A stretch of 64,000 nt of DNA from Psychromonas sp. CNPT3. GTDB taxonomy: Bacteria; Pseudomonadota; Gammaproteobacteria; Enterobacterales; Psychromonadaceae. The DNA lies in NCBI RefSeq assembly GCF_000153405.2, contig NC_020802.1:2189883-2253882 (forward strand). Direction: 5' to 3'. The translations under genes and the position numbers were made by a program. The notes below the pieces were generated by a model, which saw only the letters and a list, made by a program, of their open reading frames with translations, was not told where the DNA came from and did not search any database. Below are positions 1 through 64,000 of the stretch, piece by piece. Each line of letters starts with the position of its first letter. Within the stretch, counting starts at the first letter, position 1.

Positions 1-452
1 TTATGCCTGAAATTCTGCGCAGTGATATTTTTAAGCATTCATCATGGCAAGCAATTCAATGGGTTAATGTTGGTTTTTTATTCGGTGGCTGTGTTTTATT
101 ATATAAACGTATTATTCAATTCACTATCCCTTTAAGCTTCTTATTAGGCCTGATTTTCTTCTCTTTTGTGGCTTTTGCTTACGCTCCAGACTTAAATCCC
201 ACCCCTGTTTTCCATCTTTTATCTGGTGCGACTATGCTCGGTTGCTTTTTTATCTTAACCGATCCGGTAAGCGCCTCAACGACACAAAAAGGACGTATTA
301 TATATGCATTACTTATCGCGTTACTGGTTGTTTTGATCCGTAATGTTGGCGGTTACCCTGATGCACTTGCTTTTGCGGTATTACTGGCGAATATGTGCGT
401 GCCTTTGATTGATTATTATAGCCAGCCTAAAGTTTATGGAGAACGTTCATAA
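1..452 (+). CDS. rsxD: RsxD/RnfD electron transport subunit, C-terminal part
   Basis: The gene is cut by the window edge; about 149 C-terminal residues remain of a family usually near 350. RnfD is an integral inner-membrane subunit of the Rnf/Rsx ion-motive ferredoxin:NAD-type oxidoreductase and carries covalent FMN. The remaining part shows several hydrophobic helices (for example around VGFLFGGCVLLY and LLIALLVVLIRNVGGYP), and the segment GATMLGCFFILTDPVSA is typical of RnfD. The flavinylated threonine lies upstream and is not in the window. The stop overlaps the next ATG by one base, so rsxD and rsxG are probably translationally coupled. Identification rests on motifs and operon order. Confidence 0.95.
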   Translation, partial: MPEILRSDIFKHSSWQAIQWVNVGFLFGGCVLLYKRIIQFTIPLSFLLGLIFFSFVAFAYAPDLNPTPVFHLLSGATMLGCFFILTDPVSASTTQKGRIIYALLIALLVVLIRNVGGYPDALAFAVLLANMCVPLIDYYSQPKVYGERS

Positions 453-1084
453 TGCTATCTACCATCCGCCAAAATGCACTGTTGTTAGCCGGTTTTGCTA
501 TTATCTGTACTGGCGCTGTTGCCGTTGTGAATCAACTCACTAAACCTATCATTGCGCAGCAAGAAGAAAAAGCATTACTCAATACAATAGAGCAGCTGAT
601 CCCCGCCTCACTTTATGACAATGATATCGTCAATAGTTGCTTCCTTGTGGAAGACTCAGAATTACTGGGTAAAGGCATACAACAAAAAGTATTTGTTGCT
701 AAAAAATCTAAACTTCCCGTTGCATTAATGTTAGAAAGTAGTACGTTTAGAGGCTATTCGGGCGAAATAAAACTGGCAATCGGTATTTTTGAAAATGGCA
801 CTTTAGCGGGTGTTCGTGTATTACATCATACTGAAACACCGGGACTCGGTGATAAAATTCAATATAACAAATCGCGTTGGATCGATGTTTTTAAAGGTAA
901 ATCTTATCAAAACTCACAAGAAAAACGCTGGGAAGTTAAAAAGTATGGAGGCGATATTGACGCTTTTACAGGTGCCACAATCACCCCACGCGCCGTTACT
1001 TTGGCGATCCGAGATGCCTTAATTTATTTTCAAAAAAATAGAGATTTCCTCTTTAATCAAGCACCTAATTGTGGGAGTAAATAA
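452..1084 (+). CDS. rsxG: RsxG/RnfG electron transport subunit
   Basis: Full-length RnfG (210 aa). One N-terminal membrane anchor (about residues 9-27) is followed by a periplasmic FMN-binding domain. The flavinylation motif TGATIT lies at residues 173-178, with T176 the likely covalent FMN acceptor. The segment [11 protein letters not shown] is also characteristic of the family. In the Rsx/Rnf complex it relays electrons across the membrane; in E. coli the complex keeps SoxR reduced. It overlaps rsxD by one base and abuts rsxE with the overlapping stop/start TAATG, so it belongs to one operon. Confidence 0.96.
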
Positions 1085-1818
1085 TGTCTAACGAAAATAC
1101 GGATATTAACGAAAATCCTACTGAAATAGAAAAGTCTGTGTATAAAGAATTATTGCTACAGGGACTATGGAAAAACAATCCCGGTATAGTGCAATTACTG
1201 GGCCTTTGTCCTTTGCTCGCCGTAACCAACACAATGACCAATGCACTGGGACTCGGCATTGCCACTCTCTTCGTATTGATAGCTTCAAATACGCTGATTT
1301 CCTTAATACGCCATCATGTCACCAAAGCTATTCGTATCCCAATTTTTGTCATGATCATTGCATCTCTTGTCACCTGTGTACAACTGCTCATGAATGCATT
1401 TACCTATGAGCTCTACCTTTCCTTAGGTATTTTTATTCCATTGATCGTTACCAACTGTATTATTATTGGGCGCGCCGAAGCCTTTGCCTCTAAAAATAGT
1501 GTCGCACATGCAGCCTTTGATGGTTTAACCATGGGCCTAGGCTTTACAGCGGTTCTGCTGTTGCTTGGCACCGTGCGTGAAATACTCGCGCAAGGGACTC
1601 TGTTTGATGGTATTGAAACCCTGTTAGGTGATTGGGCAAAAACACTGACTTACACTTTATACAGTAGTGATACCAGCTTTTTATTAGCGGCTCTGCCACC
1701 GGGTGCGTTTATTATTATGGGGCTTATCCTTGCTTTAAAAAATAGTATCGATAACAAAGTGAAGAATAAACAAAAGAGTACATTAAATCATTGCTCTGTG
1801 AATTCGAGCGTTAAATGA
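1084..1818 (+). CDS. rsxE: RsxE/RnfE electron transport subunit
   Basis: Full-length integral membrane subunit (244 aa) of the Rsx/Rnf complex. It begins with a short cytoplasmic segment, then [21 protein letters not shown], the characteristic RnfE entry, followed by about six hydrophobic helices. [15 protein letters not shown] and [20 protein letters not shown] are family signatures; conserved cysteines in RnfA/RnfE are thought to bind an Fe-S cluster in the membrane. The start overlaps the rsxG stop by one base and the stop overlaps the nth start by four (ATGA), so rsxDGE-nth read as one transcript, the same order as E. coli. Confidence 0.96.
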
Positions 1819-2450
1819 ATCAATTAAAACGCGTCACATTACTCACTCGTCTACGCGATCAGAACCCGCATCCAGAGACAGAGTTAAATTACAGTAGTCC
1901 CTTTGAATTACTCGTAGCCGTCACCCTATCGGCACAAGCAACTGATGTCAGCGTTAATAAAGCAACTGATAAGTTATTTCCCATAGCCAATACGGCGCAG
2001 GCGATTTATGCCTTAGGTGAAAATGGCTTAAAAGAATATATTAAAACAATTGGTTTATATAACACTAAAGCGCGTAATGTTATCAAAGCATGCAAGATGC
2101 TAATTGAGCTCCATAACAGCATCGTGCCTGAAAATAGAGAAGCATTAGAGGCATTACCTGGCGTAGGTCGAAAAACAGCGAATGTGGTCTTAAATACGGC
2201 TTTTGGATGGCCAACTATCGCGGTAGATACACATATTTTTCGCGTTGCGAATCGCACTAAGCTTGCTATGGGTAAGAATGTAGATCAAGTAGAGCAAAAA
2301 TTATTAAAAGTGATCCCAAAAGAATTTAAAGTCGACGTGCATCATTGGTTAATATTACACGGACGTTATACCTGCATCGCAAGAAAACCCAGATGTGGTA
2401 GCTGTATTATTGAAGATTTATGTGAATACTCTCCACCAAAAAAAACGTAA
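1815..2450 (+). CDS. nth: endonuclease III, DNA glycosylase/AP lyase
   Basis: Repairs oxidised pyrimidines: removes the base and cleaves the AP site by beta-elimination. At 211 aa it matches the E. coli enzyme. The helix-hairpin-helix [12 protein letters not shown] carries catalytic Lys120, and Asp138 follows in AVDTHIFRV. The C-terminal [4Fe-4S] ligands are C187, C194, C197 and C203 with the usual C-x6-C-x2-C-x5-C spacing. All catalytic and cluster residues are present, so it should be active. The start overlaps the rsxE stop by 4 bp. Its 3' end is the left border of the accessory island. Confidence 0.98.
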
Positions 2451-2746
2451 AGAGTAAACAACAAAAAAACAACCTACAAGCAGAGCAGGCTGTATTGGAC
2501 TGCATTGAATTAGGTTACTGCCTTACGCTTCACAAAGCGCAAGGCTCGCAATTCCCACGAATGATTATAGCGTTACAAAAAGGTATGATAGTTGATAGAG
2601 CATGGCTTTATACCGCTATTACTAGAGCTGAGAGCGAAATTCATATTGTTGGCGCACAGCAAGACTTTAATGAGTTCAAAAAACTACCAAGCAACTCTCA
2701 CAAACGTAATAGCTATTTGGTTGATCTTCTAAAAAACAAAAAATAA
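2451..2746 (+). pseudogene. 3' remnant of a RecD-like/UvrD_C_2 helicase
   Basis: A reading frame entering from inside the nth 3' end and closing at 2746 encodes about 83 residues (from a TTG at 2495) matching only the last domain of RecD-like superfamily 1 helicases: GYCLTLHKAQGSQFPR (motif V region) and WLYTAITRAESEIHIVG (motif VI). No Walker A, Walker B or N-terminal domains exist upstream, because nth is intact there. It is therefore a truncated relic, probably left when the island inserted or rearranged. A functional stand-alone protein is unlikely. Family assignment is by motif recognition. Confidence 0.75.
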
Positions 2747-2837
2747 TTTATAACATTAGAGAGTGACTACGGGTGTAAGCAGACATAAGTTGTGTGTCAA
2801 CGCGAAGCGCTGGCCCCACGCTCCGTATTCTAGCCTT

Positions 2838-4583
2838 TTATAGTTGTGCTGTTGTTTCATAATCTGCCCCTGATTTAGTTTTATACCCTTTCTCTGAAAT
2901 CATATACAGATGCTTTTTAGCTCTCGATCCTATTACGTAAAGAAGCCGACGAGCTACATAGTTTTGATGAAGGTTGTCACAGCCAATAATATCGTTCCAA
3001 TTAGGAATCTTCCCTTTAAGTAAGCCTGTGCATATAACAACTTCGTATTCATCTCCTTTCGTTGAATGGCAAGTAGTTAGCTTGACTCCATTAGAAGCTG
3101 AAAAAAATTTATGTAGATCATTTGCTCTATATTGCATCTCATATTTTTTCATTCTCTCTAACGCTGAATCAATTAAACTACATTTTCCTACTTTTGCCAC
3201 AGAATTACCGATTATGTCTATCTTGAGAATATTGCAAAAAGAATCAATTACTAAATTAATCCATTCTACAATCTCTATGTCGGTCTCTATTACAAGAGAA
3301 TTTATCGTTCTCAGTATAACCTTAGGATTAAGTATGCTTCCTAAAGAACCTGAATGGTATAAGTTATCTGAAAGTTCATTTGCAAGCCTATTTCTATTTA
3401 TGTAATTGCTTATACAAGGTTTCAGTAACATTAGGCGTATCAGACTCAACCAAATGTTATCTTGGTTCTTAGGTATAGGCGAAACCAGAAAGCCATTTAT
3501 GGAAAAAGATTTGTCCATTAGGTCAATTTCTTTTGATAAATTTATTACACCAAACCAACTTGGACACAATACTACTATTTCATTCGCATTAATCCCTTGT
3601 TTTAGGTGTGTTTCTACCACTCCAATTACGTAGTCTGCTAACTGAGTCTTATCTATATTATTTTCTAAATGAACGATAGAGTGGAAATTTTTTAAGTCTG
3701 ACTTGGATTCTATTTCGTGCTTGTCATCTTGATACTTTTTGTAGTAATCAATAATTCTTTGGCTACTTCTAAAGCACCATGTAAGATTTTTTTCACAAAT
3801 ATTATCTATTTCAAAATAGTTTTCTATTTCTATTTTATCTTTGACTATTGCCCCTAAGCCAGTATAGATTGCTTGCTCTTTATCACCAATTAAGGTGAGT
3901 TTAGAATGCCTTTTCATGATAATTAGTTTAATAATCTCATACTGAACTTCTGAAATGTCTTGGTATTCGTCAATAAGAAGGTGAGAAACTAACAGAGCAA
4001 GTCGATCGCACAATGCAGGGTACATTTTTAATAACTTGTAGCTAATATTAAGTATTAACTCAAAGTCTATATAGCCGTTATCACGTAGGTACTTGTGATA
4101 ATCTACTACTAAATTATATTTAACTGAATTTTTAGGGTAGATAGGCTGATAATTCAAATCTAAGGCGGTTTGTATAGGATCATAATTGCCAATTTCGAAT
4201 TCTTCTCTTAACTCTCTCATCTTCGATTCTTGTTCATACTCATCTATTATAATATACCCATGCTTTAGCCTTGGTATTTTGTTAATGTTGGGTTTGATAA
4301 TCCATTGTAAACAAAATGAATGGATTGTTCCTACCCAAAGAGAGTCATCTTTTATTCCGTATGAAAGTAGCCTCTCAGAAATCGTATCCGCTGCAATATT
4401 GGTGTAAGTTATTGCAATAACTTTTTTCTTACCAATGGATAATTTATCTGAATTTTCCAGAATGTAATATAACTTTGAAACCAAAGTCCTTGTTTTCCCT
4501 GATCCCGGGCAAGCAGAAAGTAATAAATTATCTTCAAAAGTTACTGCTGACATTTGTTCTTTAGTTAAATTACTGTATGGCAT
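2838..4583 (-). CDS. UvrD/PcrA-like helicase of a Gabija-type defence system (GajB-like)
   Basis: Superfamily 1A helicase, 581 aa. Motifs in order: Q-motif LTKEQ (6-10), Walker A SACPGSGKT (23-31), Ia AITYTN (57-62), GTIHSFC (85-91), motif II LLIDEYQD (202-209), motif III LTLIGDKEQAIY (229-240), IV WCFRSSQ (269-275), V CHSTKG (505-510), VI RRLLYVIGSRAKK (546-558). Motif VI has SR where TR is usual. The start codon overlaps the stop of the upstream OLD nuclease by one base, so the two are coupled. In Gabija, GajB is a helicase/ATPase activated by DNA termini that works with GajA; it is somewhat longer than the roughly 490 aa I recall for the Bacillus protein. Confidence 0.88.
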   Translation of the reverse strand: MPYSNLTKEQMSAVTFEDNLLLSACPGSGKTRTLVSKLYYILENSDKLSIGKKKVIAITYTNIAADTISERLLSYGIKDDSLWVGTIHSFCLQWIIKPNINKIPRLKHGYIIIDEYEQESKMRELREEFEIGNYDPIQTALDLNYQPIYPKNSVKYNLVVDYHKYLRDNGYIDFELILNISYKLLKMYPALCDRLALLVSHLLIDEYQDISEVQYEIIKLIIMKRHSKLTLIGDKEQAIYTGLGAIVKDKIEIENYFEIDNICEKNLTWCFRSSQRIIDYYKKYQDDKHEIESKSDLKNFHSIVHLENNIDKTQLADYVIGVVETHLKQGINANEIVVLCPSWFGVINLSKEIDLMDKSFSINGFLVSPIPKNQDNIWLSLIRLMLLKPCISNYINRNRLANELSDNLYHSGSLGSILNPKVILRTINSLVIETDIEIVEWINLVIDSFCNILKIDIIGNSVAKVGKCSLIDSALERMKKYEMQYRANDLHKFFSASNGVKLTTCHSTKGDEYEVVICTGLLKGKIPNWNDIIGCDNLHQNYVARRLLYVIGSRAKKHLYMISEKGYKTKSGADYETTAQL

Positions 4584-6697
4584 TAGATATCCATGAATTT
4601 AATAAAGGAATCATTTTTAAAGAATTCCCTATAGGCTTTAAACTTCGCTTCAAAAGTAGATTTACTGTTTATTTTCTTTTGCTCCTTTTTTTCCATTTGG
4701 CTAATGTTATAATCCATCATTTTTAAACATATTTCGCTCAAATTCCTGTGGCTTAAAGAAAACTTAATTGCTTTCAAAATATATGTGGGAACTACGTTCT
4801 GAATACTGACATGCTCAATCATTTTTGTAGCAAGCCACCCCTTGCCAATTTTATTTGCAAACTTCAGGGTACTGTAATATCTAAGAGGCATATCCTTAGA
4901 AGATATATTGTTTATGACCTTCTCTCTAACGGCTTCCTTTGTATAACTTGTCTTTACTACATCATTGAATAATTGGACATTTTCAGGGTATCTGACTAAT
5001 TCTGTCTCAAATGTGTTTTCAGCATAAAATGCTTCAACATATTCGTTATCTTTTATATATTCATTCATTTTAGCCTTTCTCAATGCACCAGACTTCTCTG
5101 CGTCGATTTGAGATTTTACATATTTGTCTGAAGCAAAGTCTTCATCAGTAATAAATGAAGCATCCAAGTCGGTTAAGATAGAACAATAGTTTTTAATTCT
5201 GGTTTTATGGAAAAGATCTGAAATATGAATGAAAACTGTCCCATCCATTTTTACTAAACTAATTCCCATTTCATCCAAACTCACACCTAAAGTTTCTCTG
5301 ACTAATGCAGGTATTAAAATTAATTCCGCATCTCCTTCTACGAGTATTACACTCTTGGCGAATAAGATGTCGCTTCGTACTGCATCTAAATAGCGTTCTA
5401 TGCATTGTGCGTTAGGTTCATCCAAACCACTTGCAGGAAAATAGACCTCTGTTTTTGATTCTTTACGAGCGAGTATATTCATTGAAGATATCTTCGAAGC
5501 AGAGCTGATTTGTGTTGAATGAGTGGATACAAAAACTTGTGTGTTTTTAAAGTTAAAGTTTTCAAATAAAGTTTTTTGAATGTGATTATGAATATGAGCC
5601 TCTGGCTCTTCTATCATTAAAAAGTGAGTTATATGTGCTTCATTATCCCGAATTGCTTCATATTCATATAACTTTAAAGCTAAGAAAATTAAATTTGCTC
5701 CGCCCAAACTAAGGTCTTCTATCTTTCCTGTTCCTTGATAATTAATTGAGTCTTCTACAATTAGACCTAGTGATTGAATAAGCTCAGTAAAGTCTTCAGG
5801 GAGCTGTGATGACACATTAATCTTCGGAGAGTAAGTGGAACCTACTGTGTTTATTAACGACTTTGAAATACTTTTACTTAATGCTTCAATCTCAGGGATG
5901 GATGATATCTTTTCATTCACCTTCCTAATATCATTTGCTACATCTTTTTCGTCTTCAATATGCTTACTTTCTAGGGTAAGTAATTTATATAACGGATTTG
6001 TTTTGTGATATTTTAAATCAGCAACAACATTTCTAAGTGCTTTAACATATGTACAAGCGACTTCTTTCACTATTGAAAAATAGGGGGGCTTATAGTTCCC
6101 TATTTCTGTACTGTCTTCCATGTTAGGGTCTGGAAAAATATAATTATCAAAGTCACCTACTATTTTTTTATAAACATTTTGATCAGTAAAATCTAACTTA
6201 GTTCGAACAAATGCTACAGGCTCATAAGTTTCTCGTGTAATCGACTGCTTAGAAATAAATTTTTTAATTGCATCTGTACGTTCATCTTTATCAGAATAGC
6301 GACTACTAAGTAAGTGCATTTCCTGCCGTATATGCGCTTTGGGTCTATAGATAAACGAATATGTACCAGAACCAGTAGCCGTACTTTTTCCATCATCATT
6401 AAGAATGTAATTTGATAAAACATGTTCTTCTTCAGAGTCGCCCAATCCATCGAAAAAAATCGAAATGACTATCCAATGTCCAAAAGGTTCTCCCAATCCC
6501 CGATGAAAGTCATCTTTAGATAGGCACTTTGCATTCATTGGTAAAGAGTCATCTAATACAATACGCATAGCTTGAAAAACATTCGTTTTTCCAGAAGCAT
6601 TTTCTCCTATGATTGTATTTACAGAATCTTTAGAAAAATTAAAGTTTGATTGCTCAAAGTTTTTATAGTTAACAATTGAGAGGCGACTGATATACAT
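4583..6697 (-). CDS. OLD-family ATPase/TOPRIM nuclease of a Gabija-type defence system (GajA-like)
   Basis: Overcoming-lysogenization-defect (class 2 OLD) protein, 704 aa. Walker A GENASGKT is at 31-38, ABC-type signature LSLGG at 329-333, Walker B FLMIEEPEAH at 359-368, and the H-loop STHS at 391-394. A TOPRIM nuclease domain follows with LVEGDAE (E454) and LTDLDA (D510, D512), the acidic residues that bind metal. Both ATPase and nuclease centres look intact. A UvrD-like helicase is encoded one base downstream, the arrangement defining Gabija. In that system GajA is a nucleotide-sensing, sequence-selective DNA nicking enzyme. It is longer than the Bacillus GajA (about 580 aa as I recall), with extra C-terminal sequence after TOPRIM. 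Confidence 0.9.
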   Translation of the reverse strand: MYISRLSIVNYKNFEQSNFNFSKDSVNTIIGENASGKTNVFQAMRIVLDDSLPMNAKCLSKDDFHRGLGEPFGHWIVISIFFDGLGDSEEEHVLSNYILNDDGKSTATGSGTYSFIYRPKAHIRQEMHLLSSRYSDKDERTDAIKKFISKQSITRETYEPVAFVRTKLDFTDQNVYKKIVGDFDNYIFPDPNMEDSTEIGNYKPPYFSIVKEVACTYVKALRNVVADLKYHKTNPLYKLLTLESKHIEDEKDVANDIRKVNEKISSIPEIEALSKSISKSLINTVGSTYSPKINVSSQLPEDFTELIQSLGLIVEDSINYQGTGKIEDLSLGGANLIFLALKLYEYEAIRDNEAHITHFLMIEEPEAHIHNHIQKTLFENFNFKNTQVFVSTHSTQISSASKISSMNILARKESKTEVYFPASGLDEPNAQCIERYLDAVRSDILFAKSVILVEGDAELILIPALVRETLGVSLDEMGISLVKMDGTVFIHISDLFHKTRIKNYCSILTDLDASFITDEDFASDKYVKSQIDAEKSGALRKAKMNEYIKDNEYVEAFYAENTFETELVRYPENVQLFNDVVKTSYTKEAVREKVINNISSKDMPLRYYSTLKFANKIGKGWLATKMIEHVSIQNVVPTYILKAIKFSLSHRNLSEICLKMMDYNISQMEKKEQKKINSKSTFEAKFKAYREFFKNDSFIKFMDI

Positions 6698-6741
6698 AGA
6701 TTTTTACCTAAGTGATTATCTTTATGATGTATTTTATATTA

Positions 6742-6763
6742 ACGTATTTAGGGTTAAATACGT
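6742..6763. promoter_or_regulatory. inverted repeat upstream of the Gabija genes, candidate operator
   Basis: A perfect 9-bp inverted repeat ACGTATTTA / TAAATACGT with a 4-base centre (gggt) ends 45 bp before the GajA start at 6697. Size, symmetry and position fit a repressor binding site or a short 5'-UTR hairpin. No regulator gene is encoded next to it, so any factor would come from elsewhere. Inferred from sequence only. Confidence 0.4.
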
Positions 6764-7102
6764 GTGAGATATGTCAATTTATTATGAGAAAAAAAATCGG
6801 ACATCCAAACCTTTTTCCAGTCATTTTAATCCAATAAATTAAACCGCGATACAAAACATCAACTAAAGATCTCGATCAATCACAAAAAAGAGGGGATATA
6901 TGATTTCAAAGGCGAACATTTAACATGCCAAAGTAATTTCTTGCTTTGCAGGTACATTAGATTTCAGCGGGTAGGCTGATACGAGGAAATACACCAGCGA
7001 ATTTTTGGTATCAGATCTTGCCTTTTGCTATTACGCTCTCTATTGAGAGAAAATCAGCATAAATAGGCTACTACAACCGATAAATAGAACAAACATTCTA
7101 AG

Positions 7103-7134
7103 TCGCTTTGTGCCCTTTTTCGCCCTAGGAAGCT
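7103..7134. repeat. 32-bp imperfect direct repeat, left copy
   Basis: This block, beginning TCGCTTTGTGCCC and ending AAGCT, recurs at 8218-8249 with 27 of 32 positions identical by hand alignment. The two copies flank the two-gene module at 7274-8046 and lie 1,115 bp apart in the same orientation. Each is followed immediately by an inverted repeat of unrelated sequence. This suggests a boundary element of a mobile or cassette-like unit, or a duplicated regulatory block. Confidence 0.55.
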
Positions 7135-7162
7135 AACTCGCAAACGCCCCCTAGCGAGTTAG
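7133..7162. repeat. hairpin following the left direct repeat
   Basis: Perfect 9-bp inverted repeat CTAACTCGC / GCGAGTTAG around a 12-base centre. It sits directly after the 32-bp repeat and about 110 bp upstream of the module's first gene. No T-run follows, so it is not an ordinary terminator. It is faintly reminiscent of integron attC arms but too short for a normal attC. Confidence 0.5.
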
Positions 7163-7273
7163 GGAAGTATTATTTACAGGACCAACGTTATTAAACTTTC
7201 TCAGTCCCTAATGCCTACAAGTAGATCAACCAGTTATAATCTACTCTTCTATCCCTTTACACCTTATAGTAGA

Positions 7274-7717
7274 ATGGAACATCAGCCCTTCAATAGGATA
7301 TATTTAGTGCTTGAAAAGTTTGGTCAACAGTCACAATCAGCAGCACAAAAGCTACATGTCAAAAGTGCATTGAACCCTTTGCTATGGCTAACTGGAATAG
7401 CATCACCAATTTTCTTTGGCACTGCTTTCGTCTTTAAAGATACCGAGCTAGTAAATGTTCTCATTTATGCAGGTATGGTTCCTATGGTAGTTACATGTTT
7501 AGGGTTTTGCTTCTTTGCATTATTCAAGCCAGAAAAATTACAATCTGAAGATTACCAACTAAAACATGAATCCTTAAACTTAATGCAAGAAAAGTGTGGT
7601 GGTATTCAAATATCTACCATATCGTTAGAACAAATAGTTAACCCGATTATTATGCAAAAAGAACAACAAGAATTACCTAACACCCCTCAACAAGCTACCC
7701 AAGGGGAACTCTCATGA
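7274..7717 (+). CDS. two-TM protein of unknown function, first gene of the accessory module
   Basis: Not assigned to a named family. From the ATG at 7274 it is 147 aa; an in-frame ATG at 7211 would add 21 residues. Neither has a clear ribosome binding site, and I prefer 7274 because the extra segment looks unstructured. An amphipathic N-terminus leads to LNPLLWLTGIASPIFFG, the first membrane helix, then a second helix (VLIYAGMVPMVVTCLGFCFF). A charged cytoplasmic tail follows with KPEKLQSEDYQ right after the membrane. I recall similar P-x-x-LQSE tails in uncharacterised island proteins, unverified. It overlaps the next gene by 4 bp (ATGA), so the two form an operon. Confidence 0.7.
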   Translation: MEHQPFNRIYLVLEKFGQQSQSAAQKLHVKSALNPLLWLTGIASPIFFGTAFVFKDTELVNVLIYAGMVPMVVTCLGFCFFALFKPEKLQSEDYQLKHESLNLMQEKCGGIQISTISLEQIVNPIIMQKEQQELPNTPQQATQGELS

Positions 7718-8046
7718 ATATGTACATGCTGTCTTTCGCTTCTAAAAGTGGAAATGTAACCAGAGCAAAAATCCAAGATTTTTTAAGCACATTACCAGAA
7801 GTACTTAATTGGTATGGTGTAATGCCATTTACCATTTTAATTGTAATGGATAATCACAGCCATCTATTTGATAATGCATTAACAAATAAACTTGTCGAAA
7901 AATTTAGTGATGACGTTTCTTTTTTATTCACTTCAATTTCTAAAGAAAACATAGCAGGTTACATTAATAAAGAAGTGTGGGAATTCATCAACACCCCAAA
8001 GGCTAACCCTATACTCGCAGATAATCGAATCAATAAAAACGTATAA
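7714..8046 (+). CDS. small Cas2/SinR-like (ferredoxin-fold) protein, second gene of the accessory module
   Basis: 110 aa, unnamed. The secondary-structure pattern reads beta (MYMLSFASK), long alpha (TRAKIQDFLSTLPEVLNW), beta (FTILIVMD), alpha (ALTNKLVEKFS), beta (VSFLFTSIS), then a C-terminal GYINKEVWEFINTP. This resembles the small ferredoxin-fold SinR-like/Cas2-like proteins, which have a similar terminal W-x-x-x-x-W-like ending; that is an inference from pattern, not a match. It has no catalytic motif I can name. The start lies within the stop of the two-TM gene (ATGA), indicating coupled synthesis and probably interaction at the membrane. Confidence 0.72.
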   Translation: MNMYMLSFASKSGNVTRAKIQDFLSTLPEVLNWYGVMPFTILIVMDNHSHLFDNALTNKLVEKFSDDVSFLFTSISKENIAGYINKEVWEFINTPKANPILADNRINKNV

Positions 8047-8079
8047 ACTTTATTTGGTGTGACTTTCTTGCGATTACCG

Positions 8080-8119
8080 TGACCTTTACTCGGCTCAAAT
8101 GATTCACTAGTAAAGGTCA
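8080..8119. repeat. 11-bp stem hairpin after the module
   Basis: Perfect inverted repeat TGACCTTTACT / AGTAAAGGTCA with an 18-base loop, 34 bp after the stop of the second module gene. There is no T-run on either side, so intrinsic termination is unlikely. It could protect the 3' end of the transcript or be a protein-binding site. Confidence 0.5.
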
Positions 8120-8217
8120 TACATGCAATCAATAAAATTCATCTACCAATTAGAATATGGGGTGAGGTTTAGGTATTTAATCTTGACTTTCGATATATTG
8201 TAAGTTTATTTCCTATC

Positions 8218-8249
8218 TCGCTTTGTGCCCCTTTGCGCCTTAAAAAGCT
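8218..8249. repeat. 32-bp imperfect direct repeat, right copy
   Basis: Second copy of the block at 7103-7134 (27 of 32 identical). Like the left copy it is followed by an inverted repeat, here at 8250-8271, although the hairpin sequences differ. The conserved block plus a non-conserved hairpin on each side of the two-gene module is the main evidence that the module is a discrete unit. Confidence 0.55.
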
Positions 8250-8271
8250 GTAATATTGTGATTAATATTAC
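8250..8271. repeat. hairpin following the right direct repeat
   Basis: Perfect 8-bp inverted repeat GTAATATT / AATATTAC with a 6-base centre, starting one base after the right 32-bp repeat. It occupies the same relative place as the hairpin at 7133-7162 but shares no sequence with it. Confidence 0.45.
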
Positions 8272-8524
8272 TCAGCAACAACACTATGAGAACATCTGTA
8301 AACACGAGTATATGCGGGTTGTTTTTGTAAAGGATTTCGGGTTAAAAAGACCTTAAATATTTTCTTAAACCCCTTACTTTTACAAAATGGTGTTTTTTTG
8401 TAATGGATTTTTGATGACCTAAATAAGCTAAAGCCTATCAAGCAATAGCCTTCACTCACTCACCCACTAGGTTAATTGATTTTTGGTGGATATAAATTGA
8501 ATTTAAAGAAAAGACGGATATTTA

Positions 8525-8560
8525 AAAAATAAAACCGAGATTTATCTCGGTTTTATTTTT
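8525..8560 (-). terminator. rho-independent terminator of yehS
   Basis: A 17-bp stem (AAAAATAAAACCGAGAT with its complement) and a two-base loop end 8 bp beyond the yehS stop. It has A/T runs on both sides, so it can terminate leftward transcription from yehS and also rightward readthrough from the island. Confidence 0.9.
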
Positions 8561-8568
8561 CCAATCAC

Positions 8569-9051
8569 TTATTCGCTTGGCGTAGTACCACGAAAACGTT
8601 TAGTTATCCCATTTAAGAAGTTACGTAACAGTTGATCGCCACACTCTTTATAATTGCGATGATCTCTCTTACGGAATAAAGCCGATAATTCAGATTTAGA
8701 AACAGGAAACTCCGCAGATTCCAATGCATCTAACATATCCTGCTCTTTGAAATTTAATGCGATACGTAATTTTCGTAAAATATCATTATTCGACAAAATG
8801 GCTTTAGCCGATAAAATCACTGGACTTGAGCCTTCTTTTTTACCGCGTTTCTCATCGATTAATCCATCTAAAAAAAGAGATAACAAACTATCACGACAAA
8901 AAACAAAGTTCTCTTCGCCTTCTTTTGCGATGATGCTGTGTAGGTATTTTTCATCAATTGCATTATCAACAGAAGCAAAAATGCCTAACATCTTTTTATC
9001 GTTTAGTTGTAACGCATAACGTACACGTCGTAAAACATCATTTGTGATCAT
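8569..9051 (-). CDS. yehS: YehS family protein (DUF1456)
   Basis: 160 aa, the usual length. DUF1456 proteins are two tandem copies of a roughly 70-residue helical repeat, and both are clear: repeat 1 begins NDVLRRVRYALQLNDKKMLG and repeat 2 begins NNDILRKLRIALNFKEQDML. Each ends with a short basic stretch (IDEKRGKKEG and ITKRFRGTTP). The biochemical role is unknown. It is transcribed alone, with its own terminator just downstream, and follows the methyltransferase gene on the same strand after 62 bp. It probably marks the right border of the island inserted after nth. Confidence 0.9.
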   Translation of the reverse strand: MITNDVLRRVRYALQLNDKKMLGIFASVDNAIDEKYLHSIIAKEGEENFVFCRDSLLSLFLDGLIDEKRGKKEGSSPVILSAKAILSNNDILRKLRIALNFKEQDMLDALESAEFPVSKSELSALFRKRDHRNYKECGDQLLRNFLNGITKRFRGTTPSE

Positions 9052-9113
9052 AAATTCTCAATCGTTAAGTTATTAAAGTAAAAAATCATTATACCGATTA
9101 TTTCAATACACTG

Positions 9114-10274
9114 CTAATCTGCTTGTAGCACATCGAGCAAAGCGTTAGCAATTAAGCGGATCAAATCCACCGAAACTGAGTTTCCCGCTTGTTTATAAAG
9201 GTGCCCATTAGACATATTCTCCGGTAAAACATAGCCGTCAGAAATAGGAAAGCCTTGTAATTTAAACGTCTCGCTAGGCGTTAATTTACGCACACCATCG
9301 GCAACCTTGATCAAAGGTACATTATGCCCTCCTGTGCCCATATTAGCGGTCAGTGTAGGGCAAATACCTTGGGTGTTTTTACGCACATACATACCGCGAC
9401 GCAATTGATAAAACTCAAATTCGGTATCTATTTCTTCGCCAATATGAATGCGCTCTTTTTTGCGTTTATCCTCAGAAAGTGCTGCATATTGCGCTTTATT
9501 GATAAAATAATGCGGGTACTTCTCAGGCGTATAATAATACGCGTTTAATTCTTCTTTGCTTTTATGTAAATCAAGTACACGTGCAATATTTGTCCGGCGC
9601 TGATCATCTGATGATTTTATCTTAATGCTTTCTAATTGTTCAAAAAGTGTAAATTTATCAGCATCACTTTGCTTTAAAAAACACACAATAAACATACGCT
9701 CTCTATTTTGAGGCAAAGTGGTATATGTTTTAGTATTTAATGTCGCATCTTTTACAATATATCCGGCGTTTTCAATTTCAGATTTGATCACTTGATACGT
9801 TCGCCCTTGATCATGCGATCGTAGATTTTTAACATTTTCTAAAAATAAAATCCGAGGTTTATAAGCAACTTTGCCGAGATCATTTACCAAGTCAATAATA
9901 CTGTAAAAAAGATTACCTCGATGATCATCGAAGCCTTTACGCGAACCCGCAATACTAAACGCTTGGCAAGGGAACCCCGCCGTTAACACATCGATAGGTT
10001 GCGCCAACATTTGCATTTTCTTTTGTGCAAACAAGGCCTCTTCGCCATCTGCTTTTGCTCTTTCCGGCTTGACTATTTTTTCAATATCACCGGGGATCAT
10101 ATTATGCTCAAAATTACATCGATATGTTTTTATCGCCTGCTCATCAAGCTCATTTGCCCAAATAAGTTGATACCCGCCTTTCTCATTAAATGCACTTTTA
10201 AAACCGAGGCAAACACCTCCAACACCTGCAAATAAACTGCCTACTTTATAATTCATTATTTTCCTAAAAATCAT
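9114..10274 (-). CDS. type II DNA (cytosine-5) methyltransferase
   Basis: 386 aa with all key m5C methyltransferase motifs: I VGSLFAGVGG (11-20), IV FPCQ with catalytic Cys103, VI ENV (146-148), VIII QNRER (189-193), IX RKLTPSETFKLQGFP, X QAGNSVSVDLI. The region between VIII and IX is the target-recognition domain; its specificity cannot be read from sequence. It protects host DNA from the nuclease encoded immediately upstream (11 bp gap, same strand). The start may instead be the second Met at codon 7, giving MNYKVGSLFAG. It is probably acquired with its partner: the pair is inserted between yehS and nadA. Confidence 0.95.
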   Translation of the reverse strand: MIFRKIMNYKVGSLFAGVGGVCLGFKSAFNEKGGYQLIWANELDEQAIKTYRCNFEHNMIPGDIEKIVKPERAKADGEEALFAQKKMQMLAQPIDVLTAGFPCQAFSIAGSRKGFDDHRGNLFYSIIDLVNDLGKVAYKPRILFLENVKNLRSHDQGRTYQVIKSEIENAGYIVKDATLNTKTYTTLPQNRERMFIVCFLKQSDADKFTLFEQLESIKIKSSDDQRRTNIARVLDLHKSKEELNAYYYTPEKYPHYFINKAQYAALSEDKRKKERIHIGEEIDTEFEFYQLRRGMYVRKNTQGICPTLTANMGTGGHNVPLIKVADGVRKLTPSETFKLQGFPISDGYVLPENMSNGHLYKQAGNSVSVDLIRLIANALLDVLQAD

Positions 10275-10285
10275 ATGTTTTATAT

Positions 10286-11428
10286 TTATTTTAATTCTTT
10301 AATAAATGACTCATAAGAGTCCAATTTAGAAAAGTTAATTGAGTACGTACCGTTATAGAATTTATCAATGCGCACCGAATCTATTCCTATACTGCGCAGG
10401 TGCGCATAAGTCAGTAGATCGCCTTCTTTTAAATTTAAAATGTCTCTTAATATCCACTGACCTAATGCTTTATTCGACTGGGACATTAGCGCTTTATTGC
10501 CCTGCTGGCACAATTTAGATTGTAAAATTTTATTATTGGGAAGTAATAAAGAAAATGCCGTATTTCCCTGTGGGAAAAAATCCGGTTTAAGCTTATGTAT
10601 TAAACGAGGTACCGGTATATACGCTTCATTTATATCTCTTTTCCTTCCGTTTGCGTGCCATTGATTTAATCCACTGCGCAAGTGTACTTCTTTGTTCCTA
10701 CCATACAGCGGCAGGTATAACGTATCTTCAATGCGCTGTTCTGCATTGCTTTTTAACAATGCATGTTCGCTTTTATTAGTGATAGCAGGATCGATAAAAT
10801 CAAAAGGTTGCATCAATATATCAACCGCAAACGAGTGCAACGCAGTCTCGGTTATAAAACGTTTGTATAGTGTTGATTTACTAATATTAAATTTATACTC
10901 AGACAATCCATCTGAAAAGTTGATGATATTATTATTGTCTTTCGTAATACAGATATTATTAATATCGATTAAATTCATTGGCTCTTCAAAAATTTGAAAA
11001 GCCCCTTCCTTACGTACCACACAGTGATAAATCGCAGCATCAAGTTGATAAGCTCTCGACGTGAAATTTAAGCGATTATTTCTCAACTCTGCTACTTTTT
11101 TCACCAGATCAAAAGAAGGATAATGACTATAATCTCCTCTTTGGCGATTAAACTCCGCTATTTTTTGATATGTTTTGCCGTTATTAAACAAAAAAGTTTT
11201 TAAACCAATGCCTATTTTTTTATTCGTAACTGTTAAAACAGCATCACTTGAAACATCACCCCTAGAAAGATCATCCGCCTCAAAACATTCGCAATAGATT
11301 TTTTCTGCTATTCGATAATATAAATAAGGCGTCGTTGAATCTGAAAACAAATGCGACAATTTCCCAATTAACTGCAACCTTTGCGTATATTTCAAACGTT
11401 GTCTTTGTGCTGATGCTGCAAAATACAT
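10286..11428 (-). CDS. type II restriction endonuclease, PD-(D/E)XK-like with NgoFVII-type C-terminus
   Basis: 380 aa, paired with the cytosine methyltransferase. The N-terminal half has a plausible PD-(D/E)XK centre: E42 in the first helix (RIAEKIY), D62 (SSDAVLTV) and K77 in GIGLKTF. The C-terminal third (EAYIPVPRLIHKLKPDFFP, then LLLPNNKILQSKLCQQGN, NKALGQWILRD and IGIDSVRIDK) resembles the DNA-binding domain I associate with NgoFVII-type enzymes, whose catalytic half is instead phospholipase D-like. If correct, this is a domain shuffle. Being 5' to the methyltransferase with no controller gene, timing control is not evident. Assignment is from motifs and context. Confidence 0.82.
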   Translation of the reverse strand: MYFAASAQRQRLKYTQRLQLIGKLSHLFSDSTTPYLYYRIAEKIYCECFEADDLSRGDVSSDAVLTVTNKKIGIGLKTFLFNNGKTYQKIAEFNRQRGDYSHYPSFDLVKKVAELRNNRLNFTSRAYQLDAAIYHCVVRKEGAFQIFEEPMNLIDINNICITKDNNNIINFSDGLSEYKFNISKSTLYKRFITETALHSFAVDILMQPFDFIDPAITNKSEHALLKSNAEQRIEDTLYLPLYGRNKEVHLRSGLNQWHANGRKRDINEAYIPVPRLIHKLKPDFFPQGNTAFSLLLPNNKILQSKLCQQGNKALMSQSNKALGQWILRDILNLKEGDLLTYAHLRSIGIDSVRIDKFYNGTYSINFSKLDSYESFIKELK

Positions 11429-11484
11429 GTTTAATCTCTTCTTTAAAATATTTTACAAAATACACAATAAACGCCAGCAAACTG

Positions 11485-11644
11485 ATAGCAATGGGATCCA
11501 TTAAGTGATCATGTCTTACGCAGGGAAATTAGCACTCGCGATGCATAAGTTGCAGTACATAGTTGCTCTCACTTCAAAACTCAACACGCTGGTAGGGATA
11601 ATTTCAACAAGCCAGACAGATCACTTTTTTAGTGCCTTTGCTAT
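11485..11644. repeat. ~160-bp intergenic element with inverted ends, diverged copy C
   Basis: Diverged copy of the element at 51049-51209 and 63383-63543, in the same orientation as the latter. Shared interior blocks include CACTTCAAAACTCA and GATAATTTCAACAAGC. Its ends read ATAGCAATGG and CCTTTGCTAT, where the better copies have ATACCAAAGG and CCTTTGGTAT: the fifth-from-end change is matched on the other side, so pairing of the ends is preserved. It ends on the first base of the nadA stop codon. Confidence 0.75.
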
Positions 11645-12702
11645 TAAGCATTACCTTTTGTTTTAAGTTGCTGCTCGGTCGCAAAGTCCAACATACGGTT
11701 TAATGAAATGAGCGCACCTTTGGCAATGTCTTTATCAACATCAACTTCATGCCCATTACTGTCTATCAGCGCATCATATATCGCTTTTAAGCCGTTCATC
11801 GCCATCCAAGGGCAATGAGCACAGCTTTTACACGTCGCGCCGTTACCGGCCGTAGGGGCTGCTAAAATCTCTTTGTCGGGACACACTTGTTGCATTTTAT
11901 AAAAAATACCGGTGTCAGTTGCAACGATCAAGGTTTTATTCGGTAAGGTTTTAGCTGCATGAATTAATTGACTGGTTGAACCGACCGCATCGGCAAGTTT
12001 TACCACACTATCAGGCGACTCAGGGTGCACTAAAATAGCGGCATCGGGATAAATGGCTTTCATATCACGTAAAGCACTGGCTTTAAATTCATCATGAACG
12101 ATACAGTCACCTTGCCAAAGCAACATATCCGCACCCGTTTGTTTTTCAATATAGCCACCTAAATGTCTATCGGGTCCCCATATTATTTTTTTACCTTGGC
12201 TGTCTAAATGATCGACGATTTCAAGTGCGATACTTGACGTTACCACCCAGTCTGCACGCGCTTTTACAGCAGCCGAAGTATTGGCATAAACCACCACAAT
12301 GCGATCTGGATGTTGATCACAAAAAGCACTAAATTCATCAACAGGGCAACCCACATCAAGCGAGCATGTAGCCTCTAATGCTGGCATTAATATTTTCTTA
12401 TTAGGAGTTAATATCTTAGCCGTCTCCCCCATAAATTTAACACCGGCTACAATAATGGTTGAAGCACTATGATCACGCCCAAAACGCGCCATATCTAAAG
12501 AGTCAGATACATAGCCTCCCGTCTCTTCAGCTAATGCTTGAATTTCAGGATCGGTATAATAATGAGCAATTAAAACAGCATCTTTAGCAACTAATAGCTT
12601 TTTGATTTTAGCTTTATAGTCCACTTTATCTTGCAATGATAACGCACGAGGCTTCGGTGGAAATGGGTATGCAGAACCAGCAAGGGAGAATATTGTGCTC
12701 AT
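11644..12702 (-). CDS. nadA: quinolinate synthase A
   Basis: Condenses iminoaspartate with dihydroxyacetone phosphate to quinolinate in de novo NAD synthesis. 352 aa, close to E. coli NadA. Family motifs are [10 protein letters not shown] near the N-terminus, [12 protein letters not shown] with the first cluster cysteine, [10 protein letters not shown] and [13 protein letters not shown] with the last; these cysteines hold the [4Fe-4S] cluster that acts as Lewis acid. It follows the tRNA-Lys array on the same strand as the tol operon, as in E. coli, although upstream of it in transcription sense it is a separate unit. Its 3' end abuts a repeat element. Confidence 0.97.
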
Positions 12703-12948
12703 TGTGTCTCTTTACTTATAAAAAAAAGATCCTAATTATACGCGTTTGCACATAAAAACGATAATGATCTTGGGTAAATCTACATAATAATAAGAAGAAT
12801 ATAAAGGAAGAACATCTATGTTATTGATAATACGGGTAGCAATGAAAGGGTTGAACTTTTTAAAAAAGGATAAGAGTCTACTGTTATATAATCTGAGCTA
12901 AAGGCTCATAGGCAGTATTACAATTTGAAATTTACTGATACGTAAAAG

Positions 12949-13024
12949 TGGTGGGCCGTGAAGGATTTGAACCTTCGACAAATGGATTAAAAGTCCACTG
13001 CTCTACCAACTGAGCTAACGGCCC
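12949..13024 (-). tRNA. tRNA-Lys(UUU), copy 1
   Basis: 76 nt with encoded CCA. The acceptor stem begins GGGCCGT, the D arm is GCTC/GAGC, the anticodon loop CTTTTAA gives anticodon UUU, and the T arm is GAAGGTTCAAATCCTTC. The transcript runs leftward. It is identical in sequence to the five copies that follow. Confidence 0.98.
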
Positions 13025-13087
13025 ATTATAGGGTCTTACTTTTGATACGCTATATTATAGTTTTACTATCCACCTTTGATTAAAAAG

Positions 13088-13163
13088 TGGTGGGCCGTGA
13101 AGGATTTGAACCTTCGACAAATGGATTAAAAGTCCACTGCTCTACCAACTGAGCTAACGGCCC
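13088..13163 (-). tRNA. tRNA-Lys(UUU), copy 2
   Basis: Identical 76-nt tRNA-Lys with anticodon UUU and encoded CCA. The spacer to copy 1 is 63 bp and differs in sequence from the spacers farther right. Confidence 0.98.
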
Positions 13164-13229
13164 ATCTATAGGGTCTTAATTTAACAATCTACGTTACAGT
13201 CTTTACTGCACACTTTTAAACAATAAAAG

Positions 13230-13305
13230 TGGTGGGCCGTGAAGGATTTGAACCTTCGACAAATGGATTAAAAGTCCACTGCTCTACCAACTGAGCTAAC
13301 GGCCC
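13230..13305 (-). tRNA. tRNA-Lys(UUU), copy 3
   Basis: Identical 76-nt tRNA-Lys(UUU). The 66-bp spacers on both sides of this copy are identical to each other, making a perfect 142-bp tandem unit with the neighbouring copy. Confidence 0.98.
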
Positions 13306-13371
13306 ATCTATAGGGTCTTAATTTAACAATCTACGTTACAGTCTTTACTGCACACTTTTAAACAATAAAAG

Positions 13372-13447
13372 TGGTGGGCCGTGAAGGATTTGAACCTTCG
13401 ACAAATGGATTAAAAGTCCACTGCTCTACCAACTGAGCTAACGGCCC
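13372..13447 (-). tRNA. tRNA-Lys(UUU), copy 4
   Basis: Identical 76-nt tRNA-Lys(UUU) with encoded CCA. The next spacer (13448-13514, 67 bp) is a diverged relative of the previous 66-bp spacers, sharing the right half. Confidence 0.98.
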
Positions 13448-13514
13448 ATCTATAGGGTCTTATTTTTTACAAACTACATGACAGTCTTTACTGCACACTT
13501 TTAAACAATAAAAG

Positions 13515-13590
13515 TGGTGGGCCGTGAAGGATTTGAACCTTCGACAAATGGATTAAAAGTCCACTGCTCTACCAACTGAGCTAACGGCCC
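13515..13590 (-). tRNA. tRNA-Lys(UUU), copy 5
   Basis: Identical 76-nt tRNA-Lys(UUU) with encoded CCA. The spacer beyond it starts with the same ATCTATAGGGTCTTAATTT motif but then diverges. Confidence 0.98.
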
Positions 13591-13660
13591 ATCTATAGGG
13601 TCTTAATTTCGACAAGTTAGATTGTAGTCTTTTCATGCATCACTTTCATTTAAATAAAAG

Positions 13661-13736
13661 TGGTGGGCCGTGAAGGATTTGAACCTTCGACAAATGGATT
13701 AAAAGTCCACTGCTCTACCAACTGAGCTAACGGCCC
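13661..13736 (-). tRNA. tRNA-Lys(UUU), copy 6, promoter-proximal
   Basis: Identical 76-nt tRNA-Lys(UUU), first in transcription order and 178 bp downstream of the cpoB stop. The array may be read through from tol-pal or from a promoter in this gap. In E. coli the same position holds a mixed Lys/Val array; here all six are Lys. Confidence 0.98.
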
Positions 13737-13914
13737 ATCATGAATCTTATCTATTAAAGGTCAACATGAGATGCATTACTCATTCGCTCCAACTGCGGCG
13801 TATGATATACAATATATTAAATAGCGCAACAAAATTTAGTGCTTTTTTTTCTGTTTGCAGATAAAACAAACAAAAGTGAACTAATACACCTACTTTTTCA
13901 ATAAATTGCTTATA

Positions 13915-14643
13915 TTACAAACTATTTAAACGTTGCGTTGCCAATTTTGCAGCCGATGAATCTGCATATTCCTGTATGACTTTTTGATAAAATATTTTAG
14001 CCGACGCATTTTTTCCTAAGTACTCGTCAATAATACCAATTTTGAAAAGTGCATCTGCGCGTTTATTTGACGTTAAATGCTCCTGTGTCACCACTAAAAA
14101 AGCTTGGCGTGCTTTTTCACGTTGTTTTTCTTTATATAACAACTGCCCTAACCAATACTGCGCATTCGCAATATAATTAGATTTCGGATATGTTGTAATA
14201 AATTCATCAAAAGCAACAATGGCTTGTTTATATTCTTTATTTACTAAGACTAAATTAACCGATTTTTGATATGCATCTTTCTCGTTAGGAGGAAGTGAAG
14301 ATGTTGACTCTTTCAATGCAAGTGTCACTTTTTCGGTTTTATTTTCTTCAATGAGCTGATACAGGTTACGCTGACGATTTTCAATTTGATTCATTTTATG
14401 ATCAAATACTTCTACGCTACCTTTTATTTGACTCACTTCTCGCGAAATTTCATCTAATTGGTGCTGAAAACGGATCTGCATCTTATTACGCGTTTCAAGT
14501 AAACGTGTTAGCGCTTGTATTTGTTTTTCCATTGCGTTCTGACTGCTATAACCCGTGACATCGCTTACCGGCGCTATAGCAAAAGAAAAGCTAGAAAAAC
14601 AAGTAGCTACTAATATAGCTACTTTAATTTTCATAGGGGTCAT
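13915..14643 (-). CDS. cpoB: Tol-Pal cell division coordinator CpoB (YbgF)
   Basis: Periplasmic protein that links Tol energy to PBP1B during septal peptidoglycan synthesis in E. coli. 242 aa: signal peptide (about residues 1-23, cleaving after a run ending FSFA), a trimerising coiled coil around residues 35-85 (MEKQIQALTRLLETRNK and following heptads), then a C-terminal TPR domain from about residue 120 with YKQAIVAFDEFITTYPKS, ANAQYWLGQLLYKEKQ and ADALFKIGIIDEYLGK. It is the last gene of the tol-pal operon, 9 bp after pal. Length and order match E. coli. Confidence 0.96.
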   Translation of the reverse strand: MTPMKIKVAILVATCFSSFSFAIAPVSDVTGYSSQNAMEKQIQALTRLLETRNKMQIRFQHQLDEISREVSQIKGSVEVFDHKMNQIENRQRNLYQLIEENKTEKVTLALKESTSSLPPNEKDAYQKSVNLVLVNKEYKQAIVAFDEFITTYPKSNYIANAQYWLGQLLYKEKQREKARQAFLVVTQEHLTSNKRADALFKIGIIDEYLGKNASAKIFYQKVIQEYADSSAAKLATQRLNSL

Positions 14644-14652
14644 TGTATTAAC

Positions 14653-15183
14653 TTAGTAAGTTAATTCAGCACGACGATTTTCTGCGCGAGCTGCTGCATC
14701 ATGACCTAAGTTAACAGGTTTTTCTTCGCCGTAACTTACGATGCTAATTTGTTTTGATGTTACGCCCATGTTTTCTAAGTAAGTAGATACAGACATAGCA
14801 CGACGTTCACCAAGAGCGATGTTGTACTCTGGAGTACCTCTTTCATCGGTGTTGCCTTCAATTGTTAACAATTTAGTTGGGTGATCAACAAGAAATTTAG
14901 CATGTGCGTCAAGAATTTTAGTGTAACGCGCTTTTAATACTGAAGTGTCATAATCAAATTGAATAGTCGTTTCTAAAATAGCGTATGAATATGCTTTCGC
15001 TAATTTTTCTTCGTCTGTTAAATTCATTGCATCAACAACAGCTGTTTCTACTGTTTCAGCACTTACAACTGCACTGTTAGTTTCGTTAGATGTTGCATCA
15101 GACTCACTACTTGAACTACATGCACCTAGCGCTAACATTGGTAGAGCGATTAACAAACTCTTTGAAATCATAGAGATTTTCAT
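14653..15183 (-). CDS. pal: peptidoglycan-associated lipoprotein Pal
   Basis: Outer-membrane lipoprotein that anchors the membrane to peptidoglycan and binds TolB. 176 aa. The lipobox ALGAC places the acylated cysteine at residue 22, followed by a Ser/Thr/Glu-rich linker to about residue 65. The OmpA-like domain carries the peptidoglycan-binding signature EGNTDERGTPEYNIALGERR and ends with ENRRAEL. It lies 35 bp after tolB on the same strand. All expected elements are present. Confidence 0.97.
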   Translation of the reverse strand: MKISMISKSLLIALPMLALGACSSSSESDATSNETNSAVVSAETVETAVVDAMNLTDEEKLAKAYSYAILETTIQFDYDTSVLKARYTKILDAHAKFLVDHPTKLLTIEGNTDERGTPEYNIALGERRAMSVSTYLENMGVTSKQISIVSYGEEKPVNLGHDAAARAENRRAELTY

Positions 15184-15218
15184 TTTTTATTCCTTGTTGT
15201 TTTTTATATTATAAATAT

Positions 15219-16532
15219 TTAGTTTAAAAATGGAGACCATGCTGGTGATTTTACATCGCCATTTATTGCTGGGATATTTGCTTTAAAGCGTCCATCCATT
15301 GACACTAATGCCAATCCTTTATGCCCTTGATACACCGTGCTGTAAATGATCATACTACCATTGGGTGCAACACTAGGAGATTCATCTAGTTGTGTTTTAG
15401 TTAATGTTCTTAACTCGCCAGATGCAATATCTTGTACTGATATTTTATACTGTCCATTACTACGGCTCACCAAGACAAGACTATCACCATCAGGGGTAAT
15501 AGTCCCACCTAAATTCATATCTCCTTCCCATGTCATGCGTTTTGTTTGCATAGATGAGAGATCAACTTGATATATCTGAGGCCGCCCACCACGCTCGGAT
15601 GTAAACAATAAAGACTTACCATCGGGTGACCAGCTGGGCTCTGTATCAATAACGCGATTCTGAGTAATACGTTTTAACGCTTTACTCATTACATTCATTG
15701 TATAAATTTCCGCTTGCCCATCTTTTGATAATACAAAAGAAAGCATTTTCCCATCCGGAGACCAACTTGGTGCGCCGTTTATACGAGGAAACGAGGTCAT
15801 TAATTCACGTTTTTGAGTATAAATATCTTGTATGTATATTTGTGATTTTTTCTTTTCAAAACTCACATAAACTAATTTACGACCATCCGGAGACCAAGCA
15901 GGCGACATTATCGGTTGCTTCGAGCGTAAAATTAATTTTTCAGCATAACCATCGTAATCTGCAATGCGTAATTGATAAGGATGAGAACTCCTATGATCAA
16001 CCGCAATATAAGCAATACGCGTTAAAAATGCGCCACGCTCACCCGTTAATTTCTCATAGACAACATCACTAATACGATGCGCAAAATGCCTAAATTGAGT
16101 TGCAGATAATGTACTTCTGCGTTTTTCTAATACTGGGCTCAGCCCCTTTATGCTCATATTTCCGGTGAGCACATTTAACAATTCATAGGTAATTGTGTAC
16201 TTTCCCGGCTCTGATGCAGGTTTTATTTCCCCCATCACTATCGCCTCAACGCCCATTTTATGCCAAAGCGCATAATCGAGGGTTTCACTACGCGACGGTG
16301 TTGACGGCATTTTATCAATAGCAATAGGACGAAACACACCGCTACTGCGTAAATCATTGCCAATAATACGCGCAATATCCTGTGGCTTTTCGCCCGTACC
16401 TAACCATTTAAAAGGGATCACCGCGATGGGCCTTGCGCTATTGACGCCTTCGGTAATTAAGATGTCTAAACGCGCAAAGGCCTGCGTCGAGCACAACAAT
16501 AATAATAATGGCGTTAACAAACGTAATAACAT
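15219..16532 (-). CDS. tolB: Tol-Pal translocation protein TolB
   Basis: Periplasmic beta-propeller protein, 437 aa, bridging TolA and Pal. A signal peptide (about residues 1-20, ending AFA) is followed by an N-terminal alpha/beta domain and then WD-like propeller blades recognised by the repeated W-SPDG-K motif: [27 protein letters not shown] and [14 protein letters not shown]. The mature N-terminal segment, which in E. coli TolB contacts TolA, is present. It starts 14 bp after tolA stops. Confidence 0.97.
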
Positions 16533-16546
16533 AATACAATCATTCC

Positions 16547-17518
16547 TTATAATTCAGGGGCTAAAGTGATACTAAACTTTCGAAATTGGGATGCTATTGA
16601 GGCATCTTTAGGAATAGGTAACGTCCTTGCTTTTAACGTCGCACGTTGCGCCGATTGACACACTTTAGCGTCTCCTGAGAGCACCTTCACATTAATAACT
16701 AAACCATCAGGGGCTAAGCTAATATTTAGGCGGCACCGTTTACCTTTCATGCTTGGCTCTATTTGCCAATTTCGACTGATTTTATCTTTTATTAAACTTT
16801 TATATTTTTCTGTTTCTGTTAATTTTTGAGTGTTTTGAGCCTCTGAAAAAGCATCGACAAATTCTGCTTCCATCGCCTTATCTAATTCAGCCTGACGTAA
16901 GCGCTCTTTTATATCTCGGGCTTCTTTTTGTATTTTTTTTATTTTAGCCAAACGTTGTGTTTCTTTGAGTTTGGCAATACGTTTTTGCTCTTTTAATTTA
17001 GCAGAACGTTTCTCTTGTGCCACGCGTTTTTCATCTTCCACGCGTTTAACTTCTGCTACGCGTTTAACTTCTGCTACGCGTTTAACTTCTGCTACGCGTT
17101 TTACTTCAGCGACGCGTTTAGCGTCTGCTACTCGCTTTACTTCAGCAACACGTTTTGCTTTTTCTTGTGCCATCTTTTTATCTAAAACACGCTTTTTCTC
17201 TCTTTTAGCCTCTTCAACTTTACGTTTTTCTTGGGCTATTTTTTTTGCTACTTTCTGCTCTTTTTCTCGTTTTTTACGCAATTCTTCCGCGACAATCTGT
17301 TGCTTTCTGTGCTTTTCAACGCGTACTTTTTCTGCTTTTCGATGCGCTAGATCCGTCAACGCTTTTTGATTAATAACCGTCGCATGGATCATCACCTTTG
17401 GCACTTTTGGCTTTTCTTTAAATAATGACATATCAGCCCCCATAACAAGCACCCCTAAAACAATGAGGTGCAGTGCTAATGCGCTGATAAATGCAATACT
17501 ATTAAAATTATTTTTCAT
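16547..17518 (-). CDS. tolA: TolA, energy-transducing protein of the Tol system
   Basis: 323 aa. One inner-membrane helix near residues 8-27 is followed by a long charged helical domain II (about 60-215) and C-terminal domain III, recognised by [14 protein letters not shown] and a second Cys in [11 protein letters not shown], the disulfide pair of TolA domain III. Domain II contains at least four near-perfect copies of the hexapeptide KRVAEV, encoded by an 18-bp tandem repeat that includes ACGCGT (about 17035-17160), so its length may vary among strains. Overlaps the tolR stop by 11 bp. Confidence 0.95.
17035..17165. repeat. 18-bp tandem repeat inside tolA
   Basis: Three consecutive near-identical 18-bp units (ACGCGTTTAACTTCTGCT read on the plus strand) and several diverged units encode the KRVAEV helix repeats of TolA domain II. 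The strict 18-bp period and high identity point to recent slippage or unequal exchange. Confidence 0.85.
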
Positions 17519-17942
17519 TGTCAGGCTCGGTCATTAAACCAATAGATTCGACACCTGACGTTTGTAATAAAACCATTAAATCAATGACTTTTTTATAAGG
17601 CACTGCGCCATCACCTTTTACCACAAATTGTGCATTGGCATCACGTCTAATTTCAAGGCGCACTAATGCCTGTAATTCATCCTCATTAAGAGGACTATCA
17701 GCACTGGCGCCCGTGCTTAAATAATATAAGCCTTGTTTGTCAATGGATGCAATCAAGGGAGGCTTAGTATCAACAGGGAGCGGCTGCGACGTGGCTTGTG
17801 GCAAGTCTACTTTCACGCCTAACGTTACAGAGGTTGCAGTGGCCATAAAAATAATTAATAGCACCAACATCACATCAATATAGGGAACTACATTGATTTC
17901 TGAAACAATACGACGCCTCGTTTTACGATAAGGATATTGCAT
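17508..17942 (-). CDS. tolR: TolR, Tol-Pal motor subunit
   Basis: ExbD/TolR family, 144 aa. A basic N-terminus (YRKTRRR) leads into INVVPYIDVMLVLLIIFM, the single membrane helix with conserved Asp23, the proton-responsive residue of these motors. A periplasmic domain follows. It works with TolQ as the proton-motive-force-driven stator energising TolA. It lies 5 bp downstream of tolQ and overlaps tolA by 11 bp. Confidence 0.97.
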   Translation of the reverse strand: MQYPYRKTRRRIVSEINVVPYIDVMLVLLIIFMATATSVTLGVKVDLPQATSQPLPVDTKPPLIASIDKQGLYYLSTGASADSPLNEDELQALVRLEIRRDANAQFVVKGDGAVPYKKVIDLMVLLQTSGVESIGLMTEPDNEK

Positions 17943-17947
17943 TTTAG

Positions 17948-18631
17948 TTACTCACTTTCATTCATCGCTTGGCGATGTAATATAGAGGTAAATTCTTCCA
18001 TTAGATTGATATATGCTGTTTCTAAACGCATCATCTTAGCGGTATAACGGTTATAAGCCATTACCGCAGGAATAGCAGCAAAAAGCCCCATTGCGGTTGC
18101 AATTAAGGCTTCTGCAATACCTGGCGCCACCATGTTAAGTGACGCTTGTTGCACTTGTCCAAGGGCCATAAAGGCATTCATAATTCCCCACACAGTACCA
18201 AATAAACCAATATAAGGGCTAATTGAACCAATGGTTGCTAAGGCTGACAGCCCTTCTTCAAGCTCTTCAACTTCACGTGACAAAACCACGCGCATACTCC
18301 GATGCGCCCCTTCTGTCACGCTATCAACATTGCGCCCAGGCATGGTATGCAAACGCGAAAACTCTTTAAATCCTTGAAAAAATATTTTTTCACCACCACC
18401 AATACGTTCACTACGGGCAGCCGTTTCTTGATATAACCGGCTTAAATCATGACCAGACCAAAAGCGTTTTTCAAAGTGCTCTAATGCTTCATGGGCTGCT
18501 TTTAATACTCTTGATCTTGAAAAAATTATCGTCCAAGAGTAAACAGACATTGCTAATAGTAACAACATAACAAACTTTACCAGCAGACTTGCTTGTAAAA
18601 ATAAACCTAAAAAAGACATTTCAGCTTGCAC
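17948..18631 (-). CDS. tolQ: TolQ, Tol-Pal motor subunit
   Basis: MotA/TolQ/ExbB proton channel protein, 227 aa, with three membrane helices: near residues 15-35, and a pair around residues 135-195 containing [24 protein letters not shown] and [23 protein letters not shown], the two segments most conserved in the family. It forms the pentameric channel of the Tol motor. The start overlaps the end of ybgC by 11 bp, so both are in one operon. Confidence 0.97.
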
Positions 18632-19025
18632 AGGATATAACCTCTATCATTTCAGTTGGGATCGCAACGGCTTTCATTTTTTGTAAATTAACACACGCAA
18701 TCAGAGTCTTTGCTTCACAAATAAGTTCCCCTTGCGCATTAAATATTTTTTGCAAAAAGATCAAGCTCGCTTTACGATGGCTTTCTATTTGAGTTTGCAC
18801 CGTTAATAATTGATTAAACCGTGCCGACTTCGTAATATTCATTTCTACATTTTTAACCATAAAGGCAATATTTTTAGCTAAGAGTACATCTTGCTCAATA
18901 TTCACCTCACGCAGGCACTCCGTTCGACCGCGCTCGAAAAACTTTAAATAATTTGCATAATAAACAACACCGCCAGCATCGGTATCTTCATAATAAACTC
19001 GGATCGCCAAGGTCGACATTAACAT
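18621..19025 (-). CDS. ybgC: acyl-CoA thioesterase YbgC, hot-dog fold
   Basis: 134 aa. The 4-hydroxybenzoyl-CoA thioesterase type signature [26 protein letters not shown] contains the catalytic Asp (in EDTDAGG). YbgC hydrolyses short-chain acyl-CoA and has been linked to phospholipid enzymes in E. coli. It is the first gene of the tol operon as in E. coli and overlaps tolQ by 11 bp. The promoter must lie in 19026-19108, between this start and the cyd terminator. Confidence 0.95.
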
Positions 19026-19108
19026 GCTGTTTTTCCATCATTAAAATTATTTTTATACGTTACTATAAATCTTTATTTTTGTCGAATAAAGCCCTTCTTT
19101 TTACACTC

Positions 19109-19137
19109 AAAAAAAAAGGGCTTATAAGCCCTTTTTT
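19109..19137 (-). terminator. rho-independent terminator of the cyd operon
   Basis: Palindrome AAAAAAGGGCTTATAAGCCC followed by a run of T in either direction, 29 bp past the ybgE stop. It separates the cytochrome bd operon from the ybgC-tol operon, which therefore needs its own promoter. Confidence 0.93.
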
Positions 19138-19165
19138 AAAATACAGCCGATCATTGCACTAAGAA

Positions 19166-19474
19166 TTACAACATTGTGATCCTAGAAATAATAAAACCAA
19201 ATAATATTGTCCATGAAAAATAAGGTGAAAAAAGTATTTTCCAAAGCCAAAAAATCGGATTAAAACCAATCCCATGGATAAAGGCTGCGCTCAATGCCAA
19301 CATTAACAAACTCAAATAACCATGATCAAGTTGCGCACTACTTTGCGCAATATGTCCAGGATTAACCACCAACACCACACTGAGGAAAAGTGCCAATGTC
19401 ATCGATACTAAGCGAGTGATCGCAAATTTAAAGGGGCGATGAAGAAAATCAATACATGCATTAACCTTATCCAT
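19166..19474 (-). CDS. ybgE: YbgE, cyd operon protein
   Basis: 102 aa, small inner-membrane protein of the cyd operon with three hydrophobic segments (LVSMTLALFLSVVLVVNPGHI, LLMLALSAAFIHGIGF and the C-terminal TILFGFIISRITML). The GHIAQSSAQLDHGYLSLL segment with the conserved histidines and GIGFNPIFWLWK are YbgE features. Its function is not settled; it is co-transcribed with cytochrome bd genes in many proteobacteria. The start overlaps the cydX stop by one base. Confidence 0.92.
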   Translation of the reverse strand: MDKVNACIDFLHRPFKFAITRLVSMTLALFLSVVLVVNPGHIAQSSAQLDHGYLSLLMLALSAAFIHGIGFNPIFWLWKILFSPYFSWTILFGFIISRITML

Positions 19475-19629
19475 TATTGCCCCTCTTTTTGGCCACTGTT
19501 TAGCAATTCTTTTTCTTTAGCTTCTTTATCTTTGGCTTCTTGATCTTCAACTTGATCAAACCATAAACCATTAATAATACCAAAGGCACACGCCAATAAC
19601 ACACCTAAAAACCATACAAAATACCACAT
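19474..19629 (-). CDS. cydX: CydX, small subunit of cytochrome bd oxidase
   Basis: A 51-residue frame starting MWYFVWFLGVLLACAFGIIN and continuing GLWFDQVEDQEAK, exactly the CydX pattern: a single membrane helix then an acidic/basic tail. CydX is needed for stability and activity of the CydAB heme centres. It lies 13 bp downstream of cydB and overlaps ybgE by one base. The tail (KDKEAKEKELLNS) is longer than in E. coli CydX (37 aa). Confidence 0.94.
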   Translation of the reverse strand: MWYFVWFLGVLLACAFGIINGLWFDQVEDQEAKDKEAKEKELLNSGQKEGQ

Positions 19630-19642
19630 AACACTCTCCTAA

Positions 19643-20782
19643 TTAATATGCTGACTGCTTCGATTTAGTCATAAATTCTTTACCCAAACGACCAAACATT
19701 TTGAAGTAACCCCAACATGTATAAAGAAGAATAATAGGTAAAAATATAGCAGCGGTTATGCCCATAATATTAAGCGTTAACTCACTTGACGTTGCATCCC
19801 AAACAGTAAGACTTACATTAGGATCGATGCTTGATGATAAAATGAATGGGAAAGTACTGACAGCAAAAGTAGATAATACAAAGACTTGCATTAAACTTGT
19901 GCTGAAAAATGCCCAACCACTGCGATTAAATTTACTCGCAAGCGATGCAAGTAACGGGAACAACAAGCCTAAAGCAGGTGCAAGCATCGTTAATGGGTAA
20001 TTCTCATAATTTAACAACCAACCACCCGCTTGTAACTCTACTGTTTTAAGCATTGGGTTAGATGGCCCACCAAAGTCAACCATTGACGTTATCACGTAAC
20101 CATCTAGACCATAAGCGACCCATAAACCCGCAATAGCAAAAAGCAGTGTTGCGACTGGACCTAAGATCAAGGTCACACGTCTTGCACGATTACGTAAATC
20201 CCCTTCTGTTTTCATTTGTAGCCAAGCAGAGCCTTGCAATACAAATAAAACCAAACTAAATACACCCACTAATAATGTAAAGGGATCAAATAAATCTAAA
20301 AATCCACCTTGATATTGTGATTGTAAAAAATCATTGAAGACAAAAGGCACGCCTTCTAATAAGTTAGCAAAAGCAACACCAAAGACAATCGGTGGCACCG
20401 TACTACCCACAAAAATGGCCCAATCCCAAGAACTTCTCCAACGAGGATCTTCAATCTTACTGCGATATTCAAAACCCACTGGGCGGAAAAACAAAGCAAA
20501 AAGCGTTAACATCATCGCCAGATAAAAACCTGAAAATGCAGTGGCATAAACCGTTGGCCAAGCTGCAAAAATAGCAGCAGCTCCAGTAACCAGCCAAACT
20601 TGGTTACCCTCCCAATGTGGCGCTATTGAGCTTATTATAATACGACGCTCTTCATCTTTTTTGGTAATAAGTGGCAGTAACGTACCGACGCCCATATCAA
20701 AACCATCTGTGATCACAAAGCCTATTAATAAAACCCCGATCAAAACCCACCAGATCATTCGTAACGTTTCATAATCAAACAT
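19643..20782 (-). CDS. cydB: cytochrome bd ubiquinol oxidase subunit II
   Basis: 379 aa, the normal length. The N-terminus MFDYETLRMIWWVLIGVLL followed by ITDGFDMGVGTLLP is the CydB signature, then about eight more membrane helices. Together with CydA it forms the high-affinity quinol oxidase that reduces O2 to water without proton pumping. It begins 14 bp after cydA ends. Confidence 0.98.
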   Translation of the reverse strand: MFDYETLRMIWWVLIGVLLIGFVITDGFDMGVGTLLPLITKKDEERRIIISSIAPHWEGNQVWLVTGAAAIFAAWPTVYATAFSGFYLAMMLTLFALFFRPVGFEYRSKIEDPRWRSSWDWAIFVGSTVPPIVFGVAFANLLEGVPFVFNDFLQSQYQGGFLDLFDPFTLLVGVFSLVLFVLQGSAWLQMKTEGDLRNRARRVTLILGPVATLLFAIAGLWVAYGLDGYVITSMVDFGGPSNPMLKTVELQAGGWLLNYENYPLTMLAPALGLLFPLLASLASKFNRSGWAFFSTSLMQVFVLSTFAVSTFPFILSSSIDPNVSLTVWDATSSELTLNIMGITAAIFLPIILLYTCWGYFKMFGRLGKEFMTKSKQSAY

Positions 20783-20796
20783 AATCTTCTCCTATC

Positions 20797-22365
20797 TTAG
20801 TGGTTGTCAACTGTCTTGTTTTTTAACTGTTCAAAATGATATTTCCCCGTATTTAGGCTACTTGGCCCCATACGTGAAAATTTAAACATGAGGAACATTT
20901 CAATCACTAACAACACAGTGTAAAACGCAGCAATAGATATAATACTAAATAAAACTTGCTCGCTACTCACACTTGAAACGCCCATGTGTGTCGGTAATAT
21001 TTCAGCAATTGCCCACGGTTGACGGCCATATTCAGCAACAAACCAACCCGCTTCAATCGCAATCCAAGGAAGTGGTAAACCATATAAACAAATACGATGG
21101 AATAATTTATTTTGACCGACGCGGTTACGTGCAGATTGGTAAAAGGCGAATAAGAATATGCCTAATAATGCAACCCCAGCACCCACCATAATACGAAAAG
21201 CAAAGAACATCGGAGCAACACCCGGAATACTATTCTTAGTGGCCAGCATAATTTGCTCTTCTGTTGCATCGACTACATTTGTAGTATATTTTTTAAGGAG
21301 TAAGCCATAGCCTAGATCCACTTTGATTTTATCAAAGGCTGCAACGGTTGCATCAGAAGTATCGCCTCCACGCAGTTGCTGTAATAAGCCATAAGCTATC
21401 ATACCGCTACGAATACGTACTTCATGACCTTCCATTAACTCTTTTAAGCCAATGACTTGTTTATCAATAGAGCGTGTTGCAATAATACCTAATGCATATG
21501 GTATTTTTACAGCGTAATCAGTGCGTCTTTCTTCCTGATTTGGAATACCTATCAAGGTAAAAGATGCAGGGGCTTCTTCTGTTTCCCATTCTGATTCAAT
21601 CGCTGCTAATTTTGCTTTTTGCACATCACCGACTTCATAACCACTTTCATCACCTAAAATAAGTGTTGAAATAATACCCGCTAAACCAAAGGCTGCAGCA
21701 ATAGAAAATGAACGCTTAGCAAAACTAAGATCGCGACCTTTTAATAAATAATAAGAGCTGATTGCAAGAACAAACATTGCACCGGTGACATAACCACTGG
21801 CAACCGTATGCACAAATTTAACTTGTGCTACCGGGTTTAAAATTAAATCAACAAAGCTTGTCATCTCCATGCGCATAGTCACATAGTTAAACTCAGCGCC
21901 CACTGGATTTTGCATCCAAGCATTGGCAATCAATATCCATAATGCAGACATGCTTGAGCCAATTGCTACAAGCCAAGTCGCTGTTAAATGTTGCAATTTA
22001 CTTAAACGATCCCAACCAAAGAAAAATAAGCCAACAAATGTAGATTCTAAGAAGAATGCCATCATGCCTTCAATGGCAAGTGGAGCACCAAAAACATCAC
22101 CCACATAATGTGAATAATAAGCCCAGTTGGTACCGAACTGAAACTCCATCGTTAAACCAGTTGTAACACCTAGCGCGAAGTTAATACCAAACAATTTTCC
22201 CCAAAATTGTGTCATGTCTTTATACACTTGCTTATTTGTCATCACATATAATGATTCCATAACGGCAAGTATCCAAGCAAGACCCAGTGTTAATGGTACG
22301 AATAAAAAGTGATACATGGCTGTCATCGCAAATTGAAAGCGCGATAGATCAACGAGATCATCCAT
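20797..22365 (-). CDS. cydA: cytochrome bd ubiquinol oxidase subunit I
   Basis: 522 aa. [20 protein letters not shown] contains His19, the axial ligand of heme d/b595. The quinol-binding Q loop (about residues 255-390) is of the longer, E. coli type. [18 protein letters not shown] near residue 440 is the most conserved CydA motif. Subunit I carries hemes b558, b595 and d. Operon order is cydP-cydA-cydB-cydX-ybgE. Low-oxygen induction by FNR/ArcA is expected and FNR-like boxes are present upstream. Confidence 0.98.
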
Positions 22366-22404
22366 TGTTTTCTCCTAAAATTATAAAAATTAATTAGTTT
22401 TGCT

Positions 22405-22587
22405 TTATTTATCTTTGACCTGTTGCACTTCACCAAAAAGATGATCTGCATTAAAAGGCACGGGATCAGAAAAATAAAAATATTGTATTGTAAAAAGCAC
22501 CATCACTTTAATGATGAGGATCACGGCTAATTCCCTTATAATTGGAATAGAAAAGATCCCTTTTTTGGGCAACCATTTTTTTAACAT
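22405..22587 (-). CDS. cydP: CydP-like small subunit of cytochrome bd
   Basis: 60 aa. A short basic N-terminus is followed by IIRELAVILIIKVMVLFTIQYFYFSDP. The pattern RE-L-x-ILIIK with one membrane helix and an FFSDP-type end is what I recall for the small protein CydP encoded ahead of cydA in gammaproteobacteria. It lies 39 bp upstream of cydA on the same strand. The role of stabilising the oxidase is inferred from position. If not CydP, it is at least a cyd-operon one-TM microprotein. Confidence 0.78.
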   Translation of the reverse strand: MLKKWLPKKGIFSIPIIRELAVILIIKVMVLFTIQYFYFSDPVPFNADHLFGEVQQVKDK

Positions 22588-22648
22588 TTTTCACTCCAAA
22601 AAGTCGTAACATCTTAAATGATTGCTAATTACATTTGTAATGTAACAA

Positions 22649-22662
22649 TTGCTTAACATCAA
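22649..22662. promoter_or_regulatory. FNR-like box upstream of cydP
   Basis: TTGCTTAACATCAA differs at one half-site position from the FNR consensus TTGATNNNNATCAA and lies about 62 bp before the cydP start. Its location near a probable promoter and the known oxygen control of cydAB make it plausible. Confidence 0.5.
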
Positions 22663-22702
22663 TAGGGCTGTGACGATATGGAGCATACTTATACTCTTCA
22701 AT

Positions 22703-22716
22703 CTGATCTAGATCAA
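22703..22716. promoter_or_regulatory. second FNR-like box upstream of cydP
   Basis: CTGATCTAGATCAA matches the FNR consensus TTGATNNNNATCAA at all but the first position, about 116 bp upstream of cydP. Two boxes 54 bp apart (start to start) suggest dual-site control, either activation or low-oxygen repression. Confidence 0.5.
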
Positions 22717-22912
22717 TTTTAATTTTCACTTATTTACATGCTTAAATCCGTGAAAACAATGTCTTTTTCATCTGCAATGTTAAATTTATAAAAGAGTAGG
22801 TATCTAAAATGTTAATAATACTAATGACATGTAAAATAAAAGGTACGTTTTACTTTAAGCGTAAGGTAACATATTAATCACGCATTTTAGATAATAAATG
22901 ATGATTAAATAA

Positions 22913-23914
22913 TTAAGGGGTGCTAAAACCAAAATGTTGGTAAGTACGGGACGTTGCAATACGACCGCGAGGAGTGCGCTGTAAAAAACCTTGCTGAATC
23001 AGATATGGCTCAAGCACATCTTCGATGGTTTCTTTTTCTTCACCAATGGCAGCTGCTAAGTTATCCAAGCCAACAGGGCCACCTTGGAAAGTATCTAAAA
23101 TGGCGAGTAATAGCTTTCTATCCATATAATCAAAACCTTGGCCGTCCACATTTAGCATATCCAGCGCTTTATTCGCAACATTAGCATTAATCATTGATTC
23201 TTTTTTTACCTGTGCATAATCACGCACACGGCGTAATAAACGGTTGGCAATACGTGGCGTACCACGAGAACGTTTCGCAATTTCTGTCGCACCTGACATG
23301 TCTAAATTTAAGTTAAAATGCTTACTACTGCGCATTACTATTTTAGTTAGAGGAATAAGTTCATAATATTCAAGGCGTTGCACTATACCAAAACGATCAC
23401 GTAATGGAGAGGTTAAAGAGCCCGCTCGTGTGGTCGCGCCAATAAGCGTAAAGGCAGGTAAATCTAATTTAATGGAGCGAGCGGCAGGACCTTCGCCAAT
23501 CATAATATCAAGCTGATAATCTTCCATTGCCGGATATAATATTTCTTCGACTACCGGGCTTAAACGATGGATCTCATCAATGAATAAGACATCATTTTCT
23601 TCAAGGTTAGTGAGCAAAGCGGCTAAATCACCCGCTTTTTCTAAGATAGGTCCCGATGTTGTTTTAATATTTACTTTTAATTCATTGGCAACAATGTGCG
23701 CCAATGTTGTTTTTCCTAATCCAGGAGGTCCAAATATGAGTAAATGATCAAGTGCCTCACCACGTTGACGCGCAGCTTCTATGAATATTTCCATCTGCGT
23801 ATTAACTTGTGGTTGACCTTCATAATCAGACAGTAATTTCGGGCGAATAGCACGATCGACAAAACTATCGTCATTTTTTTCAACAGCTGAAATAAGGCGA
23901 TCTTCTTCAATCAT
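22913..23914 (-). CDS. ruvB: Holliday junction ATPase RuvB
   Basis: 333 aa AAA+ motor that drives branch migration with RuvA. Walker A GPPGLGKT is at 62-69, Walker B FIDEIH at 111-116, sensor 1 in [11 protein letters not shown] and the arginine finger in LRDRFGIV. The C-terminal winged helix ends with [14 protein letters not shown], a strong RuvB signature. Only 2 bp separate it from ruvA on the same strand. Confidence 0.98.
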
Positions 23915-23916
23915 TT

Positions 23917-24540
23917 TTATACCATACTTTTAAGGGCACTGCGGATAAGATCTTCACAATCCATTCCTGCCTGATAAACATTTCTAATACATTTTTCAGC
24001 ACTGGCAGGCTTATAACCTAATGCTAATAACGCGCTGATCGCTTCATCTTTTGCCGTGTTTATTGATAACGTATTGGATAAACCATTTTGCATATCCATT
24101 GACTCGGCTTGCGGGCTCAATAAATCTGTACCCACCCAATTTTTCAAGCGATCTTTCATTTCGACCACTAAACGCTCCGCCGTTTTTTTGCCGACGCCGG
24201 GTAATTTAACCAATTGACTTACCGCTTCGTTATTAATACAAACAACAAATTCATTCGCCGACATGCCAGATAAAATAGCTAACGCTAATTTAGGGCCTAC
24301 ACCATTAACTTTAATTAATAAACGAAACATAGCGCGTTCATGTTTATCGGCAAAACCATAAAGAAGTTGGGCATCTTCACGGACCACAAAATGTGTATAG
24401 ATGATAGCTTCCTGACCGACTTCAGGCAAAGGATAAAAAGAACTCATAGGCAATTGGATCTCATAACCAACACCCGACACATCTAATAACACTTCAGGTG
24501 GTTGCTTCTCTAACAATACGCCACGTAATCGTCCAATCAT
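23917..24540 (-). CDS. ruvA: Holliday junction-binding protein RuvA
   Basis: 207 aa from the ATG at 24540 ([19 protein letters not shown]). An upstream in-frame Met would add 32 residues but has no RuvA homology, and 207 fits the family. Domain I carries [16 protein letters not shown]; domain II has two helix-hairpin-helix motifs, [16 protein letters not shown] and [16 protein letters not shown]; domain III at the C-terminus ([17 protein letters not shown]) contacts RuvB. It forms a tetramer on Holliday junctions. It is 65 bp downstream of rarD. Confidence 0.97.
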
Positions 24541-24604
24541 ATTTATACCCTTGTAATCTATTATAACGATGCAGTATAAAAAACAACTGACTTTATATCC
24601 AGTG

Positions 24605-25498
24605 TTATTTGCAATATCGAGAGATCTGCTTTTCAAAAATGAAAACTAAAATACCTAACCATATAAATGTAAATGTACTAATTTTTAATATATCTAATGG
24701 CTCATCATACAATACGACGGCAAAAACAAATAACAATGTCGGCGCTAAGTATTGAAAGAAGCCTAATGTTGACAACGCTAAACGCAATGCTGCCTGGGTA
24801 AAGAAAATAAGAGGAAAAGCGGTCATCACCCCTGCAAAAATTAAAGCGCTATTGAGAGTAAAACTATTTAACAACATATTAGATGTCGATGAATTGGCGA
24901 CCACAAACATATAATAAATCGCAACAGGTGCGATAAAGCAAGTTTCAATAAAAAATCCAATCAGTGCATCTACTTTAATTTTTTTACGTAATAAGCCATA
25001 AAAAGCAAAACTAAAAGGTAAAACAAGTGAGATCCACGGTAATGAACCCAATGCAATCACTTGGATGGATACCCCTATCAGCGCGAGCGAAACAGCAACC
25101 CACTGTAAGCGACTTAAGGATTCTTTTAAAAACACTAAACCGAGTAAGACATTAATTAAAGGATTAATAAAATAACCTAAACTTGCATCGAGCATGCGAT
25201 CGTTGTTAATAGCCCAAACAAAGACCCCCCAATTACAACTAATTAATAAACTACTGATAGCTAAAAATATTAGCTTCTTTGGCTGTGATAAAATAGATTT
25301 TAATACACTGTAACGCCCCATAAATATAATCATTAGGGCGGTGATAAGTAAAGACCAAATAACGCGATGCGATAGCATCTCATAAATAGGTAAATCGGCT
25401 AAATATTTAAAATATAAAGGCGAAAAACCCCAGATCATATATGCAGCAACGGCATAAAACATTCCAACTTGTGTTTCTGTTAATGCTTTCATTAGCAT
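24605..25498 (-). CDS. rarD: RarD-like EamA family transporter
   Basis: 297 aa with ten predicted membrane helices in two EamA repeats. The N-terminus [14 protein letters not shown] and HRVIWSLL match RarD, and helix motifs such as [16 protein letters not shown] and [20 protein letters not shown] are characteristic. RarD proteins are permeases of the drug/metabolite superfamily with unproven substrates. It is inserted between ruvC and ruvA, overlapping the ruvC stop by 7 bp, so it is co-transcribed with repair genes. The start may be Met3. Confidence 0.92.
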
Positions 25499-26013
25499 AA
25501 TCTCCTACGCACTGTTTTTTTCACTTTACCCGCCATCGCAACTAATGATTGCGCGGTATGAGCATGACATATTGCCACGGCGAGCCCATCGGCCGCATCG
25601 GCTTGTGGTGTCCCGGATAATTGTAAAAGGCGTACCACCATTTGTTGCACTTGATCTTTTGTTGCAGCCCCTGTGCCCACAACAGCTTGTTTTATTTGCC
25701 GTGCAGAGTATTCACAAATATATAAATCGGCCTGTGTTGCAGCCACTATAGCGGCGCCCCTAGCTTGACCCAGCTTCAGCGCAGAATCTGGGTTCTTTCC
25801 CATGAAAACCTGCTCTATTGCAAATTCAGTAGGTTGATATTGCTTAATAATTTCACTGATCCCTGAAAATATCATATCTAACTTGGGTGCAAGCGTGTCA
25901 CCTTTCGTACGAATACAACCGCTCGCAATATAAATACACTTTGCCCCTTTTTGCTCAATAATACCGTAACCGGTAATACGTGATCCGGGATCTATACCTA
26001 AAATAATACTCAA
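25492..26013 (-). CDS. ruvC: Holliday junction resolvase RuvC
   Basis: 173 aa endonuclease that resolves Holliday junctions in the RuvABC complex. The four catalytic acids are in place: D8 in [14 protein letters not shown]67 in FAIEQVF, D139 and D142 in [13 protein letters not shown]. It is the first gene of a ruvC-rarD-ruvA-ruvB operon. Confidence 0.98.
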
Positions 26014-26065
26014 AAAATATACCTTAAAAATTTAAAATGAATAATAAAAACCAATATAAAATGTA

Positions 26066-27016
26066 TTAATGTTCAACAAAGTGACGCTCTAAAAAACGAT
26101 TACATAACATGGCCACATTTTCTTGTGGGGATAGTGAAAACTCAATAAATGCTTTGGCGATAGGTGACAGATTTTTATCCTTATGATGCACGATATACCA
26201 GCTCTTTAATAATGGAAAACCTTCAATATCTAATTCCACTAAACAATTCGTAGCAAGCTCTAAGGTTAAACTATGCCGCGACAATGCTGATATCCCTAAA
26301 TCGGCCATCACCGCTTGCTTTATCGTTTCGGTACTACCTAAAATCATACTTGGCTTAATATCTAATTTATTTTTACTAAAAAAGTGCTCTAATGCTTTGC
26401 GTGTGCCAGAGCCCTTTTCTCTCGACAATAATTTATATTGTGACAAGGCGCTTAATGGTATGTTTTTTTGGTTTGCCAATGGATGCCCAGGATTCGCGAT
26501 TGCCACGATAGGATTATCAATAAAAGGATGACATGTCAGCGAATTTTCTTCAGGCACAAGGCCCATGATCACCAAATCATCTTCATTATTATGTAATCGT
26601 TGTAATATTTGCTCACGATTAGCCACCTCAAGGTATAAATTAACTTTTGGATAACGCTTATGAAACGCGCCCAATAAATGAGGTGTAAAATATTTAGCAC
26701 TGCTCACCGCTGAAATATGAAAATCGCCTTCCAAAGTGCCCTTCATCGCGCTTAATGTCATATCAATATTTGTAAAAGAAACAAATAACGTATCACAAAA
26801 TGTATTGAGCACATCCCCTGCTGGCGTTAAGAATAATTTTTTACCTATTTTATCAAAGAGTACAATATCTAAATTTGTTTCAAGTAACTTTAACTGAATA
26901 CTCACAGCAGGCTGGGTTAACCCTAAAATTTTAGCCGCTTTGGTATAATTCATCAGTTTTGAAACTTGTCTGAATATTTTTAATTGGTGTAATGTCGCAC
27001 GCATATTTTTTACCAT
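26066..27016 (-). CDS. LysR-family regulator, CbbR-like
   Basis: 316 aa (Met5 is an alternative start). The N-terminal winged HTH reads LHQLKIFRQVSKLMNYTKAAKILGLTQPAVSIQLKLLE, a typical LysR helix-turn-helix, followed by a periplasmic-binding-type effector domain from about residue 93. The opening is close to CbbR-type regulators of carbon fixation genes. It is divergent from the beta-carbonic anhydrase gene with 189 bp between starts, so it probably controls that gene and itself. No cbb genes are in the window. The effector is unknown. Confidence 0.85.
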   Translation of the reverse strand: MVKNMRATLHQLKIFRQVSKLMNYTKAAKILGLTQPAVSIQLKLLETNLDIVLFDKIGKKLFLTPAGDVLNTFCDTLFVSFTNIDMTLSAMKGTLEGDFHISAVSSAKYFTPHLLGAFHKRYPKVNLYLEVANREQILQRLHNNEDDLVIMGLVPEENSLTCHPFIDNPIVAIANPGHPLANQKNIPLSALSQYKLLSREKGSGTRKALEHFFSKNKLDIKPSMILGSTETIKQAVMADLGISALSRHSLTLELATNCLVELDIEGFPLLKSWYIVHHKDKNLSPIAKAFIEFSLSPQENVAMLCNRFLERHFVEH

Positions 27017-27058
27017 TAATATTTCTTATGGTTTTGATAATATAGTTTAATTATTATT

Positions 27059-27075
27059 AATACAACAATTGTATT
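27059..27075. promoter_or_regulatory. candidate LysR operator
   Basis: Inverted repeat AATACAA / TTGTATT with a 3-base centre, containing the T-N11-A pattern usual for LysR sites. It lies 43 bp upstream of the regulator start and 131 bp upstream of the carbonic anhydrase start, in the shared intergenic region. Confidence 0.45.
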
Positions 27076-27205
27076 ATGATGTATCTAGGCTGTTTTCTGC
27101 TAACATTACGATAACATCCATCTTTAAAAAAGTATTTTACTCGATATTTATCAGTACTATACATGCGTTTATGAAATATTTAAAAAATAAGATCTGAGGT
27201 ATACA

Positions 27206-27847
27206 ATGTCTGCTACTGCTAAATTAATTTCCGGTTACCAACGGTTTCGCAATGAATATTACCCAAAAAACAAAGAATACCTTTTAAAACTCGCGGAAGA
27301 AGGCCAATCACCTAAAGTCGTGATCATTGCGTGCTCGGATTCGCGTGTTGATCCCACCCTTATTCTCGATTGCTATCCCGGTGAATTATTTGTTATTCGT
27401 AATGTTGCCAATTTAGTCCCCCCTTGCGAAGACAACGACAATGATAACTTCCACGGGACCAGTGCGGCCCTTGAATTTGCGGTCACAAAATTGAACGTCG
27501 AAAGTATTATTGTTTTAGGGCATACCCAATGTGGGGGTATTAAAGCGTTAATGGATAATACAGATAAACATATGCAAGGGAGTTTCATCGATAAATGGAT
27601 GCAACAATTAGAGAATGTACGTGATGCTATCAATGCAAATAGTCAATATACGGATCAATTGAGTCGCTATAACGGTTGTGAGCAACAAGGGATCCAACAA
27701 TCTTTAGAAAACTTAATGACCTTCCCATGGGTTGCAGAGCGTGTGCGCTCAGGGACATTAAGTTTACATGGATGGCGTTATAATTTAAAAACATCTGAAC
27801 TTTGTGCCATGGATGAAAAAAATGGCCAATTTACAAAAGTAAATTAG
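27206..27847 (+). CDS. can: beta-class carbonic anhydrase
   Basis: 213 aa. Interconverts CO2 and bicarbonate. Zinc ligands are C43 and D45 in IIACSDSRVDP and H106 and C109 in VLGHTQCGG; Asp45 and Arg47 form the catalytic dyad. The RNVANLVPP segment is also diagnostic. A good Shine-Dalgarno (GAGG) precedes the ATG by 8 bases. It is transcribed alone, opposite a LysR regulator gene. Confidence 0.97.
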   Translation: MSATAKLISGYQRFRNEYYPKNKEYLLKLAEEGQSPKVVIIACSDSRVDPTLILDCYPGELFVIRNVANLVPPCEDNDNDNFHGTSAALEFAVTKLNVESIIVLGHTQCGGIKALMDNTDKHMQGSFIDKWMQQLENVRDAINANSQYTDQLSRYNGCEQQGIQQSLENLMTFPWVAERVRSGTLSLHGWRYNLKTSELCAMDEKNGQFTKVN

Positions 27848-27868
27848 ATCCTTTTCAAAAGTGCATCA

Positions 27869-29017
27869 TCAACCTTGATGCGCTAAATAATCTATAATTT
27901 CTTGCATATCCAGATTAAAATCCGATGCTCGTACACATTTTACAATTAAAGCTGCATCGGTCGTTGATAAATCAATGTTTTTCTCGGCTGAAAATTCATT
28001 TCCCCCCAAACAGTAAAAGGGTTTTACATGGGGACGGATAGGATCATCTTTATTTTGACTCTCAACTATGGCAAGGTGATCAGAGTCAAGTCGAACAATT
28101 GATCCTACCGGATAAATCCCCATACATAGAATAAATTGATCCACTAGCACTTTATCTAAGTGATTGGTTTTCGCTAAATTACGTAAAATATTAAAGGCTT
28201 TAACCTGCGCCATCCCCGCTTTATAACAACGTGTTGATGTTAACGCATCAAAAATATCACAAATCGAGATCATTCGACCATAAAAGGAGATCTCATCCTC
28301 TTGTAATGCAGCAGGATAACCTCCGCCACTGAGTTGTTCATGATGTAACGCGACAACCTCTAAACTAAGCGCGTCGATTCCCGGGATCGCTTTAACAATA
28401 TCAATCGAGTACTGCGCATGCTTTTTCATAATAGTAAATTCTGCATCAGTAAACTTACCCGGTTTGTTTAGCACTTCATCGGCTATCTTTATTTTTCCGA
28501 CATCATGTAAGAAAGCACCGACTGCCAGTTTTCTCACAATTTCTTTTTCTATTTTTAAATGAAATGCAAATAACGTAATAAGAACCGACACAGCGACAGA
28601 ATGCTCGAGCAAATACTCGTCCTTCTTTCGTAAATTAAGGACACACGATAAGGCATCTGGATTTTTAAAAATAAGATCAATAGACTCATCAGTAATACTA
28701 TTTACCGCATTCAAGTCTAAGGGATTACCATTTTCGGCATCATAAAATATTTTCTTTTGGATCACTTTAGATTCATCAAAAACCCGTTTGGCAATAATGA
28801 TATCTTCTTTAAAAAGAGATTTTTTCTCTTCAAGATTGGGATCAACATAACTATTATCAATGAGGACACGTTCAACACCGCGTTTTTGTAAATTTAGAAT
28901 GGTTTTTTGTTCTTTGATAAGGCCACTTTCACGTAATAAAAATTTGCCTTTTGGCGCTATAATTTCAACTAAATACATGCCAACAGTTAAATCTTTGATA
29001 GTCAGTTCAACTAACAT
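27869..29017 (-). CDS. HD-GYP domain protein, probable c-di-GMP phosphodiesterase
   Basis: 382 aa. The N-terminal DUF3391-like region (about 1-60, beginning LVELTIKDLTVGMYLVEI) precedes an HD-GYP domain: HDVGKIKIADEVLNKPGKFT (HD at 171-172), HHEQLSGGGYP with HHE at 225-227 and GYP at 233-235, then RMISICDIFDALTSTRCYK. The usual HHE-x-x-DG-x-GYP has Ser in place of the Asp at 230, otherwise the metal and substrate residues are present. It would hydrolyse c-di-GMP to GMP, opposing the cyclase at 59375-60856. It is a single gene. Confidence 0.92.
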   Translation of the reverse strand: MLVELTIKDLTVGMYLVEIIAPKGKFLLRESGLIKEQKTILNLQKRGVERVLIDNSYVDPNLEEKKSLFKEDIIIAKRVFDESKVIQKKIFYDAENGNPLDLNAVNSITDESIDLIFKNPDALSCVLNLRKKDEYLLEHSVAVSVLITLFAFHLKIEKEIVRKLAVGAFLHDVGKIKIADEVLNKPGKFTDAEFTIMKKHAQYSIDIVKAIPGIDALSLEVVALHHEQLSGGGYPAALQEDEISFYGRMISICDIFDALTSTRCYKAGMAQVKAFNILRNLAKTNHLDKVLVDQFILCMGIYPVGSIVRLDSDHLAIVESQNKDDPIRPHVKPFYCLGGNEFSAEKNIDLSTTDAALIVKCVRASDFNLDMQEIIDYLAHQG

Positions 29018-29155
29018 ACAAAACTCCTATCATTATATTTCCTTACTATTTATCATCAACATAAAAAAATAATTAATACGATATATTCGCATCAGTATTG
29101 TTGATATATCTGATAACTATAGCCACTATTTGTTATATCTCTACTAATAAAAAAT

Positions 29156-29185
29156 AAAAAACGGTGCAACTTTGCACCGTTTTTT
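29156..29185 (-). terminator. rho-independent terminator of aspS
   Basis: Stem AAAAAACGGTGCAA with its complement and a short loop, then T-runs on both sides. It lies 15 bp past the aspS stop and may also stop rightward transcripts. Confidence 0.93.
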
Positions 29186-29199
29186 ATATTCGTTTATCG

Positions 29200-30969
29200 T
29201 TATTTTTTTACATCTTCTTTTATTATTTGTATATTTAGCTCTTTAAGCGAATCTGGATTCGCATAACTTGGCGCATTGGTTAGCGGACACGCTGCCGATG
29301 CTGTTTTCGGGAAGGCAATAACTTCACGAATAGAGCTTGTTTTTGTCATTAGCATCACTAAACGATCTAAACCAAACGCAAGACCTGCATGTGGTGGAGC
29401 GCCATATTTAAGCGCTTCCAGTAAAAATCCAAACTTATCTTGCGCTTCTGCATCGCTAATATTTAAGATGCGGAAAATAGTTGCTTGCATATCTGCTTTA
29501 TGAATACGTACAGATCCGCCCCCTAGTTCACACCCATTTAATACCATATCATAAGCATTTGAAATGGCGCCAACCGGATTAGCTTCTAACTCTTTCGCCG
29601 TTAAATTAAGCGGGGCTGTAAAGGGATGATGTAATGGCGTTAAGCCACCATCTTCAAGCGCTTCAAACATTGGAAAATCAATCACCCAAAGTGGTTTCCA
29701 CTGCGAACCAACCAAATCTAGATCTTCTGCTACTTTAAGGCGTAATGCGCCCATCGCTTCGCTAACTACTTTTTCTTTATCCGCGCCAAACAAAAGAATG
29801 TCTCCGTCTTTAGCTTGGGTACGTGCAAGTAGTGCATCAACGATCTCAGCAGAAAGGAATTTAGCCACAGGAGACTGTATGCCATCAATACCTTTACTTA
29901 CCTCATTCACTTTCATCCATGCTAAGCCTTTAGCACCATAAATATTGACGTATTTTGTATAATTATCAATCTGTTTGCGTGATAAAGCAGCACCACCTGG
30001 TACACAAATAACCGCTACACGACTATCTTTATCATTAGCTGGCGTTGAAAACACTTTAAACTCAACCTCAGTTAAGAGATCGGCTACATCAACAAGTTCA
30101 AAATCAATACGTAAATCAGGCTTATCTGAGCCAAAACGACGCATCGCCTCTGCATAGGTCATTTTAGGGAACGTACCTAAATCAACATCTAGCATTTTTT
30201 GGAAAAGTTTAACAATCATCTCTTCCATTTTCTGCATCACTTCATCTGCTGACAAAAATGACGTTTCAATATCAATTTGAGTAAATTCAGGTTGTCTATC
30301 TGCACGTAAATCTTCATCACGGAAACATTTTACGATTTGGTAATATTTATCTAACCCAGACATCATTAATAATTGTTTAAAAAGCTGTGGTGATTGCGGT
30401 AATGCAAAAAACTGCCCTTTATAAGTACGACTTGGCACTAGATAATCACGAGCACCTTCTGGTGTCGCTTTCGTTAAAATAGGTGTTTCAACATCTAAAA
30501 AGCCGTTATCCTCTAAGAAACGACGTACAAAGCTACTCACTTTAGAGCGGAACTGCATACGTTTAGCCATTTCAGGGCGACGTAAATCAAGATAACGATA
30601 GCGTAATCGTTGCTCTTCAGTGTTGTTTTGGTTACTGTCGAGTGGCAAAGGTTCAGAGCGATTCAATATCTCGATTTCAATACCACAAATTTCAACCGCG
30701 CCGGTGCGCATGTTTTTATTCACTTGCCCATCAGGACGTGCGCGCACTTGACCTTTAATTTGAATGCAGTATTCATTACGAACAGATGCTGCAATCAAGG
30801 TTGCTTCAGGCGTATCACCATCAAAAAAAACTTGAACAATCCCTTCACGATCACGTAAATCTAAAAAGGTTACTCCGCCTAAATCTCGTTGTTTATTGAT
30901 CCAGCCAACTAATTTTATCTCTTGACCAATGACAGCTTCCGTCACTTCTCCGCAATACATAGTGCGCAT
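29200..30969 (-). CDS. aspS: aspartyl-tRNA synthetase
   Basis: 589 aa class II synthetase of the bacterial type. The N-terminal OB fold (VKLVGWIN-type anticodon-binding, about residues 15-105) precedes the catalytic core with motif 2 [18 protein letters not shown] and motif 3 [13 protein letters not shown]. The bacterial GAD insertion occupies about residues 290-420. Charges tRNA-Asp. Followed by its own terminator. Confidence 0.98.
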
Positions 30970-31106
30970 TCTTGATTCCTGTTTTAAATAGATAACAAAT
31001 AATTTTACTCAGTATAAAAGAAAATTAACATGACCGCTAAATAAAAACTGACCATCTCAACTATTTTAAGTAAAATATGCGTACATTTAAGGTTAGAGAT
31101 GAAATT

Positions 31107-31847
31107 ATGGGTAATACAGACAATATTTATAGCAAAGCCGTTGAAAATATCAGTGGTTTTACCTTTGATGAGCAAGTGGCACAAGTTTTTCCGGATATGA
31201 TCAAGCGATCCGTCCCGGGATACGAAAAAATCATTCAAACAATTGCAATGATAACCAAACGTTGCGCAGTCAATAATAGTAACCTTTATGATTTAGGTTG
31301 TTCTCTTGGGGCTGCAACGCTTTCCATGCGTAGTGCATTAAAAGAGACAACGGGTTGTAAAATTATTGCCGTGGATAATTCGGAAGCGATGGTAAAACGT
31401 TGCAGTGCAACCATTGCATCTTATCGCTCAGATATCCCCGTCGACGTTTTAAATGATGACATTTGTAATATTCATATTGAAAATGCATCTGTGGTTGTAC
31501 TTAATTTTACCCTGCAGTTTTTAACGCCTGAAAAACGTTTACAATTATTGCGTAATATTTATCAAGGTTTACGACCTGGTGGTGTACTTGTTCTGTCTGA
31601 AAAGTTTGTCTTTGACGATGATCCCACCCACCAGCTATTAATTGATTTACACCTCGATTTTAAGCGCCAGCACGGCTATAGCGATCTTGAAATAAGTCAA
31701 AAACGCTCATCACTTGAAAATGTTTTAATCGCCGATACGGTGACAGAACATTATCAACGTTTACAACATGCCGGTTTTAAACATAATAACCTCTGGTATC
31801 AATGTTTTAACTTCGGCTCTATTATTAGTATAAAAGAAAAAATATGA
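31107..31847 (+). CDS. cmoA: carboxy-SAM synthase CmoA
   Basis: Makes carboxy-S-adenosylmethionine from SAM and prephenate for wobble uridine modification. From the ATG at 31107 ([12 protein letters not shown]) it is 246 aa and aligns with the E. coli start; an in-frame ATG at 31077 would add ten residues. Family segments are [23 protein letters not shown] and the SAM site [14 protein letters not shown]. Overlaps cmoB by 4 bp (ATGA). Confidence 0.96.
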
Positions 31848-32830
31848 TTGATTTTACACATTTTTATAGTTGCATTGCCAACAACCGTTTGAGCCACTGG
31901 TTACGTATTCTTCCTGAGCAATTACATGCTTGGGAAAGCGCACATGTGCATGGAAAACTTGCTGGTTGGATCCGCGTTTTAAACAAATTGCCAGAAATAG
32001 ATGCCGCTCATATTGAACTTAAAACGCATGTTGAAATAGGCAAAGCAAATACATTAAGCCTTGGTGAAACAAAAAAACTTGAAAACCTTCTGCAAAAATT
32101 TCACCCTTGGCGAAAAGGCCCTTTTGATATTCACGGCGTGCACATTGATACAGAGTGGCGCAGTGATTGGAAATGGGATCGCGTGCTTCCCCATATAAGC
32201 CCCTTAAAATATCGTTATGTGTTAGATGTGGGCTGTGGAAGTGGTTACCATATGTGGCGTATGCGCGGTGAAGGCGCTAAATTTGTCGTCGGCATTGATC
32301 CTAGCGATTTGTTTTTATGTCAATTTGAAGCCGTCAGACATTTTGCCAACAAAGATCAACAAATACATTTATTACCACTTGGTATTCAACAACTGCCAAA
32401 ATTAGAAGCTTTTGATAGTGTGTTTTCAATGGGCGTTTTATACCATCGCAAGTCGCCAATGGATCATATCACCCAACTACAAGATCAACTGGTTGAAGGT
32501 GGTGAGCTTATTCTTGAAACCTTGGTCATTGACGGTGATAAAAATGACGTATTAGTGCCCGAAGATAGATATGCAAAAATGCGTAACATTTGGTTTTTAC
32601 CCAGCGCACTCGCATTAAAATTATGGGTTGAAAAATGTGGATTTGAAAATGTTCGCATTGTCGATATTAATGATACGTTAACGGGTGAGCAGCGCAGCAC
32701 CGCTTGGATGACCAATGAATCATTACAAGATTACTTAGATCCCCTTGATCCGACTAAAACCATTGAGGGTCACCCCGCGCCAAAACGCGCTTTATTAATC
32801 GCAACAAAAGCGTTTAAAACATTAAATTAA
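31844..32830 (+). CDS. cmoB: tRNA U34 carboxymethyltransferase CmoB
   Basis: 328 aa. Uses carboxy-SAM to turn 5-hydroxyuridine at tRNA position 34 into cmo5U. The N-terminal half has the CmoB-specific [27 protein letters not shown]; the methyltransferase domain has the SAM loop [15 protein letters not shown], and [16 protein letters not shown] follows. Coupled to cmoA and closed by a strong terminator. Confidence 0.98.
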
Positions 32831-32866
32831 AAAAAAGTGGCTTCAGTACACGAAGCCACTTTTTTA
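32831..32866 (+). terminator. rho-independent terminator of cmoAB
   Basis: Stem AGTGGCTTC / GAAGCCACT with flanking A and T runs begins at the cmoB stop. It is a strong hairpin with a T-tail. Confidence 0.95.
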
Positions 32867-32927
32867 CTTATACCTATCATCTGTTATCTGCTAAGCTTAA
32901 ATTTGGCTTCTTCATGGCTTTTTATCT

Positions 32928-33500
32928 ATGCATAAAAATACCTTCTTAACACATTTTTTATTATGCCCTCAAAAAGCCAGCACATGTCGCCCATTAAAAG
33001 ACTATCCCTACAAAAAAGCAGCCGTTTTAATCGCATTGGTTCAAAGAACAAATGGCTTACATATAATACTCACAAAGCGCGCATTACACCTACGCTTGCA
33101 TTCTGGACAGGTCTGTTTTCCGGGGGGCAAGTATGAGACCGCTGATAAGAGCTTACAAATAACAGCCCTGCGAGAAACCTTCGAAGAGATAGGAATAAAG
33201 CACAATGAAATACAAATACTCGGGCAATTAAATAAAACCTATACTCTCAGTGGTTTTGAGATAAGCCCTTTTATTGCATTGGTTAATAATAACTACACAT
33301 TACACATTGACGCACAAGAAGTAGAGAGCGTTTTTGAGCTCCCTTTAGCCTTTTTACTCAATGCTAACAACTTATATTCCTATGCCTTTATTCGCTATAA
33401 AAAGCCCTATTTGAGTTATTGTTTACACTATCAGGATAAATTTATTTGGGGCGCTACTGCGCAAATATTAAAAAACCTACAACAACATTTATTAACCTAA
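32928..33500 (+). CDS. Nudix hydrolase, CoA pyrophosphatase type (NudL-like)
   Basis: 190 aa. The Nudix box spans residues 66-90 (GGKYETADKSLQ then ITALRETFEEIGI), with the catalytic REx2EE core. The preceding RALHLRLHSGQVCFPGG matches the CoA/acyl-CoA pyrophosphatase (NudL/YeaB) group, in which LRxHxGQVxFPGG is the hallmark. It probably splits CoA to phosphopantetheine and 3',5'-ADP. Monocistronic, after the cmoB terminator. The ATG at 32928 gives the family's usual length. Confidence 0.92.
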   Translation: MHKNTFLTHFLLCPQKASTCRPLKDYPYKKAAVLIALVQRTNGLHIILTKRALHLRLHSGQVCFPGGKYETADKSLQITALRETFEEIGIKHNEIQILGQLNKTYTLSGFEISPFIALVNNNYTLHIDAQEVESVFELPLAFLLNANNLYSYAFIRYKKPYLSYCLHYQDKFIWGATAQILKNLQQHLLT

Positions 33501-33534
33501 AGATGCAAAACATTAAATAGAAAAAATGTACTTT

Positions 33535-33726
33535 CTATTCTTCAGGACGCTTACACGTTGATATTCCAAAAGGAAGATAAGCAGGACACCAGCCTAAGCT
33601 TCCCGTTAAGATAGGAATAAATCCGAGAGCCCCCCACAAGCTTTGATAATAAATACCGCAGAGAATGATCAGTATTCCCGCCGTTATCCGTACTGCTCTA
33701 TCGATACAACCCACATTCTTTTTCAT
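33535..33726 (-). CDS. DUF2892 small membrane protein
   Basis: 63 aa. It starts KKNVGCIDRAVRITAGI and has two hydrophobic segments; GFIPILTGSLGWCPAYLPFGISTC is the classical DUF2892 ending, also found as the C-terminal membrane part of the rhodanese YgaP. No enzyme domain is attached here. Function unknown; the Cys pair (C47, C58) may be redox active. A good GGAGGTAA-type Shine-Dalgarno precedes the ATG. Confidence 0.88.
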   Translation of the reverse strand: MKKNVGCIDRAVRITAGILIILCGIYYQSLWGALGFIPILTGSLGWCPAYLPFGISTCKRPEE

Positions 33727-33827
33727 GATATTACCTCCCTTTTTATCATCTTAACTATAGTTATAGCTCTTTTTAATGAGGTTTGCTTATAGGGTATACG
33801 GAAAAATCAAGGACAGTAGCACTTACA

Positions 33828-34859
33828 TTAAGGTACTAAACGCCGAACAAAAGGTATTTTTGAGCAGAGGATAATGCAACACAAAGAGAGCAGTAATACA
33901 CAAAAGGTGATGACAGGTATCGCAATCCAATTATTAGGGAAGATGGCATACACCCCGTTTGTTAATTCTCTTACGGGTATTAAGAGTAAAGGGTGGATCA
34001 GATAAATACCTAAACTATATTTAGATATTATTTTAATAAAAGCGCGCATCTTACCCGTTATTTTATCGGCATACGATTGTGCTAACACAAATAACATCGC
34101 GCTGATCAATAATGTATTTAATGATTTATAGCCCATAAAAAATGAACTATATGCACCATTTTCCATCGCCAAGAACCAAGAGCCAAAAAAGTTAAGTAGT
34201 AACATCGTTAGCCCTGCAATGAGCCAATATTTTAATTGCGGGCAATTATCTCGGTTAAATAAATACCAGCCTAAAATAAGATACCCACTGTATAAAATAA
34301 GGTTTTGTTGTAAAAAGCTCTGCACCTTTAAAAAATGCATTAAGAATAATAAGAAAAAAACCACCACTAATAACTGTATATGTTCTGGGGTTAATTTTTT
34401 AAGAATGGGCGCTAAAAAAGGGATCACAAAATAAAGGGGAATAAAATCATAAAAAAACCATAGATGGTACCAAGTAGGCTCTTTGGGTGCATTCATTATC
34501 AAAGACGTGGCATTTTCAACAAAACTACCGGTACTCATAAATGCACTGACTAACGCATAAATTAATGTCCACCCTAAAAATGGCACCACCACTTTCAAAA
34601 GGCGATTTTTTAAATAATAATGTGCATTAAAGGGTTTAGAGCTAGAAAGCAACAACGCCCCACTGAGCATAATAAACAGAGGAACAGCCCAACGAGTCAT
34701 ACTGTTATAGCCCATAGCGGCCAACCAATCTGCATTGGGGATTTGTAAATAAAGAAATCGAAAAGGACCAAGAACATGAATAATGATCACTGCAATGACC
34801 GCAATAAAACGCAGAAAATCAATATAAAAAATAGAAGCTCGTAAAGAAGTATTTGTCAT
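33828..34859 (-). CDS. acyltransferase 3 family membrane protein
   Basis: 343 aa with about ten membrane helices. FIDFLRFIAVIAVIIIHVLGPF contains the conserved R and catalytic His of acyltransferase 3 (OafA/WecH type) enzymes, and WAVPLFIMLSGALLL is the second family motif. YSLGIYLIHPLLL is near the C-terminus. These proteins acetylate sugars of surface polysaccharides or peptidoglycan-linked glycans. The substrate is unknown, and no polysaccharide cluster surrounds it. It is transcribed alone. Confidence 0.92.
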   Translation of the reverse strand: MTNTSLRASIFYIDFLRFIAVIAVIIIHVLGPFRFLYLQIPNADWLAAMGYNSMTRWAVPLFIMLSGALLLSSSKPFNAHYYLKNRLLKVVVPFLGWTLIYALVSAFMSTGSFVENATSLIMNAPKEPTWYHLWFFYDFIPLYFVIPFLAPILKKLTPEHIQLLVVVFFLLFLMHFLKVQSFLQQNLILYSGYLILGWYLFNRDNCPQLKYWLIAGLTMLLLNFFGSWFLAMENGAYSSFFMGYKSLNTLLISAMLFVLAQSYADKITGKMRAFIKIISKYSLGIYLIHPLLLIPVRELTNGVYAIFPNNWIAIPVITFCVLLLSLCCIILCSKIPFVRRLVP

Positions 34860-35057
34860 TCGTCGCCTTGTCTTATAATAAATTTATTTATAAGACAATA
34901 AAGTACACGTTTAGTTTGAAAATACGAGAGATAAAAGTAGCCATAATATGTTCGGCCCTTACTTTTTCCTACCTCCCCCTTCGATTAATCTCTATTACGG
35001 CTGCGAAGCATGTCTACTGTGGATGATATACACAGTAAAAAGTATTCAACGCATATT

Positions 35058-35093
35058 ATACCAAAGAAATTAAAGAAGTGATCCCATTGGTAT
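35058..35093. repeat. 36-bp relic of the intergenic element ends
   Basis: Begins ATACCAAAG and ends CATTGGTAT, an inverted pair matching the ends of the ~160-bp element found three times in the window, with only a 36-bp span. It looks like an internally deleted copy that retains both tips. Alternatively it is a chance palindrome. Confidence 0.45.
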
Positions 35094-35155
35094 TAGCGCA
35101 TATGCTGTATCAGCAAACCCAATTAGGCTTGCTGAGTTTTATCCGCTCTATTGCC

Positions 35156-35953
35156 TTAAAACTGATAGTTAAATTCAACACGCTGATCACCGTCAAAATA
35201 ATTTTGGTGATTGGTCCAATTACCAAAATAACGCACATTAAAACGCGGTGTAATTTGATAACTCAAGACAAGTTCATGTAATAGCACATTGCTATAACCT
35301 GAGCCATAAGCATTATCAACATAATTATCCGATCCTGATAGGGTGGTTAACCACATGGGATTATAATTTATCCATATTTTATCGGTGATCGCCAATTTAC
35401 TATAAGTACCCACTAAAAAATAAGTACCCGATATATTATAACCTGACGTATTCGCAGTGGTCTCTCCCTGCATTCCTACATCACCATTACGTAAATTTAA
35501 ACCAACACCGGCAAGAGGATACAAATTAAAAATCCCCATAGCTGGCAACGCTTGCAAAAAACTATAAGAGGCATTCATACTTTCTTGCTCGACATTATAA
35601 TCAATATCAAGCTGAGCGCCTCGCCCATTCTCAATGTTTGCCGTTAAATTCCGAATACGAAAGCTGTCGATAGAATTATCACGGCGCTGACTACCAGACC
35701 AACCAGCCAAATCGCCTGCGACACCTTTTATTTCAACAATATTCATCGCACCCGTAACCGGATCCCCTGTCTCATATGTCTGTCCCACTTTAAAATTAAA
35801 GCCTTTGTCTGTAAAGCCAATCGCGGCTTGCGTGTAAATAGCCAGAGGATCAGACATATCTTTCAACTGTTCATCAGACTTTTTCTCCGCAGCCATTACA
35901 TTTGATGTGCAACTTAGAGCAGACAATATCAAAACTAATTTTATTTTTTTCAT
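35156..35953 (-). CDS. outer-membrane beta-barrel protein
   Basis: 265 aa. A signal peptide (about 1-21, ending VMA|AEKK) is followed by alternating strands rich in aromatic residues, and the sequence ends VEFNYQF with a C-terminal Phe, the Bam recognition signature. It has no recognised named family. It lies 84 bp downstream of the alkylsulfatase on the same strand, so it may be co-transcribed and serve in uptake of, or contact with, its surfactant substrates; that link is only positional. Confidence 0.75.
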   Translation of the reverse strand: MKKIKLVLILSALSCTSNVMAAEKKSDEQLKDMSDPLAIYTQAAIGFTDKGFNFKVGQTYETGDPVTGAMNIVEIKGVAGDLAGWSGSQRRDNSIDSFRIRNLTANIENGRGAQLDIDYNVEQESMNASYSFLQALPAMGIFNLYPLAGVGLNLRNGDVGMQGETTANTSGYNISGTYFLVGTYSKLAITDKIWINYNPMWLTTLSGSDNYVDNAYGSGYSNVLLHELVLSYQITPRFNVRYFGNWTNHQNYFDGDQRVEFNYQF

Positions 35954-36037
35954 TGTAACCCTTAAATAAATATCCTTTAAACCCCATTGATAATATGTGC
36001 CAATGGGGTTTAAATTAAAACGTCATAAAAGAGACGA

Positions 36038-38011
36038 TCACGGTGTTACCACACCAAACCAGAAATCAAATTTATCGAAAATAGATATAAATTGTTTAAA
36101 TTTACCCATATCCGACACTTTAAATTCACCGGTTTTCATTAGTTCAGGTAACGTGGTTTTTTTCATTAACATGCGAGCAAAAGCATCTTTTGTAAAAGTA
36201 ATATTAAGATCCGCTTTATCAAATTGATAATCACTATAAGGTTTCAAAACTGAATGGCTTAATAGAGCCGCGTATGTTTTATCACCTTTGATCTGAATAT
36301 TAATTTTCATCTTCATATTTTTGGCTTTTTCAGGTATCACTGCAATACTTAAACGTTGCATAAATTCAGAAAATGGCGTGCTGGCGGCCAATGATCCGGG
36401 ATCTGTTCTTACAATGACTTTGACGCCGTCACGTAATTCTTTTGCTCCGCCCAAATAATAATTACGCCAAGGACCCGATTCCGATTGATAGGCTAATTGC
36501 TCCATGGCATCCGCTTCAAGATAGCGTGCTTTCATATTTTTAGGGTTTGAGAATGTAATATTGTTAAGCAAGGTAACCGCCCAACGATATTCCCCTTTAG
36601 CGACGGCCTGTTTGGCTATATCAATCACTTTATCTTCACCGCCCATCGCTTGCACATACTTTTTGCCTTGTTCAGTAGGCGTTAAGGGGTCAAGGTTCGC
36701 AGGGTTACCATCCCACCAAGCACCAAAATAGAAATCATAAGTTGCTCGAGAATTATGTGAAACGGTGCCGTAATATCCTCGGTTATACCATTCTTTATCT
36801 AACGATTCGGGTAGTTTGATAGCTGCTGCAATTTCATTTGGCGTGTAACCTTTATTGGCTAAATGCAAGGTTTGATCGTGGATAAATTTATACATGTCAC
36901 GCGTTTTAGCGAGTTGCTCTTTAATTTTATTTTGTCCCCAAGTAGGCCAATGATGCGAAGCAATTAACGTATCCGCTTTATCTCCATAAGCGCGTAACGC
37001 TTCATCCACATAACTTGCCCAAGCCACGCCATCGCGTGTTTTAGCGCCTCGTAATGTCGATATGTTATGAATAGTGTGCGTCATTACTTCGGCTGCCATT
37101 AATGTTTTTAATTGGGGCATATAAAACATAAATTCAGAAGGTGCTTCTGAGCCAGATGCCATAAGCACATCAAACTCAATACCGTCGACACTAAACTTTT
37201 CGCCTGTTACGGATACAATTTTGGTGGGTTTTGTAATACCTAAATTACCTGAGGAAGTTGTTTTTCCTAGTCCCCCATCCACTTGACCTTTACTGCCGGC
37301 GGCAACAAGACTCCCATACATATAAGTAGAGCGGCGCCCCATGATGTTGCCATTGACGATATTTTCCGAGATAGCATTTTCAAAGAATCCCTCCGGCGCA
37401 ATAACTTCAACCTTACCCGAATCGATATCGGCTTGCGATGTAACACCAAAAACACCACCAAAATGATCGATATGTGAATGCGTAAATATCACAGCAACCA
37501 CCGGCTTATTCTCAACTTTATCTTGTAAAAGTTTAAGGCCCGCAGCAGCAGGCTCTGCAGAAATAAGAGGATCGATCACAATCCAGCCTTTATTACTTCT
37601 AATAAATGTCATCACCGACAGATCAAAACCGCGAACTTGGTATAATCCATCTTTGACTTTAAATAAACCATGTAAATTATTTAGCTTTGCTTGGCGTAAC
37701 AACGAAGGGTTAATACTGTCTATGTTGGGGCTATTATCGATAAAATCATATTTAGAAAAATCCCAAACGATTTTACCTTGTGCATTTTTAATTTGTTTTT
37801 CAGGCCACTGCGCAACTAAACCTCGCGCTGCATCTTGAAAATCACTGGTATTTTCAAAATTTAAGTACGCTTTTAAATCATTATTTTTTTGGATCGTATA
37901 TTGGGAAGCTTCTTTGGGGACCTTTGATATCGAATCTTGAGATGTCGCATAAACAATGGGTATAAGCGTCACAACAACTGCCAATGCAATTGTCGATTTT
38001 TTAAATAGCAT
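36038..38011 (-). CDS. SdsA/YjcS-type alkyl sulfatase
   Basis: 657 aa from the ATG at 38011, which has a Shine-Dalgarno (AAGGGA) and begins a signal peptide (LFKKSTIALAVVVTLIPIVYA); a longer upstream frame adds 63 residues without homology. The metallo-beta-lactamase motif THSHIDHFGG binds the zinc pair, with EVMTH and ASHHWPTWG as further ligand regions. The C-terminal alkylsulfatase dimerisation and SCP2-like domains are present. Members hydrolyse primary alkyl sulfates such as dodecyl sulfate. Periplasmic location is predicted. Confidence 0.93.
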   Translation of the reverse strand: MLFKKSTIALAVVVTLIPIVYATSQDSISKVPKEASQYTIQKNNDLKAYLNFENTSDFQDAARGLVAQWPEKQIKNAQGKIVWDFSKYDFIDNSPNIDSINPSLLRQAKLNNLHGLFKVKDGLYQVRGFDLSVMTFIRSNKGWIVIDPLISAEPAAAGLKLLQDKVENKPVVAVIFTHSHIDHFGGVFGVTSQADIDSGKVEVIAPEGFFENAISENIVNGNIMGRRSTYMYGSLVAAGSKGQVDGGLGKTTSSGNLGITKPTKIVSVTGEKFSVDGIEFDVLMASGSEAPSEFMFYMPQLKTLMAAEVMTHTIHNISTLRGAKTRDGVAWASYVDEALRAYGDKADTLIASHHWPTWGQNKIKEQLAKTRDMYKFIHDQTLHLANKGYTPNEIAAAIKLPESLDKEWYNRGYYGTVSHNSRATYDFYFGAWWDGNPANLDPLTPTEQGKKYVQAMGGEDKVIDIAKQAVAKGEYRWAVTLLNNITFSNPKNMKARYLEADAMEQLAYQSESGPWRNYYLGGAKELRDGVKVIVRTDPGSLAASTPFSEFMQRLSIAVIPEKAKNMKMKINIQIKGDKTYAALLSHSVLKPYSDYQFDKADLNITFTKDAFARMLMKKTTLPELMKTGEFKVSDMGKFKQFISIFDKFDFWFGVVTP

Positions 38012-38749
38012 AATTATCCCTTGGTATAAAGTGAACAATATTTGGTTCTGGCGCGATGACATCCTTGCTATTAATTTAACTCTCGTTAAAATTTCTTCCT
38101 TGATGGTTGATACTAAATTTATAATTTCTTTTTTCAACTCTATTATTGTAAAAATAAAGGACAGCATGATGTATTTTATTAAAACACGATCTATAACCAC
38201 ATTACATATCCACCAGCGCGCAGAAGATCAGATAAAACATTGATAATATATAGAACGAGCACGACCAAAAAATAAGACAAGCTACGCCGAACATATTAAA
38301 GCGCACGCCAAAATCAATTCAATGGTGGTGATAAAAACACGATGTTTTTACCTCATAACGCCTTTTTTTAGTAAACACAGTTGTCCTTTTCGCCACAGTA
38401 TGGGCTACAACACACAGCATAAAGCATCTTAAACAGCATAAATGACAAACTAAAAACAGTGTGTCATTAGCCCCTCTAACGTCGTGTATTGTTGACACAA
38501 GCACTGCGATGCTTCATATTCAACGCTCATTTTATTTTTATAATGACATCCTTAGCGTGAGCACTCGCTCCACTAAATAAGGTGCCTTTTTGAAGTGAAA
38601 TAACATTTATTACAGCGTGTTATGCATAGGCCTAAATGAAAATATAAACATAAGGGTACTGTGCATTTGGGTGCATCTATTGGCGCATAAAAAACCAGCA
38701 CGTAGCAATAATATGAATTATTATTCATATCGATAATATAGGTAGTGTA
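38012..38749. other. long intergenic region between alkylsulfatase and ABC exporter
   Basis: About 740 bases between divergent genes. No believable gene; short open frames lack homology and ribosome sites. It must contain both promoters. The only clear structure is the inverted repeat at 38711-38730. The region is AT-rich with several poly-T stretches. Confidence 0.55.
38711..38730. promoter_or_regulatory. inverted repeat upstream of the ABC exporter
   Basis: Perfect 8-bp repeat ATATGAAT / ATTCATAT with 4-base centre ending 19 bp before the start codon at 38750. The position overlapping the 5' UTR fits a repressor site, but no regulator is encoded nearby. Confidence 0.35.
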
Positions 38750-40588
38750 ATGCTTAATATCTTTAAATATTTTGAACAACTGGTCCCCGCATTAAATGAT
38801 GTTGAGCCCACCCAGCCTCCAAAAACCTTATTGGCATTTTGCCTACACTATACAAAAGGTTACGTACCTGCACTGCTTGTCATGACGGTATTAACCGCTT
38901 TGCTGGCCATTTTAGAGGTGTCTTTATTTGGATTTATGGGGAAATTAGTTGATTGGCTGATAACTAAAAATCCAGAAACATTTTTACAAGAAGAATCAAC
39001 AACCTTGATCATGATGAGTGTGATGATCCTTATATTGATCCCCATTTTAACCATATTGCATTCCTTAGTTGTGCACCAAGTTTTATTGGGTAATTATCCC
39101 ATGTCTATTCGTTGGTTTGCACATCGCTACCTTCTAAAGCAAAGCTTTTCCTTTTATCAAGACGACTTTGCAGGACGCATTGCGACAAAAGTAATGCAAA
39201 CATCGTTAGCCGTACGTGAAACGGTGATGAAACTTCTTGATGTCATGGTATACGTAAGCGTTTACTTCTTTGCAATGATATTTATGGTGGCACAAGCCGA
39301 TTACCGCTTGGCTATTCCCATGCTCATTTGGTTATTTGTGTATCTTGCGTTGCAAATGTATTTTGTGCCTAAATTAAAAGATATTTCATCTAAGCAAGCA
39401 GACGCAAGATCCACCATGACCGGACGTATTGTTGATAGTTATACCAATATTTCTACCGTTAAATTATTTGCGCATACGGATGCAGAGTCCGCATATGCTA
39501 AACAAGGGATGCAAGGTTTTTTAGAAACAGTTTATAAACAAATGCGTTTAGTTACCGGTATCAGTGTGAGTGTGCAAATTAGCAATTACATCCTTGTTTT
39601 TGCCATTGGAGCACTGTCGATTAGCTTATGGATGCAATCGGCTATCAGTGTTGGCGCAATTGCACTCTCCATCAGTCTTGCGCTACGTTTAAATGGGATG
39701 GCGCAATGGATCATGTGGGAAATTAGTCATCTTTTTGAAAATATTGGTACGGTCACCGATGGGATGGCAACACTCTCAAAGCCTAATATCATTGAAGATG
39801 AAAAAGATGCTAAGGCACTTATCATTAAAAAGGGTGAGATCCACTTTAAAAATATGAGCTTTAATTATGGTGAAAAAAATGACGTCATTAATAACTTCGA
39901 TCTCAAAATAAAAGCCGGTGAAAAAGTAGGTTTGGTCGGACGCTCCGGCGCAGGAAAATCGACTTTAGTGAATTTATTACTGCGCTTTTATGATGTAGAG
40001 CGCGGTCAAATTTTAATTGATGGACAAGATATAAAGAAAGTACAACAAGAAAGTTTACGCTTACAAATCGGCATGGTCACTCAAGACACCTCTTTATTGC
40101 ATCGTTCTATTCGTGAAAATATTCTTTATGGGCGCCCAAATGCAAGTGAAGATGATTTAATTTTAGCCTGCCAGCAAGCACAAGCAGATCACTTTATTAA
40201 AGACTTAACCGATAATGAAGGTGATCAGGGTTACGATGCACAGGTTGGAGAGCGTGGCGTCAAACTCTCAGGCGGACAACGCCAACGCATTGCCATTGCT
40301 CGTGTGATATTAAAAGATGCGCCCATTTTAGTCTTAGACGAAGCAACCTCGGCTTTAGACAGCGAAGTTGAAAGTGCTATTCAAGAAAGTTTATATGAAT
40401 TAATGCACGGTAAGACCGTTATTGCCATCGCCCATCGCCTCTCAACGATTGCAGCCATGGACAGGCTGATTGTGCTTGATAAAGGCAAAATTATTGAGCA
40501 GGGATCGCACCAAGAATTATTGCTTGCAGGTGGCGTCTATGCACAGTTATGGAAACATCAAACGGGTGGTTTTTTAGGTATGAATTAA
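38750..40588 (+). CDS. ABC exporter, fused membrane and ATPase domains
   Basis: 612 aa half-transporter of the ABCB/MsbA type. Six membrane helices lie within about residues 45-330, then the nucleotide-binding domain: Walker A GRSGAGKST (about 396-405), signature LSGGQRQR (about 506), Walker B ILVLDEATSALD (about 525) and H-loop AHRLST (about 560). It would homodimerise. The substrate cannot be read; lipid, peptide or drug export are all possible. It is a single gene with its own terminator. Confidence 0.93.
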   Translation: MLNIFKYFEQLVPALNDVEPTQPPKTLLAFCLHYTKGYVPALLVMTVLTALLAILEVSLFGFMGKLVDWLITKNPETFLQEESTTLIMMSVMILILIPILTILHSLVVHQVLLGNYPMSIRWFAHRYLLKQSFSFYQDDFAGRIATKVMQTSLAVRETVMKLLDVMVYVSVYFFAMIFMVAQADYRLAIPMLIWLFVYLALQMYFVPKLKDISSKQADARSTMTGRIVDSYTNISTVKLFAHTDAESAYAKQGMQGFLETVYKQMRLVTGISVSVQISNYILVFAIGALSISLWMQSAISVGAIALSISLALRLNGMAQWIMWEISHLFENIGTVTDGMATLSKPNIIEDEKDAKALIIKKGEIHFKNMSFNYGEKNDVINNFDLKIKAGEKVGLVGRSGAGKSTLVNLLLRFYDVERGQILIDGQDIKKVQQESLRLQIGMVTQDTSLLHRSIRENILYGRPNASEDDLILACQQAQADHFIKDLTDNEGDQGYDAQVGERGVKLSGGQRQRIAIARVILKDAPILVLDEATSALDSEVESAIQESLYELMHGKTVIAIAHRLSTIAAMDRLIVLDKGKIIEQGSHQELLLAGGVYAQLWKHQTGGFLGMN

Positions 40589-40599
40589 CACCCTAAATC

Positions 40600-40651
40600 G
40601 ATGAGCACAAGTCAACGTCAGTATGATGCTGACACGGTGCTCGTCTTTTTT
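40600..40651 (+). terminator. rho-independent terminator of the ABC exporter gene
   Basis: Outer stem GATGAGCAC / GTGCTCGTC enclosing an inner GTCAG/CTGAC hairpin, followed by six T residues, 12 bp after the stop. Confidence 0.88.
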
Positions 40652-41160
40652 ATTTCCAATACACACGTTTTTCGACTCCCCTTACTTTTACCCCTTTATG
40701 CCACTACGCGTGAGTTAATTCCCATTTGTTAGATGACTTAAACATCACCTTTTTTAAGTGCACTCTCTTTAAATCTAAATTACTAAACGTCACTTTTAAG
40801 CAAGAAGCCCCTTACTGTCGTGGCTTATTTATCATTATTCACCGCTGCAACCCATTGAAACAGCTATATGATGACATTTACCCTTCGTTAACAATCAAAA
40901 AAAGCTCAAGAAAACGATTGATCGGATGAGTTACTTTGACTACGCCTTTAAACCTTATTATCTTCGTTTTTTGTCTATAATGTGACTTATTTGACATGTT
41001 TATGTTGGTTAGTTTCTTTTTTTAATGCACAATCGCGCCGATCTTATGGGAGTGCCACATATAAAGACGTTTAAAATCGCTCATTACTTTCAATTTTAGA
41101 GCAGCACTTCTAACATTACATCACAACCCATTAATATTAGTCACGATAAAGGGACTCATC
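40652..41160. other. intergenic region upstream of the FadL-type gene
   Basis: About 510 bases with no supportable gene; a 67-codon frame at 40726-40929 lacks a ribosome site and recognisable features. The promoter of the FadL-family gene lies here. I see no clear operator. Confidence 0.5.
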
Positions 41161-42417
41161 ATGATCCATAAAAAACGCTTAAATAAAGTATTACTCGCTT
41201 TAAGCATCGCATTTACTGCATCACAAGTTAACGCGGCGGGTTTTCAGCTTAACGCACAATCAGCAACCGGTTTAGGGCGCGCTTTTGCGGGCGACGCGGT
41301 TATCGCTGATAATGCATCGGTCGCATCACGTAACGCGGCAGCTATGGCACTCTTTGATAGCACCGCCTTATCGACTGGTTTTAATGTATTAATTACCGAC
41401 ATTAAAGTCAGTAACGGGACATATAAAAGCCCTTTTATCGCAGGTGGTGAAGCACCCTCTGATTACGATAATGCAGGTGGCACCTCTGTCGCCCCTAATT
41501 TTCACTTGATCGTGCCCCTTAATGATAAATTTGCGGTGGGCATGAGCTTATATTCAAACTTTGCCACTCGCACTGAATTTGATAACTCTTTTGTCGGCGC
41601 AGAATATGGCGGTTTAACCGACGTAAAAAGTATGAATCTAGGCTTGCTCGCCTCTTATCGCATTAACAAGCAATGGAGTATCGGTGGCGGACTGGACATT
41701 ATTTACGGAAAAGGTAAATTACAGCGACATCTTAGTTCAAAACTACCTGCAAACTCCCCAGTAGGTCCTCTTAAAGGAAAAGAAGTATTAAACGCGGACA
41801 CTGCGGGATTTGGTCTTGGCTTTAACCTTGGCACCGTTTTTGAGCTTGATAAAAACAACCGTTTTGGTCTGTCTTACCATTACAGCCCAAAATTACACAC
41901 CAAAGGCGATATTTTTTATAATGACGTGATGGCAAAAGATGATACGTTATATATGGCAATTCCCGATATGGCCGAGTTTTCTGGTTATCACCGTTTAACA
42001 GACTCTAAATTTGCTGTGCACTACAGCGTACAATGGATTGGCTGGTCATCTTTTAAATCTTTAGATTCAAAAGCCCATGGCACCATCAAAGAATACCAAT
42101 GGAAAGACACTTATCACCTTTCTTTAGGGACGACTTACTATCTTAATAACGATTGGACGCTTCGTGCTGGTTATATGTATGATGCCAGTGCGCAAGATGA
42201 AGTGACCTCGATATCTGTGCCAGATTCAAATCGTCAGTGGTTCTCAGCGGGCTTTACCTACCAGCTCAATGAAAACAGTAACGTTGACTTTGGCGCCACT
42301 TATTTACTGGGTAAAGACGTGCAAGTAACAGAAAGTACGCCTCCTCTTTCAAGTATCGCGGCAACCACCCATGCGAATGCTATTTTAATGGCGATGCAAT
42401 ACAGTTATAAATTTTAA
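41161..42417 (+). CDS. FadL-family outer-membrane fatty acid transporter
   Basis: 418 aa. Signal peptide (about 1-25, ending VNA|AGFQL), then the FadL hatch signature AGFQLNAQSATGLGRAFAGD and DNASVASRNAAAM; the NPAA motif of E. coli FadL appears as RNAA. A 14-stranded barrel follows, ending in Phe (YKF). It transports long-chain fatty acids or other hydrophobic compounds. SD: AAGGGACTC before the ATG. It is followed by a bidirectional terminator. Confidence 0.93.
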   Translation: MIHKKRLNKVLLALSIAFTASQVNAAGFQLNAQSATGLGRAFAGDAVIADNASVASRNAAAMALFDSTALSTGFNVLITDIKVSNGTYKSPFIAGGEAPSDYDNAGGTSVAPNFHLIVPLNDKFAVGMSLYSNFATRTEFDNSFVGAEYGGLTDVKSMNLGLLASYRINKQWSIGGGLDIIYGKGKLQRHLSSKLPANSPVGPLKGKEVLNADTAGFGLGFNLGTVFELDKNNRFGLSYHYSPKLHTKGDIFYNDVMAKDDTLYMAIPDMAEFSGYHRLTDSKFAVHYSVQWIGWSSFKSLDSKAHGTIKEYQWKDTYHLSLGTTYYLNNDWTLRAGYMYDASAQDEVTSISVPDSNRQWFSAGFTYQLNENSNVDFGATYLLGKDVQVTESTPPLSSIAATTHANAILMAMQYSYKF

Positions 42418-42440
42418 AAAACAGAGTCAGACTTAAACAT

Positions 42441-42470
42441 AAAAAAGCACCGCGTGACGGTGCTTTTTTT
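42441..42470. terminator. bidirectional terminator between fadL-type gene and cusA
   Basis: Stem AAAAAAGCACCG with its complement CGGTGCTTTTTT, A and T runs on both sides, between convergent genes. Confidence 0.95.
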
Positions 42471-42487
42471 GTTTTATGAATAATCTT

Positions 42488-45400
42488 TTACTTATTAATC
42501 ATTTTTTTGTTTGCCTTAATAATGGCTCTTTTTTTCCATTGGAAATAAACACTGGGTAAAATAAGTAAGGTTAAGGTTATCGCGCTCAGCATTCCGCCTA
42601 TCATTGGCGCTGCAATACGTTGCATAACTTCAGAGCCGGCCCCTTGTGCGAACATAATAGGAACAAGCCCCATTACCACGGTCGCAACGGTCATCATAAC
42701 AGGACGCACGCGCAGCCCCGCCCCTTGCATTACCGCATCACGTAGGTCTTGCACATTAAACTTATCCATACGTTGTAATTTTTTAGCCTCTAATGACTGG
42801 TTTAAATACAATAGCATGATCACCCCAATTTCAATTGATACCCCAGCAAGCGCGATAAAACCAACACCGACCGCAATAGAGAAATTAAAATTAAGTAAAA
42901 ACATTAACCAAATGCCGCCCATTAAAGCAAACGGTAAGGTGGCTAAAATCAATAACACTTCACCCACACGGCGAAACGCCATATATAGCAGCAAGATAAT
43001 AATGATCACCGTCACCGGGATAACTTTCGCTAACCGTGCATTGGCCTTTTGCATGTACTCATATTGCCCAGACCATATTAAAGTATAACCTGCAGGTAAA
43101 CTTAATTCCTTATCAACCCGCGCCTTCGCATCTTGCACATATGAGCCTAAATCTCGATTTTCAATATCTACAAAAACCCAGCCGTTAAGGCGTGCATTTT
43201 CTGTTTTTATCATTGCAGGTCCTGACTGCACATATACTTTAGCAATGTCTTGTAAACTGACAGTTATATTTTTCTGGGTCACTATGGGTAAGTTTCTTAG
43301 TGCACTCAGTGAATCTCGATAAGCATTAATATAGCGTAAATTAATGGGATAACGCTCTAAACCTTCCACACTCTGTCCCACATTTTGACCGCCAATAGCG
43401 ATACCGATGAGCTCCTGTATTTCGGCAATATTAAGCCCATAACGCGCAGCTTTTGTGCGATCGATATCAACTTTAATATAACGTCCTGCACTCACGCGCT
43501 CAGCATAAACAGAACTAGTGCCCGGCACTTTCGTTAATATCCGCTCTAATTGTTTACCGATTTTTTCTATTTCAGCCAAATTAGATCCGGAAATTTTAAC
43601 GCCTAATGGGGTTTTTATGCCTGTCGCCAACATATCAATTCGCGTTTTTATCGGCATTACCCAAGCATTCCTTACGCCTGGAAATTGAATTAATGCATCA
43701 AACTCTTTTTTTAATTTATCTTTTGTCATCCCCGGTCGCCATGTACTTTGAGGATTGAATTGGATCACTGTTTCTATCATCGTTAAAGGCGCCGGATCGG
43801 TAGCAGTATCTGCCCGTCCAATTTTCCCCCAAACTGTTTTTACTTCCGGCACTGTTTTGATGAGCTTATTAGTTTGCTGTAGAAGTTGCCTTGCTTTACC
43901 AATGGATATCCCTGGATAAGTACTTGGCATATACATTAAATCACCCTCATCAAGAGGAGGAATAAACTCACTGCCAATTTTATTCAGTGGATAAAATCCG
44001 ACCATTAATAATAAAAAAGCAAAAATAATTATCGATTTTGGATACTTTAAACTAAACGTAAGTACCGGTTTATATAAGGCAACTACGCCTCTATTTAATG
44101 GGTTTTTATGCTCAGGTAATACTTTTCCGCGAATAAAATATCCCATTAAAACGGGGATAAGAGTGATAGCAAGGCCCGCGGATGCTGCCATCGCATAAGT
44201 TTTAGTAAAGGCCAGAGGAGAAAACATTTTCCCCGATTGCCCCTCTAAAGCAAAGACGGGTAAAAAACTAAAAGTAATAATAAGCAAAGAGAAAAATAAA
44301 GCAGGACCCACTTCAATCGCAGCCTTACTTATTACTTGCCAACGATTCTCATCGGTGAGAGGCGTTTTCTCTATATGCTTATGCACATTTTCAATCATTA
44401 CTATCGCGCCATCGACCATTGCGCCAATCGCGATTGCAATTCCCCCTAATGACATAATATTGGCGCTGATCCCTTGCCATGACATAATGATAAAGGCACA
44501 AAAAATCCCAATGGGTAAACTAACTAACACCACCAAAGCCGATCTAAAATGGAATAAAAAAGCAGCACACACTAAAATAACCACAATAAATTCTTCTAAT
44601 AATTTATAATATAAATTATCAACGGCAGCATTAATTAGTTCAGAGCGATCATACGTGGGTACAATTTCAACGCCTTTTGGCAAACCTTTTTGTAACTCTT
44701 TTAATTTTGCTTTTAACGCTTGGATCACGCCCTGCGCATTCTCACCGAAACGCATGACAATAATGCCACTGACCACTTCTCCCTCACCATTAAGCTCAGT
44801 AATACCACGGCGCATTTGCGGTCCTAAGCGAATATCAGCGACATCCCTCAACAATAAAGGTGTGCCTTTAACATTCATTTTTAACGGGATCAATTTCAAA
44901 TCATCGAGAGACGAAACATAACCCGAAATACGCAGCATATATTCTCCTTCACCTAACTCTAATACACTGGCTCCAGACTCTTGGTTACCATTTTTAATCG
45001 CTTGCTTTACTTGTATTAAAGACAGGTTATAGGCACGTAATTTATTAGGATCAACGCGTACTTGGTATTGCTTTACCATCCCTCCTACACTGGCAACCTC
45101 TGATACACCCGGCACCGTTTGCAGTTCATATTTCAAATACCAATCTTGTAAACTGCGTAATTCACTTAAATCATGCTTACCCGTTTTATCCACTAAGGCA
45201 TAACTAAAAATCCAACCGACACCCGTTGCATCAGGGCCCAGAGCAGATTTTGCCTGCGCAGGCAAACTGGTGGTGACTTGCGATAAATATTCTAAAACGC
45301 GAGATCGCGCCCAATACATATCCGTACCATCTTCAAATATGATATACACATAAGAGTCCCCTAAAAAAGAATAGCCTCGTACCACTTTGGCACCGGGAAC

Positions 45401-45625
45401 GCTCAGCATGGCTGTCGTCAACGGGTAAGTCACTTGATCTTCAACAACTTGTGGAGATTGACCCGGATAGGTTGTTTTAATGATCACTTGCACATCAGAC
45501 AAGTCGGGGATCGCATCTATTGCTGTTTTTTGTAAACTAAAAAGTCCGTAAGCGACAATAACAACGGCGCATAAGAGAACTAAGATCCTATTTTTTATCG
45601 ACCAATTTATTATTTTAGCAATCAT
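42488..45625 (-). CDS. cusA: CusA-like heavy-metal RND efflux pump
   Basis: 1045 aa inner-membrane RND transporter with the HME-type signatures GGIAIAIGAMVDGAIVMIEN (helix 4 proton relay, central Asp) and RIDMLATGIKTPLGV, in which the Met corresponds to the Cu/Ag-binding Met of E. coli CusA. Twelve membrane helices and two large periplasmic loops are evident. It exports Cu(I)/Ag(I) with CusB and CusC. It overlaps cusB by 4 bp (ATGA type). Specificity for Cu/Ag rather than Zn/Co is based on the Met motif and operon content. Confidence 0.94.
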   Translation of the reverse strand: MIAKIINWSIKNRILVLLCAVVIVAYGLFSLQKTAIDAIPDLSDVQVIIKTTYPGQSPQVVEDQVTYPLTTAMLSVPGAKVVRGYSFLGDSYVYIIFEDGTDMYWARSRVLEYLSQVTTSLPAQAKSALGPDATGVGWIFSYALVDKTGKHDLSELRSLQDWYLKYELQTVPGVSEVASVGGMVKQYQVRVDPNKLRAYNLSLIQVKQAIKNGNQESGASVLELGEGEYMLRISGYVSSLDDLKLIPLKMNVKGTPLLLRDVADIRLGPQMRRGITELNGEGEVVSGIIVMRFGENAQGVIQALKAKLKELQKGLPKGVEIVPTYDRSELINAAVDNLYYKLLEEFIVVILVCAAFLFHFRSALVVLVSLPIGIFCAFIIMSWQGISANIMSLGGIAIAIGAMVDGAIVMIENVHKHIEKTPLTDENRWQVISKAAIEVGPALFFSLLIITFSFLPVFALEGQSGKMFSPLAFTKTYAMAASAGLAITLIPVLMGYFIRGKVLPEHKNPLNRGVVALYKPVLTFSLKYPKSIIIFAFLLLMVGFYPLNKIGSEFIPPLDEGDLMYMPSTYPGISIGKARQLLQQTNKLIKTVPEVKTVWGKIGRADTATDPAPLTMIETVIQFNPQSTWRPGMTKDKLKKEFDALIQFPGVRNAWVMPIKTRIDMLATGIKTPLGVKISGSNLAEIEKIGKQLERILTKVPGTSSVYAERVSAGRYIKVDIDRTKAARYGLNIAEIQELIGIAIGGQNVGQSVEGLERYPINLRYINAYRDSLSALRNLPIVTQKNITVSLQDIAKVYVQSGPAMIKTENARLNGWVFVDIENRDLGSYVQDAKARVDKELSLPAGYTLIWSGQYEYMQKANARLAKVIPVTVIIIILLLYMAFRRVGEVLLILATLPFALMGGIWLMFLLNFNFSIAVGVGFIALAGVSIEIGVIMLLYLNQSLEAKKLQRMDKFNVQDLRDAVMQGAGLRVRPVMMTVATVVMGLVPIMFAQGAGSEVMQRIAAPMIGGMLSAITLTLLILPSVYFQWKKRAIIKANKKMINK

Positions 45626-47244
45626 AATAATACCTTCTGTGCTTGTGTATCCCAGACATGTTTTTCAAAGTCCTGCATCACCTGCTTATCGACCAATTCA
45701 ATTTTTTGCATGCGCTCAAGCTCAGCCTCAATATTAGATTCACTGTCTAATAAAAATTGTGCAGAGGTCACAACGCGATCGCCCTCTTGTAGGCCCGATA
45801 ATACTTCGACTTTATCTTTGCTTTGTACGCCTAATGTTACAAATACCGACTTAAATTTTCCAGCACCCAGAGACATAACAACGCGCTCTTTATGCTCTGC
45901 ATAAATAATGGCTTGTTGATCTATAAATAAACGTTTCCCTTGTATTTTTGGCGTTAAATTTAAAGAGGCAAACATATTAGGTTTTAATTGTTTATTTGGA
46001 TTTTCAAACTTTAAACGCACACGTAAACTGCGATTAGTTGCACTCATTTCAGGGTAAATAAAGTCAACCTTGCCAAGCCACTCTTTACCTGGAAAATAAG
46101 TTAATGTCATTGAAGCCGGCACGCCTAATTCAATGTACGAGGCTTGTGCTGAAAATATTTCGGCATCCACCCAAATAGAGTCTAAATCTACCGCTTTTAT
46201 CACTGTGGTAGAAGGTGAAATAAAGGCGCCTTCATTCACTTTAAGTTCTAAAATCGTGCCTTTTTTAGGGGCTAACACTATGATTTTTTGTTGCACTTTA
46301 CGGGTTTTTATAATATTTTTTATTTGATCATGATCGACACCTAACGCATTGAGTCTTGCTTTAGAGGCCAAAATCAACGCTTTATGACCTAAATTAATCG
46401 CATTAAACAATGACTCTTGCGCTTTTACTAACTCAGGTGAATATATTGCATATAGTTTTTGCCCTTTCTGCACGGAGCTTCCTACTGATTTCACATACAA
46501 TTTTTCAATCCATCCCGACACCCTGCTATTAATTTGCCACTGAGCATCTTCATTCGCCAAAATAGTCCCAAAGCCTTTAATGGACAGCGCCATGCTTTCT
46601 TTTTTTATGATAGCCGTGCGCACGCCCAAATTATTTTCTACCTGAGCGGATATTTGCACCTCACCCGCTGATAGCGCATTTTCACCTTGGCTATACACTG
46701 GCACTAAATCCATGCCCATTGGTGATTTTCCCGGTTTATCTCTTTTATAATTGGCGTCCATCGGGGCAACCCAATACAAAATAGTCTTTTCGGCTTGTGC
46801 ATCCTTTGCATACACAGGCACTAAGTCCATGCCCATTGGTGATTTACCCGGTTTATCTCTTTTATAATTGGCATCCATCGGGGCAACCCAATACAAAATA
46901 GCCTTTTCGGCTTGTGCCTCTTTTTCATACACCGGCACTAAGTCCATGCCCATTGGCGATTTTCCCGGTTTATCTCTTTTATAATTGGCGTCCATCGGGG
47001 CAACCCAATACAAAATAGCCTTTTCGGCTTGTGCATCCTTTGCATACACAGGCACTAAATCCATGCCCATTGGTGATTTACCCGGTTTATCTCTTTGATA
47101 ATTTTCATTCATCGGCGCAACCCAATACAAAATTTCAGACTTATCCTTTTCATTCGCACTCACTGACGATACAAATATAGAGGTGTTTTCAAACACCAAG
47201 AAACCAATAAGAAGAGCGGCACTTACTACTATTATATTACGCAT
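45622..47244 (-). CDS. cusB: CusB-like membrane fusion protein with four tandem metal-binding domains
   Basis: 540 aa periplasmic adaptor. After a signal/anchor (about 1-30) it has four tandem copies of a heavy-metal-binding module, residues 38-76, 77-115, 116-154 and 155-184, each ILYWVAPMDANYKRDKPGKS then PMGMDLVPVY. E. coli CusB has one such Met-rich region. The barrel-sandwich and beta-barrel domains follow (GTILELKVNEGAFISP, LSGLQEGDRVVTSAQFLLD). It overlaps cusA and follows cusC by 9 bp. The multiplied domain probably increases metal capture; that is inference. Confidence 0.94.
   Translation of the reverse strand: MRNIIVVSAALLIGFLVFENTSIFVSSVSANEKDKSEILYWVAPMNENYQRDKPGKSPMGMDLVPVYAKDAQAEKAILYWVAPMDANYKRDKPGKSPMGMDLVPVYEKEAQAEKAILYWVAPMDANYKRDKPGKSPMGMDLVPVYAKDAQAEKTILYWVAPMDANYKRDKPGKSPMGMDLVPVYSQGENALSAGEVQISAQVENNLGVRTAIIKKESMALSIKGFGTILANEDAQWQINSRVSGWIEKLYVKSVGSSVQKGQKLYAIYSPELVKAQESLFNAINLGHKALILASKARLNALGVDHDQIKNIIKTRKVQQKIIVLAPKKGTILELKVNEGAFISPSTTVIKAVDLDSIWVDAEIFSAQASYIELGVPASMTLTYFPGKEWLGKVDFIYPEMSATNRSLRVRLKFENPNKQLKPNMFASLNLTPKIQGKRLFIDQQAIIYAEHKERVVMSLGAGKFKSVFVTLGVQSKDKVEVLSGLQEGDRVVTSAQFLLDSESNIEAELERMQKIELVDKQVMQDFEKHVWDTQAQKVLL
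46693..47133. repeat. 117-bp tandem repeat encoding CusB metal-binding modules
   Basis: Three full units of 117 bp plus a 90-bp partial unit. The central copies differ at only a few positions (for example AKDAQAEK against EKEAQAEK), so the expansion is recent compared with the first copy, which has NENYQRD. Confidence 0.92.
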
Positions 47245-47253
47245 GATATATCC

Positions 47254-48513
47254 TTAAATTGCTTGAAAATAGCGAATGTTGATGAGGCTTTGCAGACCAT
47301 CAAAATAAAGTTTTTGATATTGTAGAGAGAGATCTAACTCATTGATGTAGGCCTTTATGACGTCTTTAAATGGCCTTGTATTTGACTGGTAACTTTTTTC
47401 TAAAATATGTGTTCTACGCTTAGATTGCTTTAATAGCGTGTTTTTATAATGCCATTGCCTTTTTACTAAGTGTTGATAGCGACTGATTGCATTATTCATT
47501 GAAGCATTGAGTTGGCGTAACAGTAAATAATATTCAGCTTGTTTTGCACCTTGTAATTGTTGCGCAGATATCACTTGCTGATCTTGCTTTTGAGTACTAA
47601 AAAAGGGCATATCTAATGTGACAAAGGCACTTAATAAATCACTGCGTCGACGCCCATTATCCATACTAGATAATCGATGCCCATAGCCTAACTCGACTTT
47701 AAAAGTCGGTTTGTAACCTTGTTTTGCAAGCGCTATTTTATTACTGGCTAACGTGACGTTCTGATTTAATATTTTGATTTTAGGATGCTGTGCTAGTAGC
47801 GCGTAATGCGCATCCTCTTGCATTTTAGCGCCTTTAGTATAAGCCAAAGTATCTTCCCAAATCGGCAGGCTATTATCCAATTTAGCAAAGGCTTTAACAC
47901 CAATCCACTCACTTAATAACGTGCGGTAATTTAATGATATCTGAGTCAGAGATGCTAATTTTTCATCCTGTTGCGCAATTTTAATTTCAGACTCAATCAC
48001 ATCTTCACTCGCTAAAAGACCTAATGAATATTGGCTTTGTAAGTCACGGTAAAAGCTATTTAAATAAACCTTTTTTTGCGCTACGATCTGTTTTGATTTT
48101 TCAATAAAAAGAATGTTAAACCATAATGATCGCACTACCTTTTTGACTTGTAAACGGCGTTCTTGCGCACTAAATACGGATGATTCAGAGGCTAAATTAA
48201 AACCTTCTTGGCGCAGTTTTAACGAGTCGCCACGGCTAAATTGCTGACTTAACCCTAAGGTCAATTGCGACATGGGATCTTTATCAATTGAAAACGTGTC
48301 TGTATCTAAATTTGCAATGCCGAGTTTTAACATCGGCGAGCTTAACGATGCACTATTTTTGCCTTGCGCTATCAATGATAAACGCTGATGTTGGTATAGC
48401 TTATTGGCGGGATCTGTTTGTAATGCTATATCAAGTGCTTCGGCCAGATTGACAGGTTTCGTCCAGGCGCTCACACTAAATAGCAGACATACTACTACTA
48501 ATATATGTTTCAT
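47254..48513 (-). CDS. cusC: CusC-like outer-membrane efflux protein
   Basis: 419 aa TolC-superfamily protein. Signal peptide (1-18, ending WT|KPVN), then two outer-membrane efflux repeats of long helices; LAEALDIALQTDPANKLYQHQ starts the first and an equivalent pattern recurs near residue 225. No lipobox is evident, unlike E. coli CusC. It forms the outer-membrane duct of the CusCBA pump and is the second gene of the operon. Confidence 0.88.
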   Translation of the reverse strand: MKHILVVVCLLFSVSAWTKPVNLAEALDIALQTDPANKLYQHQRLSLIAQGKNSASLSSPMLKLGIANLDTDTFSIDKDPMSQLTLGLSQQFSRGDSLKLRQEGFNLASESSVFSAQERRLQVKKVVRSLWFNILFIEKSKQIVAQKKVYLNSFYRDLQSQYSLGLLASEDVIESEIKIAQQDEKLASLTQISLNYRTLLSEWIGVKAFAKLDNSLPIWEDTLAYTKGAKMQEDAHYALLAQHPKIKILNQNVTLASNKIALAKQGYKPTFKVELGYGHRLSSMDNGRRRSDLLSAFVTLDMPFFSTQKQDQQVISAQQLQGAKQAEYYLLLRQLNASMNNAISRYQHLVKRQWHYKNTLLKQSKRRTHILEKSYQSNTRPFKDVIKAYINELDLSLQYQKLYFDGLQSLINIRYFQAI

Positions 48514-48583
48514 TATCTTGTCCTTGTTATTTACCTTATAAAAGATAAATAATGCTTAATACGAGAATTTTATAAGATGAAAT

Positions 48584-48919
48584 TCACGCGCTTAAACAGG
48601 GAGGCCGATAAAGATTTTCAGGGTGTTTACTCAGAAGTAAAAAACTGAACTGTGGATGATTAGTCGAGGGTGGGAAATACAGACAAAAAGACGGTGCAAA
48701 ATAAAAAGGCAATAAAGAGGGACACATCGGAGCGCAACTCTTCACACAATTCATTTTTTTAGCTTCTACCTTCATACAATGCATATCTTTGACTTGCATT
48801 GCGTCGCAAGGTTGCTCTAGCGTCATCTGCTCAGCAGGCATAACTCCCCCCGCTAATGCATTAGGCGCAAAGCTAAAAAATATCATTGGCATTAATAATA
48901 AGCAAATAAGTCGATTCAT
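48584..48919 (-). CDS. periplasmic Met/Cys-rich protein leading the cus operon
   Basis: 111 aa from the ATG at 48919; an upstream Met at 48982 would place the start inside the predicted promoter, so it is rejected. Signal peptide MNRLICLLLMPMIFFSFAPN then ALA|GG. The mature part has CDAMQVKDMHCMKVEAKKM, NCVKSC and PMC: many Met/Cys in short spacing, good ligands for Cu(I)/Ag(I). No named family recognised. It is the first gene before cusCBA and likely a metal-binding accessory or sensor. Confidence 0.72.
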   Translation of the reverse strand: MNRLICLLLMPMIFFSFAPNALAGGVMPAEQMTLEQPCDAMQVKDMHCMKVEAKKMNCVKSCAPMCPSLLPFYFAPSFCLYFPPSTNHPQFSFLLLSKHPENLYRPPCLSA

Positions 48920-48947
48920 ATTTATCAGTCTGTTGTTACATGAATTC

Positions 48948-48978
48948 AGCTTAAAAGCTCCCCTAACGGTAAGGTCAA
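48948..48978 (-). promoter_or_regulatory. MerR/CueR-type promoter of the cus operon
   Basis: Reading leftward, -35 TTGACC (48973-48978) and -10-like TAAGCT (48948-48953) are separated by 19 bp, the overlong spacer diagnostic of MerR-family promoters. The spacer TTACCGTTAGGGGAGCTTT carries a degenerate ACCT-CC/GG-AG dyad as in copper-responsive CueR sites. It ends 28 bp before the start codon at 48919. The regulator gene is not in the window. Confidence 0.65.
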
Positions 48979-49215
48979 GCACCCCTTTTAAAAAATAGTA
49001 AAGACGTATTAAATTTAGCCGTCATTGGGCTACTAATTCGAAGAGTCGTTTTGTATTACAGCCTATAAAAAGAAAATATCTCTTAGCAAGGCCCCACCTT
49101 GAATTACTATCGCCCTCGCGCCAGATAAAGCATCTTGAGGTAACATGGGTATAGTGTTAGATTCAATATTATTGACTTTATGCTTATCCAAACATAAACA
49201 CGAAAAAGGTAGCAC

Positions 49216-49716
49216 ATGCAATTTAGCACAGAATTTACACTTGATCGAAAGCATTTCTCAGAATGCTTTGAACAATCAGCTTTCCACACGCCTCCCAAAA
49301 AACCACGTGCGGTTTTTATAATCGGCCTGCTTCTCTTTGGCACTTATATTATTGTACTGACCCAACACCCTAATTTATTAGGCTTGTTTTTTTTCGCCCT
49401 CGCTGGCCTCGAATATTTTAGCGTTAAATACCAAAAAGCGTGGTGGCTTTGCAGACAAATGTGGAGTAAAAATTCGGGTAATAAAATTCATGTAGAAATA
49501 GATGATCAGGGTATAAAAACAAGTAGTTTGTATATTAATAACAACCAAAAATGGACCGACATCAAAAGTGTTATTAACACCCCTAAAGGCATATTGTTGT
49601 TGCTTGAAAATGGCCAAAAGAACTACCTTTCTCAAGCACATTTTAATAAGGATGTTTTTTCGTTTATCAGCAAACAATGTCAAAAAAACAGTGAAAAACA
49701 ACCAGCAGAAAAATAG
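49216..49716 (+). CDS. YcxB-like membrane protein
   Basis: 166 aa. Two membrane helices around residues 33-70 (AVFIIGLLLFGTYIIVL and LLGLFFFALAGLEYF), then a C-terminal soluble domain with VEIDDQGIKTSSLYINNNQ and WTDIKSVINTPKGILLLL, which matches the YcxB-like pattern. Function unknown. SD AAAGGT precedes the start. It is convergent with truC, separated by a hairpin. Confidence 0.72.
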   Translation: MQFSTEFTLDRKHFSECFEQSAFHTPPKKPRAVFIIGLLLFGTYIIVLTQHPNLLGLFFFALAGLEYFSVKYQKAWWLCRQMWSKNSGNKIHVEIDDQGIKTSSLYINNNQKWTDIKSVINTPKGILLLLENGQKNYLSQAHFNKDVFSFISKQCQKNSEKQPAEK

Positions 49717-49724
49717 ATGTCTCA

Positions 49725-49753
49725 CATAGTTAGGGGGTATCCCCTTAACTATG
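49725..49753. terminator. hairpin between convergent genes
   Basis: Near-perfect inverted repeat CATAGTTAGGGGG / CCCCTTAACTATG, loop of three, just after the YcxB-like gene and 56 bp from the truC stop. No strong T-run, so termination is probable but weak. Confidence 0.55.
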
Positions 49754-49808
49754 CCCTGATAAGTAAATATTCAGACGTAAAATAAAATATTAATTCCCCA
49801 TTAGGTCT

Positions 49809-50570
49809 TTATTCTTTAAGTCCAAGCGTTTCTAGTAACGTTTTAAAGTCATTATCTAACGGGGCTTTTATCTCTATTTTATCGCCACTCACCGGGTGCT
49901 CAAACGTTAAAGATGCCGCATGTAACAACAATCGTGACACCTCAAAGTTATCTCGAAACATCTGATTATGTTTACCATCGCCATGCGTCGTATCCCCAAT
50001 GATCGGATGAAAAACATGCTTCATATGCCGACGTAATTGATGGCGACGCCCCGTTTTAGGGCTAAGTTCCACCAGTGAATAACGCGATGTCGGATAGGGC
50101 CGAACACCAATGTCCACCTCACAATGCGCCATATTTCGATAATGTGTAACGGCAGATTGCGCTTCAGGCTCTCTCAATACATGCTTATGCGCAATTTTAT
50201 CTAGTTTCTTTTTAAGGGCATAATCAATAATACCTTCACCAATATGCCCGCGAACGATAGCGAGATAACGTTTCTCTATTTTTTGCTCTGCAAATTGCGC
50301 CATGACAGGCTTTAGATAGTTTTTATCGAGTAAAAAAAGTAATACCCCCGATGTCGGCCGGTCTAATCGATGTGCGGGATAAACATGAACACCTATTTGA
50401 TCGCGCAGCTTTTGTATGGCAAATTCGGTGGCGTGCGGATCAAGCCAGCTCCTATGTACCAATAATCCAGGTGGTTTATTAATGGCAACGACAGCCTCAT
50501 CTTGATATAAAATCTCTAATGGTATTGGTATTGCCGTTTCATTTGTCTCAAGTGAGGGGGTTTCTAACAT
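49809..50570 (-). CDS. truC: tRNA pseudouridine(65) synthase TruC
   Basis: 253 aa RluA-family pseudouridine synthase. Catalytic Asp70 is in HRLDRPTSG. The TruC-specific NKPPGLLVHRSWLDPHATEF is present. It makes pseudouridine 65 in tRNA-Ile and tRNA-Asp in E. coli. It overlaps yqcC by 7 bp, the same pair as in E. coli. Confidence 0.96.
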   Translation of the reverse strand: MLETPSLETNETAIPIPLEILYQDEAVVAINKPPGLLVHRSWLDPHATEFAIQKLRDQIGVHVYPAHRLDRPTSGVLLFLLDKNYLKPVMAQFAEQKIEKRYLAIVRGHIGEGIIDYALKKKLDKIAHKHVLREPEAQSAVTHYRNMAHCEVDIGVRPYPTSRYSLVELSPKTGRRHQLRRHMKHVFHPIIGDTTHGDGKHNQMFRDNFEVSRLLLHAASLTFEHPVSGDKIEIKAPLDNDFKTLLETLGLKE

Positions 50571-50911
50571 ATTTTATTCTCAGTTATCAATGTATCAATC
50601 TGCTCTAATAATATGATTAATGGCGAGCTAGGTAATTGTTGCAGAGTAAAATACTCTGTTGCCATCGGTGCTACCGATATCGTTTGCGGTAATGGCATCG
50701 CCATATTTAATATTATTTTCATTTTTTCTATAAATACAAATTGTAACCATTGTGGAAACGATAACGTATCAATACAAAAGGGTAACTCACTGTTTAGTAA
50801 GTGCTCACTCGGCTTACTTGCTTCCCATAAATCTAATGCTTTTAATTCGCACTCGAGTGACGTTAATAAAAGTGCCAATTGAGATCTTTTATCTGCTTTT
50901 TCCCTTTTCAT
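50564..50911 (-). CDS. yqcC: YqcC family protein (DUF446)
   Basis: 115 aa helical protein. LECELKALDLWEASKPSEHLLNSELPFCIDTLSFPQWLQFVFI is the DUF446 core, with the conserved LW and P-F-x-xDTL-x-xxQWLQ-F-F pattern. Function unknown. It is translationally coupled to truC, as in E. coli. Confidence 0.92.
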   Translation of the reverse strand: MKREKADKRSQLALLLTSLECELKALDLWEASKPSEHLLNSELPFCIDTLSFPQWLQFVFIEKMKIILNMAMPLPQTISVAPMATEYFTLQQLPSSPLIILLEQIDTLITENKIC

Positions 50912-51401
50912 AAAAAACCTTTAATATTTAACATTTAACATTTAATCGTCATGTTACCTCAAAATACGTGATCAGGCGATCTGCCTGAGCTCATCATGAT
51001 AATACACAAGCGGTCTGCGAACTCTCATCCAAAAGGGCAACGCAACGAATACCAAAGGAACTAAAAAGATCACCCATCTTGCTTGTTGAAATTATCCCTA
51101 CCTGCGTTGTGAGTTTTGAAGTGAGAACAACACTCTCCTACAACTCACGCCTTGCTAGTGTTAATTTTTCCTGCGCAATACATGAAAACTTAATTAATTC
51201 CTTTGGTATAAATTCATCATAGGAGCCATTATTATGATTGTCGTGTTTTTATAAAACATCAAGCTAGTGCCACTCTATTTCTATTTAAGAAGAACAAACT
51301 AAGCCCTATTTGGCTTGCTGATTTTGCATCTTTAAGTATCATAGGTATATAATCAGCACTCTTAATTAAATGGGATATGTCCCTGTATAAAAGACTCTTT
51401 T
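50912..51401. other. intergenic region containing repeat copy B
   Basis: 490 bases between yqcC and the DUF3549 gene. It holds a 161-bp element (51049-51209). Outside it there is no gene; the promoter of the rightward block must lie within about 51210-51400. The short stretch 51362-51400 carries a good ribosome-site-free AT-rich leader. Confidence 0.55.
51049..51209. repeat. 161-bp intergenic element with inverted ends, copy B
   Basis: Inverted orientation relative to copies at 63383-63543 and 11485-11644. Ends are ATACCAAAGGAA and TTCCTTTGGTAT (12 bp perfect). By hand alignment it differs from the 63383 copy at about seven of 161 positions. No coding capacity; looks like a miniature inverted-repeat element. 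Confidence 0.88.
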
Positions 51402-52460
51402 ATGATGAATATAAATACGCTTACCGATTTTTTAGAACAAGCTCAATGCCAATATCGCGTCTATGATCTGGGCCGTAAAGTGAGCAAAATTTCGAATAAT
51501 GACTTTATAAAGATTTGCACCAATAAAAAAGCTTATCCTTATCCCCTTCAAAAAAATGCTTATTTTGCACTGACCTTTTGGCAAGTGACACAAAAGAAAG
51601 AACACTTTATTTGGTTCTTAAAAATGCCAGTTGATGAGAAAGGGTTATTGAAAATAGGTGCACAAACAAGTTTCATTGATCAGGTTGTTGAAGCCATGGG
51701 TCACGATTTAACACTACAAATAAGTAAACAGCAGCAGCAAAAACTAGCACAAAACCCTTTTGTTTTTAAGCCTAATGCTGAAAAACTGGCTATTTTTAAT
51801 GCTTTGATCAATGTCGCTTTTATTCGCCCTGCCTCTCCCTTTTTTGCCCCTGCTCTCGATTATTTTTCAGGAAATACACATTGGGATGCATGGCAAACAC
51901 TTGGCATACAGGGGATCGCAGACATTTGCGCGAGACTCGACGATAATACAAACCAACAACATTTAATCCATGCGTTAAAGCACCTACCGCAACAACCCTT
52001 GCAGTCTCTGGCATTGTGCTTAGAATCGCAAAACAACATCAATACATCGCTTAGCGAAGCAATTGCAGAGCAAGCGATTATTGAACTAAAAAATGATCGT
52101 CAAGAGAGCGCTATTTTATTATTGCGCGCCATTTCAAACTCACCCGCTAAAGGTGTTTTTAATGCTTTGTTCGATGCCCAATTTCAATCAACATTAATAC
52201 ACAACCCGCATTGGTATATTGGTATTGTTGGTCGTTGCTGGCAACATCTCGATGATGATGCGCGCCTGCATCAATTTTTCGAAGCCTTAGCAACTCATCA
52301 AGCCTCTCTATTTAGCGCTCTGTTTAGCGATCTTGTTAGCATCCCTCAGCTACGTGAAAAAGTACTCAAACAATTACGAGTAAGTACTCGTTCTGAGGCT
52401 TTTTCACTCGCCATTGGTCATCTTTTTTCAAACATAAAAAGCAGTACAAGTGATGTTTGA
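51402..52460 (+). CDS. DUF3549 family protein
   Basis: 352 aa. It starts NINTLTDFLEQAQCQYRVYDLGRKVSKIS, the characteristic opening I recall for DUF3549 proteins of marine gammaproteobacteria. The N-terminal part is mixed alpha/beta; from about residue 150 to the end it is helical with HEAT-like spacing. Function unknown. It is followed by DUF3301, an uncharacterised small gene, a DUF2310 zinc-ribbon gene and creA, all on one strand with gaps or overlaps under 12 bp. Confidence 0.82.
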   Translation: MMNINTLTDFLEQAQCQYRVYDLGRKVSKISNNDFIKICTNKKAYPYPLQKNAYFALTFWQVTQKKEHFIWFLKMPVDEKGLLKIGAQTSFIDQVVEAMGHDLTLQISKQQQQKLAQNPFVFKPNAEKLAIFNALINVAFIRPASPFFAPALDYFSGNTHWDAWQTLGIQGIADICARLDDNTNQQHLIHALKHLPQQPLQSLALCLESQNNINTSLSEAIAEQAIIELKNDRQESAILLLRAISNSPAKGVFNALFDAQFQSTLIHNPHWYIGIVGRCWQHLDDDARLHQFFEALATHQASLFSALFSDLVSIPQLREKVLKQLRVSTRSEAFSLAIGHLFSNIKSSTSDV

Positions 52461-52767
52461 TCTTTTATTAATTTTATTTTTTGTCTGCTTTGCTCTGCTG
52501 ATCTGGAAATGTCGCCAACAATCAGAGCATGCGAATATTATTATTGAGAACAAGTGCCGCGTTTTAGATTTACAATTACTGAATGTATCGCGATCACATT
52601 TTAATTATAAACCCGGTAAACATTTTCTTGAGGCGCGTTTTATTTTCGAATTTAGCAGTGACAATGAAAATAGCTACCAAGGTGCCTTATACCTTGCGGG
52701 CCTGAATCATGCGCGTTTTGAGCTTCCCGTTTATCGTACTTTTGAGTCCTCTGACACTCTCCATTAA
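52450..52767 (+). CDS. DUF3301 family protein
   Basis: 105 aa. A single N-terminal membrane helix (LLLILFFVCFALLIW) is followed by a cytoplasmic region with CRVLDLQLLNVSRSHF, the DUF3301 hallmark, then beta-rich sequence. Function unknown. It overlaps the DUF3549 stop by 11 bp, so probably co-translated. Confidence 0.85.
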   Translation: MMFDLLLILFFVCFALLIWKCRQQSEHANIIIENKCRVLDLQLLNVSRSHFNYKPGKHFLEARFIFEFSSDNENSYQGALYLAGLNHARFELPVYRTFESSDTLH

Positions 52768-52775
52768 GGTTTTAT

Positions 52776-53081
52776 ATGCATCAAATTATTGCCATTGCAC
52801 AACAATTATCCAAAGAGGGTAAAACGCCCAATACCGCGTTAATTAAAGCGCGCTTGCCTAAAAACACCCCTCTACCGTTGATCATTGAAGGGTTACGATC
52901 ATGGCGAGGCGATCCACATCAAAAAGTCATTATCGAGCCTTTAAAAGAAGCGCCAAGCACCGCTCAAAAAGATAATTTAAACACGTTAATAGCGCAGCAA
53001 ATCAAAGTGCAATTAGCCCCTTTAATAACACAAATAAACGAACTCAAGCAACGTATAAAGTTATTAGAAGAGAGCCATTAA
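52776..53081 (+). CDS. small uncharacterised protein with coiled-coil tail
   Basis: 101 aa. The N-terminal half (IIAIAQQLSKEGKTPNTALIKARLP) resembles a winged-helix or KfrA-like DNA-binding start; the C-terminal half (QIKVQLAPLITQINELKQRIKLLEE) is a heptad coiled coil. No named family recognised. It lies 8 bp after DUF3301 with SD AAGG and 2 bp before the DUF2310 gene. Confidence 0.72.
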   Translation: MHQIIAIAQQLSKEGKTPNTALIKARLPKNTPLPLIIEGLRSWRGDPHQKVIIEPLKEAPSTAQKDNLNTLIAQQIKVQLAPLITQINELKQRIKLLEESH

Positions 53082-53083
53082 TT

Positions 53084-53860
53084 ATGTTTATTAAAGAGCT
53101 CGTTTTTGAATGTTATCAAGATACAAATTATGCAGCCGTTGAACGTGCTATTAATAATTATTTTGATATGCTGCGTTATAATGGACAAATACTCGGCCGA
53201 GAATTTCCGATTGCGATGCAACAAGCCGTATTCTCTACCCGTTTAGTGTGCCCTGAGAAAAATAGTTTAGCTTCTTGTTTTAATAGCCCACAAGTTGAAA
53301 AAGCATTAACCCAACTAACAGAGGCGGGCTTACTGGCCCCTAAAATAAAAAATGTAGCAGAAGATCTAAACTCATTAGCATGCGCACCGAGTACAAAACC
53401 CTCTTGGCAACTTCTCTATACCACTTTTTTAGATACTTGCTCACCTCTACGTTGTGGTGATACTTTAAATCCGATCCCATTATACAGAGCCCCTGAGCCT
53501 ATCGGTAATGGTGACCGAAAAGCAGTACTAAAATGGCAAGAAGAATGGGTCAGTTGTGATGAATTACAAATGAATGGCAGCGCTGTTTCAGCCCTTTTAC
53601 TCAAAGAAATAGGGGACATTGATAGTCGCTTATGCAGTATCGGGCGTCGCCTAACGCAGCGCATTGAAAAAATAACGAGCATACCGACTTATTATTATTT
53701 ATATCGGGTGGCAGGGATAAGCTTAGAAGATGAGCAAGCTCGAAAATGCCCAGGATGTGGGCAGTCATGGCGTTTAGCTGAGCCGTTATTTGATATTTTT
53801 GATTTTAAATGCGATAACTGTCAGCTGGTCTCTAATTTATCTTGGGATTTTAAAAAATAA
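53084..53860 (+). CDS. DUF2310 zinc-ribbon protein
   Basis: 258 aa. It starts MFIKELVFECYQDTNYAAVERAINNYFDMLRYNGQILGREFP, typical of DUF2310. A C-terminal zinc ribbon has CPGCG (near residue 224) and CDNC (near residue 246). A nucleic-acid or protein interface is likely; function unknown. Part of a five-gene cluster. Confidence 0.85.
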   Translation: MFIKELVFECYQDTNYAAVERAINNYFDMLRYNGQILGREFPIAMQQAVFSTRLVCPEKNSLASCFNSPQVEKALTQLTEAGLLAPKIKNVAEDLNSLACAPSTKPSWQLLYTTFLDTCSPLRCGDTLNPIPLYRAPEPIGNGDRKAVLKWQEEWVSCDELQMNGSAVSALLLKEIGDIDSRLCSIGRRLTQRIEKITSIPTYYYLYRVAGISLEDEQARKCPGCGQSWRLAEPLFDIFDFKCDNCQLVSNLSWDFKK

Positions 53861-53866
53861 GGAATT

Positions 53867-54370
53867 ATGATGCTAAAAAAAATAAAACGTTATGCACTTT
53901 TAGTCTTGATTTTGATTCTGCTTATTATCGGCTTATTAATTTATCAAAAAATGAGTCGCGATAATGTGGGTAATATCAGTTTAGGTATTTTTACAACTCA
54001 AGACATTAAAATTAATATTTTAAAAGATCCACTGGTTACCGGGGTGACTTGCCATATTGCCAGTATAGAAGATGATTTAAGTTTTTCAGATCCTTCTGAT
54101 TCTGCTATTTCGTGTCGACAAACCGGTGACATAAGCAAAGAGATGATCCAACTAATTGATAAATCTAAATCGGGAGAAATTGTTTTTAAAAAGTCTAAAA
54201 GTATTTTCTTTAAAAACATGAAAATTCGTCGTATTTATGATGCAAAAAATCAAACGCTGATGTACGTGTCATATTCTACAAAAGAAACGTCCGGCAGTTT
54301 TAAACATAGCTTATCTACCGTACCGTTATGGGGATCGCAAGCCTATATGAGCGTAAAAACCGAACAATAA
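53867..54370 (+). CDS. creA: CreA family protein
   Basis: 167 aa (start at the first or second of two ATG). Membrane-anchored or exported: LLVLILILLIIGLLIY near the N-terminus. CreA segments: IKINILKDPLVTGVTCHIASIE, the conserved DP-V-GVTC motif, and KSKSIFFKNMKIRRIYD. E. coli CreA is a small exported protein of unknown role, named for its position beside creBCD. It is the last gene of the block before a hairpin. Confidence 0.88.
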   Translation: MMLKKIKRYALLVLILILLIIGLLIYQKMSRDNVGNISLGIFTTQDIKINILKDPLVTGVTCHIASIEDDLSFSDPSDSAISCRQTGDISKEMIQLIDKSKSGEIVFKKSKSIFFKNMKIRRIYDAKNQTLMYVSYSTKETSGSFKHSLSTVPLWGSQAYMSVKTEQ

Positions 54371-54389
54371 AGAAAGAAAATAGAGGTAA

Positions 54390-54417
54390 ATTGCAACGCG
54401 TATTTAAGCGTTGCAAT
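54390..54417. terminator. hairpin between convergent creA and add
   Basis: Perfect 10-bp inverted repeat ATTGCAACGC / GCGTTGCAAT with a 8-base centre, 19 bp after creA and 12 bp before the add stop. Lacking a T-run, it may still act as a transcription barrier. Confidence 0.5.
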
Positions 54418-54429
54418 CACTTGATTTGA

Positions 54430-55431
54430 CTAACGCTTAGCAGCCATCTCTCGTAGTGCTTGTTTTTCTGAATCAGAAAGAAAAGCTAAGGTAAGCCCAT
54501 TTATTTGCGCTTGACGAATTTGCTCCGTCGTAAGCCCCACTTTCGGCGCTGCCACTTCATATTCATAAGGAAGTTCAATACCCTCAACAGCAGGATCATC
54601 CGTATTTATGCACGCTAAAATGCCATGTTCTAAAAATGTTTTAAGCGGATGCGATGCATACGACCCCACCGTACTTGTTTGGATATTAGACGTAATACAT
54701 GACTCGATACCGATGTCATGTTGGCGTAAATAATCCATTAATTTTAAGTCTTCAACCGCTTTAACGCCATGCCCTATCCGCGTGGCCCCTAATTGCTCGA
54801 TAGCTTGCCAAATACTCGGCGCGCCCGCAGCTTCTCCCGCGTGTACGGTGACATTTAAACCTGCATCACGTACCGCTTTAAAATGCTTAACAAATAATTC
54901 ACCGGGTTGTCCTAATTCATCACCGGCTAAATCAATCGCCACTAATTTGTTTTTTTGAGTTAACAAACCATCAAGCTCTTGCTGGCAAGCTTGCTCCCCA
55001 AAGGTGCGACTTAAAATACCAATTAAATTTGCTTGCATTGAAAAGTCGCGGCACCCAGCTGTCACGCCATCAATAACCGCTTCAACAACGCCCGCTATCG
55101 GTAAATTGTGCTTCATGGCCATATAATAAGGTGAAAAACGTAATTCAGCATAATCAATACGCGCATTTTTAGCGTCTTCAACATTTTCATAAGCAACACG
55201 GCGGCAAGCATCCAAATCACCTAATACCGCAACACCCCAGTCTAATTTAGACAAAAAAGCCACTAAATCTGGTTCAGCATCAACCACTTGCACATAAGGG
55301 CGTAATGATGACACGTCTGATGCGGGTAGCTTAATATTAAATTTCCGTCCTAATTCTAAGATCGTTTGGCTACGAATATTGCCATCTAAGTGCCGATGTA
55401 AATCCGTTAAAGGTAATGCGTTGCTGATCAT
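54430..55431 (-). CDS. add: adenosine deaminase
   Basis: 333 aa TIM-barrel deaminase converting adenosine to inosine. Zinc and catalytic residues: TDLHRHLDG (H12, H14), VHAGEA (His and Glu), GHGV and NTDDPAVEG (Asp). The [11 protein letters not shown] segment is conserved. Monocistronic, convergent with creA. Confidence 0.97.
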
Positions 55432-55589
55432 ATAAAATATCCCTGACTATTAAAATTATACCGTTTAATCTTTAAGTATAAGAAAGCACGCTTACGATTG
55501 TCTGCAAGCTCATAGCGAAAAGGCACATTATTTGTATAAATACCTGACAAGTTCACATTATCTGTTGCTCTTGATACAATAGAAACCTT

Positions 55590-56144
55590 TTATTCTGGCA
55601 TGATGGGTCTTAATGCTTGTAAAAAACAACCCAGATCATCTGCGAGTAATCGATCTCGTCCTTTACCTAATGTTTCTAATTGTATTTCGCCACTGTCATT
55701 CGCAATAGAAATGATTTGCATTTCATCTGAGCAAGTGCCAATAAACATAGAGGCCGGTTTACCCAATTTCTTTTGCATCATAAAATGTGCGATCATGTTT
55801 TCTTGTAATAACTGAAAGTCTTCTTCATTCCACACTTGAATTAATTCAATCGGGTGAGACTCAAATAAACAAGGGATCCCTGCGCTATAGACAGAGCAGA
55901 AAAAGGCATGAATAGAGGGATGTAGCGTGATCTCTAATGCACTTTCAATATTACTTAAATCAACGGGCGCCGTGCGAACCACTGATTTCCATTGTTTTTC
56001 ACCCTGTACTTCATCGCCAAATAAACAGGGCGAAAGCCAGTCTTTATCGACAGGTTGTAAGGGATAACTCTCTTTTTCAGTTTGAAAAAGTGAGGCATAG
56101 CGGGAAAATACACTTAACAATTCTGTTTGGATCGCATTATTCAT
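55590..56144 (-). CDS. syd: SecY-interacting protein Syd
   Basis: 184 aa from ATG at 56144 (MNNAIQTELL); an earlier Met would add five residues. Syd features: the SPCLFG and QWKSVVRTAPVDLSNIESALEI segments, IHAFFCSVYSAGI and FIGTCSDEMQIISI. Syd binds SecY at the inner membrane and monitors translocon integrity in E. coli. Divergent from queF (67 bp apart), as in E. coli. Confidence 0.94.
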   Translation of the reverse strand: MNNAIQTELLSVFSRYASLFQTEKESYPLQPVDKDWLSPCLFGDEVQGEKQWKSVVRTAPVDLSNIESALEITLHPSIHAFFCSVYSAGIPCLFESHPIELIQVWNEEDFQLLQENMIAHFMMQKKLGKPASMFIGTCSDEMQIISIANDSGEIQLETLGKGRDRLLADDLGCFLQALRPIMPE

Positions 56145-56211
56145 TGCACAGTTTCTCAATTATTAGTTAGAATGGCTCTATTGTAACCAAAAAAAAGAAA
56201 AGCGAATAGAT

Positions 56212-57069
56212 ATGTCAGCCCCTTCACATTATGATCATGCTCCGGCCCTTAAGGATCTTTCTTTAGGTAAGCCAACTCATTACAAAAATAGCTATGACAA
56301 AACGCTGTTACAAGGGATCCCTCGCAGCTTAAATAGGGATGAGCTGGCACTGTGTAAAGATAGCCTGCCCTTTGTTGGGTTTGATCTTTGGAACCTTTAT
56401 GAATTATCTTGGCTGAACAATAAAGGTAAACCTATGGTCGCAACAGGTGTCGTTAAAGTGCCTTTTGACAGTCCTCTATTAATCGAATCCAAATCATTTA
56501 AACTCTACTTAAACAGCTTAAATCAAACTAAATTTGCAACGACACAAGACGTGCTACAACGCATAGAAGACGACCTGAGTGAGTGCGTAAAAAAACAAGT
56601 ATGTGTCACCATAAATGACAATTTAGATAATATACAAGACACATTAGGCTCTTTCTCTGGCACTTGCATTGATAACTTAGACATTGAAATTGATAACTAT
56701 CAATTAAATACGCACTACTTAGAAAATATTTCAGAAGGAGAGAGCCTAAGCGAAACCTTATATTCTCATCTACTAAAATCAAATTGTTTGATCACTAACC
56801 AGCCTGACTGGGGCAGTATTGCAATCAGCTATACGGGTAAAAAACTTGATCATGAAAAGCTACTACGCTACTTGATATCTTTTAGAGAGCATAATGAATT
56901 TCATGAACAATGTGTTGAACGTATTTATTGTGATTTAATGCATTACGGCCAACTTGAGACGTTATCGGTTTATGCGCGCTATACTCGCAGAGGTGGATTA
57001 GATATCAACCCATTACGTAGCACTCTGCAATGTGATAATGTACTTAATACGCGCTTAGTTCGACAATAA
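56212..57069 (+). CDS. queF: NADPH-dependent 7-cyano-7-deazaguanine reductase QueF
   Basis: 285 aa, the long (tandem T-fold) form. Reduces preQ0 to preQ1 in queuosine synthesis. The catalytic Cys is in [16 protein letters not shown], with the conserved Asp in [35 protein letters not shown] ends the enzyme. Followed after 9 bp by the TPR/GGDEF gene. Confidence 0.98.
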
Positions 57070-57078
57070 TTAGAGATT

Positions 57079-59260
57079 ATGAAATATTATTCGCAACACC
57101 TTATCGTCCTCTTTTTTGCATTTCTTTGCAGTAACACTTATGCGCTTGATTTAATTGGCGCTAATATGTCTATTCATCTAAATAAAGCCTATCAACTACG
57201 CGAAACAGATCCAAAACAATGTATCGCACTCACCCAAAAATCGATTGATGATGAGTTTTATTTTGATATAAACTCAGGGCCCGTAACGAATCAAAACATT
57301 GAAGCAAAATACCAAGATAATTTCTCTGTGCAATTATTAGCCCTTTGCTCTGCACAAATCGAGGACTATCAACAAGCCTTACTCTTATTAACCCAGCAGC
57401 TAACATCACCAATAAGAGAAATAGACAAGATCCGCGCCTTAAATTTAATTGCATTTGAAATACCCAAAGCAGTTACAGAATAAAACATTACTCCTTAAGC
57501 TTAAAAAGGCCAGTCATACGCTTGCACCAGCTAACAATACACAATCCTCACATTTATGGATGCTAGTACAACTTTCAATCAGTAAATTAGCCTTACAAGA
57601 GCACCGCTACCGACTTGCCTATAAGACGTTAGATAAACTTCAAAAACAACTACAAAAAAAGCCCTCCGCTGAGATTCAAGCATGGACCACTTATTATTAT
57701 GCACGCTATTACACGCAAATAAATCAACAACAATTAGCCGATACTTATCTGCGCCGCGCAGAAGAAAAATCTGAACAATTAAACATGCTAAAATTAAGTA
57801 TTCAAGTCAATGCCAGCATTGCTAAAATGTACCAAAGTAAACACCGATTTTCACGTGCAAATAGCTATGCAAAAAAACGGGTTGATCTATATTTGGACAC
57901 GAGTAACACCATAAAACAAGCACACAGCATGATACTCTTAGCCACCTTACAGCGACAAAACAACCAAACCAACCAATCCCTTATCTATTTATTAAATGCA
58001 TTAGAGCTCATTCAAAACAACAATAACAGTTTTTTACTGGCCCGTATTTATCTTGAAATTGGGCGCACTTATGTCGCACAAATCAGTTCGAGTGATGACC
58101 AAAAAGAATTACAACTCGCCCAAAAATATTTGCAAAATGCACGCTATCAATTTACTAAAATCCAACGCCCGCATTACCTCATTGAGGTTTTTATTTTACT
58201 GGCACGTATCAACATCATTAATCAAGATCCGGGTTTAGCCATACTACAATTAAAAAAATCACTTAAAATAAGCAGTGATAATAATATGGAACCTCAAGAA
58301 AATGCGTATAAAATGCTGGCATTGAGTTATGAGTTAACCAGTGAGCATCAACAAGCAATTGTCTACTTTAAAAAATTTAATGCCCTACAAAATAAGATTA
58401 AAATGCGTTTATTTGCAGTACAACAATTGCAAATCAGTGAACAATTACAACTTTTTGAACAAACGCAACAATACAAAGAATTACAAGCAGAGAACAGGCG
58501 CTTACAAACACGCAGTCAACAATTAAAGACATTGGCTTACAGCACCCTTTCTATACTAATAGCCGTATTATTTTATTTAGGCTCAACTTTATTGCGTAAT
58601 AAAAACTTACTCCAAGCAGAGCATCGCTATCAGAAAAAAATCACATTCCATCCGCGCACAAAACTGCCTTGGCAAAACGCCGAAAACTCGCCTTTTCAGC
58701 GGATTTATAAAGGAAAAAAACTGTACTATGCTTTAGTTAATGTTCCTTTTTTAAGTAATATTAATGAAGAATTTGGAACAAATTCAGGCGTAGAGATAGA
58801 AATAAATTTAGGTAAAATGTTACAACAAGCCTTACGTTGTGATTCGTATGTTTTCCAGATGAGAGATGATCAGATATTAATTGTCAGCACACAAAAAAAA
58901 TCGCCTGACAGTCAAAAATTTGCACTGACTATCTTTGATTTTTTTAATGATTTTTCTAAAAAGCACCACTTAAACTCAAATGTTTCGGTGGGGTTGGTTA
59001 CCTTTCCTTTTTTAAATAATGCCAGCAGGGCCATCACACCCGCACAGGTATTAAATATCAATAGTATTGCCCTCTCTGTCGCTAACCAGATCAGAGAAGA
59101 AAAAAACCAAAGTAGCTGGGTTGAACTCTATGCCATTGACAATTTACAACCCGCCTTTTTTGATGGCGACATATGGGAAATGAGCCAGGTAGCGATTCAA
59201 AAAGGCTTAATAAAAATGCATTCTAGTAGTCCTATCGATGAATTATTCGGCAAAAAATAG
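57079..59260 (+). pseudogene. TPR sensor with degenerate GGDEF domain, disrupted by a frameshift
   Basis: Two frames together encode one protein. Frame 1 (57079-57483) has a signal peptide (ending TYA) and LNKAYQLRETDPKQC and QDYQQALLLLTQQ-type TPR sequence but stops at TAA 57481. The second frame (57449-59260, +1 relative to the first) continues with TPRs, a membrane helix (about 365-385) and a GGDEF-like domain lacking GGDEF (FQMRDDQILIVS at that place). The change lies in 57449-57483; a single base difference would join them. Either a real mutation, a sequencing error or programmed frameshifting. Likely catalytically dead even if intact, acting as a receptor. Confidence 0.8.
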
Positions 59261-59374
59261 AAGCAAAACCAATAAATTAGCCTGTTTTTCTTCCATCTAC
59301 TTGCACAAGTAGATAATGTTGATAATATTTATAAATCAATACAGCACATTCTAAACATATTACGGGGAGCTTTC

Positions 59375-60856
59375 ATGCCATCTTCGCTTGCAGCGATAAC
59401 ATTAATAAAACAATTATTAAAGCGAACTTTTCGCCAAAATAAGCATTTTGACGCCTATAAAATAAATTTTTTAAAAAAAATAGAACATGAAACCTCAAAG
59501 AAAAAGCAAAGAGAATTATTTGTAGAGTGTAGCCTTGCCCTTAATGAGTACCAAGCACCTATCCAAGACGCAATATGTGAGGGACGCTTACAGGTTAAAA
59601 AATCGCAACTGCAATTAGGAAACTTAAAAGATCTATCGCCTTTACTTAGCCGTAAAATAGCCAAGGCAAATGAGCTAAAATCCCCCTATACTTTGATTGA
59701 GCACCACGCTGAACTTTCTCATTTTATTAATATTTATCAACGTGTTGTTATTGAACTGAGCAAAAAACAATATAATGATGGCACTGAAAAAAAATTGAGT
59801 GTAAGTGATATTCGAGACGAGTTACAAACGCTTATTTTAAATTTAGATATCAGCCAAGATTATATTAAAAAATTAGAAAATATTCGCATGCAAATCGCGG
59901 AAGAAAAAAATCCCTTAATATTACCCGAGTATTGTTTACAGATTATTAGCATCATTATTGAAAGCTCTCGTGAAGAGAGACGCGCATCACGTCATTTTCT
60001 TTATTCTCTCAATGACAGTCTTAGCCACTTTTACCTTTCTTTTACACATAACCTTGAAAATGCCAGCAGTGTTTTTAACAAAAAGAATCAAAAGCTAAAA
60101 GATTTACAAGATAATTCTTCTGCTTTGTATCAAAAAACAGAAAATGCAACCGATATCAATACCTTAAAAAATGAAATTTTCACTTATATCAAAAGTATGG
60201 ATGTCATGCTTAAAGAGCAAGAAAGTAAGCATGAAGACGATATGCAAGAAAAATTTCAAGATATGATCAGACAAATCAAGGAATTGAAAAGTGAAACTCA
60301 AAATTACCAAAAAACATTGAAGCAACAAAGTGAACTTGCTCATCTTGATTTTTTAACCAAAATACCGAATCGAGAGGCGTGGAGCGAACGTTTAACGTTT
60401 GAATTTTCTCGTTATCAACGTTACCAAAACCCCCTAAAAATCGCCATTATTGATATGGATCACTTTAAACGTATCAATGATCAATTTGGGCATTTGGCCG
60501 GCGATAAAGTGATCAATGTTGTTGCACAAACATTAAAAAAATCGTTGCGTAATACCGACTTTATTGCGCGCTATGGGGGTGAAGAATTTGCTATTTTATT
60601 ACCTGAGATAACCAATGAGCAAGCCGTCGACGTATTGCAAAAACTGTGTGCAAAAATTGCATCCATTCCGTTTAAATTTAAAAAAGACAATATAAGTATT
60701 ACTATCTCAATAGGTTGTGCTAGTTTTGATAAAGGCGACAATATAGACTCCGCCTTTGAAAGAGCAGATAACGCATTATATAAAGCCAAAAATGGCGGGC
60801 GCAATCAAGTCGTTTTTTTTGCCCATGGTGATGAGTTATTAACAAGGTATAACTAG
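59375..60856 (+). CDS. diguanylate cyclase
   Basis: 493 aa. Long helical N-terminal region (about 1-310; coiled-coil from residue 220) and a GGDEF domain: DFLTKIPNREAW, DMDHFKRINDQFGHLAGD, then RYGGEEF (active site about 400-404). The I-site RNTD lies exactly five residues before GGEEF, so product inhibition is expected. Makes c-di-GMP. No membrane helix or recognised sensor domain. The neighbouring gene encodes a related, degenerate protein. Confidence 0.93.
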   Translation: MPSSLAAITLIKQLLKRTFRQNKHFDAYKINFLKKIEHETSKKKQRELFVECSLALNEYQAPIQDAICEGRLQVKKSQLQLGNLKDLSPLLSRKIAKANELKSPYTLIEHHAELSHFINIYQRVVIELSKKQYNDGTEKKLSVSDIRDELQTLILNLDISQDYIKKLENIRMQIAEEKNPLILPEYCLQIISIIIESSREERRASRHFLYSLNDSLSHFYLSFTHNLENASSVFNKKNQKLKDLQDNSSALYQKTENATDINTLKNEIFTYIKSMDVMLKEQESKHEDDMQEKFQDMIRQIKELKSETQNYQKTLKQQSELAHLDFLTKIPNREAWSERLTFEFSRYQRYQNPLKIAIIDMDHFKRINDQFGHLAGDKVINVVAQTLKKSLRNTDFIARYGGEEFAILLPEITNEQAVDVLQKLCAKIASIPFKFKKDNISITISIGCASFDKGDNIDSAFERADNALYKAKNGGRNQVVFFAHGDELLTRYN

Positions 60857-60899
60857 CGTACGTCATAGACGTTGATCGTATTAATGTCTATGACGTACG
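60857..60899. repeat. hairpin upstream of ppnN, type A
   Basis: Perfect 14-bp inverted repeat CGTACGTCATAGAC / GTCTATGACGTACG with a 15-base loop, starting at the end of the cyclase gene. A related hairpin lies downstream of ppnN; 11 of 14 left-arm positions agree and the differences are compensated. No T-run follows, though cctt-like sequence is close. Confidence 0.75.
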
Positions 60900-60925
60900 A
60901 CTTTCTCTTAAATAAAGGTTCACCT

Positions 60926-62278
60926 ATGATATTTCATATTAATCCCGTTGGCAGTATGGCATTATTATCTCAATTAGAAGTTAACCAACTTAAAGAAAAT
61001 GCATCCTCTGATCTTTATCAACTTTTCCGAAACTGCTCGCTTGCTGTGCTTAATTCAGGCAGTAAAACGGATAGCAGTAAAGATATTCTTGAAAAATATA
61101 AAGACTTTAAAATAAAAGTATTACATCAAGAGCGCGGGGTGAAAATTGAATTGCATAACCCCCCCGAAAAAGCATTTATTGATGGCGAACTGATTAAAGG
61201 TATACAAGAGCATCTCTTCTCTGTTCTGCGCGACTTGCTCTACGTTAATACGCAATTACGCTTACCTGAAAATGATGAAAAAAACACCACCCAACTCACC
61301 TGCTCTGTTTTTTCAATTTTACGTAATGCCAATATATTAAAAACCGGCATTGAACCTAATATCGTAGTTTGCTGGGGAGGACACTCTATTGACGATGATG
61401 AATTCCATTATACTACCGAAGTAGGTAGTCAATTAGGGCTACGAGAACTCAATATATGCACAGGATGTGGTCCGGGTGCAATGGAAGGCCCGATGAAAGG
61501 AGCAACGGTGGGTCATGCTAAGCAGCGTGTTAATAATGGACGTTATATCGGTTTAACTGAGCCGGGTATTATTGCAGCAGAGCCCCCTAACCCTATTGTC
61601 AATGAACTGGTTATTTTGCCCAACATTGAAAAACGTCTGGAAGCATTTGTGCGCATTGCGCACAGCATTATTATTTTCCCAGGAGGTCCAGGCACCGCAG
61701 AAGAATTACTGTATATTTTAGGTATTATGATGCACCCAGAAAACAAGCGCCAGCCATTACCCATCATTTTAACGGGCCCTAAAAAAAGCGCCCCTTACTT
61801 TAAAGCCATTGACAATTTTATTGTGCAAACATTAGGTGAAAATGCCACTCAACACTATAAAATAATTATTGATGATGCCGCTTTAGTGGCCCAAACCATT
61901 AAAAAATCGATGCATAAAGTAACCGAATATAGACGCGCAATAGGTGATGCTTATTCCTTTAACTGGTCACTTAAAATTGATGATCCCTTTCAGCATCCTT
62001 TTATACCCAGCCATGAAAACATGGCGAATTTGAATTTAACACTCGATCAACCCGCTGATTGTTTAGCTGCAAATTTACGACGCGTATTTTCAGCGATTGT
62101 TGGCGGGAATGTAAAAGAAGAAGGCATTAAATCCATTGAAAAAAACGGACCTTTTCAGATAAAAGGCGATAAACTTTTAATGCAAAAAGTCGATGTTTTA
62201 TTAGAAAGTTTTATTAAACAAGGGCGCATGAAATTGCCTGGGAGTAAATACATCCCTTGTTATAAAATAATTCGTTAA
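60926..62278 (+). CDS. ppnN: pyrimidine/purine nucleotide 5'-monophosphate nucleosidase PpnN
   Basis: 450 aa from the ATG at 60926 ([11 protein letters not shown]), preceded by SD AAAGG; an upstream in-frame start would add 18 residues. Cleaves nucleoside monophosphates at the N-glycosidic bond, and is allosterically controlled by ppGpp in E. coli. LOG/Rossmann motif [13 protein letters not shown] and [18 protein letters not shown] are present, as is the C-terminal [23 protein letters not shown]. Same position relative to queF as in E. coli. Confidence 0.96.
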
Positions 62279-62285
62279 CACCCGC

Positions 62286-62329
62286 CCTACGTTATATACA
62301 TATTAAACATTTAAAATATATAACGTAGG
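62286..62329. repeat. hairpin downstream of ppnN, type A
   Basis: 13-bp inverted repeat CCTACGTTATATA / TATATAACGTAGG with an 18-base loop, just after the ppnN stop. It shares arrangement and most stem bases with the hairpin at 60857-60899, with G-C to C-G, C-G to T-A and G-C to T-A compensatory pairs. Confidence 0.75.
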
Positions 62330-62398
62330 ACGCTGTGCACCTTGATATCTTTGTATAAACAGGGGTATCATCTTGTTTTTGGATGGCGCAATAATTAT

Positions 62399-63184
62399 AT
62401 GCTCGCAACCTTACTTATCATTGATGCAATGAACCTTATCCGCCGTATTTATGCCATACAAGAAAAACAGCATGGAGAAAGTACGCGCGCGATTGAAGAA
62501 ACAACTAAAATAGCGTGTACAGCACTCCAAAAATTAGCCCAACAACATACTCCAACACATGTGATTTGTGTATTTGATAGCCATACTAAAAGCTGGCGCC
62601 ATCAATTATATCCCCTATACAAACACGGTCGAAAACCGATCCCCACATTACTAAAGCAATCATTAGGCAACATCCAAGATCAATTTATGAAAATAGGCTT
62701 TGAATCATTACTCAGTGAAACAGATGAAGCCGATGATTTAATCGCAACACTGAGCGACAAAATGGCAAAAAAGAAACAAAAATGCATTATTGTTTCAACG
62801 GATAAAGGCTTTTATCAATTGCTAGGCCCACAAATATTGATTTTCGATCATTTCCAAAATAGTTATACCGACAGTGGCCGAGTTTTAAATAAAATGGCGT
62901 TGAACATTGATAAATTATGTGATTATTGGGCAATCACCGGCATTTCAAGCAGTGCCATTAAAGGCGTTGAAGGGGTTGGTGAAAAAGGCGCGCTGTTATT
63001 GTTACATGAATATGGCAATCTACAGGCCATATTTGATGCACCTATCAATGAAAAAAATAAACCTTTATGTAAAGTAAAAAAATGTGAACACGAAGCGCGC
63101 CTAAGCCAACAATTAGTAACCTTAAAAAAAGACATAAATTTAGGTTTTAATCTTCAAGATCTACGCTATCAGTCCCACAGATAG
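62399..63184 (+). CDS. xni: flap endonuclease Xni (YgdG)
   Basis: 261 aa from the ATG at 62399; an upstream Met adds 19 residues with no family match. Related to the 5' nuclease domain of DNA polymerase I. LLIIDAMNLIRRIYAIQ and DSHTKSWRHQLYPLYKHGRKP at the start; SETDEADDLIATLSDKM and the H3TH-like VEGVGEKGALLLLHEYG. It removes 5' flaps. The gene is close behind ppnN, as in E. coli (which has sda genes between). Confidence 0.95.
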   Translation: MLATLLIIDAMNLIRRIYAIQEKQHGESTRAIEETTKIACTALQKLAQQHTPTHVICVFDSHTKSWRHQLYPLYKHGRKPIPTLLKQSLGNIQDQFMKIGFESLLSETDEADDLIATLSDKMAKKKQKCIIVSTDKGFYQLLGPQILIFDHFQNSYTDSGRVLNKMALNIDKLCDYWAITGISSSAIKGVEGVGEKGALLLLHEYGNLQAIFDAPINEKNKPLCKVKKCEHEARLSQQLVTLKKDINLGFNLQDLRYQSHR

Positions 63185-63560
63185 CGCGCTTGAATGTCCA
63201 ATAAATAACACAGCACACACACCCCAACCTTAAAATACATTAAACCTTATTAAACAAGGTGCTATAACTAGCTTGTACATTTTAAACAGGGGGGTAATTT
63301 ATCTAAAAAAAAGACAGATAAATAGTGGACTCATTTATTATATCTCCTTATAATTCGCACGAAATCCATTCACATTCACGTTATACCAAAGGAATTAATT
63401 AAGTTTTCATGTATTGCGCAGGAAAAATTAACACTAGCAAGGCGTGAGTTGTAGGAGATAGTTGTTCTCACTTCAAAACTCACAACGCTGGTAGCGATAA
63501 TTTCAACAAGCAAGACGGGTAACCTTTTTAGTTCCTTTGGTATTAATACTTACTGGAACT
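63185..63560. other. intergenic region containing repeat copy A
   Basis: 376 bases between xni and the permease gene. Almost half is the 161-bp element at 63383-63543, which ends 17 bp before the permease start. No gene otherwise. Confidence 0.6.
63383..63543. repeat. 161-bp intergenic element with inverted ends, copy A
   Basis: Ends ATACCAAAGGAA and TTCCTTTGGTAT, 12 bp perfect inverted. The interior includes GTATTGCGCAGGAAAAATTA and CACTTCAAAACTCACAACGC. Near identical to the inverted copy at 51049-51209; same orientation as the diverged copy at 11485-11644. Position just ahead of a start codon means it forms the permease leader region. Confidence 0.88.
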
Positions 63561-64000
63561 ATGATGCTCGAAAAAATATTTAAATTAAACGAACATAAAA
63601 CCACTATTAAAACCGAATTGATTGCCGGCGCCACCACTTTTTTGACCATGGCTTATATTATATTCGTCAATCCCGCGATGTTATCACCGACCGGCATGGA
63701 TCCTGGCGCCGTATTTGTAGCAACGTGTTTGGCAGCTGCCATTGGCTGTTTTATTATGGGATTTTATGCAAATTACCCCGTCGCACTCGCACCAGGAATG
63801 GGACTCAGTGCGTTTTTCACTTATGTTGTAGTTCTGGATATGGGTTACAGCTGGCAAGTGTCACTTGGCGCTGTTTTCCTATCGGGTGTGTGCTTTACAA
63901 CCTTAAGTTTATTTAAAATTCGAGAATGGATAATCAACTCTATTCCTATGCCAATGCGCCACGGCATCGCTGCGGGTATCGGTTTATTCTTAGCCTTAAT
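63561..64000 (+). CDS. NCS2 family purine permease, N-terminal part
   Basis: Runs off the window; about 146 residues seen. Start ATG ATG at 63561 or 63564. It begins MLEKIFKLNEHKTTIKTELI, then AGATTFLTMAYIIFVNPAML, characteristic of AzgA-type hypoxanthine/guanine (PbuG/GhxP) transporters, followed by ANYPVALAPGMGLSAFFTYV. Multiple membrane helices. Likely imports purine bases. The upstream 161-bp element ends 17 bp before the start. Confidence 0.94.
   Translation, partial: MMLEKIFKLNEHKTTIKTELIAGATTFLTMAYIIFVNPAMLSPTGMDPGAVFVATCLAAAIGCFIMGFYANYPVALAPGMGLSAFFTYVVVLDMGYSWQVSLGAVFLSGVCFTTLSLFKIREWIINSIPMPMRHGIAAGIGLFLAL

Follow-up and report, generated by a model that had tools for sequence, protein, structure and literature searches.

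An overlapping gene pair encoding a two-TM protein and a SinR-like small protein as a candidate phage exclusion module in Psychromonas sp. CNPT3

In the 64,000-nucleotide stretch of DNA from Psychromonas sp. CNPT3 analysed here (contig NC_020802.1, positions 2,189,883 to 2,253,882; referred to as the window), two short genes, A and B, lie next to a Gabija system, which raises the question of whether they form one functional unit and what this unit could do. Gene B (7714-8046, + strand) encodes 110 aa and overlaps the end of gene A by the ATGA at 7714-7717 (+ strand), so that the ATGA arrangement behind the translational coupling proposed by the first-pass annotation is directly visible in the sequence. 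The Shine-Dalgarno-like AAGGGGA of B is located within the 3' end of A. For gene A, a protein of 147 residues with two TM segments and a charged tail had been annotated, starting with the ATG at 7274 (+ strand). The open reading frame and both TM segments were found as described, while the length has probably to be reduced: judged from the sequence, the GTG at 7307 is the likelier start, since several A homologues begin at the equivalent position in the alignments and an AGGA motif lies 8 nt upstream. Gene A (7307-7717, + strand) would accordingly encode a 136-aa predicted inner-membrane hairpin protein composed of two TM helices, the stretch KPEKLQSEDYQ and a variable tail. In the 147-aa numbering, the hydrophobic segments comprise residues 36-54 and 62-80, separated by a loop of 7 residues. 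The AlphaFold model, weak as a whole (pLDDT 65, pTM 0.41), places helices at 33-53 and 59-84, contains no strand and shows a pLDDT under 50 for the tail. An LQSE/LRSE motif is conserved after the two predicted TM helices. The charge rule favours the topology only partly, given that acidic and basic residues are about equally frequent in the flank following the second TM segment.

The module proposed by the first-pass annotation depended on the two genes being neighbours in other genomes as well, and A and B were indeed adjacent at every genuine locus at which both were readable. Intact pairs in the order A, B were present at 21 loci (the window, L003-L008, L010, L012, L016-L018, L030, L032, L033, L111-L113 and L115-L117), corresponding to 18 non-redundant pairs, since L033 is almost a duplicate of L032, as are L116 and L117 of L115. 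The genes always overlapped, by 4 nt in 13 and by 8 nt in 8 of the 21 pairs. L031 (identical to L114), which contains the same pair as L012, as well as L118, L119 and L120, which are contigs of L032, L033 and L010, were not counted again. Searches with A only revealed 17 further A loci, 16 of them with an overlapping B downstream; at the remaining one (L009) the contig ends with A, and one of the 16 (L013) comprises a disrupted A frame and an intact B. Searches with B only led to L005 and L030-L033, with A upstream in all of them, and to one lone SinR-like protein (genome G023) without A. Twelve weak A matches (L014 and L019-L029) were rejected as unrelated membrane proteins and are not part of the 17, because no B-like ORF of at least 70 aa was seen by eye (for L019-L029 on the strand of the match) and several of them lie in operons which, by eye, were assigned as FixH-like or secretion/pilus-like.

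In whole genomes the A/B pair is rare. B was found in 1 of 99 relatives, namely the genome of the window itself, PHROG 27377, the family matched by A, in 3 of 274 genomes of the class, and alignment A1 in 4 of 398 genomes of the phylum, 3 of which were genuine; the latter two counts include the genome of the window. With alignment A4, 15 of 394 genomes of the order were hit, 4 of them genuine (again including the genome of the window). Two further searches were uninformative: alignment A5 (0 of 369 genomes), for which the search contained no control genome, and phrog_1090 (0 of 114 genomes and 0 of 14 controls).

When the window was compared with L005, and L017 with L032, pN amounted to 0.15-0.39 in both genes, compared to a pS of 0.65-0.82, which points to purifying selection on both A and B in these two comparisons. 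Together with the 20 further intact overlapping loci, this indicates that the pair is more than a chance arrangement. A was recognisable across all pairs (hhalign between the groups 98.6%, E 1.4e-15), and B splits into two groups (hhalign between them 1.8%). In 21 of 28 comparisons within group 1 and in 46 of 48 between the groups, the identity of A exceeded that of B, as expected if B meets variable triggers. Within group 2, the same was observed in only 1 of 15 comparisons, which speaks against a simple interpretation of B as a fast-evolving sensor.

The neighbourhood in the window, for which the ORF listing covers positions 1-16000, confirms the annotated location among defence genes and divergent from Gabija. 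GajB (2838-4583, PADLOC E 2.6e-198) and GajA (4583-6697, PADLOC E 1.3e-270) are both encoded on the minus strand, and on the opposite side of the pair a DUF1456 gene precedes the type II R-M genes, which encode a cytosine methylase and an NgoFVII-like endonuclease. At the other loci, Gabija was not seen beside the pair by eye. Cytosine methylase genes like that of the window also occur between nth and nadA in G004, G008, G013, G015 and G016. The region between these two genes (2450-11643 in the window; L090-L105 in the relatives) is a hypervariable spot in the genus. Only yehS was present between nth and nadA in 5 of the 16 fetched relatives, counting ORFs of at least 120 aa. Of all relatives, G004 has the NadA most like that of the window (91%), its nth being only 82% alike; its nth and yehS are 42 bp apart, and a stretch of approximately 6.1 kb of the window (2428-8497), in which the A/B pair lies together with Gabija and a helicase fragment, has no match in its corresponding locus (L095). 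The GC content of 2451-8568 was 0.336 compared to 0.376 for the window. In the nth-nadA loci of the 16 relatives, mostly non-defence cargo was seen by eye, R-M genes excepted, which weakens the neighbourhood argument for a defence function.

Within this spot, the pair is bracketed by a near-identical 22-nt direct repeat (7103-7124 and 8218-8239, + strand), which gave two matches in total in the 3.05-Mb genome at up to 3 mismatches and whose 10-base core is absent from the nth-nadA loci of the 16 relatives. The repeat may mark an insertion of the pair of its own. A reading of this repeat as attC was rejected, since by eye the adjoining hairpin is too short. Five Rfam matches at E 1 or less were obtained for 6600-9100, all of them below the gathering score. 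Between nth and Gabija, a short ORF (2495-2746, + strand) matches only the C-terminal domain of UvrD-like helicases (UvrD_C_2, E 1.4e-11) and is probably the remnant of another element.

Outside the window, the pair was observed in prophage-like contigs, in an array of integron cassettes, on a plasmid of Acinetobacter and in chromosomal islands. Phage-like contigs or regions (L007-L010, L012, L017, L018, L030, L032/L033, L111-L113 and L115-L117) were recognised by eye from the neighbouring genes and from IMG/VR membership. In L010, A and B come after an HTH gene, which matches Pfam HTH families weakly (best E 2.3e-4, below the cut-off), and the replication genes occupy the opposite strand; this corresponds to the cI-rexAB layout. 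A tyrosine integrase gene lies directly upstream of the pair in L008 and L030. In L018 and L111, endolysin/spanin-type genes, assigned by eye, immediately precede the pair, and in L007, L009 and L030 lysis-type genes were noted by eye at a distance of 2-5 kb. This proximity (within about 5 kb in all five cases), like the small size and the two TM segments of A, could be explained by a phage lysis accessory, either holin/antiholin or lysis regulator, which strayed into chromosomes. We regard this as improbable and as the least likely of the four explanations considered, given that a gene upstream of the pair in L018 is already holin-like (PF16080, E 1.5e-4, below the cut-off) and that no lysis-type gene was seen by eye in the fetched stretches of L005, L006, L010 and L032 or near the pair in the window.

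In an Oleispira MAG (L005), the pair belongs to a series of small genes and is flanked, as a unit of two genes, by attC-like sites. All 6 gaps in this series start with TAACAA, 4 of the 6 end with GGCGTTA and 2 with variants of it. By script, two strict attC-like pairs were determined, compared to a mean of 0.02 and a maximum of 2 in 2000 base shuffles. R''/R' attC patterns, sought in L003-L006 and L008, were returned for L005 only. An integron integrase above the curated cut-off is encoded by the MAG, possibly on another contig than the pair. On the Acinetobacter johnsonii plasmid pXBB1-6, an Abi_2 gene, which also matches PD-T4-5, precedes the pair. HigB-HigA genes were found near the pair in L003 and L004; in L016, the neighbour of the pair is a MazE-like gene.

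The overlapping two-gene layout, the plasmid and integron carriage and these toxin-antitoxin neighbours would also be in line with an addiction module that stabilises prophages, cassettes and plasmids, A being a membrane-active toxin and B its protein antitoxin. Passages of PMC12657230 describe a comparable situation for Panoptes, the 2TM toxin of which can be held off by the activity of its small partner. However, none of the scanned Bs showed a DNA-binding autoregulator domain above the Pfam or NCBIfam cut-off, and we consider this explanation quite unlikely. Since addiction modules can also abort infection, it overlaps with the explanation preferred here, namely that A and B are two parts of one mobile module acting against incoming phage in a RexAB-like manner. 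The steady overlap of the genes together with the two-gene cassette suggests that A and B act together, and the mobile contexts and the neighbouring genes suggest competition with phages. An abortive-infection module, as the first-pass annotation had envisaged, fits these mobile contexts.

For B, a beta-alpha-beta ferredoxin-like pattern and a Cas2/SinR-like character had been annotated. The structure prediction agrees with the former, as the model of B shows a ferredoxin-like fold, which is common to the SinR-like/Cas2-VapD superfamily including BPSL1038. The latter has to be divided. The SinR-like part is supported by profile searches: a profile of five group-1 Bs detected L122, the SinR-like protein from G023, at 25.2 bits (E 2.3e-5; best of 2000 shuffles 9.9), and a SinR-like profile of two sequences matched group-2 B by hhalign with 90.7% (E 1.2e-6), whereas the comparison of this two-sequence profile with group 1 was weak (4.7%, E 0.0085). 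Thus, B appears to be related in sequence to the SinR-like proteins. The Cas2-like part applies to the fold only. In Foldseek and VIA-align comparisons of the B model, Cas2 and VapD did not score above ACT, PII-like, HMA or S6 folds, and a BFVD fold search gave a best E of 2.7e-3 and no named relative. A PII-like protein was rejected as an interpretation of B, since the model has no long loop between strands 2 and 3. The cas2 family was not listed for window B in Pfam or NCBIfam up to E 10, and L122 showed a weak match to the Cas2 model TIGR01573 (E 0.043, below the cut-off). L122 (G023:C23, 1501-1764) occurs without A and adjoins a larger uncharacterised protein.

The catalytic residue gives a mixed picture across the family. 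The Asp of Cas2 and BPSL1038 is missing in window B, which contains no Asp in or just after strand 1. At the end of this strand it is likewise missing in L003, L004 and L005 and, at the aligned place, in L012, L112 and L115-L117. An Asp at the end of strand 1 was found in 8 of 13 group-2 B loci (7 of 10 non-redundant; counted from the B starts), and 4 of 8 group-1 Bs have one close to it. The latter counts, and the DNA endonuclease activity that PMC10491678 reports for the Cas2/VapD-like BPSL1038, would be in line with A as a membrane anchor for a Cas2/SinR-type B that binds or cuts nucleic acids. B would thereby be positioned at the inner membrane and encounter the DNA of phages or plasmids upon injection. 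The Bs without this Asp and the unspecific fold match to Cas2 argue against it, and this explanation appears unlikely. For window B in particular, a nuclease role is unlikely because the Cas2-type aspartate is absent. The partner of Cas2 is Cas1, and that of VapD is its own antitoxin, whereas B is tied to a two-TM protein.

Regarding a possible assignment to a named system, the first-pass annotation had recognised none, and no naming family above a curated cut-off was obtained for the members scanned: neither A nor B reached one in Pfam or NCBIfam, none of 10 A proteins matched in PADLOC, and window B, the one B scanned there, gave a match only at E 0.022. A of the window (phrog_27377, E 6.3e-19), L007, L009, L010 and L012 matched PHROG 27377 (5 of 5 scanned). 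PHROG 32103 was matched by B of L006, L007, L008 and L010 and not by B of the window, L012 and L013 (4 of 7 scanned). Both families are labelled as function unknown, with no pairing or mechanism attached. By tblastn with five queries (window A, window B, A of L003, B of L007 and B of L016), no relative of A or B was detected in 50,697 annotated phage records, whereas IMG/VR contigs do contain the pair. In plasmids, tblastn gave no match for window B or B of L016, and window A found one plasmid, the own A of which found only itself. Single-protein scans of viral contigs gave no matches; alignments A1 and A4 led to the same four loci. Sequence searches of the PDB resulted in chance-level matches for alignment A3 of B, which is too variable for contig scans, and for A4, and in none for A5. 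In the literature, no paper was found on SinR family proteins in defence, none on the PHROG numbers, none on the Gabija combination, and none judged relevant by title on SinR-like proteins and Cas2. Two integron antiphage papers of 2025, cited in PMC13092281, where matches were confined to references and abbreviations, lie outside the literature found and may contain a description of the pair.

The closest parallels are provided by two-gene prophage exclusion, the layout of which, as outlined in parts of PMC6426606, resembles A/B. Lambda RexAB, CarolAnn gp43/gp44 and Sbash gp31/gp30 consist, as presumed for A/B, of two co-expressed prophage genes for one membrane and one cytosolic protein, and in one locus, L010, the layout recalls lambda rexAB and cI in that the pair follows the repressor-like gene with the weak HTH matches. 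The proteins themselves differ. In the relevant passages of PMC6426606, CarolAnn gp43 and Sbash gp31 are given four predicted TM segments, compared to two in A, and gp44 and gp30 approximately 370 aa and a weak DUF4747 match as in RexA, compared to approximately 100 aa and a ferredoxin-like model for B. Up to E 10, B gave no DUF4747-type Pfam match, so that neither this protein nor the two TM segments of A agree with a RexAB-type assignment. Panoptes (mCpol with 2TM-beta) likewise combines a two-TM protein with a small partner. According to the passages of PMC12657230 concerned, its effector carries a C-terminal beta-barrel binding c-di-AMP and mCpol is a cyclase, whereas A contains no strand in its weak model and B has no Pfam cyclase match. 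Altogether, the layout belongs to a known kind and the fold points to a known superfamily, while no assignment of the pair to a named system was obtained.

Based on these observations, some role in phage defence or exclusion is rather probable, as the genomic contexts suggest. The RexAB-like module is our first choice for this role, held tentatively, and the assumed division of labour, with A as membrane effector and B as cytosolic sensor or regulator, is equally provisional. A would reside in the inner membrane, its two ends facing the cytoplasm, and would be kept inactive by B; alternatively, the tail of A would do this, B acting as co-sensor. Once B is altered by a product or a nucleic acid of the infecting phage, A would assemble in the membrane and the infection would come to a halt, either because the membrane potential is lost or because DNA entry is blocked. 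Such a mechanism has been proposed for RexAB-like pairs. The pair would serve prophages in superinfection exclusion and would be retained by chromosomes within defence islands. With somewhat more reserve, A/B could represent a new family of two-component exclusion modules, in which a protein of the Cas2/SinR superfamily, having lost the nuclease residue in one branch, now serves as sensor or gate of a dedicated two-TM effector. Such a family would comprise one conserved membrane part and two very divergent B branches, spread by prophages, integron cassettes and plasmids.

If true, this would provide a function for two phage protein families labelled unknown (PHROG 27377 and 32103). Furthermore, a Cas2/VapD-type fold wired to a membrane effector would help to explain unassigned SinR-like proteins. 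The pair is small (<0.8 kb), forms a single integron cassette in one genome and is easy to test.

Two further observations concern the phage-like regions that carry the pair. The contig of L116 also encodes a protein similar to L122 (4001-4366, minus strand; cas2 E 0.019). In addition, genes for a protein kinase and a PP2C phosphatase lie side by side in L087 (8736-10222, minus strand; by Pfam) and in L032 (6230-7719; by eye), and this gene pair is possibly another defence module.
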